A stretch of DNA of 64,000 nucleotides from Heloderma charlesbogerti (Eukaryota > Chordata > Lepidosauria > Squamata > Helodermatidae), in NCBI GenBank assembly GCA_026122225.1, contig JANEZZ010001494.1, positions 1,240,001 through 1,304,000 on the forward strand. The letters run 5' to 3'. The translations under genes were made by a program, and so were the position numbers. A model generated the notes under the pieces. That model worked only from the letters and a program-made list of their open reading frames with translations. It did not search any database and had not been told where the DNA came from. Position 1 is the first letter of the stretch. Each line of letters begins with the position of its first letter. This document shows, in pieces, positions 1 through 64,000 of this stretch.

Positions 1-107
1 TCAAAAGCTAGAAAAAAAAGCCCACATTTCTGCAATGTGCAAAGGTTAATGTAAAGGGATTCCTCGACAAGATGAATAGAAGCTGAATGAGTTAAGAGCA
101 TAAGAAG

Positions 108-378
108 AACCATATGGGATCAGACCAAGAGTCCATCTAGTCCAGCATTCTGTTCACACAGTGGCCAACCAGCTTCCTGTGGAAGCCCACAAGTAGGACA
201 TGAGTGCAACAGCACCCTCCCACCCACGTTCCCCAGCAACATAAGCATACTACCTCCGATTCTGGGGGTAATATATAGCCATCATGACTAATAGCCATTG
301 AAAGCTTTATCCTCCATGAATTTGTCTAATCCCCTTTTAAAGCCATCCCACTTTTCCAAGGGTAGGGAGTTTGAAGTT
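108..378 (-). mobile_element. CR1 LINE 3' fragment
   Basis: Read on the minus strand this is the CR1 segment containing GATGGCTTTAAAAGGGG, the variable ATGGCTATATATTA stretch, and the tail GATCAGACC...TCTTCTTATG. The same segment recurs in the window at 2.7 kb, 15.8 kb, 32.0 kb and 37.9 kb. It is 5'-truncated, as most CR1 copies are. Confidence 0.75.
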
Positions 379-772
379 TGAAAAGCTGCTCTAGTTGGTG
401 GACTGCTCCCCAATTGCTTGAGTCAGTCAGTGCAAATGTGGTAGCTGGTTTCACACCAGCCACCTTTGGAGCATCTCCCTTCAGCAGCAATGGAGAATTT
501 AACCTTGCGTATATGGAGGTGCTGAGAATAGTTAAACTGACAGTGCGGCAGACAATCAGAGTAGAGATAATGAACTGATTAACCTCTTGGATTTAAGCAG
601 GATAATGTTCAAGTAAATAACAAGATCTAGATGGGGAGAGATGGAGCAATCCGCTCCTTGCCCTTTTCTTAAATCTCAAATGAAACAGCTCCCATGGCTC
701 CCATTATGGAACGGTGCTCTGGAGATTAGCAGTTCCTCTATAAGAAGACAAGCATTTGGCTATGTATTATTT
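379..772. other. No feature recognised (intron)
   Basis: Ordinary AT-balanced intronic sequence. Short open frames are present but have no recognisable domain or codon bias. Confidence 0.4.
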
Positions 773-872
773 GTAGGGATGTTGGAGAACCTGAAACAGA
801 ATCAAATGAGTTCAGATTGCTATTAATCTGACCCACGGATTCTGCAACGGGCCAGCAGTTCTGTTTCACGTA
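773..872. repeat. Fragment of the TAGGGATG-end repeat family
   Basis: It begins TAGGGATGTTGGAGAA and continues with the GACCCACGGATT motif seen in the better preserved copy at 27.9 kb. It is cut off by a CR1 fragment. Confidence 0.5.
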
Positions 873-877
873 TTCCA

Positions 878-975
878 CAAGTAGGACCTAAGTGCAATAG
901 CACTGTCCATCTCGTGTTCCCCAGAAACTAGCATACAGAAGCATAATGCCTCTGATACTGGAGGTAGCGGTATTA
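878..975 (-). mobile_element. CR1 LINE fragment
   Basis: Matches the CACAAGTAGGAC...TGCCTCTGATACTGGAGGTAG part of the neighbouring CR1 copies, in antisense orientation. Confidence 0.55.
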
Positions 976-2389
976 CTTAAAGGGCTCCTTCACACCGGGC
1001 TTTTATTCTGCGATTGAGATTGCTCCTTCACAGAAGTTTGCATGCTCTTTACATGATGCAGTGACCCTGCCATGACCCTCTTGCACAAAATGCCCTTTGT
1101 TCCGTTTTTAAATGGATCACAGACAATGAGCTATCAAATTACTCGGTGGTGTTCTAATTCAGTTTCCTCTGTCAAAAGAGTTAAAGTGGCAAGAAGAGGA
1201 GTGAGATCAATGAAAGATAATGGAAGACTCAGTTATGGGGAGAAGGAGGGGGGAAGGGGAGGAGGGAAAGGAAGCGTGTGTAAAGTGAGTCAGTTGTGAT
1301 CCTGCAGTTAAAACGGAAGCAGGAAGCCCCATTTGAAATACAGGATTTTAAGCTGGTGTAGAGATGCCCAAAGAAAGCGCGTATCTTCTGTTTCTTCCCC
1401 AGAAATGTAGATGGTCCCCCTTTTCTTTTGAGTTTTGATAAAGAGTAAGAGAATTTAACTGCAAAATGCCTTGCTGTTTAATGTTTAAAACACTTATTTC
1501 CATCCAGAGGATGCAACATGAGTTAATTTTATGGTCCACATAGGAGAAAAGAAAAAAAAGTTGCCTCTCAGCTTTGATAGAAATTAGATAGAAATTTATA
1601 GCCTTGCATGCCTGTTTGGCCACAACTATCATCCTTTCATTAATTATTTGGTCTTAACCTGTTACTACAGTTAATTGTGCAACAATTTAACCTCTGCAGT
1701 AGGGAGGTCATTACTTGGCCAATGACTGATGGAGGAGAAAGGGTTAGCTCTGCTCCAGGAAGGGCTGGAGAAAAGCAGAAAATAAAAGTAGAGTCAATTA
1801 AAAGCTGCTCTAGTCAGCTAAATGGTTTGGCCAATAATTTCTCAGCGTGTCCCTTCCACCCATAATTCTTCTTTGATTTACAGCCTGCATTATCCAAAGT
1901 GGACAACTTTCATCCCACAGGCAAAAAAGCAAACAAAAACCAAGAAGTTGTTTTGCTGACAGAGGAATGGGAATGTTCCTTCTCTCTCTCTCTCTTTCTT
2001 CCCCCACCCATGTGGAAAGTGGAAATGCAACCTTTACTTCCTTAGAAATTCAGCACTGCAAAACCTGGAAGTATAATGGCTGTGCTGTGCATTCAGAAGA
2101 AAGCAAGCAACGCAGTTGTCTTGGGACTGTACCATTTCAGAGTGCTGGTGAGTCAAGATGTGTTTAAGGGCCAAAGCAGACATTACTTTACATGCTGTCT
2201 AGTAGTTATATCCCCCTGTCCCATTTTTTACTCTAGAGTAGGTGCAGGGAGCCTGATCTGGATCTTAAAGCCCCTCTACCCTTCATGCTAGTGTCCCAGT
2301 CCAGAGCAGGCCTCCTCTGCCTCCTCTAGAGTAATGTTTTTTAAAAAGACATAGCTGCTAGGTGTGGATTTAAAATAATGTCTGTTTTG
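976..2389. other. No feature recognised (intron)
   Basis: A purine-rich run lies near 1230-1275 and a CT-rich run near 1980-2000. No family was identified and no splice-bounded exon is visible. Confidence 0.4.
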
Positions 2390-2464
2390 GCCCTAAGGCT
2401 CCAGTCTTATGCACACTTCTGTGGGGCTTTCTTCTGAATAGATATGTATAGAATTCTGCTGTGA

Positions 2465-2725
2465 ACTTCCTTCATATCTCAGTCCATTCCTGCATCCAAT
2501 TCAAAGTGCTGGCTATCACCTGTAAAGCCATAAATGGCTTGGGACCAGGATATTTATAGGTCCACCTTATCCTGCATTACTCTGTTCATCCATTGAGGTC
2601 TTCTTGGGAGCCTGTACCCCCGTGTCCCAACACTATCAGAGCTGTTGTTGTTGGGCAGTTGGGACAGGGCCTTCTCTGCTGTGACACCCAGTTTCTGTAC
2701 TTTCCTGCCCCAAGAGACATGTTTG
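2465..2725 (+). mobile_element. Old L2-clade LINE 3' coding remnant
   Basis: Contains AAAGTGCTGGCTATCACC, AAAGCCATAAATGGCTTGGG and GGGCCTTCTCTGCTGTG. These are decayed versions of the C-terminal L2 coding region seen intact near 39.3-39.6 kb (FKVLVLTFKTLYGSGPAYL, then RERAFSVVAPTLWNSLP). Strongly degenerate. Confidence 0.5.
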
Positions 2726-2902
2726 GCCCTTCTCATAAGAACATAAGAAGAGCCATGCTGGATCAGACCAAGGGTCCATCCAGTCCAGCATTCTGTTCAC
2801 ACAGTGGCCAATCAGCTGTCGACCAGGAACCCACAAGCAGGGCGTGAGTGCAACAGCATCCTCCCACCCATGTTCCCCAGCAACTGGTGTGCATAGGCTC
2901 AC

Positions 2903-3249
2903 TGTGTTGCACAAAATGCTAGTGTCGCCCCCTGGAGGCTGGTCCAATTTGCCCCAAAGAGGAGAGTCAACTGCAGGCTGGGTCCAGCTCGATTTTATTG
3001 TTTGCAAACAGTTCGACAAAGGAGCTCACGCTCAAAAGCACAGTCAACCCTGGGCAACCCCCGCGCTACAGTTTTATCACTTAGCTTGCATTCCTCAGCC
3101 AGCATGTTACTTTTGATTGGTTGCCAGCGGTTTGCTTAGCAACCTTATCTTAGGGTTGCTGTCTGCTCATTCCAGGCATGCGCGGCTTTTACAATACTAT
3201 GTGCTGCTTCAGACACATACAATGGCTTTTAGGTTACATTTTTACTACA
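2903..3249 (-). mobile_element. Probable solo LTR inserted in CR1
   Basis: The insert interrupts the CR1 sequence between its CATAGGC and ACTGCCTCTGG motifs. On the minus strand it begins TGTAGTAAAAATG, contains an AATAAAATCG poly(A) signal about 90 bp before its end, and ends GTGCAACACA, so it has the TG...CA ends and signal layout of an LTR. A clear target-site duplication was not seen and no coding sequence is present. The retrovirus-like class cannot be assigned. Confidence 0.55.
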
Positions 3250-3539
3250 ACTGCCTCTGGTACTGGAGGTAGCATATAGCCATTAGGACTAGTAGCTATT
3301 GATAGCGTTTTCTCCAGGAATTTGTCCAAGCTCCTTTTAAAGCCATCCAAACTGGTGGCCCTCACTACTTCCTGTGGTAGTGTGAAATATGGATTTCATT
3401 TTACCCAGGTCCACTCAGTTGATCAGACTGAGAGGTTTGGGATCGTATGAGGTGGAGAAGAACATGCACACAACCAATGTAGGTGAAAGAAAAGGAGATG
3501 AAGTAAAAGAAACAAATGAAAAATAGAACCTCCCCAGAG

Positions 3540-3715
3540 AGTTGCACACTTTCTGAGGCTTAAGAGGTTGCATGCCTCCTAGGTACAAACTTAATTACAA
3601 AGAAATCTCAAAGAGTTCCAGGCTCTCTGAGGCTTAAGAGGTTGCGTGCATCTTAGGTAAGAGCTTATCACAAATCAATCCTCAAGAAGTTGCACCCTTC
3701 TTGGTCAAAACTTAG
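3540..3715. repeat. Imperfect tandem repeat, period about 74 bp
   Basis: CTGAGGCTTAAGAGGTTGC occurs at 3553 and again at 3627, with matching flanks, and a third weaker unit (GAAGTTGCACCCTTCTT) follows. It lies inside the LTR-like insertion, where such repeats are common in the U3 part. Confidence 0.6.
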
Positions 3716-4799
3716 ATACCCAAATATGGTGCATTAAATCATTAAATGACTAAATATACAGTTAGTCCCTGTTTGTTGCTCAGCTTCAGATTGGTCTATA
3801 CTGCAACTGGCCCACCAAAGCAACAGTGATACAGTGCCAGCCAGGCCCAACCCTAAGCCTGCTGTCCTATATCCCAAACCCAAACAGTTAAGTATGACAG
3901 AACAAAGATAACTGCGCCTTATCTAAGCCCCGGAGAGTAAAATCCTTTCCCTGAATTCTACCCAACACATACTCACCACACGCTATCAAGTACTTGGCTA
4001 GAGCACTTAATATGTGTCCCGTGGATTGAGGGTACTGTTGGTATGTGCACATACAAACGATCCAGATGCAACCACGCCCCTCCTGAACAATGGCAGATGC
4101 AGGGGTTTTATACCCTTTTCCCTCGTTGGGGCTCATAGCATCAAAGAGAGGTTCAGTATGTTTGTTGTTGACAATACCTCATGTTCCCAATTTCCAGGAT
4201 TGGCGTTTGTTGAAGACAGACTGGAACCTCCTTCCAACTCCCCGACATTTCTGAGGTCATAAAGTCCTGTCCTTGTTATCAGAACATCTATGGATACCCC
4301 TCTTTTATTGGCCCATTTCCATCTTCTGTAACTGATACTTTGGCAATCTTCAGCACATACCAGAGCACCCCCGTTTGGCCTTCCTGCAATAAAGTCATTC
4401 ATTCTCCATTCACACCTCCCCTTCCTGACCTGGGCTTATTCATATGACATGGACTAGTTTAGAATGTTGACCTTTTTACATTTTGTAGTGTTCTCAATTA
4501 ACACTTAGACATTTTGGGTTACGAAATACATCACAGGATGTTTACAATTCAGGCTTGTATTCAGGGTCAAACTTTGCATTCTATTTCTTTTCCCACCACA
4601 TTTGTTACATTGCAAAAGAGAACAAGTGCGTACTGTGGCGCCTGAAGTCTACAAGGTTATCTACTAGGAGCACAAAGGGAAGTTATAGAACGTAGCAATC
4701 TTTATTAACAAAATCAAATAAAGGTAGATTTAAGAAATAAGAGGAATTAATAAAAGTGATATGGCTAAAAGTAAGATATAAACTTAAATATTTAAGGGA

Positions 4800-7297
4800 A
4801 AGCTGAGGTTGATTGGTTCTATGAAGACCTACAACACCTTCTAGAACTAACACCAAAAAAAGATGTCCTCTTCATCATAGAGGATTGGAATGCTAAAGTA
4901 GGAAGTCAAGAAATCACCAGGATAACAGGCAGGCATGGCCTTGGTGTACAAAATTAAGCAGGACAAAGGCTAATAGAGTTTTGCCAAGAGAACACACTGA
5001 TCGTAGCAAACACTCTTTTCCAACAGCACAAGAGGCGACTCTACACATGGACATCACCAGATGGTCAATATCGAAATCAGATTGATTATGTCCTTTGCAG
5101 CCAAAGATGGAGAAGCTCTATACAGTCAGTAAAAACAAGACCTGGAGCTGACTGTGGTTCAGATCATGAGCTTCTTGTTGCAAAATTTCGGCTTAAATTG
5201 AAGAACGTACGGAAAACCATTAAACCATTCATGTATGACCTAAATCATATCCCTTATGAATATACAGTGGAGGTGAGGAATAGATTTAAGGGATTAGACC
5301 TGATAGACAGAGCGCCTGAGGAACTATGGACGAAGGTCTGTAACATTGTTCATGAGGCAGCAACTAAATCCATCCCAAAACAAAAGAAATGCGAGAAAGC
5401 CAAGTGGCTGTCTGATGAGGCTTTACAAGTAGCTGAGGAAAGAAGGGAAGTGAAAAGCAAGAGAGAAAGGGGAAGATATGTCCAAATGAATGTAGATTTC
5501 CAGAGAATAGCAAGGAGAGACAAGAAGGCCTTCTTAAATGAACAATGCAAAGAAATCGAGGAAAACAATAGAATGGGAAAGACTAGAGATCTTTTCAAGA
5601 AAATCGGAGATCTCAAGGGAATGTTTTGTGTAAAGATGGGCATGATGAAGGACAAAGAAGGCAGGGACCTAACAGAAGCAGATGTGATTAAGAAGAGGTG
5701 GAAAGAATACACAGAAGAACTATACAGGAAAGATCTGAATGTCCCTGATAGCCATGATAGTGCGGTCACTGAACTTGAGCCGGACATCCTAGAGAGTGAA
5801 GTCAAGTGGGCCTTAGGAAGCATTAGTAACAACAAAGCTAGTGGAGATGACAGTATTCCAGCTGAGCTATTTAAAATCCTAAAAGATGATGCTGTTGAAA
5901 TGCTGCACACAATATGCTGACAAATTTGGAACACTCAACAGTGGCCACAAGACTGGAAAAGGTCAGTTTACATTCCAATTCCAAAGAAGGGCAACGCCAA
6001 AGAGTGTTCAAACTACCGAACAATTGCGCTCATTTCACATGCCAGCAAGGTGATGCTCAAAATCCTACAAGCTAGGCTTCAGCAGTATGCGAACCGAGAA
6101 CTACCGGAGGTACAAGCGGGGTTTCAAAGAGGCAGAGGAACTAGAGATCAAATCGCCAACATTTGCTGGTTCATGGAGAAAGCAAGAGAATTCCAGAAAA
6201 AATTATATTTCTGCTTCATTGACTACTCTAAAGCCTTTGATTGTGTGGATCACAACAAACTGTGGCAAATTCTGAAAGAGATGGGAGTACCAGACCACCT
6301 TACCTGTCTCCTGAGAAACCTGTACGAGGGTCAAGAAGCAACAGTAAGAACCGGACATGGAACAACCGATTGGTTCAAAATTGGGAAAGGAGTACGACAA
6401 GGCTGCATATTGTCGCCCTGCTTATTTAACTTATATGCAGAGTACATCATGAGAAATGCCGGGTTGGATGAATCACAGGCCGGAATTATGATTTCTGGGT
6501 GAATTATCAACAACCTCAGATACGCAGACGGTACCATCCTAATGGCAGAAAGCGAAGAGGATCTAAAGAGCCCCTTGTTGAGGGTGAAAGTGGAGAGTGC
6601 AAAAGCTGGTTTGAAACTCAACATTAAAAAAACTAAAATCATGGCATCTGGCCCCATCACTTCCTGGCATACAGAAGGGGAAGAAATGGAAGCAGCGACA
6701 GATTTTATTTTCTTGGGCTCCAAGATCACTGCAGATGGTGACTGTAGCCATGAAATTAAAAGATGCTTGCTCCTTGGGAGGAAAGCTATGGCAAACCTAG
6801 ACAGCATAGTCAGAAGCAGAGACATCACCTTTCCGACAAAGGTCCGTATAATCAAAGCTATGGTTTTCCCAGTAGCAATGTATGGCTGTGAGAGCTGGAC
6901 TATAAGAAAGGCTGAGCACTGAAGAATTGATGCTTTCGGACTGTGGTGCTGGAGAAGACTCTTATGAGTCCCCTGGACTGCAAGGAGGTCCAATCAGTCC
7001 ATCCTAAAGGAAATCAACCCTGACTGCTCATTGGAAGGACAGTTACTGAAGCTGAAGCTCAAATATTTTGGCCACCTAACGCGAAGAGAAAACTCGCTGG
7101 AAAAGACCCTGATGCTGGGAAATATCGAAGGCAAAAGGAGAAGGGGATGGCAGAGGATGAGATGGATAGATAGCATCACTGATGCAATGAATATGAACTT
7201 GAGCACACTCTGGGAGAGAGCGGAGGACAGGAAGGCCTGGCATGCTATGGTCCATGGGGTCACGAAGAGTCGGACACGACTTAACGACTGAACAACA
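4800..7297 (+). pseudogene. BovB (RTE-clade) LINE, 5'-truncated and decayed
   Basis: This is the same element as the copy at 19.2 kb, starting partway through the endonuclease domain and running to the terminal GACTGAACAACA. The reading frame is broken: GAA to TAA near 4954, TGA at about 5918 where the better copy has a sense codon, TGA after SG near 6500, and TGA near 6920 at the position also mutated in the 19.2 kb copy. Recognisable pieces are the endonuclease end (SDHELL), the RT fingers (DYSKAFDCVDHNKLW) and the C-terminal segment ending RTRLND. The polymerase box reads YADG instead of YADD. It cannot be functional. Confidence 0.9.
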
Positions 7298-7697
7298 TAT
7301 GTGGATGCAAGGAGTTATAGGGAAGACAACATGGAAAAATAATAGGAAAAGTAAAATTACACTCTGTCAGTAGCGAATTCCATAGTTTAACTCTGCTCTG
7401 TGTGAAGAAGCCCTTCCTTTGATCTGTCCTGAATCTCCCACCCATCAGCTTCATGGGATGACCCCACTGGGGTTCTAGTATTTTGAGTGAAGGAGAAAAA
7501 TGTCTCCCTATGCACATTCTCCACACCATGCATAGTTTTGTAGACCTCTATCATGTCTGCCCTGACCCTCCTTTTTTCCAAGCTAAATGCTCCCAGCTGT
7601 TATAACCTTCTCTCATAGGGGAGATGTTCCAGCCTCTTGATCATTTTAGTTGCCCTTTTCTGCACCTTTTCTCTCTACTGATGTTTCCCCATTTGGT

Positions 7698-7945
7698 CAA
7701 AACAGGGTTGATCATTGGGCTTTTAGTGTTCACACAAGTTGATCTTGTTTTCCCTCTTATATTTTGGGTTTTGTCCTCTGCATTGGTCCCCCCCCCCGTG
7801 TTGTTGCTCATCTCTGTGTTGCCAATTTAATTTTCAGTTGGTTTTTTAAGTTATTAGAAATTTTATTTTATTTTATTAGGTTTTTAATTATTATTGTAAG
7901 CCATCGTGGGTTGAAAGGTGGTATATAATAGCATTTTAGTGAAGA
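7698..7945 (+). repeat. LINE 3'-UTR-like remnant
   Basis: A T-rich stretch followed by TTGTAAGCCATCGTGGGTTGAAAGGTGGTATATAATAGC (quoted here only as the GTAAGCC...GGTGGTATATAA motif pair) resembles the 3' ends of squamate L2-like LINEs. Low-complexity context limits confidence. Confidence 0.35.
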
Positions 7946-7980
7946 AAATAGTAGTTAAAAAACAAAACAAAACCCTCCCT

Positions 7981-8084
7981 GCCTGTGGAAGGTAGCAGAT
8001 AAGGGAGGTTTTTCACTACATGTGGAAGCTAGCAGATAAGGGAGGTTTTTCCCTGCCTGTGGAAGCAAGCATATCAGGAGGTTG
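7981..8084. repeat. 37-bp minisatellite, about 2.8 units
   Basis: TGTGGAAG occurs at 7984, 8021 and 8058. Each unit continues with GCAGATAAGGGAGGTTTTT or a close variant. Period 37 bp. Confidence 0.75.
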
Positions 8085-8768
8085 CTGGCTTAATCGTCTC
8101 CATGTTTGTTTTGAAAATGGAGGAGAACCATATACATTTTCTGATTTGTGTAGACTGGGTCATCCAGGTAGTTCGGTGGATGGTACTTGAAGCCAGATAT
8201 GTTTCTGAGTTTGTCAATTCAGTGTGTTATTCTGAAAAATGAATCCTTCTTTGCAGAAAGCAATTTATCCTTGGGTTTTAGCCTCACCCACACTTACTTT
8301 TTCTCTCCCAGGTTACTGTGTGTGCCTGCAGGGAAACCTGAATTATGCATCATCAATAGAATGCTAAACTACCACAGAACAACAATTTTTACATCAGCAC
8401 GGGGGACTTGAAGTATACTTTCTCCACAGGCCATTTTTTTGTGAAACCTCAATCTCTCTCTGAAATAGCATAAGGAGCTGGTGCAATATATTTGGACCCT
8501 CATTTTTCCTGACCGTAACTGTGATTGTGTATAACTCCACTGCCTGTCATCTTTTAATCCCAGTCATCTCCTTCTTCATCAGAACCTTTCCTAAGCTGAT
8601 TGTTTGAGTGCATCAACTTATTCCTATATTAGGGAATAATAATGAATGTCCCCTGTTCCTGTTTTGGACCAATAATAGTGCGTTGGAGGATTTTTTTTTC
8701 TTTTAAGAATATTCCGTAATTGTGAGAATGTTCATTCCCCAACCCCCAGTCATGTTCACTGTCATTCT
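8085..8768. other. No feature recognised (intron)
   Basis: No repeat family or exon was recognised. Confidence 0.4.
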
Positions 8769-8769
<1 letters not shown>

Positions 8770-8801
<32 letters not shown>

Positions 8802-8818
8802 CTTCTTCTTCTTCTTCT

Positions 8819-8851
<33 letters not shown>

Positions 8852-8888
8852 CCTTCTTCTCCTTCTTCTCCTCCTCCTCCTCCTCCTC
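8770..8888. repeat. Compound trinucleotide microsatellite (GCT)n(TTC)n(TCC)n
   Basis: About ten GCT units run into some twenty TTC/CTT units with interruptions and then TCC units. The long homopolymer-like protein frames across it on both strands are artefacts of the repeat. Confidence 0.95.
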
Positions 8889-9711
8889 ATTGTTATGTTG
8901 TCTTCTCCTTGGAGCCAAATGCGTGATCCCAACCAATTGGGGATCACACAGTGTATGAGATGATATTCTGATGCCACATGCTAGTCCCATGCCAAACGGT
9001 TTCTTCCTAGCACTCATACATGCAGGTGGAATGTGTCCAATATCTACTAGTTACCAACAGTCATGATGACACAGTCCTATCCAGCCATTCCTATTTGGCT
9101 ATTGTCACTGAAGGCAAATTAAGTCAGTTCAGAGTGAAGGCAATATTTAAACAAAGACTTCCAAAGCAATCACCAAAAGCAATTGGTGAAAGGAGGGGCA
9201 CTTTTTGACACTGCTGAAAATGTGGATACTTCCATCTCAGCTGTGTCCTAAACACTTCATTAGTGTCATCAGATAAAAACTTTTTTCTTTGTGAGGTGAT
9301 GGCAGAAAGAGTTGTTTTGGACTTCACACAACCTCTTCTACTTTGCCAGATATAACGTGTGTAGGCACTGCAAGACTTTGCCATCATGGACGCATCTTTA
9401 TTCTGGGAAAACCTTTGCATGGCAAACAGCTAGCAGCGTTATTGAAGCTGCAGATGTGACACAGCCTGAACTGGGAGTCAGCTCCCCACCCCCACTCCCC
9501 AGCTATCTTGCTACTTCCATTTGAGTTTTGGCAGAGCAGCAAATCTCTAGGCAACAGTAATATGGTAGAGGAGAGAAGAAAGATTGTGCAGATTGGCTTT
9601 TTGGCTTTAATCCAGCCTTGACCAAGTACTTCAAGTATCACATAACTCAAGTGGTAGCCAACTGCATTGCATGAAGGTCTGAAAAATTGTGAAATCAGTA
9701 GGATTGGGTTC
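8889..9711. other. No feature recognised (intron)
   Basis: An open frame of about 98 codons on the minus strand (9124-9420) has no recognisable domain, no splice sites and no neighbouring homologous segment. I do not call it a gene. Confidence 0.4.
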
Positions 9712-9915
9712 TGCATCCTGTAAAGAGTTGCTTTATACTGAGGACAGACTACTTGTTCACCCAACTCAGTATTGTGTAATCTGACTGTCAGCATCTCTTC
9801 AAGGTCTCAGATATCACTTCCTACATGCTGTCCTTTAATTGGAACTGCTGGGAATGAATAAAGCTGGGACCTTCGGAATGCAAAGGATGTGCTCTACCCC
9901 TAAGTTCTGGTCTAT
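9712..9915 (-). mobile_element. tRNA-derived SINE (antisense copy)
   Basis: On the minus strand the right end reads like a pol III head (GGTAGAGCACATCCTTTGCAT..., then GGTCCCAG) and is followed by the body motif ending ACTGAGTTGGGTGAACAAG and CAGTATAAAGCAAC. The same body, in sense orientation, is at 42.1-42.2 kb. It is an old diverged copy. Confidence 0.55.
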
Positions 9916-9944
9916 CCCCCAAATCTAGTCCAGTATTGGAATGC

Positions 9945-10082
9945 TAGGTTTCCCTGACATGGTGCCCTCCAGATATTTTAGACTTCTGTTCCCATCATCC
10001 CCTGCTAATGTGGCCAGTGGTCATGAATGCTGGGAGTTGTAGTCTAAAACATCTGGAGGGCACGAAGTTGGGGAAAGCTATT
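9945..10082. mobile_element. Fold-back MITE (hAT-like)
   Basis: The left arm GGTGCCCTCCAGATATTTTAGACT pairs with the right arm (AGTCTAAAACATCTGGAGGGCAC, each longer than quoted in motif form). The TTCCCTGACATGGTGCC start and the GTTGGGGAAAGC end are inverted. Related copies lie at 15.6 kb and 18.4 kb. Confidence 0.65.
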
Positions 10083-10374
10083 ATATGCTGACAGGTGGCA
10101 CCTCTCAGAGGTCTCAAGGTATATCCAAACTGCAGACCTATATTGGTTTTTGCAAATCTATTTAACGGCTGTGGCTTCTCCCAAAGAATCCCAGAAAATG
10201 TCATTTTGGGATGGGTGTGGAGAACTCTGCATTGGAGATCTGTATCTTCTGCACAACAAATGACTGTTTCCAGCATTCTCTGGGAAAACGGAATGGCTGT
10301 TCAACCATTTTCAGTTTGTAGTGTAGCAGACAGATACAGTTTCTTCCTCCCTTAACCTTGGAACCCTTTCAACT

Positions 10375-10442
10375 GAAGAGGCCCAGAATTCAGCCTGGGA
10401 TCTTCTCCATGCAGAATATGTGCACTACCATGGAGCTGTCCC
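10375..10442 (-). repeat. tRNA-head fragment of a SINE (antisense)
   Basis: CTGGGATCTTCTCCATGCAG...GTGCACTACCATGGAGC is the reverse complement of a decayed pol III promoter head. Short and diverged. Confidence 0.35.
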
Positions 10443-10689
10443 TACTTGCTTTCCTGATCACATGTATAAACATAACGCTTTGTCTTGCAGCTGGATGAGT
10501 AGTTCTTAAAACCTGGACTGAAGGCCTGGTTTTGGATTCTCTACCCACCAGTTGAGATGAGCAATTTGTGCATCCCTGCCTTAGAAGAGCTTGCTGGGCA
10601 GAGCAGAGCTGGGTTCAACAGCTGTTGGAAGAAATGAAAACCTGTTGTGGAATATAGTGTCATATGAGATGCAGGAAGCTTGATGCTCA

Positions 10690-10915
10690 ACTCTAGATAC
10701 CATCAGAGAAATGTGAAGTGAAGAGGACTGAGATCTGTTGGAGGGGCCCTCCTCTGCGTCCCCTCTGTGAGACATACACTGTGGTGGGATGTGGGAGAGG
10801 GCCTCCTCTGCTGTGGAATTCCCTCCCCTTGGAGGCCCAACTGGTGCAGACGTTGGTTTCATTTTGGTGCCAAGTAAAAACATGGCTTTCTACAAAAGCC
10901 TTTGATGTCGGGAGT
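10690..10915 (+). mobile_element. Old L2 LINE 3' coding remnant
   Basis: AGAGGGCCTCCTCTGCTGTGG, AATTCCCTCCCCTTGGAGGC and AAAACATGGCTTTCTAC (motif pieces) follow the order of the L2 C-terminal coding region seen near 39.3 kb (AFSVVAPTLWNSLP..., then ALKTWLFRQAF). Degenerate. Confidence 0.5.
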
Positions 10916-11044
10916 GCCCTTGCTGCCTTCAGAAATCCTCAAGTAGCCAGAATCAACACGCAGGCGATAGGGCACTTTTCCAAGGCTTTATTTCCATTCA
11001 ACCTAATGATGCTTGCAGATGCTAATTGCCTGAGCCTAATGAGG

Positions 11045-11420
11045 GGAACTTAAGAGAGCTGTCTACTTCGGGTTTCTAGCCTTAGGGAATCAGTTGGTCT
11101 CCATTTGGAGGGAAAGGGTGGGAAGCCTCTGAACCTAAGGGCTAGGAGGCAAAAGTCCACCCCTTTCCCGTGGGGCATCGGGGCACAGCTGTTGACGTCG
11201 CGCCAAGTGGGCTGAGCACCTCCTCTCGGCGCCCTCCATCTCCCACTTGTCTCTACGCCAGCGCCTCGTGTCCCGAAGCTCCAGTTGTCCCTCCCTCTCC
11301 CTGCCGGGTCACTGCCACTCTCAGGAATGTGAGCAGGGAGGGGCTCTCCCTCCAGCAGCACCTCTGAACAGTGTGTGGGTTCCTCTCCCACGGTTTCTAT
11401 CTCTTCCTCAGAATTAGTAC
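11045..11420 (-). mobile_element. LTR-type retroelement fragment (antisense, diverged copy)
   Basis: The minus strand follows the order of the copy at 14.56-15.1 kb: a GAGG/CTCC-rich acidic-coding stretch, a basic stretch with GACG...GAGATGGAGGGCG, then GGGAAAGGGG...GACT, CCTTAGGTTCAGAGG and TCCAAATGGAGACCAACTG. It is GC-rich compared with its surroundings and has no intact frame with a recognised domain. Confidence 0.45.
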
Positions 11421-11429
11421 TGCTTTGGG

Positions 11430-11750
11430 GCTCTATGGGCTCCGATCCTGGAAGGTCGGCAGGTCAGCCGTTGGAGACCCGAGTGCTGCATGACAGAGTA
11501 AGCTCCTGTCTTCAGTCCCAGCTCCTGCCAACCTAGCAGTTCGAAAGCAAGAAATTGCAAGTAGATAAATAGGTACCGCCTTGGCGGGAAAGGTAACAGC
11601 GTTCCGTGCACCTCGGTGTTCAGTCATGCCAGCCACATGACCACGGAAGCGTCTTCGGACAGCGCTGGCTCTTTGGCTTAGAAACGGGGATGAGCACTGC
11701 ACCCTACAGTCGGACACGACTGGTTGGGGACACCTTTACCTTTACCTTTT
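11430..11750 (+). mobile_element. Sauria SINE (tRNA-related, BovB-mobilised)
   Basis: The copy has a tRNA-like head with GGTCGGCAGGTCAGCC, the central motif CTGCCAACCTAGCAGTTCGAAAGC, then GCAAGTAGATAAATAGGTACCGC, GCCACATGACC, and the 3' tail AGTCGGACACGACTGG...CACCTTTACCTTTACC. The tail shares its CGGACACGACT motif with the 3' end of the BovB copies here, as expected for a SINE using RTE machinery. Diagnostic of lepidosaurs. Confidence 0.85.
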
Positions 11751-11837
11751 TACACATTGCCAGGGAGTCTACAATGTTTTTACATGGTAGATGATCTGGC
11801 GCTGGTAGTTGCTAGTCTTTGTTGCACTGATGCACCA

Positions 11838-11906
11838 CAAGAGTTGGGCTTGATGGTCTTGTAGGCCCCTTCCAACCCTACTCTTATATGATTCTATGAT
11901 TCTAAG
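11838..11906 (+). mobile_element. CR1 LINE 3' terminus
   Basis: TTGATGGTCTTGTAGGCCCC, TTCCAACCCTACTC and the terminal ATGATTCTATGATTCT octamer repeats typical of CR1 3' ends. Confidence 0.85.
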
Positions 11907-12056
11907 AGGGCGAGCTAGCTTTGCATCAGCTGGCCAGCAGCGTTCTTAGGGAAGTTGGCTCATCCGGGCTTTTTTCTCCACCGCTCCTCCGCCGATGGTG
12001 TCCAGGCAGTTCCAGCACCAGTTCCTGCTCCCCGCATAGAGCACTGCCAGCGTTTC

Positions 12057-12252
12057 CCCCCACCGAAATGGGGGTACCTATTTATCTACTCGCAGATGGT
12101 ATACTTTCGAACTGCTAGGTGGGCAGGAGCTAGGGACAAATGACGGGAGCTCACTTCCATCATGCGAAGCTGGGCTCGAACCGTTGGAGTGTCGACCATT
12201 TCTGGCCAGCAACCTCCAGTGTCATTAAGCTGCTGCGCCACTGCATCCCTGC
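12057..12252 (-). mobile_element. Sauria SINE, truncated, antisense
   Basis: GGTACCTATTTATCTACTCGC, TTCGAACTGCTAGGTGGGCAG and GCTGGGCTCGAACCGTTGGAG are reverse complements of the central and pol III box B parts of the copy at 11.4 kb. The 3' tail is missing. Confidence 0.8.
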
Positions 12253-12370
12253 TCCTGTATATAAAAAGGGAACTGAAACTGAGCCTGGAAATTATAGACT
12301 GATTAGCCGATTAGATATAAACTATAAAATGTATATGAACTTCATATTAAATAAATTGGAAGAATGGGCT
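12253..12370 (+). pseudogene. LINE reverse-transcriptase fragment (about 40 codons)
   Basis: The forward frame reads PVYKKGTETEPGNYRLISRL and continues to LNKLEEWA, matching the start of a LINE reverse transcriptase (the NYRPISLL motif block). It ends within 120 bp and no catalytic motif follows. The clade cannot be assigned from this length. Confidence 0.55.
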
Positions 12371-13203
12371 GCTACTGCTACTATTAATATCATGCCATCT
12401 CTATGCACAGCACTTGATACAAAGAACAGCCATGACAGGTCTCTACCCCAGGCTTGAGAGGTGGATTCGTCTCTATGGCAGAAGCAGCTGCTGCTATTAT
12501 GTGGCAAAGGGATGGAATGCGAGTTAGCATTTGGAAGACCATTTCCTCTACCTCTCCAGCCTTTTCCACTTGTTAGGAAGTTGTGTGCAGCTGTGACACC
12601 CCCCCCCCACATACACACACATGCAAATATTCAGTTTTAATTATATATTTTGCAAAAAGGCATGGATCGTCTTATTTGCCGGAAATATAACGGATTGCTG
12701 TTTTGCAAAAAGAATCCATTATGTCCATTGTTCAACAGAAGATGCGAACAACCCTGGGTCTGTCCTTTTGTTTCCAAATGAAGCTGTTGGAAATGCAGCA
12801 GTGGGGAACAAAGCTTCTGGGAAAGCAGAAGGCCGCCCATCTCCCTTGTCTTGATGAGAAATGGCCCAAACTGTTTAGTGAAAAAGCCTGAGGAATCATT
12901 TGCTCGTGGGCAGCAGCATTATTGGCTGTGCTTTAGCATGCTGCGCTGTTTTTATAGCTGAGTAACGACTGCCTAGAAGATGGGCTTTGGGGAAGGAAGC
13001 TTTGGCGCAGTAATCCAAAGGGGAGCTATTATGTCCCAAAACACTCTCCCATGCATTCTGAATTTTTAAAGTAATGAAATACCCAAGGGGAAAAAAGGCA
13101 GTTTTCCTAAAGTTGCTTCTTCTTCACTTGCACTCAGTTGTGTGCTCTGCCAAACTGTACAAATTAGCAACTCGGGAACAAGTGTAAGTACATGATTCTT
13201 CAC

Positions 13204-13704
13204 TAGGGGTGTATGAACCCCGTGACATCTGTTCTGGGTGGGGTCTGCAGCGGGGAAATCTGGGCTGCTTGGGGCCCTGCAGATTTCCCTAGAGCCTTAC
13301 CGCATCTGCCAGATTTCATGGGGTGGTTCTCCTTCTGGCCATGCCAGGACCCTTCTTCCCCACGCCAGCTCTTAAGGAAGCCCTTGACAGCTGGTGCAGG
13401 GAAGAAGAGCCTTGGCAGCACCCCGGTGCTCTTTCCCTGGTCTCCTCGAGAGGAGACCAGGGCAGGAGCACTGGGCACTGGCTGTGCCAAGACCTTTCTT
13501 CCCCACACCAGCTGTTAAGGAAGCTCTTGACAGCCGGCGCAGGAAGGAAGGGCGTCTGCAACACCAACAGTGCTGGAGAGCTGCTCCGCGGGAAATCCAA
13601 TGGACCTGGAGGTGAGCAGGGTCATTCTGCTGTGGACTTCGCAGGTCAGATTCTTGAGAATCTAGCCTGATTTGAGTCTGCAGTGGATTTTTCCGCCATC
13701 CCTA
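13204..13704. repeat. TAGGGATG-end family member (longer, GC-rich interior)
   Basis: Bounded by TAGGGGTGTATGAACC on the left and TTCCGCCATCCCTA on the right, inverted with respect to each other. The interior has three related GGCAGGAG/AAGAAGG-type direct repeats near 13350-13550. Confidence 0.45.
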
Positions 13705-13927
13705 TTCTTCCTTTGTTTTAAAATGTGGTTCTTGACATTTGCATGGACAGGCTGGTAAAAGCCAGTGCAAACTCAGGGATCACTCCAAGGGCTGGAGTTG
13801 TTTAAAAAATCTTGAAACTTGGGTATCCAGTCAGTCAGTCAATCAGTCAGTTGATTTACATCCAACTATTTGGCTGGATTCCTCAAAGCAGTTTGCAATA
13901 ATCATTAAAAAAGTCACAATATATATA

Positions 13928-14334
13928 TAGGGATGTCAGAGAAATCTACAACAGAATCAACTGAATTCAGATTTCTATGCAGATACTGAAGCGGACCAGC
14001 ATTTCCCAAGTTTCACAGGTTCTATGGACTTATGGACCTTTTGCTTAACTTTCCTGAATTTTACATAAATTTAGTCATAGAAAAATACATTAAAATGGCC
14101 AAAAATGGACATTTCCTCCATAGATAAAAGCATGTGCATTTTGGGGGAGATCTGTGCAGTTTTTTTGTGGGGCATGTGCACATTTTCACAAGTGCAAATA
14201 TGCACAAATGTGAATTTGCACTAATTCAGGTAATTGGGAAAAAACCCGATTCCGTCAATGAGTGGACGATGGAACAAAAGGCACCTGACAATCCATGAAA
14301 TGCAGATGGAACAGATTTTGCAAAGTCCATACAT
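13928..14334. repeat. TAGGGATG-end family member
   Basis: It starts TAGGGATGTCAGAGAAATC and ends near AAAGTCCATACATC. The interior is rich in alternating GTGCAAAT/ATTTGCAC and CATTTTGG motifs that can fold back, followed by GCACCTGACAATCCATGAAA as in the copies at 28.8 kb and (reversed) 30.4 kb. Confidence 0.6.
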
Positions 14335-14559
14335 CTGCAATTGCATATCATGCACTTTGAACATTAAAGCCATGTAGGGCAGCCACTCTTGCATTGCCAA
14401 AAAAGAGAACACCAATTTGTATAACATTTGTAAATGTGAATTATTTCTAAATTTGCACCTATGCATATAAAATGTATATATATTGGTGCAAATATAGAAA
14501 TAATAACTATACGATTTTTTTTTTTAAAAAATACAATACATCGTGCCATAGTGGAGAGA

Positions 14560-15115
14560 ATTGACCAGATGACCTGTGTGCCTCTTCTTGTCAGGGTGGA
14601 CACTGAGCCCATAGAATCCCAGAGTAGTTCTGATTCTGAGGAAGAGGAGTCGCTCCTGGGAGAGGAGTGCGCTCCTCTTTCCCAGGGCCAGCAGCTGACG
14701 GAGATTTCTCCCACCAGCATTCCTGGCTTAGATAGCAGTCCAGGGAGTGACAGAGCGTGAGAAGCAGACTTGATGGACGCACGACGCCGACGCAGAGAGC
14801 GGCGCCAAATGGAGGGCGTGGAAAGGAGGCGTAGTGCCCGGTTGGCGTGCAAACAATGGCTGCGCCCAGAGGATCCAAGGGAAAAGGGGAGGGACTCTCC
14901 CTAGTCCTTAAGTTCAGGGGTCTGCCAGTAATTCCCTTTCAAACAGGGACCAACTGTTCCAACGTAGGGCATAGGTACTCTGCTGCTCATATCTAGTTGC
15001 TAACAGTAGCATTGTTACGTTGTAAAAGAGGAATAAAGCTTTGAAAAGAATCCATTTGTCTGTGTCTGGACTTGGCTACTGGATTAGACTGAGAGAGGCC
15101 TCCAAGGAGCCCTTG
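14560..15115 (+). mobile_element. LTR-type retroelement 3' fragment
   Basis: The forward frame codes for an acidic serine-rich stretch (SSSDSEEEESLLGEE), followed by an arginine-rich stretch with GACGCCGACGCAGAG. Then come a GTTGCTAACAGTAGCATTG motif, an AATAAAGC poly(A) signal near 15031, and about 80 bp downstream of it. This is the layout of the end of an LTR-type element. A related antisense copy is at 11.05-11.42 kb. No protease, RT or integrase sequence is present, so the family is not assigned. Confidence 0.45.
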
Positions 15116-15189
15116 ACACTTCTGTCTGCTGACTGGAAACTTAAAGGGCCCTGTTTTCCCTCCTTATGGTTCTTTGAGTTTAAACAAGA

Positions 15190-15320
15190 CTTGGACTGGA
15201 TACCTCTTCAAAAAGAGGACACCTTCAAATAGAGGACTGTCCTCTATCAGCCCCCAAAATAGAGGACTGTCCTATGTAAAGTAGGACACCTAGCCACCCT
15301 ATCACCCACGAGAAAAAAAC
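15190..15320. repeat. Small inverted-repeat element fragment
   Basis: AAATAGAGGACTGTCCTCTAT occurs with a second AAATAGAGGACTGTCCTA 25 bp on, and GTAGGACACCTAGCCACCCT forms the right end. It looks like the terminal part of a fold-back DNA element whose other end is missing. Confidence 0.4.
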
Positions 15321-15587
15321 TTTTGGGGAAAGGGGGAGAAGAGGGCATTAAAAACAGAGTGTTAAAATACTGAATTCAAAAACAAGACGAAAATAGAAAC
15401 AAAGAACATTCCATGCACAGATAATCTTTTGTTCTTCTGAACATGGACAGAAAAGGAAAGCAACCAAAGGGCCAACTCTGAGTTGATCCATGGGCAGGCA
15501 TGTGATGGCGTCTTCCCCTGCCTGCCTCCCTTTCCAGCTTTTCTCACAGGGATGTGTGTGAGTCTCTCTGTGTGTGTAGACTGTCTA

Positions 15588-15715
15588 ACTCAGCATCCCC
15601 CAACCTGGTGCTCTCCAGATGTTTTGGCCTACAGCTGCCATTAGGCTCTGCCAGCAGGGCCAGTAGTCAGGCATGATGGGAGTTGTACTCCAAAACATTG
15701 GTCTAGCTGGACCAG
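15588..15715. mobile_element. Fold-back MITE (hAT-like)
   Basis: CCCCAACCTGGTGCTCTCCAGATGTTTTGG (motif start) pairs with the inverted ATGGGAGTTGTACTCCAAAACATT. Same family as the copy at 9.9 kb. Confidence 0.65.
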
Positions 15716-15769
15716 GAAACAGTTGTGTGCTGGTGTTTTCATCTAGCAACTTTGATGGAAAGTTAAAAG

Positions 15770-15998
15770 GCTATCAATGGCTACTAGTCCTGATGGCTCA
15801 ATGCTACCTCCAGAATCAGAGGCAGTAAGCCTATGTACACCAGTTGCTGGCGAACAGGGGTGGTAGGGTGCTCTTGCACTCATGTCCTGCTTATGGGTTC
15901 CCTTCCCAGTTGATAGCTGGTTGGCCACTGTGTGAACAGAATGCTGGACTAGATGGATCCTTGGTCTGATCCAGCATAGCTCTTCTTATGTTCTTAGG
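15770..15998 (+). mobile_element. CR1 LINE 3' fragment
   Basis: Sense-strand version of the segment at 108-378: CTATCAATGGCTACTAGTCC, GGCCACTGTGTGAACAGAATG and the terminal GATCCAGCATAGCTCTTCTT. Confidence 0.8.
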
Positions 15999-16387
15999 AA
16001 TTGTTGAAAGCGTTGGGTATGTTTAACCTGGAGAAGAGAAGATTAAAAGGACATATGATAATGGTCTTCAAATATCTGAAGGACTGCCATGCAGAAGATA
16101 GGGGAGACTTGTTCTCTGTTGCTCCAGAGGGCTGGACTAGAACCAGTGGGTGGAAATTGCAGGGAAAATGATTTAAGTTGAACCTTGGGAGAAACTTCCT
16201 AAGAGCACAAGCTGTTTGACAGTGGAAGAGACTGCCTTGGTTGTTGAGGGACTCTCCTTTGAAGGAAGTATTTAAGCAGAGGTTGGATGGACATCTGTTG
16301 AGGATGTTGTAGTTGCAGATTCTTGCATTTAGCAGGCAGCTGGACTAGATTATCTTCACAGCCCCTTCCAACTCTATAATTCCATGA
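15999..16387 (+). mobile_element. CR1 LINE 3' segment (different subfamily)
   Basis: TTTAACCTGGAGAAGAGAAG codes for the decayed RT C-terminus ([13 protein letters not shown]). It continues to AACTTCCTAAGAGC, GGTTGGATGGACATCTGTTG and the terminal CCCCTTCCAACTCTATAATTC. It directly abuts the preceding CR1. Confidence 0.8.
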
Positions 16388-16399
16388 AGCATTGACAAC

Positions 16400-16980
16400 A
16401 CAGATTAACAACCCATATTCCCCTTTAGAGAGGGAACTAGATACACATGCATTTAGGTTCATTCCTCCTGTTTTCTGACCTTGGGTCCTCCTACCCCAAT
16501 AAAATTGATGAGGCTTTTGGTGTTGACTCCAGCAGGCAGGCATAAGTTCAAGGTTTAATAATGGATTTATGGCCTTGGAAAGCAGGATTTTCATTGAATT
16601 GGGTTTTTTTTTAAGTAGGCTGTTGCTTGACTGATGCATTACACCAATGTTTGTGTATGGCTTGAAAGTAATAACATAGCCATTAGCATTGATGAGGCAT
16701 TGCTCTCAATCTCTGCAGTAACAAGCAACACCTTTATGAAGCCATTATTAACAAAAGCCTCCAAGGGAACAACACTGATAATGACTAATGGATTACTTCC
16801 CTGTGACATCAAGGCAGAGCCCTCATGGCAAACAAGTCAATTTCCACCAAGGTTCTTAAATAACCATTTGGCTGAAAGGCAGTGTTGTTTACTAATGATG
16901 GATTGACTGTGGAGACAGCTCTCATTAACATTTGTAGCTACACTATCCACCTGAGAGTACACCTGAACTATGGAGTGCTG
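16400..16980. other. No feature recognised (intron)
   Basis: No repeat or exon was recognised. Confidence 0.35.
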
Positions 16981-16984
16981 CTGC

Positions 16985-17618
16985 CAACTCGATCTACCTA
17001 CACACAAATCCAAATCCAGAGTCTCATTTGGAGATGCTTCCAGACTCAACATTGCTCCTGGAGCTTCAACTGGTGTTCCAGTTGCACCCCTTCCTGGATT
17101 AGCTGATTTAACAACAGCGATCCATGCCTTAATCGCCTCCTGTATAGATTTCTGCAATGCACTCTACATGGGGCAGCCCTTGAAGAGCATTCAGAAACTG
17201 CAACTAGCACAAAATGTGGTGCCCAGATTGCTTTCTCATGCATGCTTTGTTGAATGTATTACACTGGTGTTGTATTGACTGCACTGGCTGCCCATTTTTT
17301 CTGGGCACAATTCAAGCTGCTGGTGCTTAACTATAAAGGCCTAAATGGCTTAGGGCCAGGATATCTGAAAGACTGTCTCCGTCTATATGAACCTGCTCAT
17401 AGTTTAAGATCTTCTTTGGAGGCCCTTCTGTATTTCCCACACCCTAGGTTGGTGGGAACATAGGATAGGGCCTTCTCTGTGGCAGCACCCTACCTGTGGA
17501 ACTCCCTCTTTAAAGAAGCTAGACTGGCCACTTCTCTGTTCAGTCTTAGGTGGGCAGCTAAAACCTTTTTGTTCCACATGGATTTTTAGTACTGTAAATG
17601 TATGAGCTCTGTACTCTG
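16985..17618 (+). pseudogene. Old L2 LINE reverse-transcriptase C-terminal remnant
   Basis: With frameshifts the frames read FCNALYMGQPLKSIQKLQL, then LHWLP, LLVLNYKGLNGLGPGYLKD and RAFSVAAPYLW-like sequence. This is the same order as the L2 copies at 39 kb and 53 kb but much more diverged. It represents an older insertion. Confidence 0.7.
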
Positions 17619-17920
17619 GGCAGTATCCAACTGGGTCATTCTGTTAGCACAAATGATGTTGCACTAGTGGAAATTAAGTTCTGAACTATGAGCAAGAGGT
17701 GAATCCAGCTAAAATTACATTTGCCCAAGTGTTATTGTGTAAGCGGTTGTGCATTATGGTTGTGCAACCCACTGTGTATTTGGTTACACATAACTCTTGT
17801 GCAACCCATTCCACAATGGGTCAGACAATCTTAATGGGTAACTGTTTGCATAACAGAAAGATATGGCGGAGCTCCACTAGCGCTATTTGAGTTTCGGGAC
17901 TGACACTGTTGGATAGTGCC
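17619..17920. mobile_element. MITE with 13-bp terminal inverted repeats
   Basis: GGCAGTATCCAAC at the left and GTTGGATAGTGCC at the right are inverted copies with one mismatch, 302 bp apart. No coding sequence. The element sits in the tail of the L2 remnant. Confidence 0.6.
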
Positions 17921-17989
17921 AAATTTAAAGATTTTCTCCTGTTCTTATTCCTGCTGTTTGTGATGTTTTGAAGCTTTAAAATTAAAGAG

Positions 17990-18125
17990 AAGTTTTCAAA
18001 TTAAACTTCAATTAAAAAGAAGTTTTCAAATCGTTGTTACCTTTGAATTGTAATTCACCTTGGGGGTTTTATCTGGACCAAAAGATGGCTCATAAATTTA
18101 TAAATAAATAACAATTTAAATAAAA
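17990..18125 (+). repeat. LINE 3'-UTR-like tail with (AAAT)n
   Basis: GTAATTCACCTTGGGGGTTTT and ATAAATTTATAAATAAATAAC resemble the 3' end of L2-type LINEs. It is probably the tail of the remnant ending at 17618. Confidence 0.45.
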
Positions 18126-18364
18126 TATGGAGCTTCTGTTTTAGTATTCACTTTAGTGGAGGGGAAGCTCCATATTTGTACAAAAGTGTATGCGCATACA
18201 CAGACACGTTGTCTAAAGAACAGGGTATTCTATAGAATACAGATGTGTCTGTGTATAAAAGAGAATGTGGGAGCCACTGCAGTGGGTGTCCCATTCCTGC
18301 CACCGCTCTCATGTGGACTTAATGGGTGGGGAGCTAATGGAGCATCAGAAAGCAGCTGTCTAGG

Positions 18365-18512
18365 TCAGGGATGACGAGCATGTGCTCTTCCAGATACTCT
18401 TGGACACCAACTCACATCAGACACCGCCAGCATGACCAATGGTCAGGGATGTTGTGAGTTGTAGTTCAACAACATCTGGAAGGCCACAGATTTGCTCCCC
18501 CTGATCTAGGGG
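18365..18512. mobile_element. Fold-back MITE (hAT-like)
   Basis: TGTGCTCTTCCAGATACTCTTGGACACCAACTC pairs, in shortened motif terms, with GAGTTGTAGTTCAACAACATCTGG and the GGCCACAGATTTGC end. It is the third copy of the family at 9.9 and 15.6 kb. Confidence 0.55.
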
Positions 18513-18785
18513 TTCAGCTGCTAACTGCTCTAGACCTGGGGCAGGGATCTTGCAGAACATTGTCTTTTTGCTGTTGTTGGGTGGCACAGAGGACAGGGCT
18601 GACATCAAGGCTAGGCATGGTCGGGCACCTGCTGAGGGCTCACACCCCAGCAGGGGCCCATTAACAAGAGCCCTGTGGAGTTGCTCCTCCTACCTCTTGC
18701 TCTGGCCCAGACAACTGAGGTGGTGGTGAGAAAGAGGAGCAGTCGATGCCACTGCCTAATTGCTCCCAGGCTCTGTGCCTGTGAA

Positions 18786-19195
18786 TAGGGATGTATGAAG
18801 CATTTGTTTCAGTTTGTTTTTGATTTGGATGAATCCTGTTCACATCTTCCAGATCCAGCACAGACTCGGATGTAATCTGCAGCTGAAGTCTGCACATTCC
18901 TGAGCTTGCAATGTGATTAGCAGATCTGAAAAGAAATGCGTTGGACAGCATGCGTGCATTTGAAAAATGGGCATGCAAAACTTTTGAAAATGTGCAGAAA
19001 TATGCTTTAATCCATGGGAGAAGAATGCATACATTTCAAAGATGCACACACTTGGGAAAATGCGCAAAACATATGCACAGATTTTTTATGCGGAAAGGAA
19101 AAAGCAGAGCTCACAATGTGATGAGGACTCAAGTCAGAATGAGCTTCAATGTGGAATTTGGAGAATTTCATGTTTTGCTGATTTGCACATCCCTA
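18786..19195. repeat. TAGGGATG-end family member, complete
   Basis: It starts TAGGGATGTATGAAG and ends GATTTGCACATCCCTA, giving a 9-bp perfect inverted terminus. It is 410 bp long. The interior contains TTTGAAAATGTGCAGAAATATG and related purine/pyrimidine alternations shared with the copy at 41.4 kb. The BovB inserted at its right border. Confidence 0.7.
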
Positions 19196-19204
19196 TCTGT
19201 GCAG
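19195..19204. repeat. Left target-site duplication of the 19.2 kb BovB
   Basis: ATCTGTGCAG here is repeated exactly at 22423-22432 on the other side of the element. Confidence 0.85.
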
Positions 19205-22200
19205 CCCCTTCATGGATCACTGCCTTGTTGTGGCGAAGGGGCTTGCATAACTCAGTGAAGCCATAAGCTATGCCGTGCAGGGCCACCCAAGATGGACAGG
19301 TCATGGCAGAGAGTTCTGACAAAATGTGGTCCACTGGAGAAGGAAATGGCAACCCACTCCAGTATTCTTGCCAAGAAAACCCCATGGAACGTATTACAAG
19401 GCTAAAAGAGATGACGCCGGAAGATGAGCCCCTCAGGTCGGAAGGTGTCCAATATGCTACTGGGGAAGAGCAGAGGGTATTTCCAAGTAGCGCCAGAAAG
19501 AGTGAAGCGGCTGGGCCAAACCCGAAAGGACACTCAGCTGTGGATGTGTCTGGCGGTGAAAAGAAAATCCGATGCTGTAAAGAACAATATTGTTTAGGAA
19601 CCTGGAATGTCAGATCAATGAATCAAGGTAAGCTGGAGGTGGTCAAACATGAGATGGCAAGATTGAACATCGACATCTTGGGAATCAGCGAACTAAAATG
19701 GACAGGCATGGGCGAATTTAATTCAGGTGACCATCATATCTACTATTGTGGGCAAGAATCCCTTAGAAGAAATGGAGTAGCACTCATAGTCAACAAAAGG
19801 GTGGGAAAAGCAGTACTGGGGTACAATCTTAAAAATGATAGAATGATCTCAGTACGAATCCAAGGCAAACCATTCAACATCACAGTAATTCAAGTCTATG
19901 CCCCAACCACTGATGCCGAAGAAGCTGAGGTTGATCGGTTCTATGAAGACCTACAACACCTTCTAGAACTAACACCAAAAAAAGATGTCCTCTTCATCAT
20001 AGGGGATTGGAATGCTAAAGTAGGAAGTCAAGAAATCACTGGGATAACAGGCAGGCATGGCCTTGGTGTACAAAATGAAGCAGGACAAAAGCTAATAGAG
20101 TTTTGCCAAGAGAACATGCTGATCATAGCAAACACTCTTTTCCAACAGCACAAGAGGCGACTCTACACATGGACGTCACCAGATGGTCAATATCGAAATC
20201 AGATTGATTATGTCCTTTGCAGCCAAAGATGGAGAAGCTCTATACAGTCAGTAAAAACAAGACCTGGAGCTGACTGTGGCTCAGATCATGAGCTGCTTCT
20301 TGCAACATTTCGGCTTAAATTGAAGAACGTCGGGAAAACCACTAAACCGTTCAGGTATGACCTAAATCATATCCCTGATGAATATACAGTGGAGGTGAGG
20401 AATAGATTTCAGGGATTAGACCTGATAGACAGAGTGCCTGAGGAACTATGGACGGAGGTCCGTAACATTGTTCAGGAGGCAGCAACGAAATCCGTCCCAA
20501 AGAAAAAGAAATGCAAGAAAGCCAAGTGGCTGTCTGATGAGGCTTTACAAGTAGCTCATGAAAGAAGGGAAGCGAAAAGCAAGGGAGAAAGGGGAAGATA
20601 TATCCAACTGAATGCAGAGTTCCAGAGAATAGCAAGGAGAGACAAGAAGGCCTTCTTAAATGAACAATGCAAAGAAATCGAGGAAAACAACAGAATGGGA
20701 AAGACTAGAGATCTCTTCAAGAAAATTGGAGATCTCAAGGGAACGTTTTGTGCAAAGACGGGCATGATAAAGGACAAAGAAGGCAGGGACCTAACAGAAG
20801 CAGATGAGATTAAGAAGAGGTGGCAAGAATACACAGAAGAACTATACAGGAAAGATCTGAATGTCCCTGATAGCCATGATAGTGCGGTCACTGAACTTGA
20901 GCCGGACATCCTTGAGAGTGAAGTCAAGTGGGCCTTAGGAAGCATTAGTAACAACAAAGCTAGCGGAGATGACAGTATTCCAGCCGAGCTATTTAAAATC
21001 CTAAAAGATGATGCTGTTAAAGTGCTGCATTCAATATGCCAACAAATCTGGAACACTCAACAGTGGCCACAAGACTGGAAAAGGTCAGTTTACATTCCAA
21101 TTCCAAAGAAGGGCAATGCCAAAGAGTGTTCCAACTACCGCACAATTGCGCTCATTTCACATGCCAGCAAGGTGATGCTCAAAATCCTACAAGCTAGGCT
21201 TCAGCAGTATGCGAACCGAGAACTACCGGAAGTACAAGCTGGGTTTAGAAGAGGCAGAGGAACTAGAGATCAAATCGCCAACATTCGCTGCATCATGGAG
21301 AAAGCAAGAGAATTCCAGAAAAACGTCTATTTCTGCTTCATTGACTATGCTAAAGCCTTTGATTGTGTGGATCACAACAAACTGTGGCAAATTCTTAAAG
21401 TGATGGGACTACCAGACCACCTTACCTGTCTCCTGAGAAACCTGTACGAGGGTCAAGAAGCAACAGTAAGAACCAGACATGGAACAACCGATTGGTTCAA
21501 AATTGGGAAAGGAGTACGACAAGGCTTCATATTGTCACCCTGCTTATTTAACTTATATGCAGAGTACATCATGAGAAATGCCGGGCTGGATGAATCAGAG
21601 GTCGGAATTAAGATTGCCGGGAGAATTATCAACAACCTCCGATATGCAGATGATACCACCCTAATGGCAGAAAGCGAAGAGGATCTAAAGAGCCTCTTGT
21701 TGAGGGTGAAAGAGGAGAGTGCAAAAGCTGGTTTGAAACTCAACATTAAAAAAATGAAGATCATGTCATCTGGCCCTATCACTTCCTGGCATATAGAAGG
21801 GGAAGAAATGGAAGCAGTGACAGATTTTACTTTCTTGGGCTCCAAGATCACCGCAGATGGTGACTGTAGCCATGAAATTAAAAGACGCTTGCTCCTTGGG
21901 AGGAAAGCTATGGCAAACCTAGACAGCATAGTAAGAAGCAGAGACATCACCTTGCCGACAAAGGTCCGTCTAATCAAAGCTATGGTTTTCCCAGTAGTAA
22001 TGTATGGCTGTGAGAGCTGGACTATAAGGAAGGCTGAGCGCTGAAGAATTGATGCTTTCGAACTGTGGTGCTGGAGAAGACTGTTACGAGTCCCCTGGAC
22101 TGCAAGGAGGTCAAATCAGTCCATCCTAAAGGAAATCAACCCTGAGTGCTCATTGGAAGGACAGATAATGAAGCTGAAGCTCCAATATTTTGGCCACCTA

Positions 22201-22422
22201 ATGCGAAGAGAAAATTCCCTGGAAAAGACCCTGATGCTGGGAAAGACTGAAGGCAAAAGGAGAAGGGGACGGCAGAGGATAAGATGGCTAGATAGCATCA
22301 CGGATGCAATGAATATGAACTTGAGCACACTCCGGGAGAGAGCGCAGGACAGGAAGGCCTGGCGTGCTATGGTCCATGGGGTCACGAAGAGTTGGACACG
22401 ACTGAACGACTTAACAACAACA
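19205..22422 (+). mobile_element. Near-full-length BovB (RTE-clade) LINE
   Basis: The element is 3218 bp, flanked by an exact 10-bp duplication (ATCTGTGCAG) and ending in the short (CAA) tail usual for RTE elements. The 5' region contains GGAAATGGCAACCCACTCCAG, typical of BovB. It is the only copy in the window that keeps both 5' end and 3' end. It encodes an endonuclease-reverse transcriptase broken by a single stop codon (next entry). Confidence 0.93.
19270..22044 (+). pseudogene. BovB endonuclease/reverse transcriptase, one premature stop
   Basis: The frame of 924 codons codes for an apurinic-type endonuclease followed by reverse transcriptase, the two enzymes of target-primed reverse transcription. 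Visible motifs are TWNVRS at residue 111, GDWNAKVG near 245, SDHELL near 338, the RT fingers FIDYAKAFDCVDH near 690 and the catalytic YADD at 792-795. The frame stops at TGA (22042-22044) where the palindrome copies have CGA (Arg), a CpG-type transition. The remaining 120 or so C-terminal codons (WCWRRLLRVPW, zinc-knuckle-like region) continue in the same frame. The usual TGA stop after RLND reads TTA here. Otherwise the copy looks recent. The start at 19270 is the first in-frame ATG; the true start may be later. Confidence 0.9.
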
Positions 22423-22446
22423 ATCTGTGCAGCAAGGAAGGGGTAG
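22045..22446 (+). pseudogene. C-terminal remainder of the BovB protein
   Basis: In-frame continuation after the premature stop, through KLKLQYFGHLMRRENSLEK to KSWTRLND. It runs past the normal stop position (TGA replaced by TTA) into flanking DNA before ending at TAG. Confidence 0.8.
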
Positions 22447-22600
22447 CAATGATGAAAAAGAGGAGGAGGGGCAAGAGCAGCTGGTGACAATGGCAGTGAG
22501 AAGGTCAACTCACTGAGGGAGGAGACCATTGAAGGTGTCTTGTCCAAGGGCCCTCCAAAACCTGGAGCTGGCACTGACAGTTGAGAAGAGGCAGATGGGG

Positions 22601-23071
22601 TGGCATAGGGAAAGAGAGGGATGGGGCTGAAGAGACAGAGAGTGGTATGCAATATTTCAGTGCAGCAAACACTACCCACTTTTGGTTTGGCCTTCACCCA
22701 CCATCAGGTCTGGCTCTGCTCACCATCAGCTGCAGCCCTCAGTTGGCTTGTCCTATTTGTCCTTCATAGGACAAAGGTCCCCCTTCTCTGCTCTAGAGGA
22801 TCCAGATAGGCTGTTTCATAACTGACAAACAGCCAGATGGCTGGAGTGATAGTTCATATTGTCCCATGCTGTATTTCTGAAATTGGTTAACATAAGCTAG
22901 TATAGCAAATCTGTATACATTTCCCAGATAATCCTTTGATTCTGAATATAAAGTGGTTTAAAAAGACACAGCAGAACTCAAACGGGGGTGTTGTTTCACT
23001 ATAGTCATTACAACTGCTTTAAAAAACCCCATCAATGTTAATTTCCCCCCTTTTCCTTTCCTTTTTGGCAG
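22601..23071. other. Intron immediately before the 45-bp exon
   Basis: No repeat was recognised. The last 30 bases form the pyrimidine tract of the exon acceptor. Confidence 0.5.
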
Positions 23072-23116
23072 GATGAAAAGAACCAAGTATTAACCACCAA
23101 CATTTGGCTGCACATG
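23072..23116 (+). CDS. CHRNA7-like: Nicotinic acetylcholine receptor alpha-7/alpha-8-like subunit, 45-bp exon (exon 3)
   Basis: This exon codes for 15 residues, DEKNQVLTTNIWLHM, the start of the beta-strand 1 to loop D region of the extracellular ligand-binding domain of a Cys-loop receptor. The sequence shows a long pyrimidine tract and CAG acceptor just before 23072 and a GTGAGT donor at 23117. The 45-bp length and phase 0 at both ends match the third coding exon of nicotinic receptor genes as known from other vertebrates. Subunits of this type assemble as pentameric acetylcholine-gated cation channels (high calcium permeability for alpha-7) in neuronal and non-neuronal plasma membranes. 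The N-Q-V-L-T-T-N-x-W-L run is shared widely among nicotinic subunits, so this exon alone does not fix the subunit; the next exon does. No disabling change is visible. Confidence 0.88.
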
Positions 23117-23319
23117 GTGAGTTTTAAAGCTCAGAAGTTTGTTTTGAAAGGATGGTTGTGTTAAAGTCTGTTGCAGAATGTAAGCAGGGGGGAAGCTAAT
23201 GGTCCTAAAGGATAATAGAATTTGACAAATTCAATATTTGTCTACTCTGATTGATTTAATGAATGAATGAATGCAGTTAATAAAGAGTTGACTAAATTCC
23301 ATTTCAAGACATCTATCAG

Positions 23320-23470
23320 ATACTGTCAATTACTGAATGCTACTGCATACCAGCTGTCAAATGCAGTTAGCTCCTGAGTGTGTCAATTTGTCATCTGTTA
23401 GATCTTGTCAGTTACTGTCTACTACTGCAGACCAGCTGTCAAATATTGTCAGAAACCGACTGCTAGAAGT
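23320..23470. repeat. Imperfect duplication, about 83 bp period
   Basis: TACTGCATACCAGCTGTCAA near 23341 is repeated as TACTGCAGACCAGCTGTCAA near 23424, with related flanks (TACTGTC...). Confidence 0.55.
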
Positions 23471-24127
23471 CAGATTTTTTTTAACCAAATGTCAGTTGTT
23501 AATGCATGCCCCCTGCCACATAGGGTAAAATGTTGAACTCGACTGCAAAATCTTTGGATGTCAAATGCTGCTGCTGAATATCACATCGCTGGAGAATATC
23601 TACATGTCAGGAAGGTATTCTGAGAAAGTCCCCCTTCAAAATTCACAGAGGAGAAACGTGGAGAATAATTTCTTGGAGCTAATTCATTTGGAGTGCAAAG
23701 CTGGGTCCCTGGGAGGGGCTCCCAGGGGGCACAGGACATGGTGGATCACCCCCTCAACAGGTAGGGAGGAATGTCCACCTGTAGAGAGGGAAGTCCACTG
23801 CAGAGGTCCTCCCTTGACCATCATGGGTACTCCACCATCACTTCTCTGACATTGGTAAGGGCAACATGGGGGAGCATCAGAGGTGGATCAGGGGAAGCTC
23901 ATTCTCTGGATATGCCTCCAGAATTGTGCGCAGGAGGGCTATACCATCCTTGGAGTTGCCATAGTTACTTTTCCTCCCAGGGAAGGAAAGACTTAACAAA
24001 ATTAAGTCAAATAATTTTCAAAAACATGGCACGCTCAAAAAGGAAAGAAGTTGCTGACACCTTCTGTCCTGACCAGCCTGAGCAAAGCAGGGCTTAGTAA
24101 GTGGCAGTTCCTGCACCATGGACTCTA

Positions 24128-24216
24128 GGTTGCAATCCTATGCATGCTTACTATGGAGTAAGTCTCAATGAATCCAGTAGGACTTACTTCTGAGTAGGAA
24201 TGTCTGGATTGTGTAA
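24128..24216. mobile_element. Small fold-back MITE (AATCCTATGCATG end)
   Basis: GCAATCCTATGCATGCTTACT...GGAGTAAGTC pairs with GGACTTACTTCTGAGTAGG. Relatives are at 36.26 kb, 31.55 kb and, partly, 38.76 kb. Confidence 0.55.
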
Positions 24217-24602
24217 AATCTGTTATGTCTGTGTTTTGCAGATTCTCAGGAGTTGCTCATTCTGTCTTCTCCCATCAACAGAATTGGATTTTTTTGTTTC
24301 CGATTTTGTGCAAATTCACAAATGCAGAATTGCACATGTGCGAAAATGAGCAAATTCCCCCAAATGTACATTTTCATGCTTTAGCTTATGGGGCAAATGT
24401 GCATTTTGGGGCATTTGAAAAACAAAAAATATATGTTCCGATGATGAAATTTGCACAAAGTTCAGGAAAGTTAGAAAATCAGTCTGCAAGTCCAGGAAAT
24501 CCACCCGACAGGGGGAAAGCCAATCCACTGTGGAATCTGCCAGTTGAATTCATGAAAATCCAAACTCATTTGGTTCCATTGCAGATTTATCTAACATCCC
24601 TA
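24195..24602. repeat. TAGGGATG-end family member
   Basis: It starts TAGGAATGTCTGG and ends TATCTAACATCCCTA. Interior motifs GTGCAAATTCACAAATGC and TTTTGGGGCATTTG are shared with the copies at 28.7 and 30.5 kb. Its start overlaps the end of the preceding fold-back element, so one may have used the other as its target. Confidence 0.6.
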
Positions 24603-24655
24603 TTTCTGAGTACTTCTGCTTACTTCTGAGTAAACACACCTAGGGTTGAACTCTC

Positions 24656-24892
24656 GGGCTAGATCTACATTAGAGCTTTTTTATCAGTACTGAAGTGTAC
24701 TGATAACTGTTGGGGCACATGACACATTCCATATACTGCTTTTCTAGAGTTATTTCCCACTTTCTATTCCATATTATCCAAAATACCACAATGGATGTCA
24801 TTGTGTGAGTTGTGAGGTATAAATGATCAAGAGGGATATAGTGTCACCATGATGGGATCGCATCGATATGACATGGGGTGTAGATCTGGCCC
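24656..24892. mobile_element. MITE with GGGCYAGATCTACA ends
   Basis: GGGCTAGATCTACATT at the left and GGTGTAGATCTGGCCC at the right are inverted, 237 bp in total, with no coding capacity. Confidence 0.6.
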
Positions 24893-24989
24893 ATGTGAAA
24901 TTTTAGTAGTTCAGTGCCTTTGTTCCTATGATGTTTTTCCATACATAAGCAGGGTATCCATCTAGCAGAAGTAGTATTAGCATTAGTGT

Positions 24990-25012
24990 TGTTGTTGTTG
25001 TTGTTATTTCAG
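24990..25012. repeat. (GTT)n microsatellite
   Basis: Short GTT run. Confidence 0.7.
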
Positions 25013-25287
25013 CTGAGATAGTTTGAGGGAAGGTAAGAGCTGAGGGATTTTTCTGGAGCTCTGAATGTGAATTATCCACAAGAAACTGAATGGGGGAGCG
25101 GTGTCTGTTGGGATGTGAAGCTGGCAATCACTACCTATGCTCCGCCTGTAAAGACAAATATTATGAAATGCCATAGTTCTCCACTGACCTCATTCAAAGG
25201 ACCCCCCCCCCCGAACAGCTTGCAACCCTTGGGTTCTCATTGCTTGGATGATTGGGGTGCAAGCGCATAACAAATGACATGATTAAG

Positions 25288-25408
25288 GGCACAATCCTAT
25301 GCATGTTAGACAGAAAAAAAAGTCCTACAACTGCAACATGCTGGCTGGGGAATGCTGGGAGTTGTGGGACTTTTTTCTGTCTAAACTTGCATAGGACTGT
25401 GCCATGAA
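25288..25408. mobile_element. Fold-back MITE (CCTACAACT family)
   Basis: GCACAATCCTATGCATG...AAAAGTCCTACAACT on the left pairs with GGGAGTTGTGGGACTTTTTTC...GCATAGGACTGTGCC on the right. It is the same family as the perfect hairpins at 57.34 and 57.74 kb, but more diverged. Confidence 0.7.
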
Positions 25409-26596
25409 TGATCTAATATATAACAAATAGCTACCCAGCAGCATCTCTTCTAATACACCTTGCACTCCCTTTTAACTTATTTTTCACTGAGCGGATGCAA
25501 AGGGTTTCAGGCACGGACAGATGCCTGCTGCCAAACCCTGATCTTTCCAGCCACTGTTCAGCAGCTTGATCAAGATGGCTTCACTTTCAGAGGCAAGATT
25601 TATCCTGAAGGAGCTATTTATTTTTACGTGTATGATCTGTTGCCATTCGTTTGAACTGAGGACTCCAATCTCAACATGTCAGCTGCATTTGTAGCCTACC
25701 TCCTCTGCAAAAAACAACCCCCCCTCCAACCAAAAAACTGAGAGGGGTTGTTAATTCAATTTGTCATGAGTGGAGGCATTGGCGCTGCTTGCTGGGCTTC
25801 TGAAACAAATTATTTCAGCGCCGAAGGTCCAAAAATCACAGTGAATCTAAGAGATGATGTTGAGTACTACAAGCAAAAAAATAAAAATAAAAAGTCTACA
25901 AAATGAACTCATTAAAGAAGTGGTAGTTCAAGGTTATTTATTTCACACACTGGCCCTGATCCAAAGCTCTCCAGATGAAATGCACGCCTTCCCCCCCACC
26001 GCCCCAATTGATTTAGCATTCTCTCTGTAGATCTGCCAAATCAAGCTTTGCTCTTGGACAGTGGGTGTGTCTGAAATGCCCACATCACATTGAGGATTTG
26101 GTGCATTACCTCTTGAAATGTCCCTTGTTCATTGGTATTAGAGTTATATTTATAGCTGGTCTGTCCTAGGATGTCATGAATTGGCTTCAGAAACAGTCTG
26201 TTATTTGCTGTCACAGCTGGATGTGGCAACTACCTATAGAGTATCGTTTTTTGCAGGATCAGCCAAAACAAATCAGAACAAACTTCCTTGGGATGTTGGA
26301 GGAACCTGGGGCCAAGGTTCCACATTGTGCCATATTATATGTTTCTCTCTTTTCTCTCTCTCTCTCTCTCTTTTTTATCCTCACCACACCCCAGTTATTT
26401 GTATTTTTTAAAATTTCATGTTCTTTGACTTGTGCAATAAAATGTGCACTTATAAATCAGCTTTTAAGCTTTTTTGAGCTTCGAAAACTGCTGTCCAAAT
26501 GTAGCAATCTTGTCCATGCAGTGCATGCATGGAGCTCCTTTGCTCACGAGGGTTTCCCTACATTCATTTCAAAAGAGGATCCAAGAGCATATAAAT
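25409..26596. other. No feature recognised (intron)
   Basis: A CT-rich microsatellite lies near 26351-26372. No exon or repeat family was recognised. Confidence 0.4.
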
Positions 26597-26927
26597 TGGG
26601 GGTGTATAGATTTTGTTAAATCTGTTCCATCTGTATTTCATGGATGGTCAGGCATCTTTCAGTGTGTTGTCTGCTCATTGATGGAATTGGATTTTGTTTT
26701 AGGAATGTACAGGGATGTTGTTCCACTTGCAAAAATGTGCATCCGCATTAATTTGCATTAGTGCAAGTGCACATTGTTGCTAATGTGCATTAGCACAAGT
26801 GTGAATATGTGCAAAATCCCCCCACTCCCAATTAAAAACTGATCCACAAGTCTGCGGAATCTACATGATTAGGAAAAAGAAATCTGAATTAATTTTGAAT
26901 CTGTTGTGGAGTTTTCCAGCATCCCTA
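26597..26927. repeat. TAGGGATG-end family member
   Basis: It runs from GGGGGTGTATAGATTTTG to TTTTCCAGCATCCCTA with the shared AAATCTGTTCCATCTG and ATTTCATGGAT motifs. Confidence 0.5.
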
Positions 26928-26983
26928 ATGTAAATTATCTTGCCTGATCAGGCCAAAGTTTCATTAGTCACAATGCTCAGAGG

Positions 26984-27243
26984 TAGGGGTGTCACAGGTG
27001 CCTGATTTGGTCCAGGATTCCAGTGGATCCCCCTGCCATCTAGTTGTACACAAAATGGCACCATGAATGGCCCATATATGCAAGATTACAGGCATAAATG
27101 GCCCATGGATGGGTCCCAGGTGAGTGTGGATGGCTCAGCGAGTGACGGGGAGCTCAAGCACGGGTCTGGGCGATGCACAAGCAGGGGCAGGGGCTGGGCA
27201 TGCACCTGGAGAACCCGGATGGGGGGGTGCCCATACATCCCTA
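26984..27243. repeat. TAGGGATG-end family member (short)
   Basis: TAGGGGTGTCACAGG at the left and GCCCATACATCCCTA at the right, with a different interior. It may be an independent subfamily. Confidence 0.4.
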
Positions 27244-27911
27244 CTCAGAGGTACTATGCCATGGAATACTACTTGCAACAGCATTCACCCAGGGTGCAAA
27301 TGGTTTGAATTACCTTCTTAGTATAATTTCTGATCTCTCTCTCTTTTTTTTTTTCTAAAATAAGAAATGAGTTGCTAAAACCTGTGTGATAAACCTGTGA
27401 CCAACTGAAACATTGTTCCACTTCATGGAGCGACGGTGTGTGTGTGTGTGGGAATTGCAAGAGGTCTGTGGGGCATTTTTATTCCCTGTAACACCCCCCC
27501 CCTTGCAGGCTGTACTGGGAGGGGAGAAATAATAAAATAGTTAAATCAAAAAATTGCCAGTCTGTTGCTGAATATCAGTGGCAAACTACTCCATAGTACT
27601 CAGTCACACTAGAACAGAGCATTTTAGTTTGCAAACATGCTAAATTTGTCCTTTTTGACACTCTGTAGCTGCTACAAAGCATATCTATATCTATTTCTAT
27701 ATATCTAGGGGAGTGTGTCAAGGCAGCATAGGCCACAATGGAGTGGGGGTGGGGGCTGCATGTGGCCTGCAGGCCATGTATTGCCAATCCCTATTATAAA
27801 ACCTACTGGGTCTTGCACTGCTAGAGAAGCAGTGTGCCCCTCCTCAGGGAGATCATATATGCACCAGGGCAGGGCTGGTGCCAGAACCTGGCATCTTTGG
27901 GCAGCTGCCAG
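27244..27911. other. No feature recognised (intron)
   Basis: Contains a GT run near 27436 and a TA-rich run near 27690. Nothing else was recognised. Confidence 0.4.
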
Positions 27912-28907
27912 TAGGGATGTCAGAGAAATCCTCAATGGAACCAAATGTGTTTGGATTTTCATGAATCTGACCCATGGATTCCTCAGTGAATTGGAATTCC
28001 CCCTGTAGGGGGGATTCAAATGCTATTTTGGGCTGCATTAATAGAAGCATAGCTTCCAAATTCCGGGAAGTACTAGTTCCCCTCTACTCAGCACTGGTTA
28101 GGCCTCATCTGGAGTACTGTGTCCAGTTCTGGGCAACACACTTTAAGAAGGGTGCAGACAAACTGGAGAGGGTTCAGAGGAGGGCAACAAAGATGATCAG
28201 GGGACTGGAAACAAAGCCCTATGAAAAGAGACTGAAAGAACTGGGCATGTTTAGCCTTGAGAAGAGAAGACTGAGGGGAGATATGATAGCGCTCTTCAAG
28301 TACTTGAAGGTTGTCACAGAGAGGAAGGCCAGGATCTCTTCTCGATCATCCCAGAGTGCAGGACACAGAAGAATGGGCTCAAGTGACAGGAAGCCAGATC
28401 CCGGCTGAACAGCAGGAAAAACATCCTGACTGTTAGAGTAATACGACAATGGAACCAATTCCCTAGGGAGGTGGTGGGCTCTCCCACACTGGAGGCATTC
28501 AAGATGAGGCTGGACGCTGTGACTTGGATTCCTGCATTGAGCAAGGGGTTGGACTCGATGGCCTTGTAGGCCCCTTCCAACCCTACTATTCTATGATTCT
28601 ATGATTCCATAGACTTGTGGACCATTATCTAACTTCCCTGAATTTTGTGCAAATTTCATCATAGAAAAATACACAAAAAATAAAAACCCAGCCAAAAATG
28701 CACATTTCCCCTATAGGCTAAAGTGAGAAAATGCAAATTTTGGGGAAATTTGCATATTTTCACCATTGTGAACTTGCGCAAACATGCATTCGCATAAATT
28801 CGGAAACAAAAATCCAATTCCATGGATGCGTGGATGACAGAATGAAAAGTGCCTGACAATCCACAAAACACAGACAGAATGGATTTTACACAATCCATAC
28901 ATCCCTC
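27912..28907. repeat. TAGGGATG-end family member split by a CR1
   Basis: The left part, 27912-28017, starts TAGGGATGTCAGAGAAATCC. The right part, about 28610-28907, continues at CATAGACTTGTGGACC and ends CCATACATCCCT. The two parts match consecutive sequence in the copy at 13.9 kb. Confidence 0.6.
28018..28609 (+). mobile_element. CR1 LINE 3' region with RT C-terminal remnant
   Basis: The first part codes for the CR1 reverse-transcriptase C-terminus ([56 protein letters not shown]), then loses frame. It ends in the CR1 3' terminus CCCCTTCCAACCCTACTATTC followed by the ATTCTATG repeats. 5'-truncated. Confidence 0.88.
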
Positions 28908-29489
28908 ACTCCCAGGGCCCACTGTTGATGACCACCTTGCCTCCCATTTTTTTCTGGTCTGACTTCCAAGTAGCACCAGATAACCAGCCAGTCTTGTCCA
29001 CCCCAGACTGATTGCCCAGGCAAGATCTGGTCCAAGCACATTCCTTAGAGAAGGGGAAGAGGAGAATACCATTCAAAGACTTGCTTAACAATAGATTGGC
29101 CAGTGCATGAATAGACCATTTGCCAAATAAGGATGGCATATTAAGAATGTTTAGCTCATGCTGTTGGACTATTAGTATAAACATGTTCAAACATGATCTG
29201 TGCTTGTCTGAGTTATAGTGTGACTGCAAATGCTGACGTTCTAAAGACAAGATTCAAAAGTAAGGGTGTGCCAAATATCCCTCTTTCAATTTTGGGGTGT
29301 TGAAACTAATTATTCTGGTGCAGTGGACATTTTTTCTCTGAAACCCCTTAGATTGTGTTTATGATCACTTTTAAAAAATCTGTTTGGGCACCATTGTTTC
29401 TCCTGGCTGCTGCTGCTTCCTCCTTTCTGGATCAGTCACAATGGGGATTCCAGCCAACCAGGGAACATGTGGTGAATGGGATGGCATCA

Positions 29490-29640
29490 CAATATTTATT
29501 TTATTTATTAGCAGCATTTATATGATGCCCAATAACAGTGTTCTCTGGATGGCTTACGAACAATAAATCATTAAAATGGAGTGATAATCATGCAACAATA
29601 AAAACAGCATACAAATTTCAAGCATGAGCATTCTGCATAA
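29490..29640 (-). repeat. LINE 3' end, antisense
   Basis: TTTATTTTATTTATTAGCAGC followed by ATTTATATGATGCCCAATAAC and TCTCTGGATGGCTTACGAAC is the reverse complement of an L2-like tail (compare 44.6 kb). Confidence 0.5.
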
Positions 29641-29889
29641 AGATTTCAGAGGCAGAGAATAAAACAGCACAGAGAAATACATAGCATTACTGAAAAAAGT
29701 ACACAAAAGTTCTAAAACTCAGTGGATTAAAAAAAATATTAGACAGCAAATCAAATTTGGCTATGTGATCATATCAAAGAGGGTAAGTGAGGGGAAGTAA
29801 AGGCAATGCAAATGAGTGAGTAGTTTCAGTTCAGCCATACTGGAAGTGAGTGAGGACAAGTGAAGACAATATAAGTAGCTGAGAGAGTG

Positions 29890-30290
29890 TCTTCTCCCTT
29901 ATCAACCTGCCCAGTCACTGAGGTCATCAGAGGGCATGCTCCTGGTAGTTCTGCATGGACCTATGGCCCAACTGGGGTCCACCCAGAGAAGAGCCTTCAG
30001 TGTGGCTCCCTTTCAATGGAATTCCCTGCCTCTGGAGGTCAGGCAGGTGTCAACTTTGTGTTGTTTTTGGCACCTACTGAAAGCATTTTTATTTCAGGAA
30101 GCCTTCCTCGACTGACCAGCCACTTTGTGAAATCCAAATTCTGTTTTTTATTTTTTTAAAAAAAATAACATGGAGTTTTATTCTTTTATCTTATCTTTGT
30201 ATATTTGATTGTTCATTGCTCTAGAATCTGTCTAGATGTGGAGCAGTATATATATGTTGTAAATAAATAAATAAAATGAATAAGTGAAAT
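29890..30290 (+). mobile_element. Old L2 LINE 3' end
   Basis: GAAGAGCCTTCAGTGTGGC, GAATTCCCTGCCTCTGGAGG and GGAAGCCTTCCTCGACTG lead to the tail GAGCAGTATATATATGTTGTAAATAAATAAATA, whose pieces follow the L2 C-terminal coding region and 3' tail order. Confidence 0.55.
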
Positions 30291-30416
30291 GTGCCAAAGG
30301 ACTGCCAAAAAGGAAAGCAGTCTTTGGCACTCCCAAAAAGTTTTGAGAAAACAGTGAGTAGTTTCAATTCAACCCAATTTTCCATACTAATGGTACAAAT
30401 AAAAAAAGCTATTGAC

Positions 30417-30815
30417 ATTAAGGATGTACAGACTGCATAAAATCTGTTCCACCTGTGTTTTGTGTATTGTCAGGCACCTTTCATTCCATCGTCCGCCCAT
30501 TGATGGAATCAGATTTTTTGGTTTCTGAATTTGCACAAATGTGCATTTGTGTAAATGGGCTTTTGTGCAAGTTCACAAATGCAAAAATGCACAAATTCTC
30601 CCAAAATGTGCATTTGCACACTTTAGCCTGTGGGAGAATGCACAGTTTTGGCCAGTGGTGTTTTTTTTTGGGGGGGGGTGTATTTTTCTACAATGACATT
30701 TGTGCAAAATTCGGGAAAGTTGGAAAAGCGGTTCTCAAGCCTGCGGAATCCATGGGCTGGAGTCATGAGAATCCAAACTCATCTGGTTCCATTGTGGATT
30801 TCTCCGACATCCCTA
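30417..30815. repeat. TAGGGATG-end family member
   Basis: It runs from TTAAGGATGTACAGACTGC to GATTTCTCCGACATCCCTAA. The interior has nearly symmetrical GTGCATTTGTG/CACAAATGC motifs. It is inverted relative to the copies at 13.9 and 27.9 kb. Confidence 0.6.
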
Positions 30816-31548
30816 ACTGACATGTCAGAAAACTGTTACTGTTTTACTGCTACATTTTAAAAAGGAGATATGGAAAAGGCACACATTCTTTAGAAAAAGT
30901 AAGAAATAAATTCACCCCCTTGTGAAAATGGTACTTGAAGAACCCAGGCAGTTTAATTAAGGACAGGTTTATTAGCATCATAAGCACTGGAAAAGGCAAG
31001 AGCTCAGCACTGGGCATGCAGCTTTCACTCTCCCTTTGGCAATTGACATCTGTAGAGCTGGAGGGTTCTCTGGAGCACCTCTTTGATAATTCACTGGGTC
31101 GACAGAGCTGTAAACAGCATGCTGAGTTGCAAAAGAATAGCTAATGATCACACAGGAGTTATAGAAGAGGTCAATGTTCCCCTGTAATGAGGCTTTCATA
31201 TACTGTGCAGAGCAAAACAGTCATTTTATAGAAGCGCATGACTCTCTGACGGTAAAATGAATGGCTGGAGCATTGATGTGAAATTAAAGGGAAACCCACA
31301 TGAGGTATTCTCCGCTTGACATTGTAGGGAAGCCAAGATGGTTAGTTCAGATCAACAGGAAATATTATTCAGCCCATCTTGTTCCTTTGTTCCAGTCTCT
31401 TAAGGTTGCCAGGTCATGCTGCAGCAGTGAAAATAGATGTAAGATGAAGGTACAGCAGCCTTGGAAGGGTTTAAGGCCAAATTACATGTTCTGTTATCCT
31501 TGCTTTAAATATAACAACAACAACATCACCAACATCAACAACAACAAA
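30816..31548. other. No feature recognised (intron)
   Basis: No repeat or exon was recognised. Confidence 0.4.
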
Positions 31549-31680
31549 GGGTTCAATCCAAATTTAGCCATACTTTAGAGTAAACCCATTGAAATAAATG
31601 GGAACTTAACGGGAGTTAAGATTAGACCCATTGATTTACATGGGTCTAATCTAAGTATGACTAAACCTTGATCCAACCCA
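31549..31680. mobile_element. Fold-back MITE
   Basis: GGGTTCAATCCAAATTTAGC...TAAACCCATTGA pairs with TGGGTCTAATCTAAGTATG...CTTGATCCAACCC across 132 bp. Confidence 0.6.
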
Positions 31681-32043
31681 AAGCTTAAACTGTCCACTTA
31701 AAGAAAAACTAGCTGCAGGGCCCTGATCCAGAATGACTCATGATCCAGATTGGGATTCCAAGTCAATTACCTGGCAAAATCATTCCCATTCCACCCCCCA
31801 CACAAGAGAAAACAGCATTTTGGGGACAAATAATTGCACCTGGTTGAAGGGGGGATTTTTGTTGTTGCAAGGAATTTAGTGCAGGGTCTTGATCTGGATT
31901 CAGATTGTGTTCCAGGTCAGGGCCCTCTGGCTGCTTTTGATTCAGAATGCGAGTGCTCAGTTCTAAGCATCCTTCCTAAAAAGGGTGAATAATGTAGCAT
32001 GTAGCTTGGTCCTTAGATTTTAGGCTAGGGATTGTACATGCAA

Positions 32044-32205
32044 GTAAGAAGAGCCATGCTGCATCAGATCATCCAGTCCAGCATTCTGTCCCCACAGTGG
32101 CCAACCAGCTGCCCATGGGATACCCACAAGTAGGACAGGAGATCAATAACACCCTCCCACTCATGTACCCCAGCCACTGGCATAAAGAGGCATACTGAAA
32201 TGTCT
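32044..32205 (-). mobile_element. CR1 LINE 3' fragment
   Basis: AAGAGCCATGCTGCATCAGATC, ATCCAGTCCAGCATTCTG and CACAAGTAGGACAGG are the antisense CR1 tail as at 108-378. Confidence 0.7.
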
Positions 32206-33433
32206 CACGACTGGGATCTAATATGACATTTATACAGTGCAGACTTTAAGAACTAGTTTGACTGTCATGGATGTCCTTTTTAAATGAAGCTGCCACTTTT
32301 ACCTTCCAAAGAAGATAAGTGTCCTTTTATCAGGATAGAACTGGCCAAAGATATTTTGCTGCCTGAAGCAAAGGACAAAATGGCACTCTACTTCCATTCC
32401 ATGTACAGGCTCCTGACTTTTTCTTTTCCTATGCACATGTTTGTATACTGGATTGGGCTTGACTTTTTGTCTTGACCACTGGATTGTCTGTGATGTACAA
32501 GACTGCTTGGTGATTCTACTCAGACACAGATTCTGATCTTTTGTCTTGCCCCCTGGATCATTCTCACACTGTCTGCCTCATGCTTCCCACCTGCTTCTGT
32601 GCCAGACACTCTTTGGCACTGCCTGTGGCCCAGCAAGGCACATTCCTTGGAAAGATGTCCAAAAATCATCTGATGTTTTCGACATCACAGTTGGTAAAGG
32701 ATATTTAGTTAATGTTAATTCCAAAGAAACCATAGAGTTTGGTGGACTAGAGCAGCATGCTTTAGGCCACACACACACAAAAAAGGTACAGTATGGGGGA
32801 GAATTTGGGGTGGGGGCTAGCTAGGGCACCTGTGGGCTACAGGCGTGATTGAACAATAAGTTGTGTGAAGAAATACATCAAACACTGACTAATCAAGTGA
32901 TCTATACATGTGAAAACGTCCCACCTGCTGGCCCTACAAGACTTCTTAAAATATATATTTTCAATGAGAGCAAAATGTGAGCAGAATTATCCTTTTTTCT
33001 CTTTCATTACAAGCATTTTCTCCACCAATAAACCTACCTTGTTCCTTCAGAGAGTAGAATTTGCCCACATATCTTATCAGCAGAGAGACCTTTGGCCATC
33101 CAACCTAATGTGCTTCTAATTGGTTATTACAGCCCAATCATTTTCATCTAAAAGGAACTACCAAAGTTATGGCTCTAAAGAGAAATGTAATTGGAGTGAA
33201 TGCATGGACTTTATCTTTTAAAAATTGCTATATTCCAATTTTATGCTTGAGGTGGCATGAACTCTAAGTCACAAACATAGTGAAATTTCTTTTATAGGCA
33301 GTTGTGTGCAATTGGGTGACCTAAAAATGCAATTTTAATGCTTTCAATTGGTTTTTCCACCCCCACCCCCTTTCAGGTGGCTAAATGCACAATTTGTAAG
33401 GAGTTTACATTTGCAAGCAAAATGTTGCTTTTT

Positions 33434-33436
<3 letters not shown>
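32206..33436. other. No feature recognised (intron)
   Basis: No repeat family or exon was recognised. Confidence 0.4.

Positions 33437-33477
<41 letters not shown>
33437..33477. repeat. (GA)n microsatellite
   Basis: About 20 GA units, 120 bp upstream of the 110-bp exon. Confidence 0.95.
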
Positions 33478-33479
<2 letters not shown>

Positions 33480-33597
33480 AGGCTACACTTTTATCTAGGG
33501 AAATTGGGCCATACCTCTGAAGGTATAAGCTAGTAGTACTGGAAAGTTACATTGACTCCTGGGTGATGGTTTCTTTGTGTTTGTTTTGAATTTCAAG

Positions 33598-33707
33598 TAT
33601 TGGACAGACTACTACTTACAATGGAATATGTCTGATTACCCTGGAGTGAAGAATGTCCGTTTTCCTGATGGTCAGATATGGAAGCCAGATATCCTTCTAT
33701 ATAACAG
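33598..33707 (+). CDS. CHRNA7-like: Nicotinic acetylcholine receptor alpha-7/alpha-8-like subunit, 110-bp exon (exon 4)
   Basis: This exon codes for 36 full codons plus two bases and follows the 45-bp exon in phase 0. It holds two ligand-site elements: loop D (WTDYYLQWN, with the conserved Trp in QWN) and the start of loop A ([10 protein letters not shown], with the conserved W, P, D and Tyr). An N-glycosylation sequon (N-M-S) follows QWN. The [12 protein letters not shown] run is characteristic of the alpha-7/alpha-8 group and unlike alpha-9/alpha-10 or the heteromeric subunits. The acceptor is TTTCAAG, the donor CAG/GTAGGC, and 110 bp with exit phase 2 is the usual size of this family's exon 4. 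The Tyr just before WTD and the second Tyr of DYYL may favour the sauropsid alpha-8 paralogue over alpha-7; I cannot decide without an alignment. The reading frame is intact. Confidence 0.92.
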
Positions 33708-33910
33708 GTAGGCGTAGTATGCAAAGAAAGAAAAAGAAAAAAAGTGGACTTGCTTATTTGTTTATTTCAGAGTGTCTGGACATTGGAAAGAAATTAATGT
33801 AAGAAGTAGGGGTGCACAATAAAGACTATTTGGTTTTCTTTTACTTTTTTAATGTCACACTCATTTTGTTTTTTTCCTTTATTTTAATTCCATTGGTTTC
33901 ATTTTCATAC

Positions 33911-34560
33911 AATCATAGAATAGTAGGGTTGGAAGGGGCCTATAAGATCATCGAGTCCAACCCCCTGCTCAATGCAGGAATCCAAGTCAGAGCATCCCTG
34001 ACAGATGGCTGTCCAGCCTCATCTTGAACGCCTCCAGTGTGGGAGAGCCCACCGCCTCCCTAGGTCATTGGTTCCATTGTCGTATTGCTCTAACAGTCAG
34101 GAAGTTTTTCCTGACGTTCAGCCGGAATCTGGCTTCCTGTAACTTGAGCCCATTCTTCTGTGTCCTGCATTCTGGGATGATCGAGAAGAGATCCTGGCCT
34201 TCCTCTCTGTGACAACCTTTCAAGTACTTGAAGAGTGCTATCATATCTCCCTTCAGTCTTCTGTTCTCAAGGCTAAACATGCCCAGTTCTTTTAGTCTCT
34301 CCTCACAGCGCTTTGTTTCCAGTCCCCTGATCATCTTTGTTGCCCTCCTCTGAACCCTCTCCAGTTTGTCTGCAATGCATCCTTCTTAAAGTGTGTTGCC
34401 CAGAACTGGACACAGTACTCCAGATGAGGCCTAATCAGTGCTGAGCAGAGGGGAACTAGTACTTCACGTGATTTGGAAGCTATACTTCTATTAATGCAGC
34501 CCAAAATGGCATTTGCCTTTTTTGCAGCCATATCACATTGTTGGCTCATATTCAGCTTGT
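33911..34560 (-). mobile_element. CR1 LINE 3' region, antisense
   Basis: It starts with the inverted CR1 terminus (ATCATAGAATAGTAGGGTTGG). On the minus strand it codes for a decayed RT C-terminus ([38 protein letters not shown]). It lies about 200 bp after the 110-bp exon. One frame break is visible near 34335. Confidence 0.88.
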
Positions 34561-34900
34561 GATCTACAACTTGTGATCTACAACTTTTACCTTTGCTATT
34601 GCTGTGTTCATTTCACATTTGACCTGTATTTTCATCTGTTTCATTGATTTTGATGGAGAACTGCCTGCATTCAATTGCTTATAACTTTGGTGTTTTCTTT
34701 CCAAGTAGTATTATACTACTCCCCCATGGCATCATACTAGTTAAGTTTGAGGCAGATAGGACAAAGGGTTCCTATGTTGCAGGCAATTAAATGGGGGATA
34801 ACATCCTATAAACTGTAAAACCCTCATTAATAGGGCTTTACTGCAGCTTTATGCCAATGGGGAGAGGGCAGGCAACAAGAGATGGCACCATGGGGCAGTT
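34561..34900. other. No feature recognised (intron)
   Basis: Contains a short direct repeat (TTGTGATCTACAACTT twice near 34555-34580). Otherwise nothing. Confidence 0.4.
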
Positions 34901-35454
34901 AGTGAGGCCCTGGCACTGTGGGAAGGTCTATTGTTGCTAGCCCATGACCAGCCACTGCAAAGGAACAGCCGCTGGTGGTGAAGAGTGGGCACTCTTGGAT
35001 GAGCAGCCCTCCTCTATGTGGCGTCCTCCACTTTGTGACATGCTGCTGCCTTCTTCTCTTCTCATTCAGTGGGCACACAGCAAAGGGCCCAGTCCTCCCT
35101 CCTAGGAGAGGGCCACTGAATTCACTCATGCAGCTGCTCCTTGCCACTGCCTTTGCTCACCCAGCTGCTCCAGCAAGCAAATAGCTGCTGCATCTTGTCT
35201 CTCACCTGCTTGCAATTGCCCCCTGACAGTGGCAAAAATTGGGCATGCTGGATCCAATCCCCACTGCCAGCTCAGAGAGAGAGCCTGTGGAGGAACCAGC
35301 ATCTGACCCTTCTGGACACCTTTCTTCAGGGCCAGCCCTACCATTAGGCAGAATGAGGCAATTGCAGTTGTTTGGAAGCAAGGTGTTGGAAGAGATTGCT
35401 GTGGGCCACGCAGCCTGCCGTGCATCCCCTAAGCTAGCCTACTGCCTTCAGGTG

Positions 35455-35830
35455 TGGTGGAGCAGGGCCAATGGTAGGCTTGGTTGGGCACTTGCTGAGG
35501 GCCCACACCCAGCAGGGTCACACTGACGAGAGCCCCCTGGATTTCCTCTCCTCTTCGCCTTTGCCACCTGCTTGTTCACCTGCATCTCGCTCTGGCCCAG
35601 ACAACGGTTGTGGTCAGAAGGAGGAGCAGCGGACGCCATGGCCTATTTGCTCACTGGCTCTCTGCCTTTGAAGCAAGCAGGTGGTAGCCATGATGAGAAA
35701 GAGGATGAGGAGCAAGAGCGGCTGGTGACAGTGGCAGTGAGAAGGGAGGCTCGCTGACAGAGGGGCCCCTTGGAAGTTGCTTAGGGCCCCTCAAAAACCT
35801 GGAGCATGTACTGTGCTGGGGGATGCTGTC
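35455..35830 (+). repeat. GC-rich 340-bp repeat copy
   Basis: Shares, in order, GGCTTGGTTGGGCACTTGC, GAGGGCCCACACCCAGCAGG, CTCGCTCTGGCCCAGACAAC, AAGCAAGCAGGTGG and AGAGCGGCTGGTGACAGTGG with the copies at 18.6 and 46.5 kb. No known family was recognised. Confidence 0.65.
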
Positions 35831-35835
35831 CCCAG

Positions 35836-36040
35836 TGGAGGCTGGTGGCTCCTATTTCAGTGTGATGGTGAATCCATTCTGGGCTTCAATCAGAACCAGT
35901 CAGAACTCTAAAAGGAGCTATCCAAAGTTCTACACCCTATCCTAAAAGGTGCTTCAGCACCCTGGATAGCTGCTTTAGAGTTCTGTCTGGTTCCGACTGA
36001 AACCAAGTGGGGATTTGCCACTCCAATGAAATAGAAGGCA
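35836..36040. mobile_element. hAT-like MITE with CAGTGGAGGCTGGTGGCTCC ends
   Basis: The left end is CCAGTGGAGGCTGGTGGCTCC. The interior has CAGAACCAGTCAGAACTCTA mirrored by TAGAGTTCTGTCTGGTTC. The right end is degraded. Confidence 0.55.
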
Positions 36041-36259
36041 TCAGCCTGCATGGAAGCTGGCATGGGGAGGAGGAGGTGGATGGCCAGAGGTCCAAAACGC
36101 ATGTCAAGGATTTGCCTCCAAAGTCTGAAAATGACCTTTCTTGAAATCTTTATGCATGAGAAACAACAAGAAGAAAACCGGAGGAGCACATGGGTCTTTG
36201 TTGCAAGCAATGGGAAATGCTTCTGGTTGGCACATAAAATGTTCTGTTTCCAAGATTGG

Positions 36260-36342
36260 CAGTGTAATCTTATACATGCCTACTCAGAAGTAAATCCTCT
36301 TGAGTTCAATGGGGCTTAGTTCCAGACAAGTGTAAGATTGGC
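36260..36342. mobile_element. Small fold-back MITE
   Basis: GTAATCTTATACATGCCTACTCAGAAGTAA (left arm motif) and GTGTAAGATTGG at the right end are inverted. Same family as the copy at 24.13 kb. Confidence 0.5.
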
Positions 36343-36345
36343 CTC

Positions 36346-37009
36346 ATGACGTGGAAATCTGGCTGTAAAGATACAGTTGCCAATGATTGAAAGGAGTTTA
36401 TTTATTTATTTTGTTGATTCAAAATATTTCTTGGCCACCTTTTAGAGCAGAAGCCCTCCCAAGCTAACTGAACAGCCAATCTAGCTGCCAACCATGGCTG
36501 TTGCCCTAACTGCATAGGTGGAAAGCACAGAACTGTATTGAAACACCCAGGTTATAAATTGTGTGAGCTTGCACTGGCATGTTAAGTGTTCATTTCTTAA
36601 TATGCATTCATATAAATGAATGCATTAAAGTATTGACACTGTTTGGCAAGCTGCACAGAATTGTCACTTAACAGCACAATATTGTTGCTACTATAATAAC
36701 ACTTTCATCACAGCCTTAATTACAAACTCAGATTGCATGATGGGGTGGGGGGGAACGGAAAGTGCAGTTAATTTTTATTCAACATAATTCAAATCTATAT
36801 CAGAAATGTCGCTTCCTTACAACATCAGCAATTGCCCGAAGAAGACAAAATGCTGAATAATAAATATGTGTCTCATTTGTGAACTAGAAACTTCATTAGC
36901 ACTTAGCAACATTTTCTGCAAAACATTTTGCATAACTGGCCACAACTTCTGCCCCAATCCATTTATGAATGAGACTAGAAGTTGGAAGCTTCTGTAAGTT
37001 GGGAGACGG
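36346..37009. other. No feature recognised (intron)
   Basis: It has a short TTTATTTATTT run near 36399 that may be a LINE tail in antisense. Nothing else was recognised. Confidence 0.35.
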
Positions 37010-37124
37010 GCCGCAGAAATACTTTGCGCCTTGGACAGCTCATTTAGAGGTCTGACTGGTTCTGACTGAAACCCGGAGCAGATTTGCCACCCCACGGACA
37101 TGGGAGCCACCAATCTCCGCTGAC
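37010..37124. repeat. Fragment of the hAT-like MITE at 42.56 kb
   Basis: CATTTAGAGGTCTGACTGGTTC, CTGACTGAAACCCGGAGCAG and ATGGGAGCCACCAATCTCCGC match the right half of the 42.56 kb copy. Confidence 0.55.
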
Positions 37125-37890
37125 TAAAACGTATCATCACTAACAAAACAAAACACAATCCAGTGCAGATAGTTAAAAACACTTATGCCATCTCTTCTCC
37201 AAAGTTGCCCTCCCATCTCCTGCTGTTTCGCTGGCAAATTGCCCTTTCGAAATGATCTGCATTTATGGCTGTCGGTGCCCCTTTACGGAGCTGGCCACAC
37301 AGTCACTGATATTTTTGTGCTGGGTAGGAACACATGCCTGGTGGCCATATCAGAGAGAGGAGGATTAAGCCAGGCAGCATGTTCAGATATTCCCAGGTCA
37401 GTTGTCATTTTGTTTTTCACCCTCTTGTTCTCAGTCCTTGCCTTATCCCTGCTGGCTGTCTCCATTGGATCAAAGCATAATATGAAATCCTCTGCAGAAT
37501 ACGCAGACTATCTGCCACCTCATCCTGCTTGGAGCTGTTGCTGCAATGCAAACAGCAAACCAGGACAGTGCATGACTTATGACCCACAAAGCTGCTCACA
37601 ACCTGCCAGCCATGCACCTCTCCAACCTTTCACAGCTGAAAATAGGAATGCTGGACATGCGTGCTTGTGAAAAAACATATTTTCATCCCAGGATGGATGG
37701 ATCCAGCTATTCCTAGTCTGTCTCAGTTTTGCACGTGCAAATTCTTAAGTCCATTCCATCCCATTTCCATGCATTTGGGTACAGTTTTTGAGCTGAGAAT
37801 TGAATGGCAAGATTTTCAAAAGCGCAAAAATAAGGCTAGTTGCATTCTAGTTTGCATATTAGTTTGTGAATTAGGGCCCACTTGTGTTTA
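37125..37890. other. No feature recognised (intron)
   Basis: A forward open frame of 161 codons (37185-37670) is present but has no recognisable domain and no splice context. I do not call it a gene. Confidence 0.4.
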
Positions 37891-37894
37891 CAGC

Positions 37895-38390
37895 AATGGC
37901 ACCTTCCTGCCCATGTTCCCCAGCAACTGGTGTACACAGGCATACTGCCTGTAATACTGGAGGTAGCATATAGCCATCAGGACTAGTAGCCATTGGTATC
38001 CTTCTCCTCTATGAATTTGTTTAACCCCCTTTTAAAGCCATCCCAATTGGTGGCCATCACTACATCCTGTGGTAGTGAATTCCATAGTTTTAACTCTGCG
38101 CTGTGTGAAGAAGGACTTCCTTTGATCTGTCCTGAATCTCCCACCACTCAGCTTCATGGGAGGACCCCATTGGGGTTCTAGTAATGTGAGAGAGGGAGAA
38201 AAATGTCTCCCTATTGACTTTCTCCACACCATGCATACTTAGGTTCAACTCTATCATATCTCCCCTTACTTGCCTTCTTTCCAAGCTAAAAAGCCCCAAA
38301 TGTTCTAACCTTTCCTCATAGAGGAGTTGGTCCAGCCCCTTGATCATTTTAGTTGCCCCTTCCTGTACTTTTCCCAGCTCTACAATATCT
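37895..38390 (-). mobile_element. CR1 LINE 3' region, uninterrupted
   Basis: Antisense CR1 from GCAACTGGTGTACACAGGC through GGTAGTGAATTCCATAG to TTGATCATTTTAGTTGCCC. On the minus strand it retains RLEHLGLFSLERRQVRGDMIE. This copy is the guide for joining the three pieces at 2.7-7.7 kb. Confidence 0.82.
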
Positions 38391-38950
38391 GTGGAATGAA
38401 AAAGATGGAATAAAATGCAGTCTGAGCTTGTTAAGGGGTATCATGTGGTTTTGGGGTGGGGTTCTTTTTGGTAGCCTCTGCAGGTTTGAAGGTATTCTTG
38501 CTTCTCGTTAGCAATTCAGCAAATTTCCATAGCACAGCAGCATAGCCCTTGCTTCATCTGGAGCCTATGTTCCTTACTGAAGTTTTTTTCTCCCCTTCCC
38601 CCTGCCCCCGCAACCTTGAAAAGCTGAAGATCAGCTGCTCCTCTTTATTTTACATGTCACCTCTGGCAAAAGTTCATCCGCTTCAGGTGCCAGCGAGGGC
38701 TGCTTTCTCATTCTCATTCATCTTCGCTCCTCGGCAAAGAGCGATTAGGACTGCAGTCCCTTGCCCACTGACAGAGAAGTAAGTCTCATTGAACACAGTG
38801 GGATGTACTTACAAGTAAAAGCATGTTGCAGAGGAGGCAGTAAACTACTTCTTGCAAATTTGAAATGGGGTTCGTGCAGAATGTGAACTAACTCTTGCTC
38901 AAAGTCTTCACTGGGCAAAAGTCCATTGAATGTTGGACTTGGTACCCAAA
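38391..38950. other. No feature recognised (intron)
   Basis: Apart from a partial fold-back fragment near 38775-38830 (AAGTAAGTCTCATTGAAC...GTACTTACAAGTAA) nothing was recognised. Confidence 0.4.
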
Positions 38951-39054
38951 TAGATGCAATGACAGCCACTAACTTAGATGGGTTTAAAAGGGGAACTATA
39001 TAAATGTATAGAGGAGGGAGGGGTCTATACATGGTTGTTCCTCATGTTGGTTAT

Positions 39055-39127
39055 ACAAAACTCGATGGGATTGGACTTGATGGTCTTGTAGGCCCCTTCC
39101 AACCCTACTATTCCATGATTCTATGAA
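39055..39127 (+). mobile_element. CR1 LINE 3' terminus
   Basis: GACTTGATGGTCTTGTAGGC, CCCTTCCAACCCTACTATTC and CATGATTCTATG. Confidence 0.85.
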
Positions 39128-39149
39128 ACCTCCCAGGTTCAAGGTCAGT

Positions 39150-41185
39150 ATTTTTATTTTATTATTTATTATTATATTTATTAATCGCCCATCTGGCTGG
39201 TCACCCAGCCACTCTGGGCAATGTACAGCATATAATAAAACAGTTTAAAACAATAAAATTCTACAATAAAGACATTTTCTAAAATACCCTGACCCACCCC
39301 AAATGCCTGCCTGAACAACCACGTTTTTAATGCATGATGGAAGCTTATTAAAGAGGGGGCATGGCGGAGTTCCCTAGGGAGGGAGTTCCACAGAGTGGGG
39401 GCCACCACAGAAAAGGCCCTCTCCCTCGTTCCCACCAGTCTAGCTGTCCTGGCTGATGGGACAGAGAGAAGGCCATCCGAGGCTGATCTTCTTAAGTGGC
39501 CTGTCTGGTGCTGCTGGAGGCGCTCCTTAAGATAGGCTGGGCCGGAACCATATAGGGTTTTAAAGGTCAAAACCAACACCATGAATTTGGCCCGGAAAAC
39601 AACTGGTAACCAGTGCAACTCCTTCAGCACTGGAGTGATGTGATCTCGCTGGCGGCTGCCTTTAATCAGGCGAGCTGCTGCGTTCTGTACCAGCTGCAGC
39701 TTCCGAACCGTTTTCAAGGGTAACCCCACGTAGAGCGCATTACAGTAGTGTAAACGAGAGGAGACCAGGGCATGTACTACAGATGGGACCAGATGGTCGG
39801 GAAGGAAGGGGCGCAGCTGCCATATCAGATGGAGTTGGTACAGCGCTGTTCGGCTCACAGCTGACATCTGAGCCTCCATGAAAAGCTGGGAGTCCAAAAT
39901 GACCCCCAGGCTGTGGACCTGGTGTTTTAAGGGTAGCCGTATCCCATTCAACACCAGGTCAACATCCCCCAGCCTCCTCTTGTCTCCCACCAAAAGTACC
40001 TCGGTCTTGTCACGGTTCAGCTTCAGCTTATTCCTCCCCATCCAGCCACTCACCATCTCCAGACATTTGGACAGGGATTCTACGGCCAACCTTGGTGAAG
40101 ATTTGAACGAGAGGTAGAGCTGCGTGTCACCTGCATATTGATGACACTGCACCCCAAATCTCCTGATGATAGCCCCCAGCGGCTTCACATAGATGTTAAA
40201 TAGCATTGGGGAGAGGATGGAACCCTGTGGCAACCCACAAGTGAGTGGCCATGGGTCCGAAACCTCTTCTCCCAGTGCTACCCTCTGGTACTTGCCAGAG
40301 AGGAAGGCCCGGAACCACTGCAATATGGTGTCTCCAATGCCCAACCCCTCCAGGCAGTCCAGGAGGATACCATGGTCAACGGTATCAAAAGCCGCTGAGA
40401 GGTCGAGGAGAACAAGGAAGGAGCATTCACCCCTATCCAGAGCCCTCCTCATATCATCTACCAAGGCGACCAAGGCCGTTTCTGTCCCATGCCCAAGCCT
40501 GAAGCCCGACTGAAATGGGTCTAGATAATCAGTTTCTTCCAAGTGTCTTCAACTGCATCGCCACCACCCGCTCAATCACCTTGCCCCCAAATGGCAGATT
40601 TGAGACTGGGTGAAAGTTGTTCAGAACTTGAGGATCCAAGGAGGGCTTCTTAAGAGCAGTCTTATCATTGCCTCCTTGAGGGCTGATGGCATCACTCCCT
40701 CCTCAAGGGATTTGTTCACCACCGCCCTGATCCCCTCACCCAGTCTCTCTCTGCAGCCCATAATGAGCCAAGATGGGCAAGGATCAAGTAAGCAGGTGGT
40801 CGGCCTTACAGATGAAAGCACCTTGTCCACTTCATCAGGAGGAAGAAGCTGGAACCGATCCCACAAAACCGGTTTGCCACAGGCCGCCTCTTGCTCACTA
40901 ACTGTATCCACAGTGTGCAGAGTAACACTCCTAATTTGATCAATTTTATCTGCAAAGTGCCTTGCCAAAGCCTCACAGGAGGTCTTAGAATGCTCCAGTG
41001 GTTCAGGAGCCACAGGACTGACCAGGCTCCGGACCACTTGGAACAGCCTCCTGGGACAGCACTCTGCTGTATTAAATAATAGAGGCAGTATGCCTCTGAT
41101 AACCAGATACTGTGGGGCAACAGTGCAGGGGAGCTATTATGCTCATTCCCTGCTTTGGGGCCTCCCCAAAGCACCTGGTTGGATA
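39150..41185 (-). mobile_element. L2-clade LINE, 5'-truncated
   Basis: The 3' tail (minus strand GGGCGATTAATAAATATA, A/T-rich) is at 39160-39190 and the coding region runs on the minus strand to about 41.18 kb. Upstream of 40545 the reverse-transcriptase N-terminus is present but frameshifted (VTLHTVDTVSEQEAACGK, LLPPDEVDKVLSSVRPT, SLDPQVLNNFHPVSNLPF). Confidence 0.88.
39181..40542 (-). pseudogene. L2-clade reverse transcriptase, catalytic box mutated
   Basis: The 453-codon frame covers most of the RT and the thumb/C-terminal region. Motifs are QSGFRLGHGTETAL at residue 11, LLDLSAAFDTVDHGIL from 46, GLPQGSILSPMLFNIYV from 103 and KLKLNRDKTEVLLVG further on. The catalytic box, normally YADD, reads YAGD at 136-139 (codon GGT at 40129-40131), which removes one metal-binding aspartate. 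Together with frameshifts upstream and the missing endonuclease, this copy is dead, though the rest of the frame is open. Confidence 0.88.
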
Positions 41186-41423
41186 CTGTGGGAAAACAGG
41201 AATCTACGGGAATCTTCTGTTTGAACTTAATATGTTAGTATATTGAATATATGGCACTGCACCACGCCAAGTTAAAATGAGCCCAGAACTGTCCACTCAG
41301 ACTGGCCATATCTTCTCAGGCCTCAGGCAGAGGTTGTTCCCAGCCTGGAAATCAGGGCTGGCCAAAGCAAAGAGGCCATTGGGGCCCCCAGGCGAGATAT
41401 CCATGAGACTAGGCACTTCAGGC

Positions 41424-41864
41424 TAGGGCTGACGAGAAATGTGCTTTGCTTCATTTTCGATCAGGATTTACCCCATTTGCACATTCTTGCCCAAACACAG
41501 ACTCAGTTGCAATCTGAGGTTGAAAACCATACATTTCCAAGCTTGTAATGTGATATGTGGACCCCCCCCCCGCAATGCCTTTGACAGCATGTATGCATGA
41601 GAAAAATATGCATGGAAAAACATGTACTTGTGGAAAATGTGCACAAATATGCTTTAATCAATGGGACAAGAATACATACATTTCAAAGTTTTTCCCAATT
41701 GGTGCATACATTTGGGAAAATACACATAAAAATACACCCGGATTTTCATGCAAAAAGAAGACACCCCCCCCCCCCAAATAATGCAGGCTGATACGGAACG
41801 AGCTTCGCAATGGAATTTGGAGATCTTCAGCAAGCTCAAGTTTTGCTGATTCTCGCATCCCTAC
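41424..41864. repeat. TAGGGATG-end family member
   Basis: It runs from TAGGGCTGACGAGAAATG to GATTCTCGCATCCCTA. The interior matches the copy at 18.8 kb (AACACAGACTC, GAAAATGTGCACAAATATGC, GGAATTTGGAGA). Confidence 0.6.
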
Positions 41865-42109
41865 TTTGGGCTGCTGTAGGACTATTGTGGGTTCTTCCAG
41901 ATTCTCAGTTGTATTGGAATTCTTCATGGGATCCCATTCCTTAGAGACTGTCTTATCAGGGCCCAGATTGGGAGGGATCCTGACATTTCATGTGACCATC
42001 GAGTCCCTTGCCATCCTGGAGTATAGCTAAGTGGAAGCACAGATGTCTAGCCCTGGTTTAATCCTTTTTTAGCTAGGTTTCAGTTATGTATTTAACAACT
42101 CAGATGTGA

Positions 42110-42228
42110 AAGTGCTCCGTTTGAGACCTTGGAGAGTTGCTGCTAGACAGAGGACACCATACTGGACTGGATGGATAAAAGCTGACCTGGTACAGGGCAG
42201 CTTCCTTTGCTGATCTTATGCTGGAGAC
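42110..42228 (+). mobile_element. tRNA-derived SINE body (3' part)
   Basis: GAGACCTTGGAGAGTTGCTGC, ACCATACTGGACTGGATGG and GGTACAGGGCAGCTTCC match, in sense orientation, the 3' half of the SINE at 9.7 kb. Confidence 0.5.
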
Positions 42229-42283
42229 TTTGGAATACAGATGAAGTTCCTTGCATGGCTTGTGGGGGTCCTTGGACTGTGGC

Positions 42284-42433
42284 TAGGAATGGGTGAATCT
42301 ATTGGTTTAACTTTCTCCCACATTTGGGTTTTTTAAAGTCTCAATTTCTTTCTCTTCCAAATATGAAGAACATTGTGAATTTTGGTACTTTACAAGTTTC
42401 TTATCAAAACTGAACTGAAACAAAATTGCCACG
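42284..42433. repeat. TAGGGATG-end family fragment
   Basis: TAGGAATGGGTGAATC start and the AAACTGAACTGAAACAAAATT near-terminal motif shared with the copy ending at 43277. Confidence 0.4.
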
Positions 42434-42557
42434 CATCTGCACCAGCCAAAATTCAAGAGGTACAGCTAGTCCCAGCATGGGAAGGACCCTGATGAACCTG
42501 CCTGGCATGTACATAGTTGTTAAGGATGAAGAGCCTGTCAGAAAAAGAGATTGCAAC

Positions 42558-42688
42558 CAGTGGAGGCTGGTGGCTCCCATGTCAGTGAGAAGCAGCTTGG
42601 AGAGCTCCTTTAGAGGTCTGACTGGTTCTGACTGAAACCTGGAGTGGATTCCCCACCTCACTGACATTGGAGCCACCCACCTCCACTG
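42558..42688. mobile_element. hAT-like MITE, 131 bp, near-perfect inverted repeat
   Basis: CAGTGGAGGCTGGTGGCTCC at the left is inverted at the right (GGAGCCACCCACCTCCACTG). CAGTG ends and imperfect 8-bp flanks (ATTGCAAC / GTGGCAAC) fit a hAT-derived element. Confidence 0.75.
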
Positions 42689-42753
42689 GTGGCAACCCAG
42701 ACTTTAATGAATCAGGCATTCAAAGTGCTGGGCCCAGATGGCTGAATCTGTCA

Positions 42754-43277
42754 GTAGAGATGTAAGAGAATTTCATTTAAAGCAAGCAAACAAGTCTGGT
42801 TTGCAATCCCAAATGCCAATGTGAACAGGAGGGCTTTTGGAGAGTGGGGGGGGGTGTTTGCAAATTATCAAATTTGTGATCACATTAAACAAATGTGCAT
42901 TCAAAAAAAATCCACATTTTTTTAAAAATCCACATTTTCACACTTTAGTCAATGGGGGAAAGAGGCACACTTCGGAAAAATACGCAGAGAATATGCTCAG
43001 TTTCCCCATTCAAAATTGTCACTTTTCCTGTTCAAATGAGCTGAAAAACAGGACAAACATGAAAATGGGAGCAAGATGAAATGAGCTTTGAAGTGATTTT
43101 TGGAGAATTTATGCAAGCTCAACAATCCCTGGTTCTCCCACCCTTAGTTTTTTGAGTTCTTCCACATTCAATTCTTTTTAAATTTCAAGATCTCTTTGTC
43201 CCGAATATGTAGAACTTTATGTGTTCTGGTAAATTCTTATCAAAATCAAACTGAAACAAAATTCTCGCCCATCCCTA
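42754..43277. repeat. TAGGGATG-end family member
   Basis: It runs from TAGAGATGTAAGAG to TTCTCGCCCATCCCTA, with a GCACACTTCGGAAAAATACGC-type interior shared with 41.6 kb. Confidence 0.5.
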
Positions 43278-44490
43278 ACTGTGGCTAGACCTTGCAACAC
43301 AACCTGCATGGTCTACTCCAGAATTTAGAAGGAGCAGAATGGATTCCTTCTAAATGGATAAAACCTTTCAGGTTGCAGGATAAAACCTAAATGGATAAAA
43401 CCTTTAACTATTAACACCTTTCAGAGCAGAATTTCTCCTCACCCCTATCCCCCATTAAAAGCCAGCACCCTACTTCAAGATAGCTCAATAGGCGTTAGAG
43501 CAGATGCTGCACATCTTATCTGGGACCTGTTTCCAAAACGAGGCACTGTTGATCGGACACTCCTGAGAAACCGTGCCAAGGCCCCGAGGAAGTGCTACTC
43601 TTCTGCCCATCTCCTGCAGTGCCCTGAAAGTCAGCAGATACATCCCAGGCTGAGAGGATAAACAAACATGACATCTGTTTTTTGTACCAGGTCTTTCCCT
43701 GGTCAGCTCCTGTAATAACTGGGATGCTTCCTTCTGCCATTCTTTATTCATGGTAGCAACATAACATTTTTGTTGCCCTGGTGCCTGCTGGAAGCTTCAG
43801 TTCTCTGTGCCATATGTCTGTTCATTAAACACATCCCTTCGGAGAACAAAGAAACCAGATTGTCTGCTTCCATCTCAAAAAACATTTTTTTATTCCCTTT
43901 CTTCTTAGAGTAGCCAACGTCAGCTGCAGTTGTGCTGCCCCTTTCTCTCGCTGGCCCATTTGATGATTAAGGTTGCCATTACAGGTGCTATCGACTAATC
44001 ATATTATTTCAGCTTTGTGTGGAGATCCCCCCCCTGCCCCACAACCATCAACTACCTCAGCGCTCTTCCTCTCAGACCTGACAAACCAACACTGTGTACT
44101 GCATGCTTTGAGAGCATCTCTCTGCAGTGTGTTTCATGTTAAACAATTTGGGATGGCCTCTGCTCCAGAGTTCATTCATTATGCCTGCTGTACCTGCTTG
44201 TCAAGACTGATCACTGCTTTTGGAGCAAGCATTTATGTTAGAACTTGGGCTGCCCGTATTTTAATCTTGGGTGTGTGTGTGGAATAAAAGGCCTTTGAAA
44301 TCTTCTAAGTGTAAGATAGGTCAACAAATGCTCAGAACAGGTGTCGTGTTACTCATCAATCTTACCAAATGCATCCCATCCCCTTGCAAATCTGGTTTCT
44401 CCCAAGTGCTTGAGAAAATTAAGAAATGCCACACATTTGGTCCACCTGTTCTGAAGTCAACAAACTAAGATGCAATAGACAATATAAGTG
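43278..44490. other. No feature recognised (intron)
   Basis: Several short open frames without domains. No repeat family or splice-bounded exon was recognised. Confidence 0.4.
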
Positions 44491-44499
44491 TATATTATC

Positions 44500-44660
44500 C
44501 TGCTGCTGGCTTTTACCTTGGTTCCTCCTTGGTTTTATTCTATTTTAAACGTATGGGTTTTTATACTGTGTTTTTACTACGTAATTGCATTTTATGGTTT
44601 TACATTTTGTTTTGTGAACCACTCAGGGAGCTTTGGCTGATGGATGTTATAGAAATGTAA

Positions 44661-44695
<35 letters not shown>
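44500..44695 (+). repeat. LINE 3'-UTR tail with (AAAT)n
   Basis: TTTGTGAACCACTCAGGGAGC, TTTGGCTGATGG and the long AATAAATAAATA run are typical of an L2-like LINE 3' end. Confidence 0.6.
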
Positions 44696-44713
44696 CACCT
44701 ATAATATACTAAG

Positions 44714-44825
44714 ATGGACCCTTGGTCTGATCAGCTGGAAGAGCCCAAGGGTCTATCTCTTCCAGCATCCTGTTTCCCAGAATGGCCAGCCAGATGCTCA
44801 CAAACAGGGCATGAAGGCAACTCGG
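44714..44825 (-). mobile_element. CR1 LINE 3' fragment
   Basis: GGACCCTTGGTCTGATCAGC, CTTCCAGCATCCTGTTTCCC and CAGCCAGATGCTCACAAAC are a diverged antisense CR1 tail. Confidence 0.55.
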
Positions 44826-44839
44826 AGGCTCCGTTTGAG

Positions 44840-45165
44840 GTTACTCTGACTCAGGGACAGCTCCAGGCCCTGCAGGGCTCTCGGGCAAGACACCCTCAAT
44901 GGGCCCTTCTCCCTCAGTGAGTCCTCCTTCCCATCAACGCTGTTATCACCTGTAGCTGCTCTTCTTCCTCATCGTTGATACCGCCTGCTTGCTTGCCAGG
45001 CGGAGAGGCAATGAGCAAGCAGGCAGTGGCATCTCCTGCTCCTCTTTACAACATCACCATTTTCTGAGCCAGGGTGAGAGCCAGGTTGCAGGGGCTCTTG
45101 TCAGTGGGTCCCTGCTGTGGTTTGGCCCTTGGCAGATGCCCAACTATGCTGACCCTTGAAGCTGG
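44840..45165 (-). repeat. GC-rich 340-bp repeat copy, antisense
   Basis: Reverse complement of the family: CCAGGCCCTGCAGGGC..., GCTGCTCTTCTTCCTC, GCCTGCTTGCTTGCC, GGGGCTCTTGTCAGTGGG and CTTGGCAGATGCCCAACTATG occur in reversed order relative to the copy at 46.5 kb. Confidence 0.55.
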
Positions 45166-45214
45166 CCTTGCGTATGGCTGATCACATTGATAGACCGATC
45201 CTACAGAAAAATTT

Positions 45215-45395
45215 CCTTGCTGGGTCAGACCAAGCATCCATCTAGTCCAGCATCCTGCTTACACTCAGTGGCCAACCAGATGCCACTTAGAAGCCCACAA
45301 GTAGGACTTGAAGGCAATAGCCTTCTCCCATTGTTTTGTCTCAGCCACTGATATTCAATGACATATACTGCTTCTGAACATGGAGGTTCTCCATT
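45215..45395 (-). mobile_element. CR1 LINE 3' fragment
   Basis: TGCTGGGTCAGACCAAGCATCC, GCCAACCAGATGCCAC and CACAAGTAGGACTTGAAGGC. Confidence 0.65.
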
Positions 45396-45418
45396 TTGCT
45401 ACCATGATATAGGAAGGA

Positions 45419-45788
45419 CTAGGAATGAGTGGATCTGTTTAGTCCAGTTCTGTGGATTTCCTCCCCCCACCTCCGAGTCTGTTCTATACTGGATCCATGT
45501 GGATGGTGGGTTGGGGGGGGGTATGAAAAAACCAGCAAGGTTTGTTTGGTGATTTTTTGGAAATTGTGCACATTTCTGTGCACATTTTTCAAATCATATC
45601 CATTTTTTGTACGCTTCTAGCTACTGAGTAAATCATGTTCACGCATACTTTTGAAATGTATTCATTTTCAAAATATACGGGGCTTTCGATTGTGAGCATT
45701 GAATCTGACACATATATCCTGTTCCATGGAATGCATCACAAGCCTGAAATGTATGGATTTCAGTATGCAAAGTCTGTCCATTTCTAGG
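45419..45788. repeat. TAGGGATG-end family member
   Basis: It starts CTAGGAATGAGTGG and ends GTCCATTTCTAGG, with ACATTTTTCAAATC and TTTTGAAATGTATTC interior motifs. The right end is degraded. Confidence 0.4.
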
Positions 45789-46189
45789 GGGGCAAGCCAC
45801 AAAACAAAACAAAACAAAAATCCAACAGAGCAGATTCTTCATATGTCCCTTGGAAGAGAAGAGGCTTACTTTGTAACAAAACAGATTAATGCTTAATTCA
45901 GCCATGCTAAATGCCTCCTGTGGGAGGCCCGTGAAAGAGCAATGGTGGTTTCTAACTAAACATATGCTCCTGCTGAAGATGTTTTGGCAGGCACCCGTCA
46001 TTTCTCCTTGGTAATTTTGAACGTGTTCGTTTGCAAATTTATCGACTTCCAAAAGTGCTGTTACTGGAGAGATGACAGTCTGAGTTCTCCAGTCCCCCCC
46101 CCCCCAAGTTGTATTACATCCCATTCATGGAAAAGTGCCAAAATGGTGAGCAGCAGGATGGGTTCTACCACCTTGAACATGGCCAACGT
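45789..46189. other. No feature recognised (intron)
   Basis: Nothing recognised apart from short homopolymer and CAAAA runs. Confidence 0.4.
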
Positions 46190-46320
46190 CAAGGGTAGGC
46201 ATGGTGGGGCACCAGCTGAGGGCCCACACCCCAGCAAGGGCCCACTGACAAGAGCCCCCTGGACTCGCTCCTCCACTTCCCCTTTGCAACTGCCTCTCGC
46301 TCTGTCCACATATGAAGTCA
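46190..46320 (+). repeat. GC-rich 340-bp repeat, left part only
   Basis: CAAGGGTAGGCATGGTGGGGC, GAGGGCCCACACCCCAGC and GACAAGAGCCCCCTGGAC. Confidence 0.6.
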
Positions 46321-46454
46321 TTACTGCCTAATTGGTGAAATGTATTCAGCACAGAATGTTACTTTCACACTACCATTTAGATACCACAATGGGAAGAAGG
46401 TGGAAACAGCAGCCATCTCCCCTGTCATAAGCTACCAAGCTTTCAGGGTTCAGT

Positions 46455-46795
46455 GTCAAGGGTAGGCATGGTTGGGCACCTGCCAAGGGCCCACACCCCA
46501 GCAGGGGGACCCTGGCAAGAGCCCCCTGGACTTGCTCCTCCTCTTCACCCCTGAAACCTGCTTGTTCGCCTGCCTCTTGCTCTGGCCCTGACAACAGTGG
46601 TGGTGAGAAGGAGCAGCAGCAGACTTGCTTGCCTTCGAAGCAAGCAGGTGGCTGCCATGACAAGAAAGAGGAGGAGGACCAAGAGCAGCTGGTGATCAGG
46701 CCAGTGAGAAGGGAGAGCCACTGAGGGAGGGGCCCCGTGGAGGGCATCTTGCCCAAGGGCCCTCAAAAACCTGGCACTGGCACTGACCTTGAATA
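46455..46795 (+). repeat. GC-rich 340-bp repeat, best copy
   Basis: From GTGTCAAGGGTAGGCATGG to CCTGGCACTGGCACTGACC. It includes the CTCTTGCTCTGGCCCTGAC, AAGCAAGCAGGTGGC, AGAGCAGCTGGTGATC and GGGCCCCGTGGAGGGC motifs used to recognise the others. It has no long frame with a recognisable domain. The two ends have weak similarity when inverted (CAGTGTCA / CAGTGCCA), which would suit a hAT-like element but is not strong evidence. Confidence 0.65.
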
Positions 46796-47385
46796 TGGTA
46801 CCTGAAAGCCTTGCGCTGCTGCATTCACCACTGTGACTGGCCGTAGTGACTGTGGACTTCAGACTTCCTCCGTTTTGAAGGAAATGGGCTTTTTTTTTTG
46901 CCCAGATTGGTTGCTTCAGTGTAGGGCAGGCTTGCAGTAGGAGGCAGCCACCACGGGTGGCAGATGCTGGGGGGTGGCGAGGTATTGGTGTGCCACATGG
47001 CCTCCCAGGCACCCCGTAAGCAAGGCTGCTGCCCTTGGGTGTAGTGGAAAACCCTGGCTAGTCCCAGCGTCCAAGGAAGGTTCAGCTGCCAATGTCATCA
47101 TGGGAGGTGGCACCATCTTGCCCTTCACTTCTGGCAGCAAAATGTCTTGGGCTAGACCTGCCTCCATGGAAGAGCTCCCTTTAAATCTCGCATGACCTGT
47201 TATGCTCCCTCTGACAACACAGGTTCACAGCCCGGGAGTTCTCCTGAACCCGGACATACACCTGGAGGCCTAAGTGACCAGGTGCACCGTTTCCCGGGAA
47301 AAAGGAAAGACCTAGCCTCAGCCATTCATACGCATTACCTCCAGGTTAGAAGAGAAGAAGAAAGTGGTAGCGTTGTCTTAAAAAG

Positions 47386-47436
47386 GTAAAGGTAAAGGTG
47401 TCCCCAACCAGTCGTGTCCGACTCTAGGGTGTACAC
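47386..47436 (-). mobile_element. Sauria SINE 3' end, antisense
   Basis: GGTAAAGGTAAAGGTGTCCCC and CCAGTCGTGTCCGACTCTAGG are the reverse complement of the tail of the copy at 11.7 kb. Confidence 0.75.
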
Positions 47437-47449
47437 CGGGGGGGGCGAA

Positions 47450-47575
47450 TAGTTGTTTTTATTGTAGAATTTTATTGTTTTAAACTGTTTTATTATATGT
47501 TGTACATCGCCCAGAGTGGCTGGGTGACCAGCCAGATGGGCGATTAATAAATTTAATAAAATAAATAAATAAATG
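47450..47575 (+). mobile_element. L2 LINE 3' terminus
   Basis: GTACATCGCCCAGAGTGGC, TGGGTGACCAGCCAGATGG and GCGATTAATAAATTTAATAAA are the 3' end of the L2 element at 39.2 kb, in sense orientation, with an (AAAT)n tail. Confidence 0.85.
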
Positions 47576-47767
47576 GGTCTTACAAGTAACCATGTCCATA
47601 TTTTAATCTATGAAATATTTTAATCCTGCATATAAACCTAGTTTTACAAACTTTAATCCACTAGGTAATTTTAGACTCTGGACTTAATGGACTTAACAGG
47701 GACTGAGGACTCTTTAGATGGTCATGTGTATTAGTTTGTTTACTTCAACACACATCTGTGTTTATGT

Positions 47768-47794
47768 ACACACACACACACACACACACACACC
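47768..47794. repeat. (AC)n microsatellite
   Basis: About 13 AC units. Confidence 0.95.
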
Positions 47795-48640
47795 CCTTTA
47801 GAAGGTAATGGCTATTACTTCAAAGTGTTGCACGCCAGTCCTTCTGTGTTTGGGCCCACCTGCTTATTCTGCTGAGTGGAGCATTGGGCTCCTGCCCCAA
47901 AGTCTTGCCCTGAGCACAACATTTTCATCCACCTCTGTAAAAAGAAAACATTATAACAGAAAGTTTACAGTCAAATACTAAAGTTTAAGAAGCAATGCCA
48001 CCTTTTCCATTCCTTTCTACTGCAAGCTTGGCACAAGTTATCGACCGCTTTGATCCCTTGCAGGTTATGTTATTGCCACTCAGCAGAGAGCTCATTTTGA
48101 AGGGAAATCCATTTATTTCTCCCCTCCACAAATAAAATGCATTCTGAGTGGTGGCAAGGAAACAGATCTTCCATTTGTCCTCCACCATCCATGGAGTGAT
48201 TTTGTGGTACCTTTATTCCTTCCCTCCATAACCACTGAATCAACATTCTGAAACCAGTGTGCAGCACTTGATTCTTAAGGTGCTGAGCAGCTCTCTGTTA
48301 ACCAGAATACAATTCTACAGTGGAAATCCTGGGTCTTTGGGGAAGAAGAACTATAAGACACGGGAATGGATATAAACTACTGCAGATGATGTTAAGCAGA
48401 AAGAGTTTCACTTTGGGCCCCAAATGTTTCAGCTCATGATGTAGGGGAGAAGACAACCCTGAGAGACTGGCATGATTCCCTAACCTCAAGTATAGCCTTT
48501 GTCATATGAGGCATGGAAGAGTCCTCCCTATGCAAAACCTGAGGCTGCCCTGGGTTAACAGCAAGGCTTGGTAGCATAGCCCCACTCCTGGGAAACCATG
48601 CCGCCTCACCAGTCTAGTCTGTGTGGAACCAGATGCACTA
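47795..48640. other. No feature recognised (intron)
   Basis: No repeat family or exon was recognised. Confidence 0.4.
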
Positions 48641-48664
48641 CACAGAGATGTCAGAGAAACAGGT

Positions 48665-49283
48665 CATAGAATCATAGAATAGTAGGGCTGGAAGGGGCCT
48701 ACAAGACCATCGAGTCCAACCCCCTGCTCAATGCAGGAATCCAAGTCAGAGCATCCCTGACAGATGGCTGTCCAGCCTCGTCTTGAATGCCTCCAGTGTG
48801 GGAGAGCCCAGCACCGCCCTAGGTCATTGGTTCCACTGTCGTATTGCTCTAACAGTCATGACGTTTTTCCTGAAGTTCAGCCGGAATCCGGCTTCCTGTC
48901 ACTTGAGCCCATTATTCTGTGCCCTGCACTCTGGGATGATCAAGAAGAGATCCTGGCCTTCTTCTCTGTGACAACCTTTCAAGTACTTGAAGAGTGCTAT
49001 CATATCTCCCCTCAGTCTTCTCTTCTCAAGGCTAAACATGCCCAGTTCTTTCAGTCTATCTTCATAGGGCTTTGTTTCCAGTCCCATGATCACCTTTGTT
49101 GCCCTCCTCTGAACCCTCTCCAGCTTGGCTGCATCCTTCTTAACGTTCAGTGCCCAGAACTGGACACAGGGCTCCAAATGAGGCCTAACCAGTGCTGAAT
49201 GGAGGGGAACTAGTACTTCCCAGGATCTGGAAGCTATGCTTCTATTAATGCAGCCCAAAATAGCATTTGCTTTTTTTTTTTGC
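48665..49283 (-). mobile_element. CR1 LINE 3' region, antisense
   Basis: It starts with the inverted terminus ATCATAGAATAGTAGGGC. The minus strand codes for a 128-codon open piece of the CR1 reverse-transcriptase C-terminus ([55 protein letters not shown]). Confidence 0.9.
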
Positions 49284-49553
49284 AACTGCCATAGACTAGA
49301 GCCCTATTCAGGCATTCAAATTACTGATGTGACAAGAGAGAATGGGGACAAGTGGATTTTTGTCTGCCCCCTTCCATCGCTGCCTTCATTGCCCTCCGCA
49401 AATTGGAGACGAACTACACCAGGAAGCCTTCTCTACCTGTGCAGGTGCCCTGCATGATTTAGAACTGTGGGAAAGCCAAGGCTCAGAGAGTCATATACGT
49501 TATGTTAATTGCATAGCCGTGTGTAGCTGAGAATTATATATATGTATATATAT

Positions 49554-49647
49554 AACTATCTCCTTTGCTCTAGCAAAGGAGATCATTACCTTGTATATGT
49601 ATGTGTGTGTATGTATGTGTATGTATGTATGTATGTATGTATGTATG

Positions 49648-49703
<56 letters not shown>

Positions 49704-49743
49704 AAATGATCTCCTTTGCTCTAGCAAAGGAGATTGTTACCTT
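49554..49743. repeat. (TATG/TG/TA)n microsatellite flanked by a duplicated 28-bp near-palindrome
   Basis: The microsatellite (about 49592-49705) lies between two copies of CTCCTTTGCTCTAGCAAAGG, each with AGAT and a TTACCTTGT follow-on. Each copy is itself nearly self-complementary. The second copy leads straight into the RTE element. Confidence 0.8.
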
Positions 49744-50859
49744 GTCATGGTGCTGGAGCTTGAGCACCTCAATGACACCATGAGCTAAACCGTGAAGGGA
49801 CACCCAACACAGGAAGGTCATGGAAGAGAGGTCAGACTAAATACGATCCCTGGGGAAGGTAACGGCAACCCACCCCAGTATTCTTGCCGTGAAAACTAAA
49901 CGGATCAATACAACCAGAGATATGTCGGTATACCATCACAGGATGGGACTCCCATGTTGGAAGATGGTCCAAATGCTACTGGGGAGGAACAGAGCATAAG
50001 TTCAACTAACCCCAGATGTGATGACGCAGCTAGCTCAAAGCCGAAAGGACAGCTAGCAGCCGACGGTGCTGGTGGTGAACGACGAATCTGATGTTCTAAA
50101 GATCAACCCACCATAGGAACCTGGAATGTAAGATCTATGAGCCAGGGCAAATTGGATGTGGTTATTGGGGAGATGTCAAGATTAAATATAGACATTTTGG
50201 GTGTCAGCGAACTGAAATGGACTGGAATGGGCCACTTCACATCAGATGACCACCAAATCTACTACTGTGGACAAGAGGACCACAGAAGAAATGGAGTAGC
50301 CTTCATAATTAATAATAAAGTGGCTAAAGCAGTGCTTGGATACAATCCAAAAAATGATAGAATCATCTCAATTTGAATTCAGGGTAAGCCATTTAACATC
50401 ACAGTGATCCAAATATATGCCCCAACCACATATGCGGAAGAAGCAGAAGTAGATCAGTTCTATGAGGATCTGCAGCACCTACTGGATAATACGCCGAAAA
50501 GAGATGTTATTTTCATTACTGGAATGCTAAGGTGGGTAGTCAAACGACACCTGGAATTATAGGCAAGCATGGTCTGGGAGAACAAAATAAAGTGGGACAT
50601 AGGCTGATAGAATTTTGCCAAGGCAACTCACTGTGCATAACAAACACTCTCTTCCAACAACCTAAAAGACGACTTTATACATGGACTTCACCAGATGGTA
50701 GACACTGAAATCAGATTGACTACATCCTTTGTAGTCAAAGGTGGCAGACATCTATACAGTCGGTAAAAACAAGACCTGGAGCTGACTGTAGTTCAGATCA
50801 CGAACTTCTTATTGCACGATTTAGAATCAGACTAAAGAGAATAGGGAAGACCTACAGAT
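49707..50859 (+). pseudogene. Second RTE element (BovB-like subfamily), 5' part
   Basis: Contains GGCAACCCACCCCAGTATTC in the leader and then the endonuclease start (GTWNVRSMSQGKLDVV, ISELKWTGMG-like). Residue-level divergence from the BovB at 19.2 kb is clear (for example SRLNIDILGVSELKWTGMGH), so it is a separate lineage rather than a recent copy. The frame stops at TGA (50374-50376, CGA in BovB). A small deletion near 50518 removes the GD of the GDWNAKVG motif. The element resumes at 54055 after an insertion. Confidence 0.88.
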
Positions 50860-53800
50860 TTATTTATTTATTTATTAAATTTATTAATCCCCCATCTGAC
50901 TGGTCACCCAGCCACTCTGGGCGATGTACAACCCACCATAAAACAATTTAAAACAATAAAATTTTACCATATTTTTTTTTTTAATACCCTTGTTGTTGTT
51001 GTTGTTGTTGTTCAGTCGTTCAGTTGTGTCCAACTCTTCGTGACCCCATGGACCATAGCACGCCAGGCCTTCCTGTCCTGCGCTCTCTCCCGGAGCGTGC
51101 TCAAGTTCATATTCATTGCATCTGTGATGCTATCTAGCCATCTCATCCTCTGCCGTCCCCTTCTCCTTTTGCCTTCTGTCTTTCCCAGCATCAGGGTCTT
51201 TTCCAGGGAGTTTTCTCTTCGCATTAGGTGGCCAAAATATTTGAGCTTCAGCTTCATTATCTGTCCTTCCAATGAGCACTCAGGGTTGATTTCCTTTAGG
51301 ATGGACTGATTTGACCTCCTTGCAGTCCAGGGGACTCGTAAGAGTCTTCTCCAGCACCACAGTTCGAAAGCATCAATTCTTCGGCGCTCAGCCTTCCTTA
51401 TAGTCCAGCTCTCACAGCCATACATTACTACTGGGAAAACCATAGCTTTGATTAGACGGACCTTTGTCGGCAAGGTGATGTCTCTGCTTCTTACTATGCT
51501 GTCTAGGTTTGCCATAGCTTTCCTCCCAAGGAGCAAGCGTCTTTTAATTTCATGGCTACAGTCACCGTCTGCGGTGATCTTGGAGCCCAAGAAAGTAAAA
51601 TCTGTCACTGCTTCCATTTCTTCCCCTTCTATATGCCAGGAAGTGATGGGGCCAGATGACATGATCTTAGTTTTTTTAATGTTGAGTTTCAAACCAGCTT
51701 TTGCACTCTCCTCTTTCACCCTCAACAAGAGGCTCTTGAGATCCTCTTCGCTTTCTGCCATTAGGGTGGTATCGTCTGCATATCGGACGTTGTTGATAAT
51801 TCTCCCGGCAATCTTAATTCCGACCTGTGATTCATCCAACCCGGCATTTCTCATGATGTACTCTGCATATAAGTTAAATAAGCATGGTGACAATATGCAG
51901 CCTTGTCGTACTCCTTTCCCAATTTTGAACCACTTGGTTGTTCCATGTCTGGTTCTTACTGTTGCTTCTTGACCCTCGTACAGGTTTCTCAGGAGACAGG
52001 TAAGGTGGTCTGGTACTCCCATCACTTTAAGAATTTGCCACAGTTTGTTGTGATCCACACAATCAAAGGCTTTAGCGTAGTCAATGAAGCAGAAATAGAC
52101 GTTTTTCTGGAATTCTCTTGCTTTCTCCATGATGCAGCGAATGTTGGCGATTTGATCTCTAGTTCCTCTGCCTCTTCTAAACCCAGCTTGTACTTCCGGT
52201 AGTTCTCGGTTCGCATACTGCTGCAGCCTAGCTTGTAGGATTTTGAGCATCACCTTGCTGGCATGTGAAATGAGCGCAATTGTGCGGTAGTTTGAACACT
52301 CTTTGGCGTTGCCCTTCTTTGGAATTGGAATGTAAACTGACCTTTTCCAGTCTTGTGGCCACTGTTGAGTGTTCCAGATTTGTTGGCATATTGAATGCAG
52401 CACTTTAACAGCATCATCTTTTAGGATTTTAAATAGCTCGGCTGGAATACTGTCATCTCCGCTAGCTTTGTTGTTACTAATGCTTCCTAAGGCCCACTTG
52501 ACTTCACTCTCTAGGATGTCCAGCTCAAGTTCAGTGACCGCACTATCATGGCTATCAGGGACATTAAGATCTTCCCTGTATAGTTCTTCTGTGTATTCTT
52601 GCCACCTCTTCTTAATCTCATCTGCTTCTGTTAGGTCCCTGCCTTCTTTGTCCTTTATCATGCCCGTCTTTGCACAAAACGTTCCCTTGAGATCTCCAAT
52701 TTTCTTGAAGAGATCTCTAGTCTTTCCCATTCTGTTGTTTTCCTCGATTTCTTTGCATTGTTCATTTAAGAAGGCCTTCTTGTCTCTCCTTGCTATTCTC
52801 TGGAACTCTGCATTCAGTTGGGTATATCTTCCCCTTTCTCCTTTGCTTTTCGCTTCCCTTCTTTCGTGAGCTACTTGTAAAGCCTCATCAGACAGCCACT
52901 TGGCTTTCTTGCATTTCTTTTTCTTTGGGATGGATTGAGTTGCTGCCTCCTGAACAATGTTACGGACCTCCGTCCATAGTTCCTCAGGCACTCTGTCTAT
53001 CAGGTCTAATCCCTGAAATCTATTCCTCACCTCCACTGTATATTCATCAGGGATATGATTTAGGTCATACCTGAACGGTTTAGTGGTTTTCCCGACGTTC
53101 TTCAATTTAAGCCGAAATTTTGCAAGAAGCAGCTCATGATCTGAGCCACAGTCAGCTCCAGGTCTTGTTTTTACTGACTGTATGGAGCTTCTCCATCTTT
53201 GGCTGCAAAGGACATAATCAATCGGATTTCGATATTGACCATCTGGTGACGTCCATGTGTAGAGTCGCCTCTTGTGCCTGAACAACCATGTTTTTAATGC
53301 ACGATGGAAGCTCATTAAAGAGGGGGCATGACGGAGTTCCCTAGGGAGGGAGTTCCACAGAGTGGGGGCCACCACAGAGAAGGCCCTCTCCCTCGTCCCT
53401 ACCAGTCTAGCTGTCCTGGCTGATGGGACAGAGAGAAGGCCATCCGAGGCTGATCTTGTTAAGCGGCCTGTCTGGTGTTGCTGGAGGCGCTCCTTAAGAT
53501 AGGCTGGGCCGGAACCATATAGGGTTTTAAAGGTCAAAACCAACACCTTGAATTTGGCCCGGAAAACAACTGGTAACCAGTGCAACTCCTTCAGCACTGG
53601 AGTGATGTGATCTCGCCGGCGGCTGCCTTTAATCAGGTGAGCCGCCGCGTTCTGTACCAGCTGCAGCTTCCAAACCGTCTTCAAGGGTAACCCCACATAG
53701 AGCGCATTACAGTAGTCTAAACGAGAGGAAACCAGGGCATGTACTACCGATGGGAGCAGATGGTCGGGAAGGAAGGGGCGCAGCCGCCGTATCAGATGGA

Positions 53801-54054
53801 GTTGATACAGCGCTGTCCGGCTCACAGCTGACACCCGAGCCTCCATGGACAGCTGGGAGTCCAAAATGACCCCCAGGCTGCAGACCTGGTCTTTCAAGGG
53901 TAGCCATACCCCATTCAACACCAGGTCAACATCCCCCAGCCTCCTCTTGTCTCCCACCAAAAGTACCTCGGTCTTGTCAGGGTTGAGCTTCAGCTTATTC
54001 CTCCCCATCCAGCCACTCACCGTCTCCAGACATTTGGTCAGGGATTCTACGGCC
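50860..54054 (-). mobile_element. L2-clade LINE fragment inserted in the RTE element, itself split by BovB
   Basis: The 3' end is at 50860-50989 (antisense TTTATTAATCCCCCATCTGAC, GTCACCCAGCCACTCTGGGC) and the C-terminal coding part at 53278-54054. The sequence is very close to the L2 at 39.2 kb. It is 5'-truncated inside the RT gene, after the catalytic box. Confidence 0.88.
50990..53277 (-). mobile_element. BovB LINE, 5'-truncated, inserted in L2 (arm 1)
   Basis: The 3' end is the (GTT)n/(CAA)n tail at 50990-51012. The 5' end joins L2 at CTCTTGTGC/CTGAACAACC with no evident duplication, losing the first half of the endonuclease. The frame is fully open from the junction to the normal stop, including CGA at the codon that is TGA in the 19.2 kb copy. 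Confidence 0.92.
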
Positions 54055-54179
54055 AGATCAGTTAGATATGAGCTCACTAATATTCCTAATGAATATGCAG
54101 TGGAGGTGGAGAACAGATTTAAGGGACTAGATTTAGTAGATAGGGTCCCGGAAGAACTATGGACAGAAGTTCGCAACAT
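51012..54179 (-). CDS. Chimeric L2::BovB open reading frame, 1055 codons
   Basis: One uninterrupted frame crosses three elements. Residues 1-41 are antisense RTE sequence without meaning, about 42-300 are the L2 C-terminal region (MGRNKLKLNPDKTEVLLVG, LVQNAAAHLIKGSRRRDH, LWNSLPRELRHAPS), and about 301-1055 are BovB from HKRRLYTWTSPDGQ to WTQLND. The BovB part keeps SDHELL, FIDYAKAFDCVDH, and the catalytic YADD at about residue 800. It lacks the endonuclease start (TWNVRS, GDWNAKVG) and so would lack target cutting. The fusion is probably accidental, since L2 and BovB happen to be in the same frame. There is no evidence of transcription. The equivalent frame in arm 2 runs off the window. Confidence 0.75.
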   Translation of the reverse strand: MLRTSVHSSSGTLSTKSSPLNLFSTSTAYSLGILVSSYLTDLAVESLTKCLETVSGWMGRNKLKLNPDKTEVLLVGDKRRLGDVDLVLNGVWLPLKDQVCSLGVILDSQLSMEARVSAVSRTALYQLHLIRRLRPFLPDHLLPSVVHALVSSRLDYCNALYVGLPLKTVWKLQLVQNAAAHLIKGSRRRDHITPVLKELHWLPVVFRAKFKVLVLTFKTLYGSGPAYLKERLQQHQTGRLTRSASDGLLSVPSARTARLVGTRERAFSVVAPTLWNSLPRELRHAPSLMSFHRALKTWLFRHKRRLYTWTSPDGQYRNPIDYVLCSQRWRSSIQSVKTRPGADCGSDHELLLAKFRLKLKNVGKTTKPFRYDLNHIPDEYTVEVRNRFQGLDLIDRVPEELWTEVRNIVQEAATQSIPKKKKCKKAKWLSDEALQVAHERREAKSKGERGRYTQLNAEFQRIARRDKKAFLNEQCKEIEENNRMGKTRDLFKKIGDLKGTFCAKTGMIKDKEGRDLTEADEIKKRWQEYTEELYREDLNVPDSHDSAVTELELDILESEVKWALGSISNNKASGDDSIPAELFKILKDDAVKVLHSICQQIWNTQQWPQDWKRSVYIPIPKKGNAKECSNYRTIALISHASKVMLKILQARLQQYANRELPEVQAGFRRGRGTRDQIANIRCIMEKAREFQKNVYFCFIDYAKAFDCVDHNKLWQILKVMGVPDHLTCLLRNLYEGQEATVRTRHGTTKWFKIGKGVRQGCILSPCLFNLYAEYIMRNAGLDESQVGIKIAGRIINNVRYADDTTLMAESEEDLKSLLLRVKEESAKAGLKLNIKKTKIMSSGPITSWHIEGEEMEAVTDFTFLGSKITADGDCSHEIKRRLLLGRKAMANLDSIVRSRDITLPTKVRLIKAMVFPVVMYGCESWTIRKAERRRIDAFELWCWRRLLRVPWTARRSNQSILKEINPECSLEGQIMKLKLKYFGHLMRRENSLEKTLMLGKTEGKRRRGRQRMRWLDSITDAMNMNLSTLRERAQDRKAWRAMVHGVTKSWTQLND

Positions 54180-56129
54180 TGTTCAGGAGGTGGCAACAAA
54201 AAAAGTCCCAAAGAAAAAGAAAACCAAGAAGGCAAGATGGCTGTCTGCTGAGACACTGGAAGTAGCCCAAGAAAGAAGGAAAGCAAAAGGCAACAGTGAA
54301 AGGGGGAGATATGCCCAATTAAATGCAAAATCCAGAGGTTAGCCAGAAGAGAGAAGGAATTATTTTGAAACAAGCAATGCGCGGAAGTGGAAGAAGATAA
54401 TAGAATAGGAAGGACAAGAGACCTCTTCCAGAAAATTAGAAAAATCGGAGGTAAATTCCAGGCATGGAATGGGTATGATTAAAAACAAAGCTGGCAAGGA
54501 CCTAACAGAAGCAGAAGTGATCAAGAAAAGGTGGCAAGAATATATGGAAGATCTGTATAGGAAGGATAATAATATCGGGGATAGATTTGATTGTGTGGTC
54601 AGTGAGTTAGAGCCAGACATCCTGAAGAGTGAGGTTGAATGGGCCTTAAGAAGCATTGGTAATAACAAGGCAGCAGGAGACGACGGTATCCCAGCTGAAC
54701 TGTTTAAAATCTTGCAAGATGATGCTGTCAAGGTGATGCATGCCATATGCCAGCAAATTTGGAAAACACAAGAATGGCCATCAGATTGGAAAAAATCAAC
54801 TTATATCCCCATACCAAAAAGGGAAACACTAAAGAATGTTCAAACTATCGAACAGTGGCACTTATTTCACATGCCATTAAGGTAATGCTCAAGATCTTGC
54901 AAGGTAGACTCCAGCAATTCATGGAACAAGAATTGCCAGATGTACAAGCTGGGTTTAGAAAAGGCAGAGGAACTACAGACCAAATTGCCAATATCCGCTG
55001 GATAATGGAGAAAACCAGGGAGTTTCAGAAAAAACATCTATTTCTGTTTTATTGACTGTTCATCTAAAGCCTTTGACTGTGTGGATCATAACAAATTGTG
55101 GCAAGTTCTTGGTGGTATGGGGATACCAAATCATCTTGTCTGCCTCCTGAGGAATCTGTATAACGACCATGTAGCAACGGTAAGAACAGACCACGGAACA
55201 ACGGACTGGTTTAAGATTGGGAAGGGAGTACAGCAGGGTTGTATACTCTCACCCTACCTATTCAACCTGTATGCAGAACACATCATGCAACGTGCTGGGC
55301 TTGATGAAGCCAAGGCTGGAGTTAAAATCGCTGGAAGAAACATTAACAATCTCAGATATGCAGATGATACCACTTTAATGGCTGAAAGCGAGGAGGAGCT
55401 GAGGAACCTTATGACGAAGGTGAAAGAAGAAAGTGCAAAAGCTGGGTTGCAGTTAAACCTCAAAAAAACAAGATTATGGCAACCAGCTTGATTGATAACT
55501 GGCAAATAGCGGGAGAAAACGTGGAGGCAGTGACAGACTTTGTATTTCTAGGCACAAAGGTTACTGCAGACGCTGACTGCAGCCAGGAAATCAGAAGACT
55601 TTTACTTCTTGGAGGAGAGCAATGACAAATCTGGATAAAATAGTTAAGAGCAGAGACATCACACTGACAACAAAGGTCCGCATAGTTAAAGCAGTGATAT
55701 TCCCTGTAGTAACTGCTGCAAGAGCTGGACCATAAGGAAGGCTGAGCGAAGGAAGAGAGATGCTTTTGAACTGTGGTGCTGGAGGAAAATTCTGAGAGTG
55801 CCTTGGACTGCAAGAAGATCAAACCAGTCCATACTCCAGGAAATAAAGCCAGACTGCTCACTTGAGGGAATGATATTAAAGGCAAAACTGAAGTACTTTG
55901 GCCACATCATGAGAAGACAGGATACCCTGGAGAAGATGCTGATGCTAGGGAAAGTGGAAGGCAAAAGGAAGAGGGGCCGACCAAGGGCAAAATGGATGGA
56001 TGATATTCTGGAGGTGACGGACTCGACCTTGGGGGAGCTGGGGGTGGCGATGGCCGACAGAAAGCTCTGGCGTGGGGTGGTCCATGAAGTCACGAAGAGT
56101 CGGAAGTGACTGAACGAATAAACAACAAA
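54055..56129 (+). pseudogene. Second RTE element, 3' part (arm 1)
   Basis: Continuation of 49707-50859. Frames in order contain YTVEVENRF-like sequence, the RT fingers (AGFRKGRGTTDQIANIRWIM), DHNKLWQVLGGMG, the catalytic YADDTTLMAESEEE and the C-terminal WTARRSNQSILQEIKPDCSL. They are broken by frameshifts near 54.33, 54.83, 55.06, 55.49 and 55.61 kb. It ends AACGAATAAACAACAAA followed by a (TA)n(GA)n microsatellite. BovB-like but clearly diverged from the BovB copies here. Confidence 0.9.
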
Positions 56130-56175
56130 TATATATATATGTAGAGAGAGAGAGAGAGAGAGAGAAAGAGAGTAC
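56130..56175. repeat. (TA)n(GA)n microsatellite (mirrored at 59022-59068)
   Basis: Alternating TA then GA run at the tail of the RTE element. Confidence 0.9.
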
Positions 56176-57337
56176 TCTAGAGCAAGTGTCGCTCTGCAAA
56201 ACTTTTCATGGCTGGAAAAATAGAGCTGTTGTGTCTGGAACTAATGCCCCTTTGCAGATTTGTTGCCTATCAGTGCTGACTTGAGACATTTTTGTACCTG
56301 TCGCACTGACATTAAAAATGGAGTTGGGAAAGTGGCACATACTCTCTCTCTCTCTCTCTCTCTCTCTCAGATGTGCTGCCCGGAATGGGATGCTTCATAT
56401 TATATCACTGGTGGTAAAGCTGGGATTGTCATTGCAAAACCCCAAGACAATTGCATTCCTTTAGTAATTTTCATCTGGTCATTATTCTCTAGGGAAATCT
56501 CTAAGTGACTGGTCCAGACTTCAGATGAGTGGAGGAAGTGAGTCCCCAATGGGGTAACGGAAGCTACCAGACAGACTACACTTAGTCGTCACATGGGAGA
56601 CCCATAATCAGATCTCCTGATATCGATTTTCATTGCTTAAAAGCTGCCACAACAAATTATTTGAATTGCAGGCTTTGTCCATCAGAGGGGTTCATTTTGT
56701 GGGTTGGTTTTTTAAAGCAGTTTCCCCATTAAAATCACACATGCACGCACACACGCACGCACACACCCTGAAGCTGCTATTAGCCCTGGAGGTGAAAAAA
56801 TGCAGGGACTCATAATTTACCCATCTCTATGGCTAATAGTAGCTTGGAGGGGTGTCAGATTTCACTGGGCTCAGTGCTGCAACTCAGATTCAAATCCTGC
56901 CCATCCTGTGGCTCCTTTTAAGCGTGTAAAAATATGCCAGGATATCTAATCACCACATCGCATCTAATTATTTGGTCCTAATATAATGGAAAGGCAGGAT
57001 GGGGTAGCCTTGCTACCTGCAGGTAGCCTTGCTGAATGAGCTGGGTTGAAAAGATGAGTGTCTGACCATCGGTGAGAGAGAGCCCAGTCTCTGATGAAAG
57101 AAGAGCAACAGCAGTTCAAAATCTGTGAGGACACAGAAAACATACAATATCCCACTGTAGTGTGGAAAGTGAATTGCAATTCTGCTTGGGGCTTACAGCA
57201 AAGGAGCCAGGATTTATTAGTGCAAGGAGGGAGCTGTCTGCCTGGAAGCACCCTAACATCCTAGCCCAGCCACCGTCAGGACAGGAAAATGCCCACAATT
57301 ATGGTGCTTTCTGGAGAGAGCATGGCAGCTTACCAGC
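56176..57337. other. Non-transposon palindrome core flank
   Basis: Contains a (CT)n run at 56342-56369 and an (AC/GC)-rich run near 56741-56765, plus an AGGTAGCCTTGCTACCTGCAGGTAG direct/inverted motif near 57005-57030. No gene or known repeat was recognised. Repeated inverted at 57860-59021. Confidence 0.5.
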
Positions 57338-57459
57338 TAGGGGTGCAATCCTATGCATGTTTAGACAGAAAAAAGTCCTACAACTCCCAGCATTGCCCTG
57401 GGCAATGCTGGGAGTTGTAGGACTTTTTTCTGTCTAAACATGCATAGGATTACATCCTA
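57338..57459. mobile_element. Near-perfect hairpin MITE (CCTACAACT family), arm 1
   Basis: The left arm GTGCAATCCTATGCATG...AGTCCTACAACTCCCAGC is mirrored around 57399 by GCTGGGAGTTGTAGGACTTTTTTCTG... to GGATTACATCCTA. Stem of about 55 bp with essentially no loop. Confidence 0.85.
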
Positions 57460-57737
57460 CTAACTTGGCTTAGTGGTCCACAGCTGTTTCCCCCACCGTG
57501 GAAGTGTTTGCTAGGGTAATACCTGGGTGGTTTAGTGATAGCTGTGTAGCTCCTATTGGTGATTAAGCCACAGCTTTGGGAAATGCTGGTAATTATTTAA
57601 TTAATGACCAGCATTTCCCAAAGCTGTGGCTTAATCACCAATAGGAGCTACACAGCTATCACTAAACCACCCAGGTATTACCCTAGCAAACACTTCCACG
57701 GTGGGGGAAACAGCTGTGGACCACTAAGCCAAGTTAG

Positions 57738-57859
57738 TAGGATGTAATCCTATGCATGTTTAGACAGAAAAAAGTCCTACAACTCCCAGCATTGCCCAGG
57801 GCAATGCTGGGAGTTGTAGGACTTTTTTCTGTCTAAACATGCATAGGATTGCACCCCTA
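57738..57859. mobile_element. Near-perfect hairpin MITE, arm 2 copy
   Basis: Mirror image of 57338-57459 as part of the large palindrome. Confidence 0.85.
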
Positions 57860-59067
57860 GCTGGTAAGCTGCCATGCTCTCTCCAGAAAGCACCATAATT
57901 GTGGGCATTTTCCTGTCCTGACGGTGGCTGGGCTAGGATGTTAGGGTGCTTCCAGGCAGACAGCTCCCTCCTTGCACTAATAAATCCTGGCTCCTTTGCT
58001 GTAAGCCCCAAGCAGAATTGCAATTCACTTTCCACACTACAGTGGGATATTGTATGTTTTCTGTGTCCTCACAGATTTTGAACTGCTGTTGCTCTTCTTT
58101 CATCAGAGACTGGGCTCTCTCTCACCGATGGTCAGACACTCATCTTTTCAACCCAGCTCATTCAGCAAGGCTACCTGCAGGTAGCAAGGCTACCCCATCC
58201 TGCCTTTCCATTATATTAGGACCAAATAATTAGATGCGATGTGGTGATTAGATATCCTGGCATATTTTTACACGCTTAAAAGGAGCCACAGGATGGGCAG
58301 GATTTGAATCTGAGTTGCAGCACTGAGCCCAGTGAAATCTGACACCCCTCCAAGCTACTATTAGCCATAGAGATGGGTAAATTATGAGTCCCTGCATTTT
58401 TTCACCTCCAGGGCTAATAGCAGCTTCAGGGTGTGTGCGTGCGTGTGTGCGTGCATGTGTGATTTTAATGGGGAAACTGCTTTAAAAAACCAACCCACAA
58501 AATGAACCCCTCTGATGGACAAAGCCTGCAATTCAAATAATTTGTTGTGGCAGCTTTTAAGCAATGAAAATCGATATCAGGAGATCTGATTATGGGTCTC
58601 CCATGTGACGACTAAGTGTAGTCTGTCTGGTAGCTTCCGTTACCCCATTGGGGACTCACTTCCTCCACTCATCTGAAGTCTGGACCAGTCACTTAGAGAT
58701 TTCCCTAGAGAATAATGACCAGATGAAAATTACTAAAGGAATGCAATTGTCTTGGGGTTTTGCAATGACAATCCCAGCTTTACCACCAGTGATATAATAT
58801 GAAGCATCCCATTCCGGGCAGCACATCTGAGAGAGAGAGAGAGAGAGAGAGAGAGTATGTGCCACTTTCCCAACTCCATTTTTAATGTCAGTGCGACAGG
58901 TACAAAAATGTCTCAAGTCAGCACTGATAGGCAACAAATCTGCAAAGGGGCATTAGTTCCAGACACAACAGCTCTATTTTTCCAGCCATGAAAAGTTTTG
59001 CAGAGCGACACTTGCTCTAGAGTACTCTCTTTCTCTCTCTCTCTCTCTCTCTCTACATATATATATA
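57860..59067. other. Palindrome core flank, arm 2
   Basis: Inverted copy of 56130-57337. No gene recognised. Confidence 0.5.
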
Positions 59068-61143
59068 TTTGTTGTTTATTCGTTCAGTCACTTCCGACTC
59101 TTCGTGACTTCATGGACCACCCCACGCCAGAGCTTTCTGTCGGCCATCGCCACCCCCAGCTCCCCCAAGGTCGAGTCCGTCACCTCCAGAATATCATCCA
59201 TCCATTTTGCCCTTGGTCGGCCCCTCTTCCTTTTGCCTTCCACTTTCCCTAGCATCAGCATCTTCTCCAGGGTATCCTGTCTTCTCATGATGTGGCCAAA
59301 GTACTTCAGTTTTGCCTTTAATATCATTCCCTCAAGTGAGCAGTCTGGCTTTATTTCCTGGAGTATGGACTGGTTTGATCTTCTTGCAGTCCAAGGCACT
59401 CTCAGAATTTTCCTCCAGCACCACAGTTCAAAAGCATCTCTCTTCCTTCGCTCAGCCTTCCTTATGGTCCAGCTCTTGCAGTTACTACAGGGAATATCAC
59501 TGCTTTAACTATGCGGACCTTTGTTGTCAGTGTGATGTCTCTGCTCTTAACTATTTTATCCAGATTTGTCATTGCTCTCCTTCCAAGAAGTAAAAGTCTT
59601 CTGATTTCCTGGCTGCAGTCAGCGTCTGCAGTAACCTTTGTGCCTAGAAATACAAAGTCTGTCACTGCCTCCACGTTTTCTCCCGCTATTTGCCAGTTAT
59701 CAATCAAGCTGGTTGCCATAATCTTGTTTTTTTGAGGTTTAACTGCAACCCAGCTTTTGCACTTTCTTCTTTCACCTTCGTCATAAGGTTCCTCAGCTCC
59801 CCTTCGCTTTCAGCCATTAAAGTGGTATCATCTGCATATCTGAGATTGTTAATGTTTCTTCCAGCGATTTTAACTCCAGCCTTGGCTTCATCAAGCCCAG
59901 CACGTTGCATGTTGTGTTCTGCATACAGGTTGAATAGGTAGGGTGAGAGTATACAACCCTGCTGTACTCCCTTCCCAATCTTAAACCAGTCCGTTGTTCC
60001 GTGGTCTGTTCTTACCGTTGCTACATGGTCGTTATACAGATTCCTCAGGAGGCAGACAAGATGATTTGGTATCCCCATACCACCAAGAACTTGCCACAAT
60101 TTGTTATGATCCACACAGTCAAAGGCTTTAGATTCGAACAGTCAATAAAACAGAAATAGATGTTTTTTCTGAAACTCCCTGGTTTTCTCCATTATCCAGC
60201 GGATATTGGCAATTTGGTCTGTAGTTCCTCTGCCTTTTCTAAACCCAGCTTGTACATCTGGCAATTCTTGTTCCATGAATTGCTGGAGTCTACCTTGCAA
60301 GATCTTGAGCATTACCTTAATGGAATGTGAAATAAGTGCCACTGTTCGATAGTTTGAACATTCTTTAGTGTTTCCCTTTTTGGTATGGGGATATAAGTTG
60401 ATTTTTTCCAATCTGATGGCCATTCTTGTGTTTTCCAAATTTGCTGGCATATGGCATGCATCACCTTGACAGCATCATCTTGCAAGATTTTAAACAGTTC
60501 AGCTGGGATACCGTCGTCTCCTGCTGCCTTGTTATTACCAATGCTTCTTAAGGCCCATTCAACCTCACTCTTCAGGATGTCTGGCTCTAACTCACTGACC
60601 ACACAATCAAATCTATCCCCGATATTATTATCCTTCCTATACAGATCTTCCATATATTCTTGCCACCTTTTCTTGATCACTTCTGCTTCTGTTAGGTCCT
60701 TGCCAGCTTTGTTTTTAATCATACCCATTCCATGCCTGGAATTTACCTCCGATTTTTCTAATTTTCTGGAAGAGGTCTCTTGTCCTTCCTATTCTATTAT
60801 CTTCTTCCACTTCCGCGCATTGCTTGTTTCAAAATAATTCCTTCTCTCTTCTGGCTAACCTCTGGGATTTTGCATTTAATTGGGCATATCTCCCCCTTTC
60901 ACTGTTGCCTTTTGCTTTCCTTCTTTCTTGGGCTACTTCCAGTGTCTCAGCAGACAGCCATCTTGCCTTCTTGGTTTTCTTTTTCTTTGGGACTTTTTTT
61001 GTTGCCACCTCCTGAACAATGTTGCGAACTTCTGTCCATAGTTCTTCCGGGACCCTATCTACTAAATCTAGTCCCTTAAATCTGTTCTCCACCTCCACTG
61101 CATATTCATTAGGAATATTAGTGAGCTCATATCTAACTGATCT
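59068..61143 (-). pseudogene. Second RTE element, 3' part (arm 2)
   Basis: Inverted duplicate of 54055-56129. It differs by four small indels (3, 1, 2 and 1 bp) and a few substitutions, for example cattcc for catgcc near 60320, AACATGC for ATCATGC near 59910, and GGGG for GGAG near 59800. None restores the reading frame. Confidence 0.9.
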
Positions 61144-61920
61144 GGCCGTAGAATCCCTGACCAAATGTCTGGAGACGGTGAGTGGCTGGATGGGGAGGAA
61201 TAAGCTGAAGCTCAACCCTGACAAGACCGAGGTACTTTTGGTGGGAGACAAGAGGAGGCTGGGGGATGTTGACCTGGTGTTGAATGGGGTATGGCTACCC
61301 TTGAAAGACCAGGTCTGCAGCCTGGGGGTCATTTTGGACTCCCAGCTGTCCATGGAGGCTCGGGTGTCAGCTGTGAGCCGGACAGCGCTGTATCAACTCC
61401 ATCTGATACGGCGGCTGCGCCCCTTCCTTCCCGACCATCTGCTCCCATCGGTAGTACATGCCCTGGTTTCCTCTCGTTTAGACTACTGTAATGCGCTCTA
61501 TGTGGGGTTACCCTTGAAGACGGTTTGGAAGCTGCAGCTGGTACAGAACGCGGCGGCTCACCTGATTAAAGGCAGCCGCCGGCGAGATCACATCACTCCA
61601 GTGCTGAAGGAGTTGCACTGGTTACCAGTTGTTTTCCGGGCCAAATTCAAGGTGTTGGTTTTGACCTTTAAAACCCTATATGGTTCCGGCCCAGCCTATC
61701 TTAAGGAGCGCCTCCAGCAACACCAGACAGGCCGCTTAACAAGATCAGCCTCGGATGGCCTTCTCTCTGTCCCATCAGCCAGGACAGCTAGACTGGTAGG
61801 GACGAGGGAGAGGGCCTTCTCTGTGGTGGCCCCCACTCTGTGGAACTCCCTCCCTAGGGAACTCCGTCATGCCCCCTCTTTAATGAGCTTCCATCGTGCA
61901 TTAAAAACATGGTTGTTCAG
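61144..61920 (+). mobile_element. L2-clade LINE fragment (arm 2)
   Basis: Inverted duplicate of 53278-54054. Codes in the plus direction for the same L2 C-terminal region, open and in frame with the BovB that follows. Confidence 0.9.
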
Positions 61921-64000
61921 GCACAAGAGGCGACTCTACACATGGACGTCACCAGATGGTCAATATCGAAATCCGATTGATTATGTCCTTTGCAGCCAAA
62001 GATGGAGAAGCTCCATACAGTCAGTAAAAACAAGACCTGGAGCTGACTGTGGCTCAGATCATGAGCTGCTTCTTGCAAAATTTCGGCTTAAATTGAAGAA
62101 CGTCGGGAAAACCACTAAACCGTTCAGGTATGACCTAAATCATATCCCTGATGAATATACAGTGGAGGTGAGGAATAGATTTCAGGGATTAGACCTGATA
62201 GACAGAGTGCCTGAGGAACTATGGACGGAGGTCCGTAACATTGTTCAGGAGGCAGCAACTCAATCCATCCCAAAGAAAAAGAAATGCAAGAAAGCCAAGT
62301 GGCTGTCTGATGAGGCTTTACAAGTAGCTCACGAAAGAAGGGAAGCGAAAAGCAAAGGAGAAAGGGGAAGATATACCCAACTGAATGCAGAGTTCCAGAG
62401 AATAGCAAGGAGAGACAAGAAGGCCTTCTTAAATGAACAATGCAAAGAAATCGAGGAAAACAACAGAATGGGAAAGACTAGAGATCTCTTCAAGAAAATT
62501 GGAGATCTCAAGGGAACGTTTTGTGCAAAGACGGGCATGATAAAGGACAAAGAAGGCAGGGACCTAACAGAAGCAGATGAGATTAAGAAGAGGTGGCAAG
62601 AATACACAGAAGAACTATACAGGGAAGATCTTAATGTCCCTGATAGCCATGATAGTGCGGTCACTGAACTTGAGCTGGACATCCTAGAGAGTGAAGTCAA
62701 GTGGGCCTTAGGAAGCATTAGTAACAACAAAGCTAGCGGAGATGACAGTATTCCAGCCGAGCTATTTAAAATCCTAAAAGATGATGCTGTTAAAGTGCTG
62801 CATTCAATATGCCAACAAATCTGGAACACTCAACAGTGGCCACAAGACTGGAAAAGGTCAGTTTACATTCCAATTCCAAAGAAGGGCAACGCCAAAGAGT
62901 GTTCAAACTACCGCACAATTGCGCTCATTTCACATGCCAGCAAGGTGATGCTCAAAATCCTACAAGCTAGGCTGCAGCAGTATGCGAACCGAGAACTACC
63001 GGAAGTACAAGCTGGGTTTAGAAGAGGCAGAGGAACTAGAGATCAAATCGCCAACATTCGCTGCATCATGGAGAAAGCAAGAGAATTCCAGAAAAACGTC
63101 TATTTCTGCTTCATTGACTACGCTAAAGCCTTTGATTGTGTGGATCACAACAAACTGTGGCAAATTCTTAAAGTGATGGGAGTACCAGACCACCTTACCT
63201 GTCTCCTGAGAAACCTGTACGAGGGTCAAGAAGCAACAGTAAGAACCAGACATGGAACAACCAAGTGGTTCAAAATTGGGAAAGGAGTACGACAAGGCTG
63301 CATATTGTCACCATGCTTATTTAACTTATATGCAGAGTACATCATGAGAAATGCCGGGTTGGATGAATCACAGGTCGGAATTAAGATTGCCGGGAGAATT
63401 ATCAACAACGTCCGATATGCAGACGATACCACCCTAATGGCAGAAAGCGAAGAGGATCTCAAGAGCCTCTTGTTGAGGGTGAAAGAGGAGAGTGCAAAAG
63501 CTGGTTTGAAACTCAACATTAAAAAAACTAAGATCATGTCATCTGGCCCCATCACTTCCTGGCATATAGAAGGGGAAGAAATGGAAGCAGTGACAGATTT
63601 TACTTTCTTGGGCTCCAAGATCACCGCAGACGGTGACTGTAGCCATGAAATTAAAAGACGCTTGCTCCTTGGGAGGAAAGCTATGGCAAACCTAGACAGC
63701 ATAGTAAGAAGCAGAGACATCACCTTGCCGACAAAGGTCCGTCTAATCAAAGCTATGGTTTTCCCAGTAGTAATGTATGGCTGTGAGAGCTGGACTATAA
63801 GGAAGGCTGAGCGCCGAAGAATTGATGCTTTCGAACTGTGGTGCTGGAGAAGACTCTTACGAGTCCCCTGGACTGCAAGGAGGTCAAATCAGTCCATCCT
63901 AAAGGAAATCAACCCTGAGTGCTCATTGGAAGGACAGATAATGAAGCTGAAGCTCAAATATTTTGGCCACCTAATGCGAAGAGAAAACTCCCTGGAAAAG
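61921..64000 (+). mobile_element. BovB LINE, 5'-truncated (arm 2, cut by window end)
   Basis: Begins at CACAAGAGGCGACTCTACAC directly after the L2 fragment. The frame is open to the end of the window and includes FIDYAKAFDCVDH, YADD and the CGA (Arg) codon at 63813-63815 that is TGA in the 19.2 kb copy. Confidence 0.93.

Follow-up and report, generated by a model that had tools for sequence, protein, structure and literature searches.

The window (the whole 64-kb stretch of DNA that was analysed) ends in a palindrome of at least 12.8 kb, which occupies its last 12.8 kb and is probably a technical fold-back, of a read or of its assembly-graph equivalent, within the intron downstream of exon 4 in a gene for a nicotinic acetylcholine receptor of the alpha7 type. 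The right arm is a reversed repeat of the left, to which nothing is added except small differences. We infer the technical origin and its route from the form of the palindrome, from published base rates of fold-back reads and from the identity of microsatellites between the arms, which together make an artefact the likely explanation. The left arm is presumably the authentic copy. The parts of the palindrome are as follows:

51198 to 57598, plus strand: left arm, unbroken with the upstream sequence and the receptor exons (gapped alignment)
57599 to 64000, minus strand: right arm, an inverted copy of the left (repeat search and gapped alignment)
57591 to 57606, no strand: central 16 bp, two of its eight pairs mismatched (gapped alignment and folding)
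54331 to 55715, plus strand: 1.4-kb stretch holding all eight non-central differences, mirrored at about 59482-60866

Gapped alignment from the junction of 57598 and 57599 towards both sides, which bore out the position predicted for the centre of symmetry, pairs 51198-57598 with 57599-64000 over 6401 and 6402 bases, respectively, with ten differences in total, two of them central and eight elsewhere. A repeat search recovered arm blocks of 3136, 1883, 735, 552 and 104 nt at 99-100% complementarity, and the match is therefore far beyond chance. An ungapped mirror comparison was abandoned in favour of the gapped alignment: its best result was only 4050 matching pairs out of 6401, because four indels move the register. 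The two mismatched pairs foreseen inside the central 16 bases were found at 57596/57601 (T/T) and 57591/57606 (A/G), but they are not the only breaks in the symmetry, the eight further differences all lying within 54331-55715. The start of the palindrome at 51198 is correct as a coordinate and misleading as an arm boundary, being merely the mirror of the window end at 64000, where the right arm is cut, so that its visible length is a minimum; on the left, the sequence runs on past 51198 inside one BovB-type element, to 51002. The absence of a spacer is nearly right, although strictly the central 16 nt are imperfect and readable as a short loop.

The neighbouring neuronal receptor gene that had been proposed was confirmed and can be specified as an alpha7-type nicotinic receptor gene, two exons of which, presumably exons 3 and 4 by the numbering of the human gene, lie upstream of the palindrome:

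23072 to 23116, plus strand: exon 3, DEKNQVLTTNIWLHM (tblastn with receptor peptides)
33598 to 33707, plus strand: exon 4, with a length of 110 bp and flanked by AG and GT (tblastn)

The translation of exon 4 matches the Pfam domain Neur_chan_LBD (1e-11), and among the best 60 of its 148 matches in the Protein Data Bank the alpha-7 chains come first (5e-19), the best chain of a muscle alpha subunit reaching 7e-10. By this similarity the gene is classed as alpha7-type, a label that does not separate alpha7 from alpha8. Exon 5 was not recognised in the window: alpha7 from exon 5 onward, used in tblastn, gave six weak rows (best E 0.41), none of them exon-like. Neither receptor motif patterns nor a scan for exons based on codon usage and splice signals picked up the receptor exons, which tblastn with receptor peptides did find. 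Because exons 3 and 4 lie upstream and exon 5 was not recognised in the window, the palindrome seems to sit in the intron after exon 4, its visible left end about 17.5 kb downstream of that exon. A search of the arms, which was not exhaustive, recognised neither a receptor exon nor any other non-transposon domain.

The left arm looks like an ordinary intron; it contains transposons nested in one another, a pair of dinucleotide microsatellites and a MITE-like element that is itself palindromic. Its parts are listed below, the LINE copies being taken as BovB-type and L2/CR1-like:

51002 to 53277, minus strand: young BovB-type LINE copy, 98.2% identical to 20148-22423
53278 to 54062, minus strand: L2/CR1-like LINE fragment, 94.9% identical to 39311-40088
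54064 to 56128, plus strand: older BovB-type copy, whose 5' part lies at about 50114-50822 and which is about 75% identical to the young copies
56143 to 56172, plus strand: AG microsatellite of 15 units, imperfect, identical in both arms
56342 to 56368, plus strand: CT microsatellite of 13.5 units, identical in both arms
57341 to 57457, no strand: palindromic MITE-like element, whose perfect 52-bp stem spans 57347-57451; the mirror copy of the element is at 57740-57856

The older BovB-type LINE was apparently split by an L2/CR1-like element (50858-50971 and 53278-54062), which in turn seems to have been split by the young BovB-type copy at 51002-53277; 50858-50971 matches 39156-39268, which adjoins 39311-40088, at 86.8%. 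Pfam recognised reverse transcriptase domains in three of the four transposon frames submitted, among them RVT_1 in the frame at 51015-54182. By its repeat families, the DNA probably comes from a squamate reptile. Long open frames persist in two of the young LINE regions of the window (1056 codons, in a fused frame, and 925 codons), and the LINE copy at 5026-7297 is without one. Between the microsatellites and the MITE-like element lies sequence that has no other long matches in the window.

A technical fold-back would start from a molecule or read in which the first half is followed by its own reverse complement, candidate routes being self-primed fold-back in the library or during amplification, fold-back at ligation, read-through from a strand to its complement, and a missed hairpin adapter; the assembler would then accept this molecule or read, and at 57598 the contig would turn back along its own strand. 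This explanation is preferred because no more than 16 irregular bases lie where the arms join and the right arm is otherwise a repeat of the left, because both dinucleotide microsatellites match between the arms, because the differences cluster and half of them are indels, because published fold-back reads share this form, and because instability is expected of a palindrome that is at least 12.8 kb long and almost without a spacer. The original prediction favoured a missed adapter or a fold-back in the assembly and allowed for a recent real duplication; it is supported in that the evidence of the window fits this order without proving it.

One report puts fold-back reads at about 0.55-0.6% of Oxford Nanopore (ONT) genomic DNA reads, finds at most 11 unmatched bases at the turn in more than half of the artefact reads that it flagged, and states that fold-back reads can tangle assembly graphs (PMC12870357). 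Inverted-repeat chimeras are given as 0.18% to 7.33% in nanopore ligation libraries (PMC13141652), and palindromic reads as 45.8% (Arabidopsis) and 11.8% (gorilla) of amplified PacBio sets and 0.5% of an unamplified control, the inverted duplications in the published gorilla sequences compared there having gone after read correction (PMC6218980). According to a review, palindromes are stabilised even by short spacers and are prone to rearrangement, and in a sequenced transgene array most inverted junctions carried asymmetric deletions (PMC8701086). PacBio HiFi data had virtually no fold-back reads in the three PacBio samples of one study (PMC12870357); if the present assembly is of that kind, the odds of an artefact are lower.

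The centre has the form of a fold-back turn. In PMC12870357 a fold-back read has a second segment from the same place on the opposite strand, at most 200 bp from the turn; here, in the assembled sequence rather than in reads, the turn is completed within 16 bp. Little or no foreign sequence is present at the turn, where six of the eight pairs of the central 16 bp (AATTATTTAATTAATG) are complementary and no bases are added. Folded as single-stranded DNA, the centre gives an extended hairpin closed by a small AT loop; any palindrome would give such a hairpin. The central 16 bp may be the remnant loop left when a short stem primed a fold-back, in the tube or in the cell, two settings that the sequence by itself does not separate. 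The strongest natural hairpin near the centre is the 52-bp stem of the MITE-like element; that element (57341-57457) was considered as the fold-back point and rejected, since the turn lies 141 bp past its edge. Two observations at the centre tell against an artefact: it has no extra bases that could show an adapter remnant, and its imperfect 16 bp may themselves lend the palindrome some stability.

Of the eight non-central differences, four are substitutions (55394, 55392, 55283 and 54873) and the rest are indels, of 3 nt at 55715, of 1 nt at 55612 and at 54331, and of 2 nt at 55061. They are confined to 1,385 of 6,393 bp, for which random placement gives P of about 1.5e-4, or 5.7e-4 when the neighbouring pair is scored once, in a test devised after the cluster had been noticed. 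This clustering, with four indels among eight differences, suggests a locally poor consensus or a switch of allele, not uniform ageing. Base quality, however, looks fair because two young LINE regions keep long open frames, and eight clustered errors are accordingly less easy to explain, which counts against an artefact. The arm that departs from the expected state was judged against three other LINE copies in the window, which are only about 73-75% alike: it is the left arm at three sites (54331, 55392 and 55612), the right arm at four (54873, 55283, 55394 and 55713-55715) and ambiguous at 55061. The difference at 55713-55715 could instead be a gain on the left arm. Since departing bases are spread over both arms, they were counted against the simplest artefact story, and by this comparison such a balance would be somewhat easier to reconcile with two alleles, or with a pair of true copies, than with errors of a single read.

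Microsatellites bear on the age of the arms. For dating, mutation rates of 0.5-1e-8 and dinucleotide rates of 1e-4 or 1e-5 per generation were assumed. Taken as accumulated mutations, the eight differences would correspond at these rates to about 55,000-125,000 generations, over which the chance that two dinucleotide loci stay unchanged would be negligible at 1e-4 and 0.7-11% at 1e-5. An age from substitutions alone was therefore discarded, being contradicted by the identical microsatellites unless their mutation rate is low. A CA-rich tract is also identical between the arms. Because the two microsatellites are equal in both, the simplest readings of the arms are one and the same molecule, alleles that parted recently, a duplication of very young age, and copies that polishing or gene conversion has homogenised.

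One form of the artefact, possible but less likely than not, is a fold-back in the assembly graph between two haplotypes, in which the arms would come from different alleles, the left as it stands and the right reverse-complemented; as a sub-case of the technical explanation it shares the probability of the latter and adds nothing to it. The eight differences in 6.4 kb (about 0.13%) would then be ordinary heterozygosity, and the contig might run backwards far beyond 6.4 kb. Such a rate is within the range of vertebrate heterozygosity, and the departing states are balanced (three left, four right and one ambiguous), as two alleles would have it. Microsatellites are usually polymorphic, however, and the two present here are identical between the arms; half of the eight differences are indels, moreover, and all are clustered.

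The main rival of the technical fold-back, though an unlikely one, is a real inverted duplication that arose very recently in the animal sequenced, head-to-head with a minimal spacer and made by ODIRA-type template switching or fold-back repair. A broken or stalled strand would fold back at a short interrupted inverted repeat and then be copied, the proposed site being a loop of about 16 nt (AATTATTTAATTAATG) in a stem such as AATGCTGGT/ACCAGCATT. The centre does resemble a short AT-rich imperfect loop between stems, and departing states occur on both arms. Inverted amplicon junctions of yeast likewise used pre-existing short interrupted inverted repeats, of 2-14 bp in 89 of the 92 junctions analysed, but sizes of 40-80 bp were preferred there, and repeats lying close together were disfavoured (PMC10766183), so that a loop of about 16 nt is small unless the stem is long. 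Palindromes of this kind are, moreover, described as prone to rearrangement (PMC8701086), and the identical microsatellites would require extreme youth or homogenisation. As for an ODIRA-type junction, a possible stem with a 16-nt loop is present at the centre, but this candidate stem is indistinguishable from the palindrome itself. That a germline palindrome of at least 12.8 kb with an imperfect 16-nt centre has been caught as a new, nearly spacerless duplication, before breakage at the centre or asymmetric deletion stabilises it, is more doubtful still.

Palindromes maintained by gene conversion have arms parted by a unique spacer, whereas the present arms meet at 57598|57599 around at most 16 irregular bp. 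An old palindrome held identical by arm-to-arm conversion, as on sex chromosomes, is very improbable: the long difference-free stretches beside the divergent 1.4 kb could be conversion tracts, but the arms have no real spacer and, as far as the search reached, no recognised receptor exon or other non-transposon domain, and such palindromes are discussed for sex chromosomes (PMC3403216).

If the palindrome is an artefact, as is likely, an inverted duplication in the assembly is false and lies within a conserved gene for a neurotransmitter receptor; the gene model could break after exon 4, and false structural variants and falsely duplicated transposons could follow. If it is real, it would be a rare natural case of a vertebrate palindrome that is long and has almost no spacer, and it could help in studying how such structures originate and are resolved. 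A literature search on lizard palindromes found nothing on such a structure among titles and abstract openings.

Compared with known systems, the palindrome shares with those of sex chromosomes arms that are more than 99% identical and several kb long, and differs from them in having no unique spacer and no gene recognised in the arms. Like the junctions of ODIRA or fold-back inverted duplications, it consists of repeats arranged head-to-head, for which a short loop flanked by stems could provide the join, but the loop is of about 16 nt as against the preferred 40-80 bp, and a second junction is not seen in the window. Fold-back artefacts of long reads (ONT fold-backs, missed SMRTbell adapters and amplification palindromes) differ from it where an adapter remnant marks the centre, which here has none; they resemble it in having arms from the same locus on opposite strands that meet within a few bases, a second arm without substantial new sequence, and an arm length in the range of long reads.

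The retrotransposons at 50114-56128 (BovB-type and L2/CR1-like LINEs) appear from their sequence to be nested three levels deep, with the following apparent arrangement:

Outer level, + strand: old BovB-type element, split by the L2/CR1-like element
Middle level, - strand: L2/CR1-like element, split by the young BovB-type copy
Innermost level, - strand: young BovB-type copy, inside the L2/CR1-like element

An open frame of 1056 codons (51015-54182, - strand), which leads uninterrupted from the L2/CR1-like fragment into the young BovB-type reverse transcriptase, is probably a chance in-frame joining of the two LINEs. Two additional copies, 95-98% identical to the young copy in the palindrome arm, suggest that the BovB-type element was recently active:

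5026-7297: young BovB-type copy
20148-22423: young BovB-type copy

A MITE-like element (57341-57457, mirrored on the other arm at 57740-57856) is a perfect palindrome in its own right, with a 52-bp stem, possibly flanked by a TA target duplication as read by eye; a second, related copy (about 25284-25399) is about 86% identical to it.

Two exons of a nicotinic receptor gene lie upstream of the large palindrome:

23072-23116, + strand: exon 3, alpha7-type
33598-33707, + strand: exon 4, alpha7-type

This alpha7-type receptor may be alpha7 itself or alpha8, the alpha7 paralogue of birds and reptiles.
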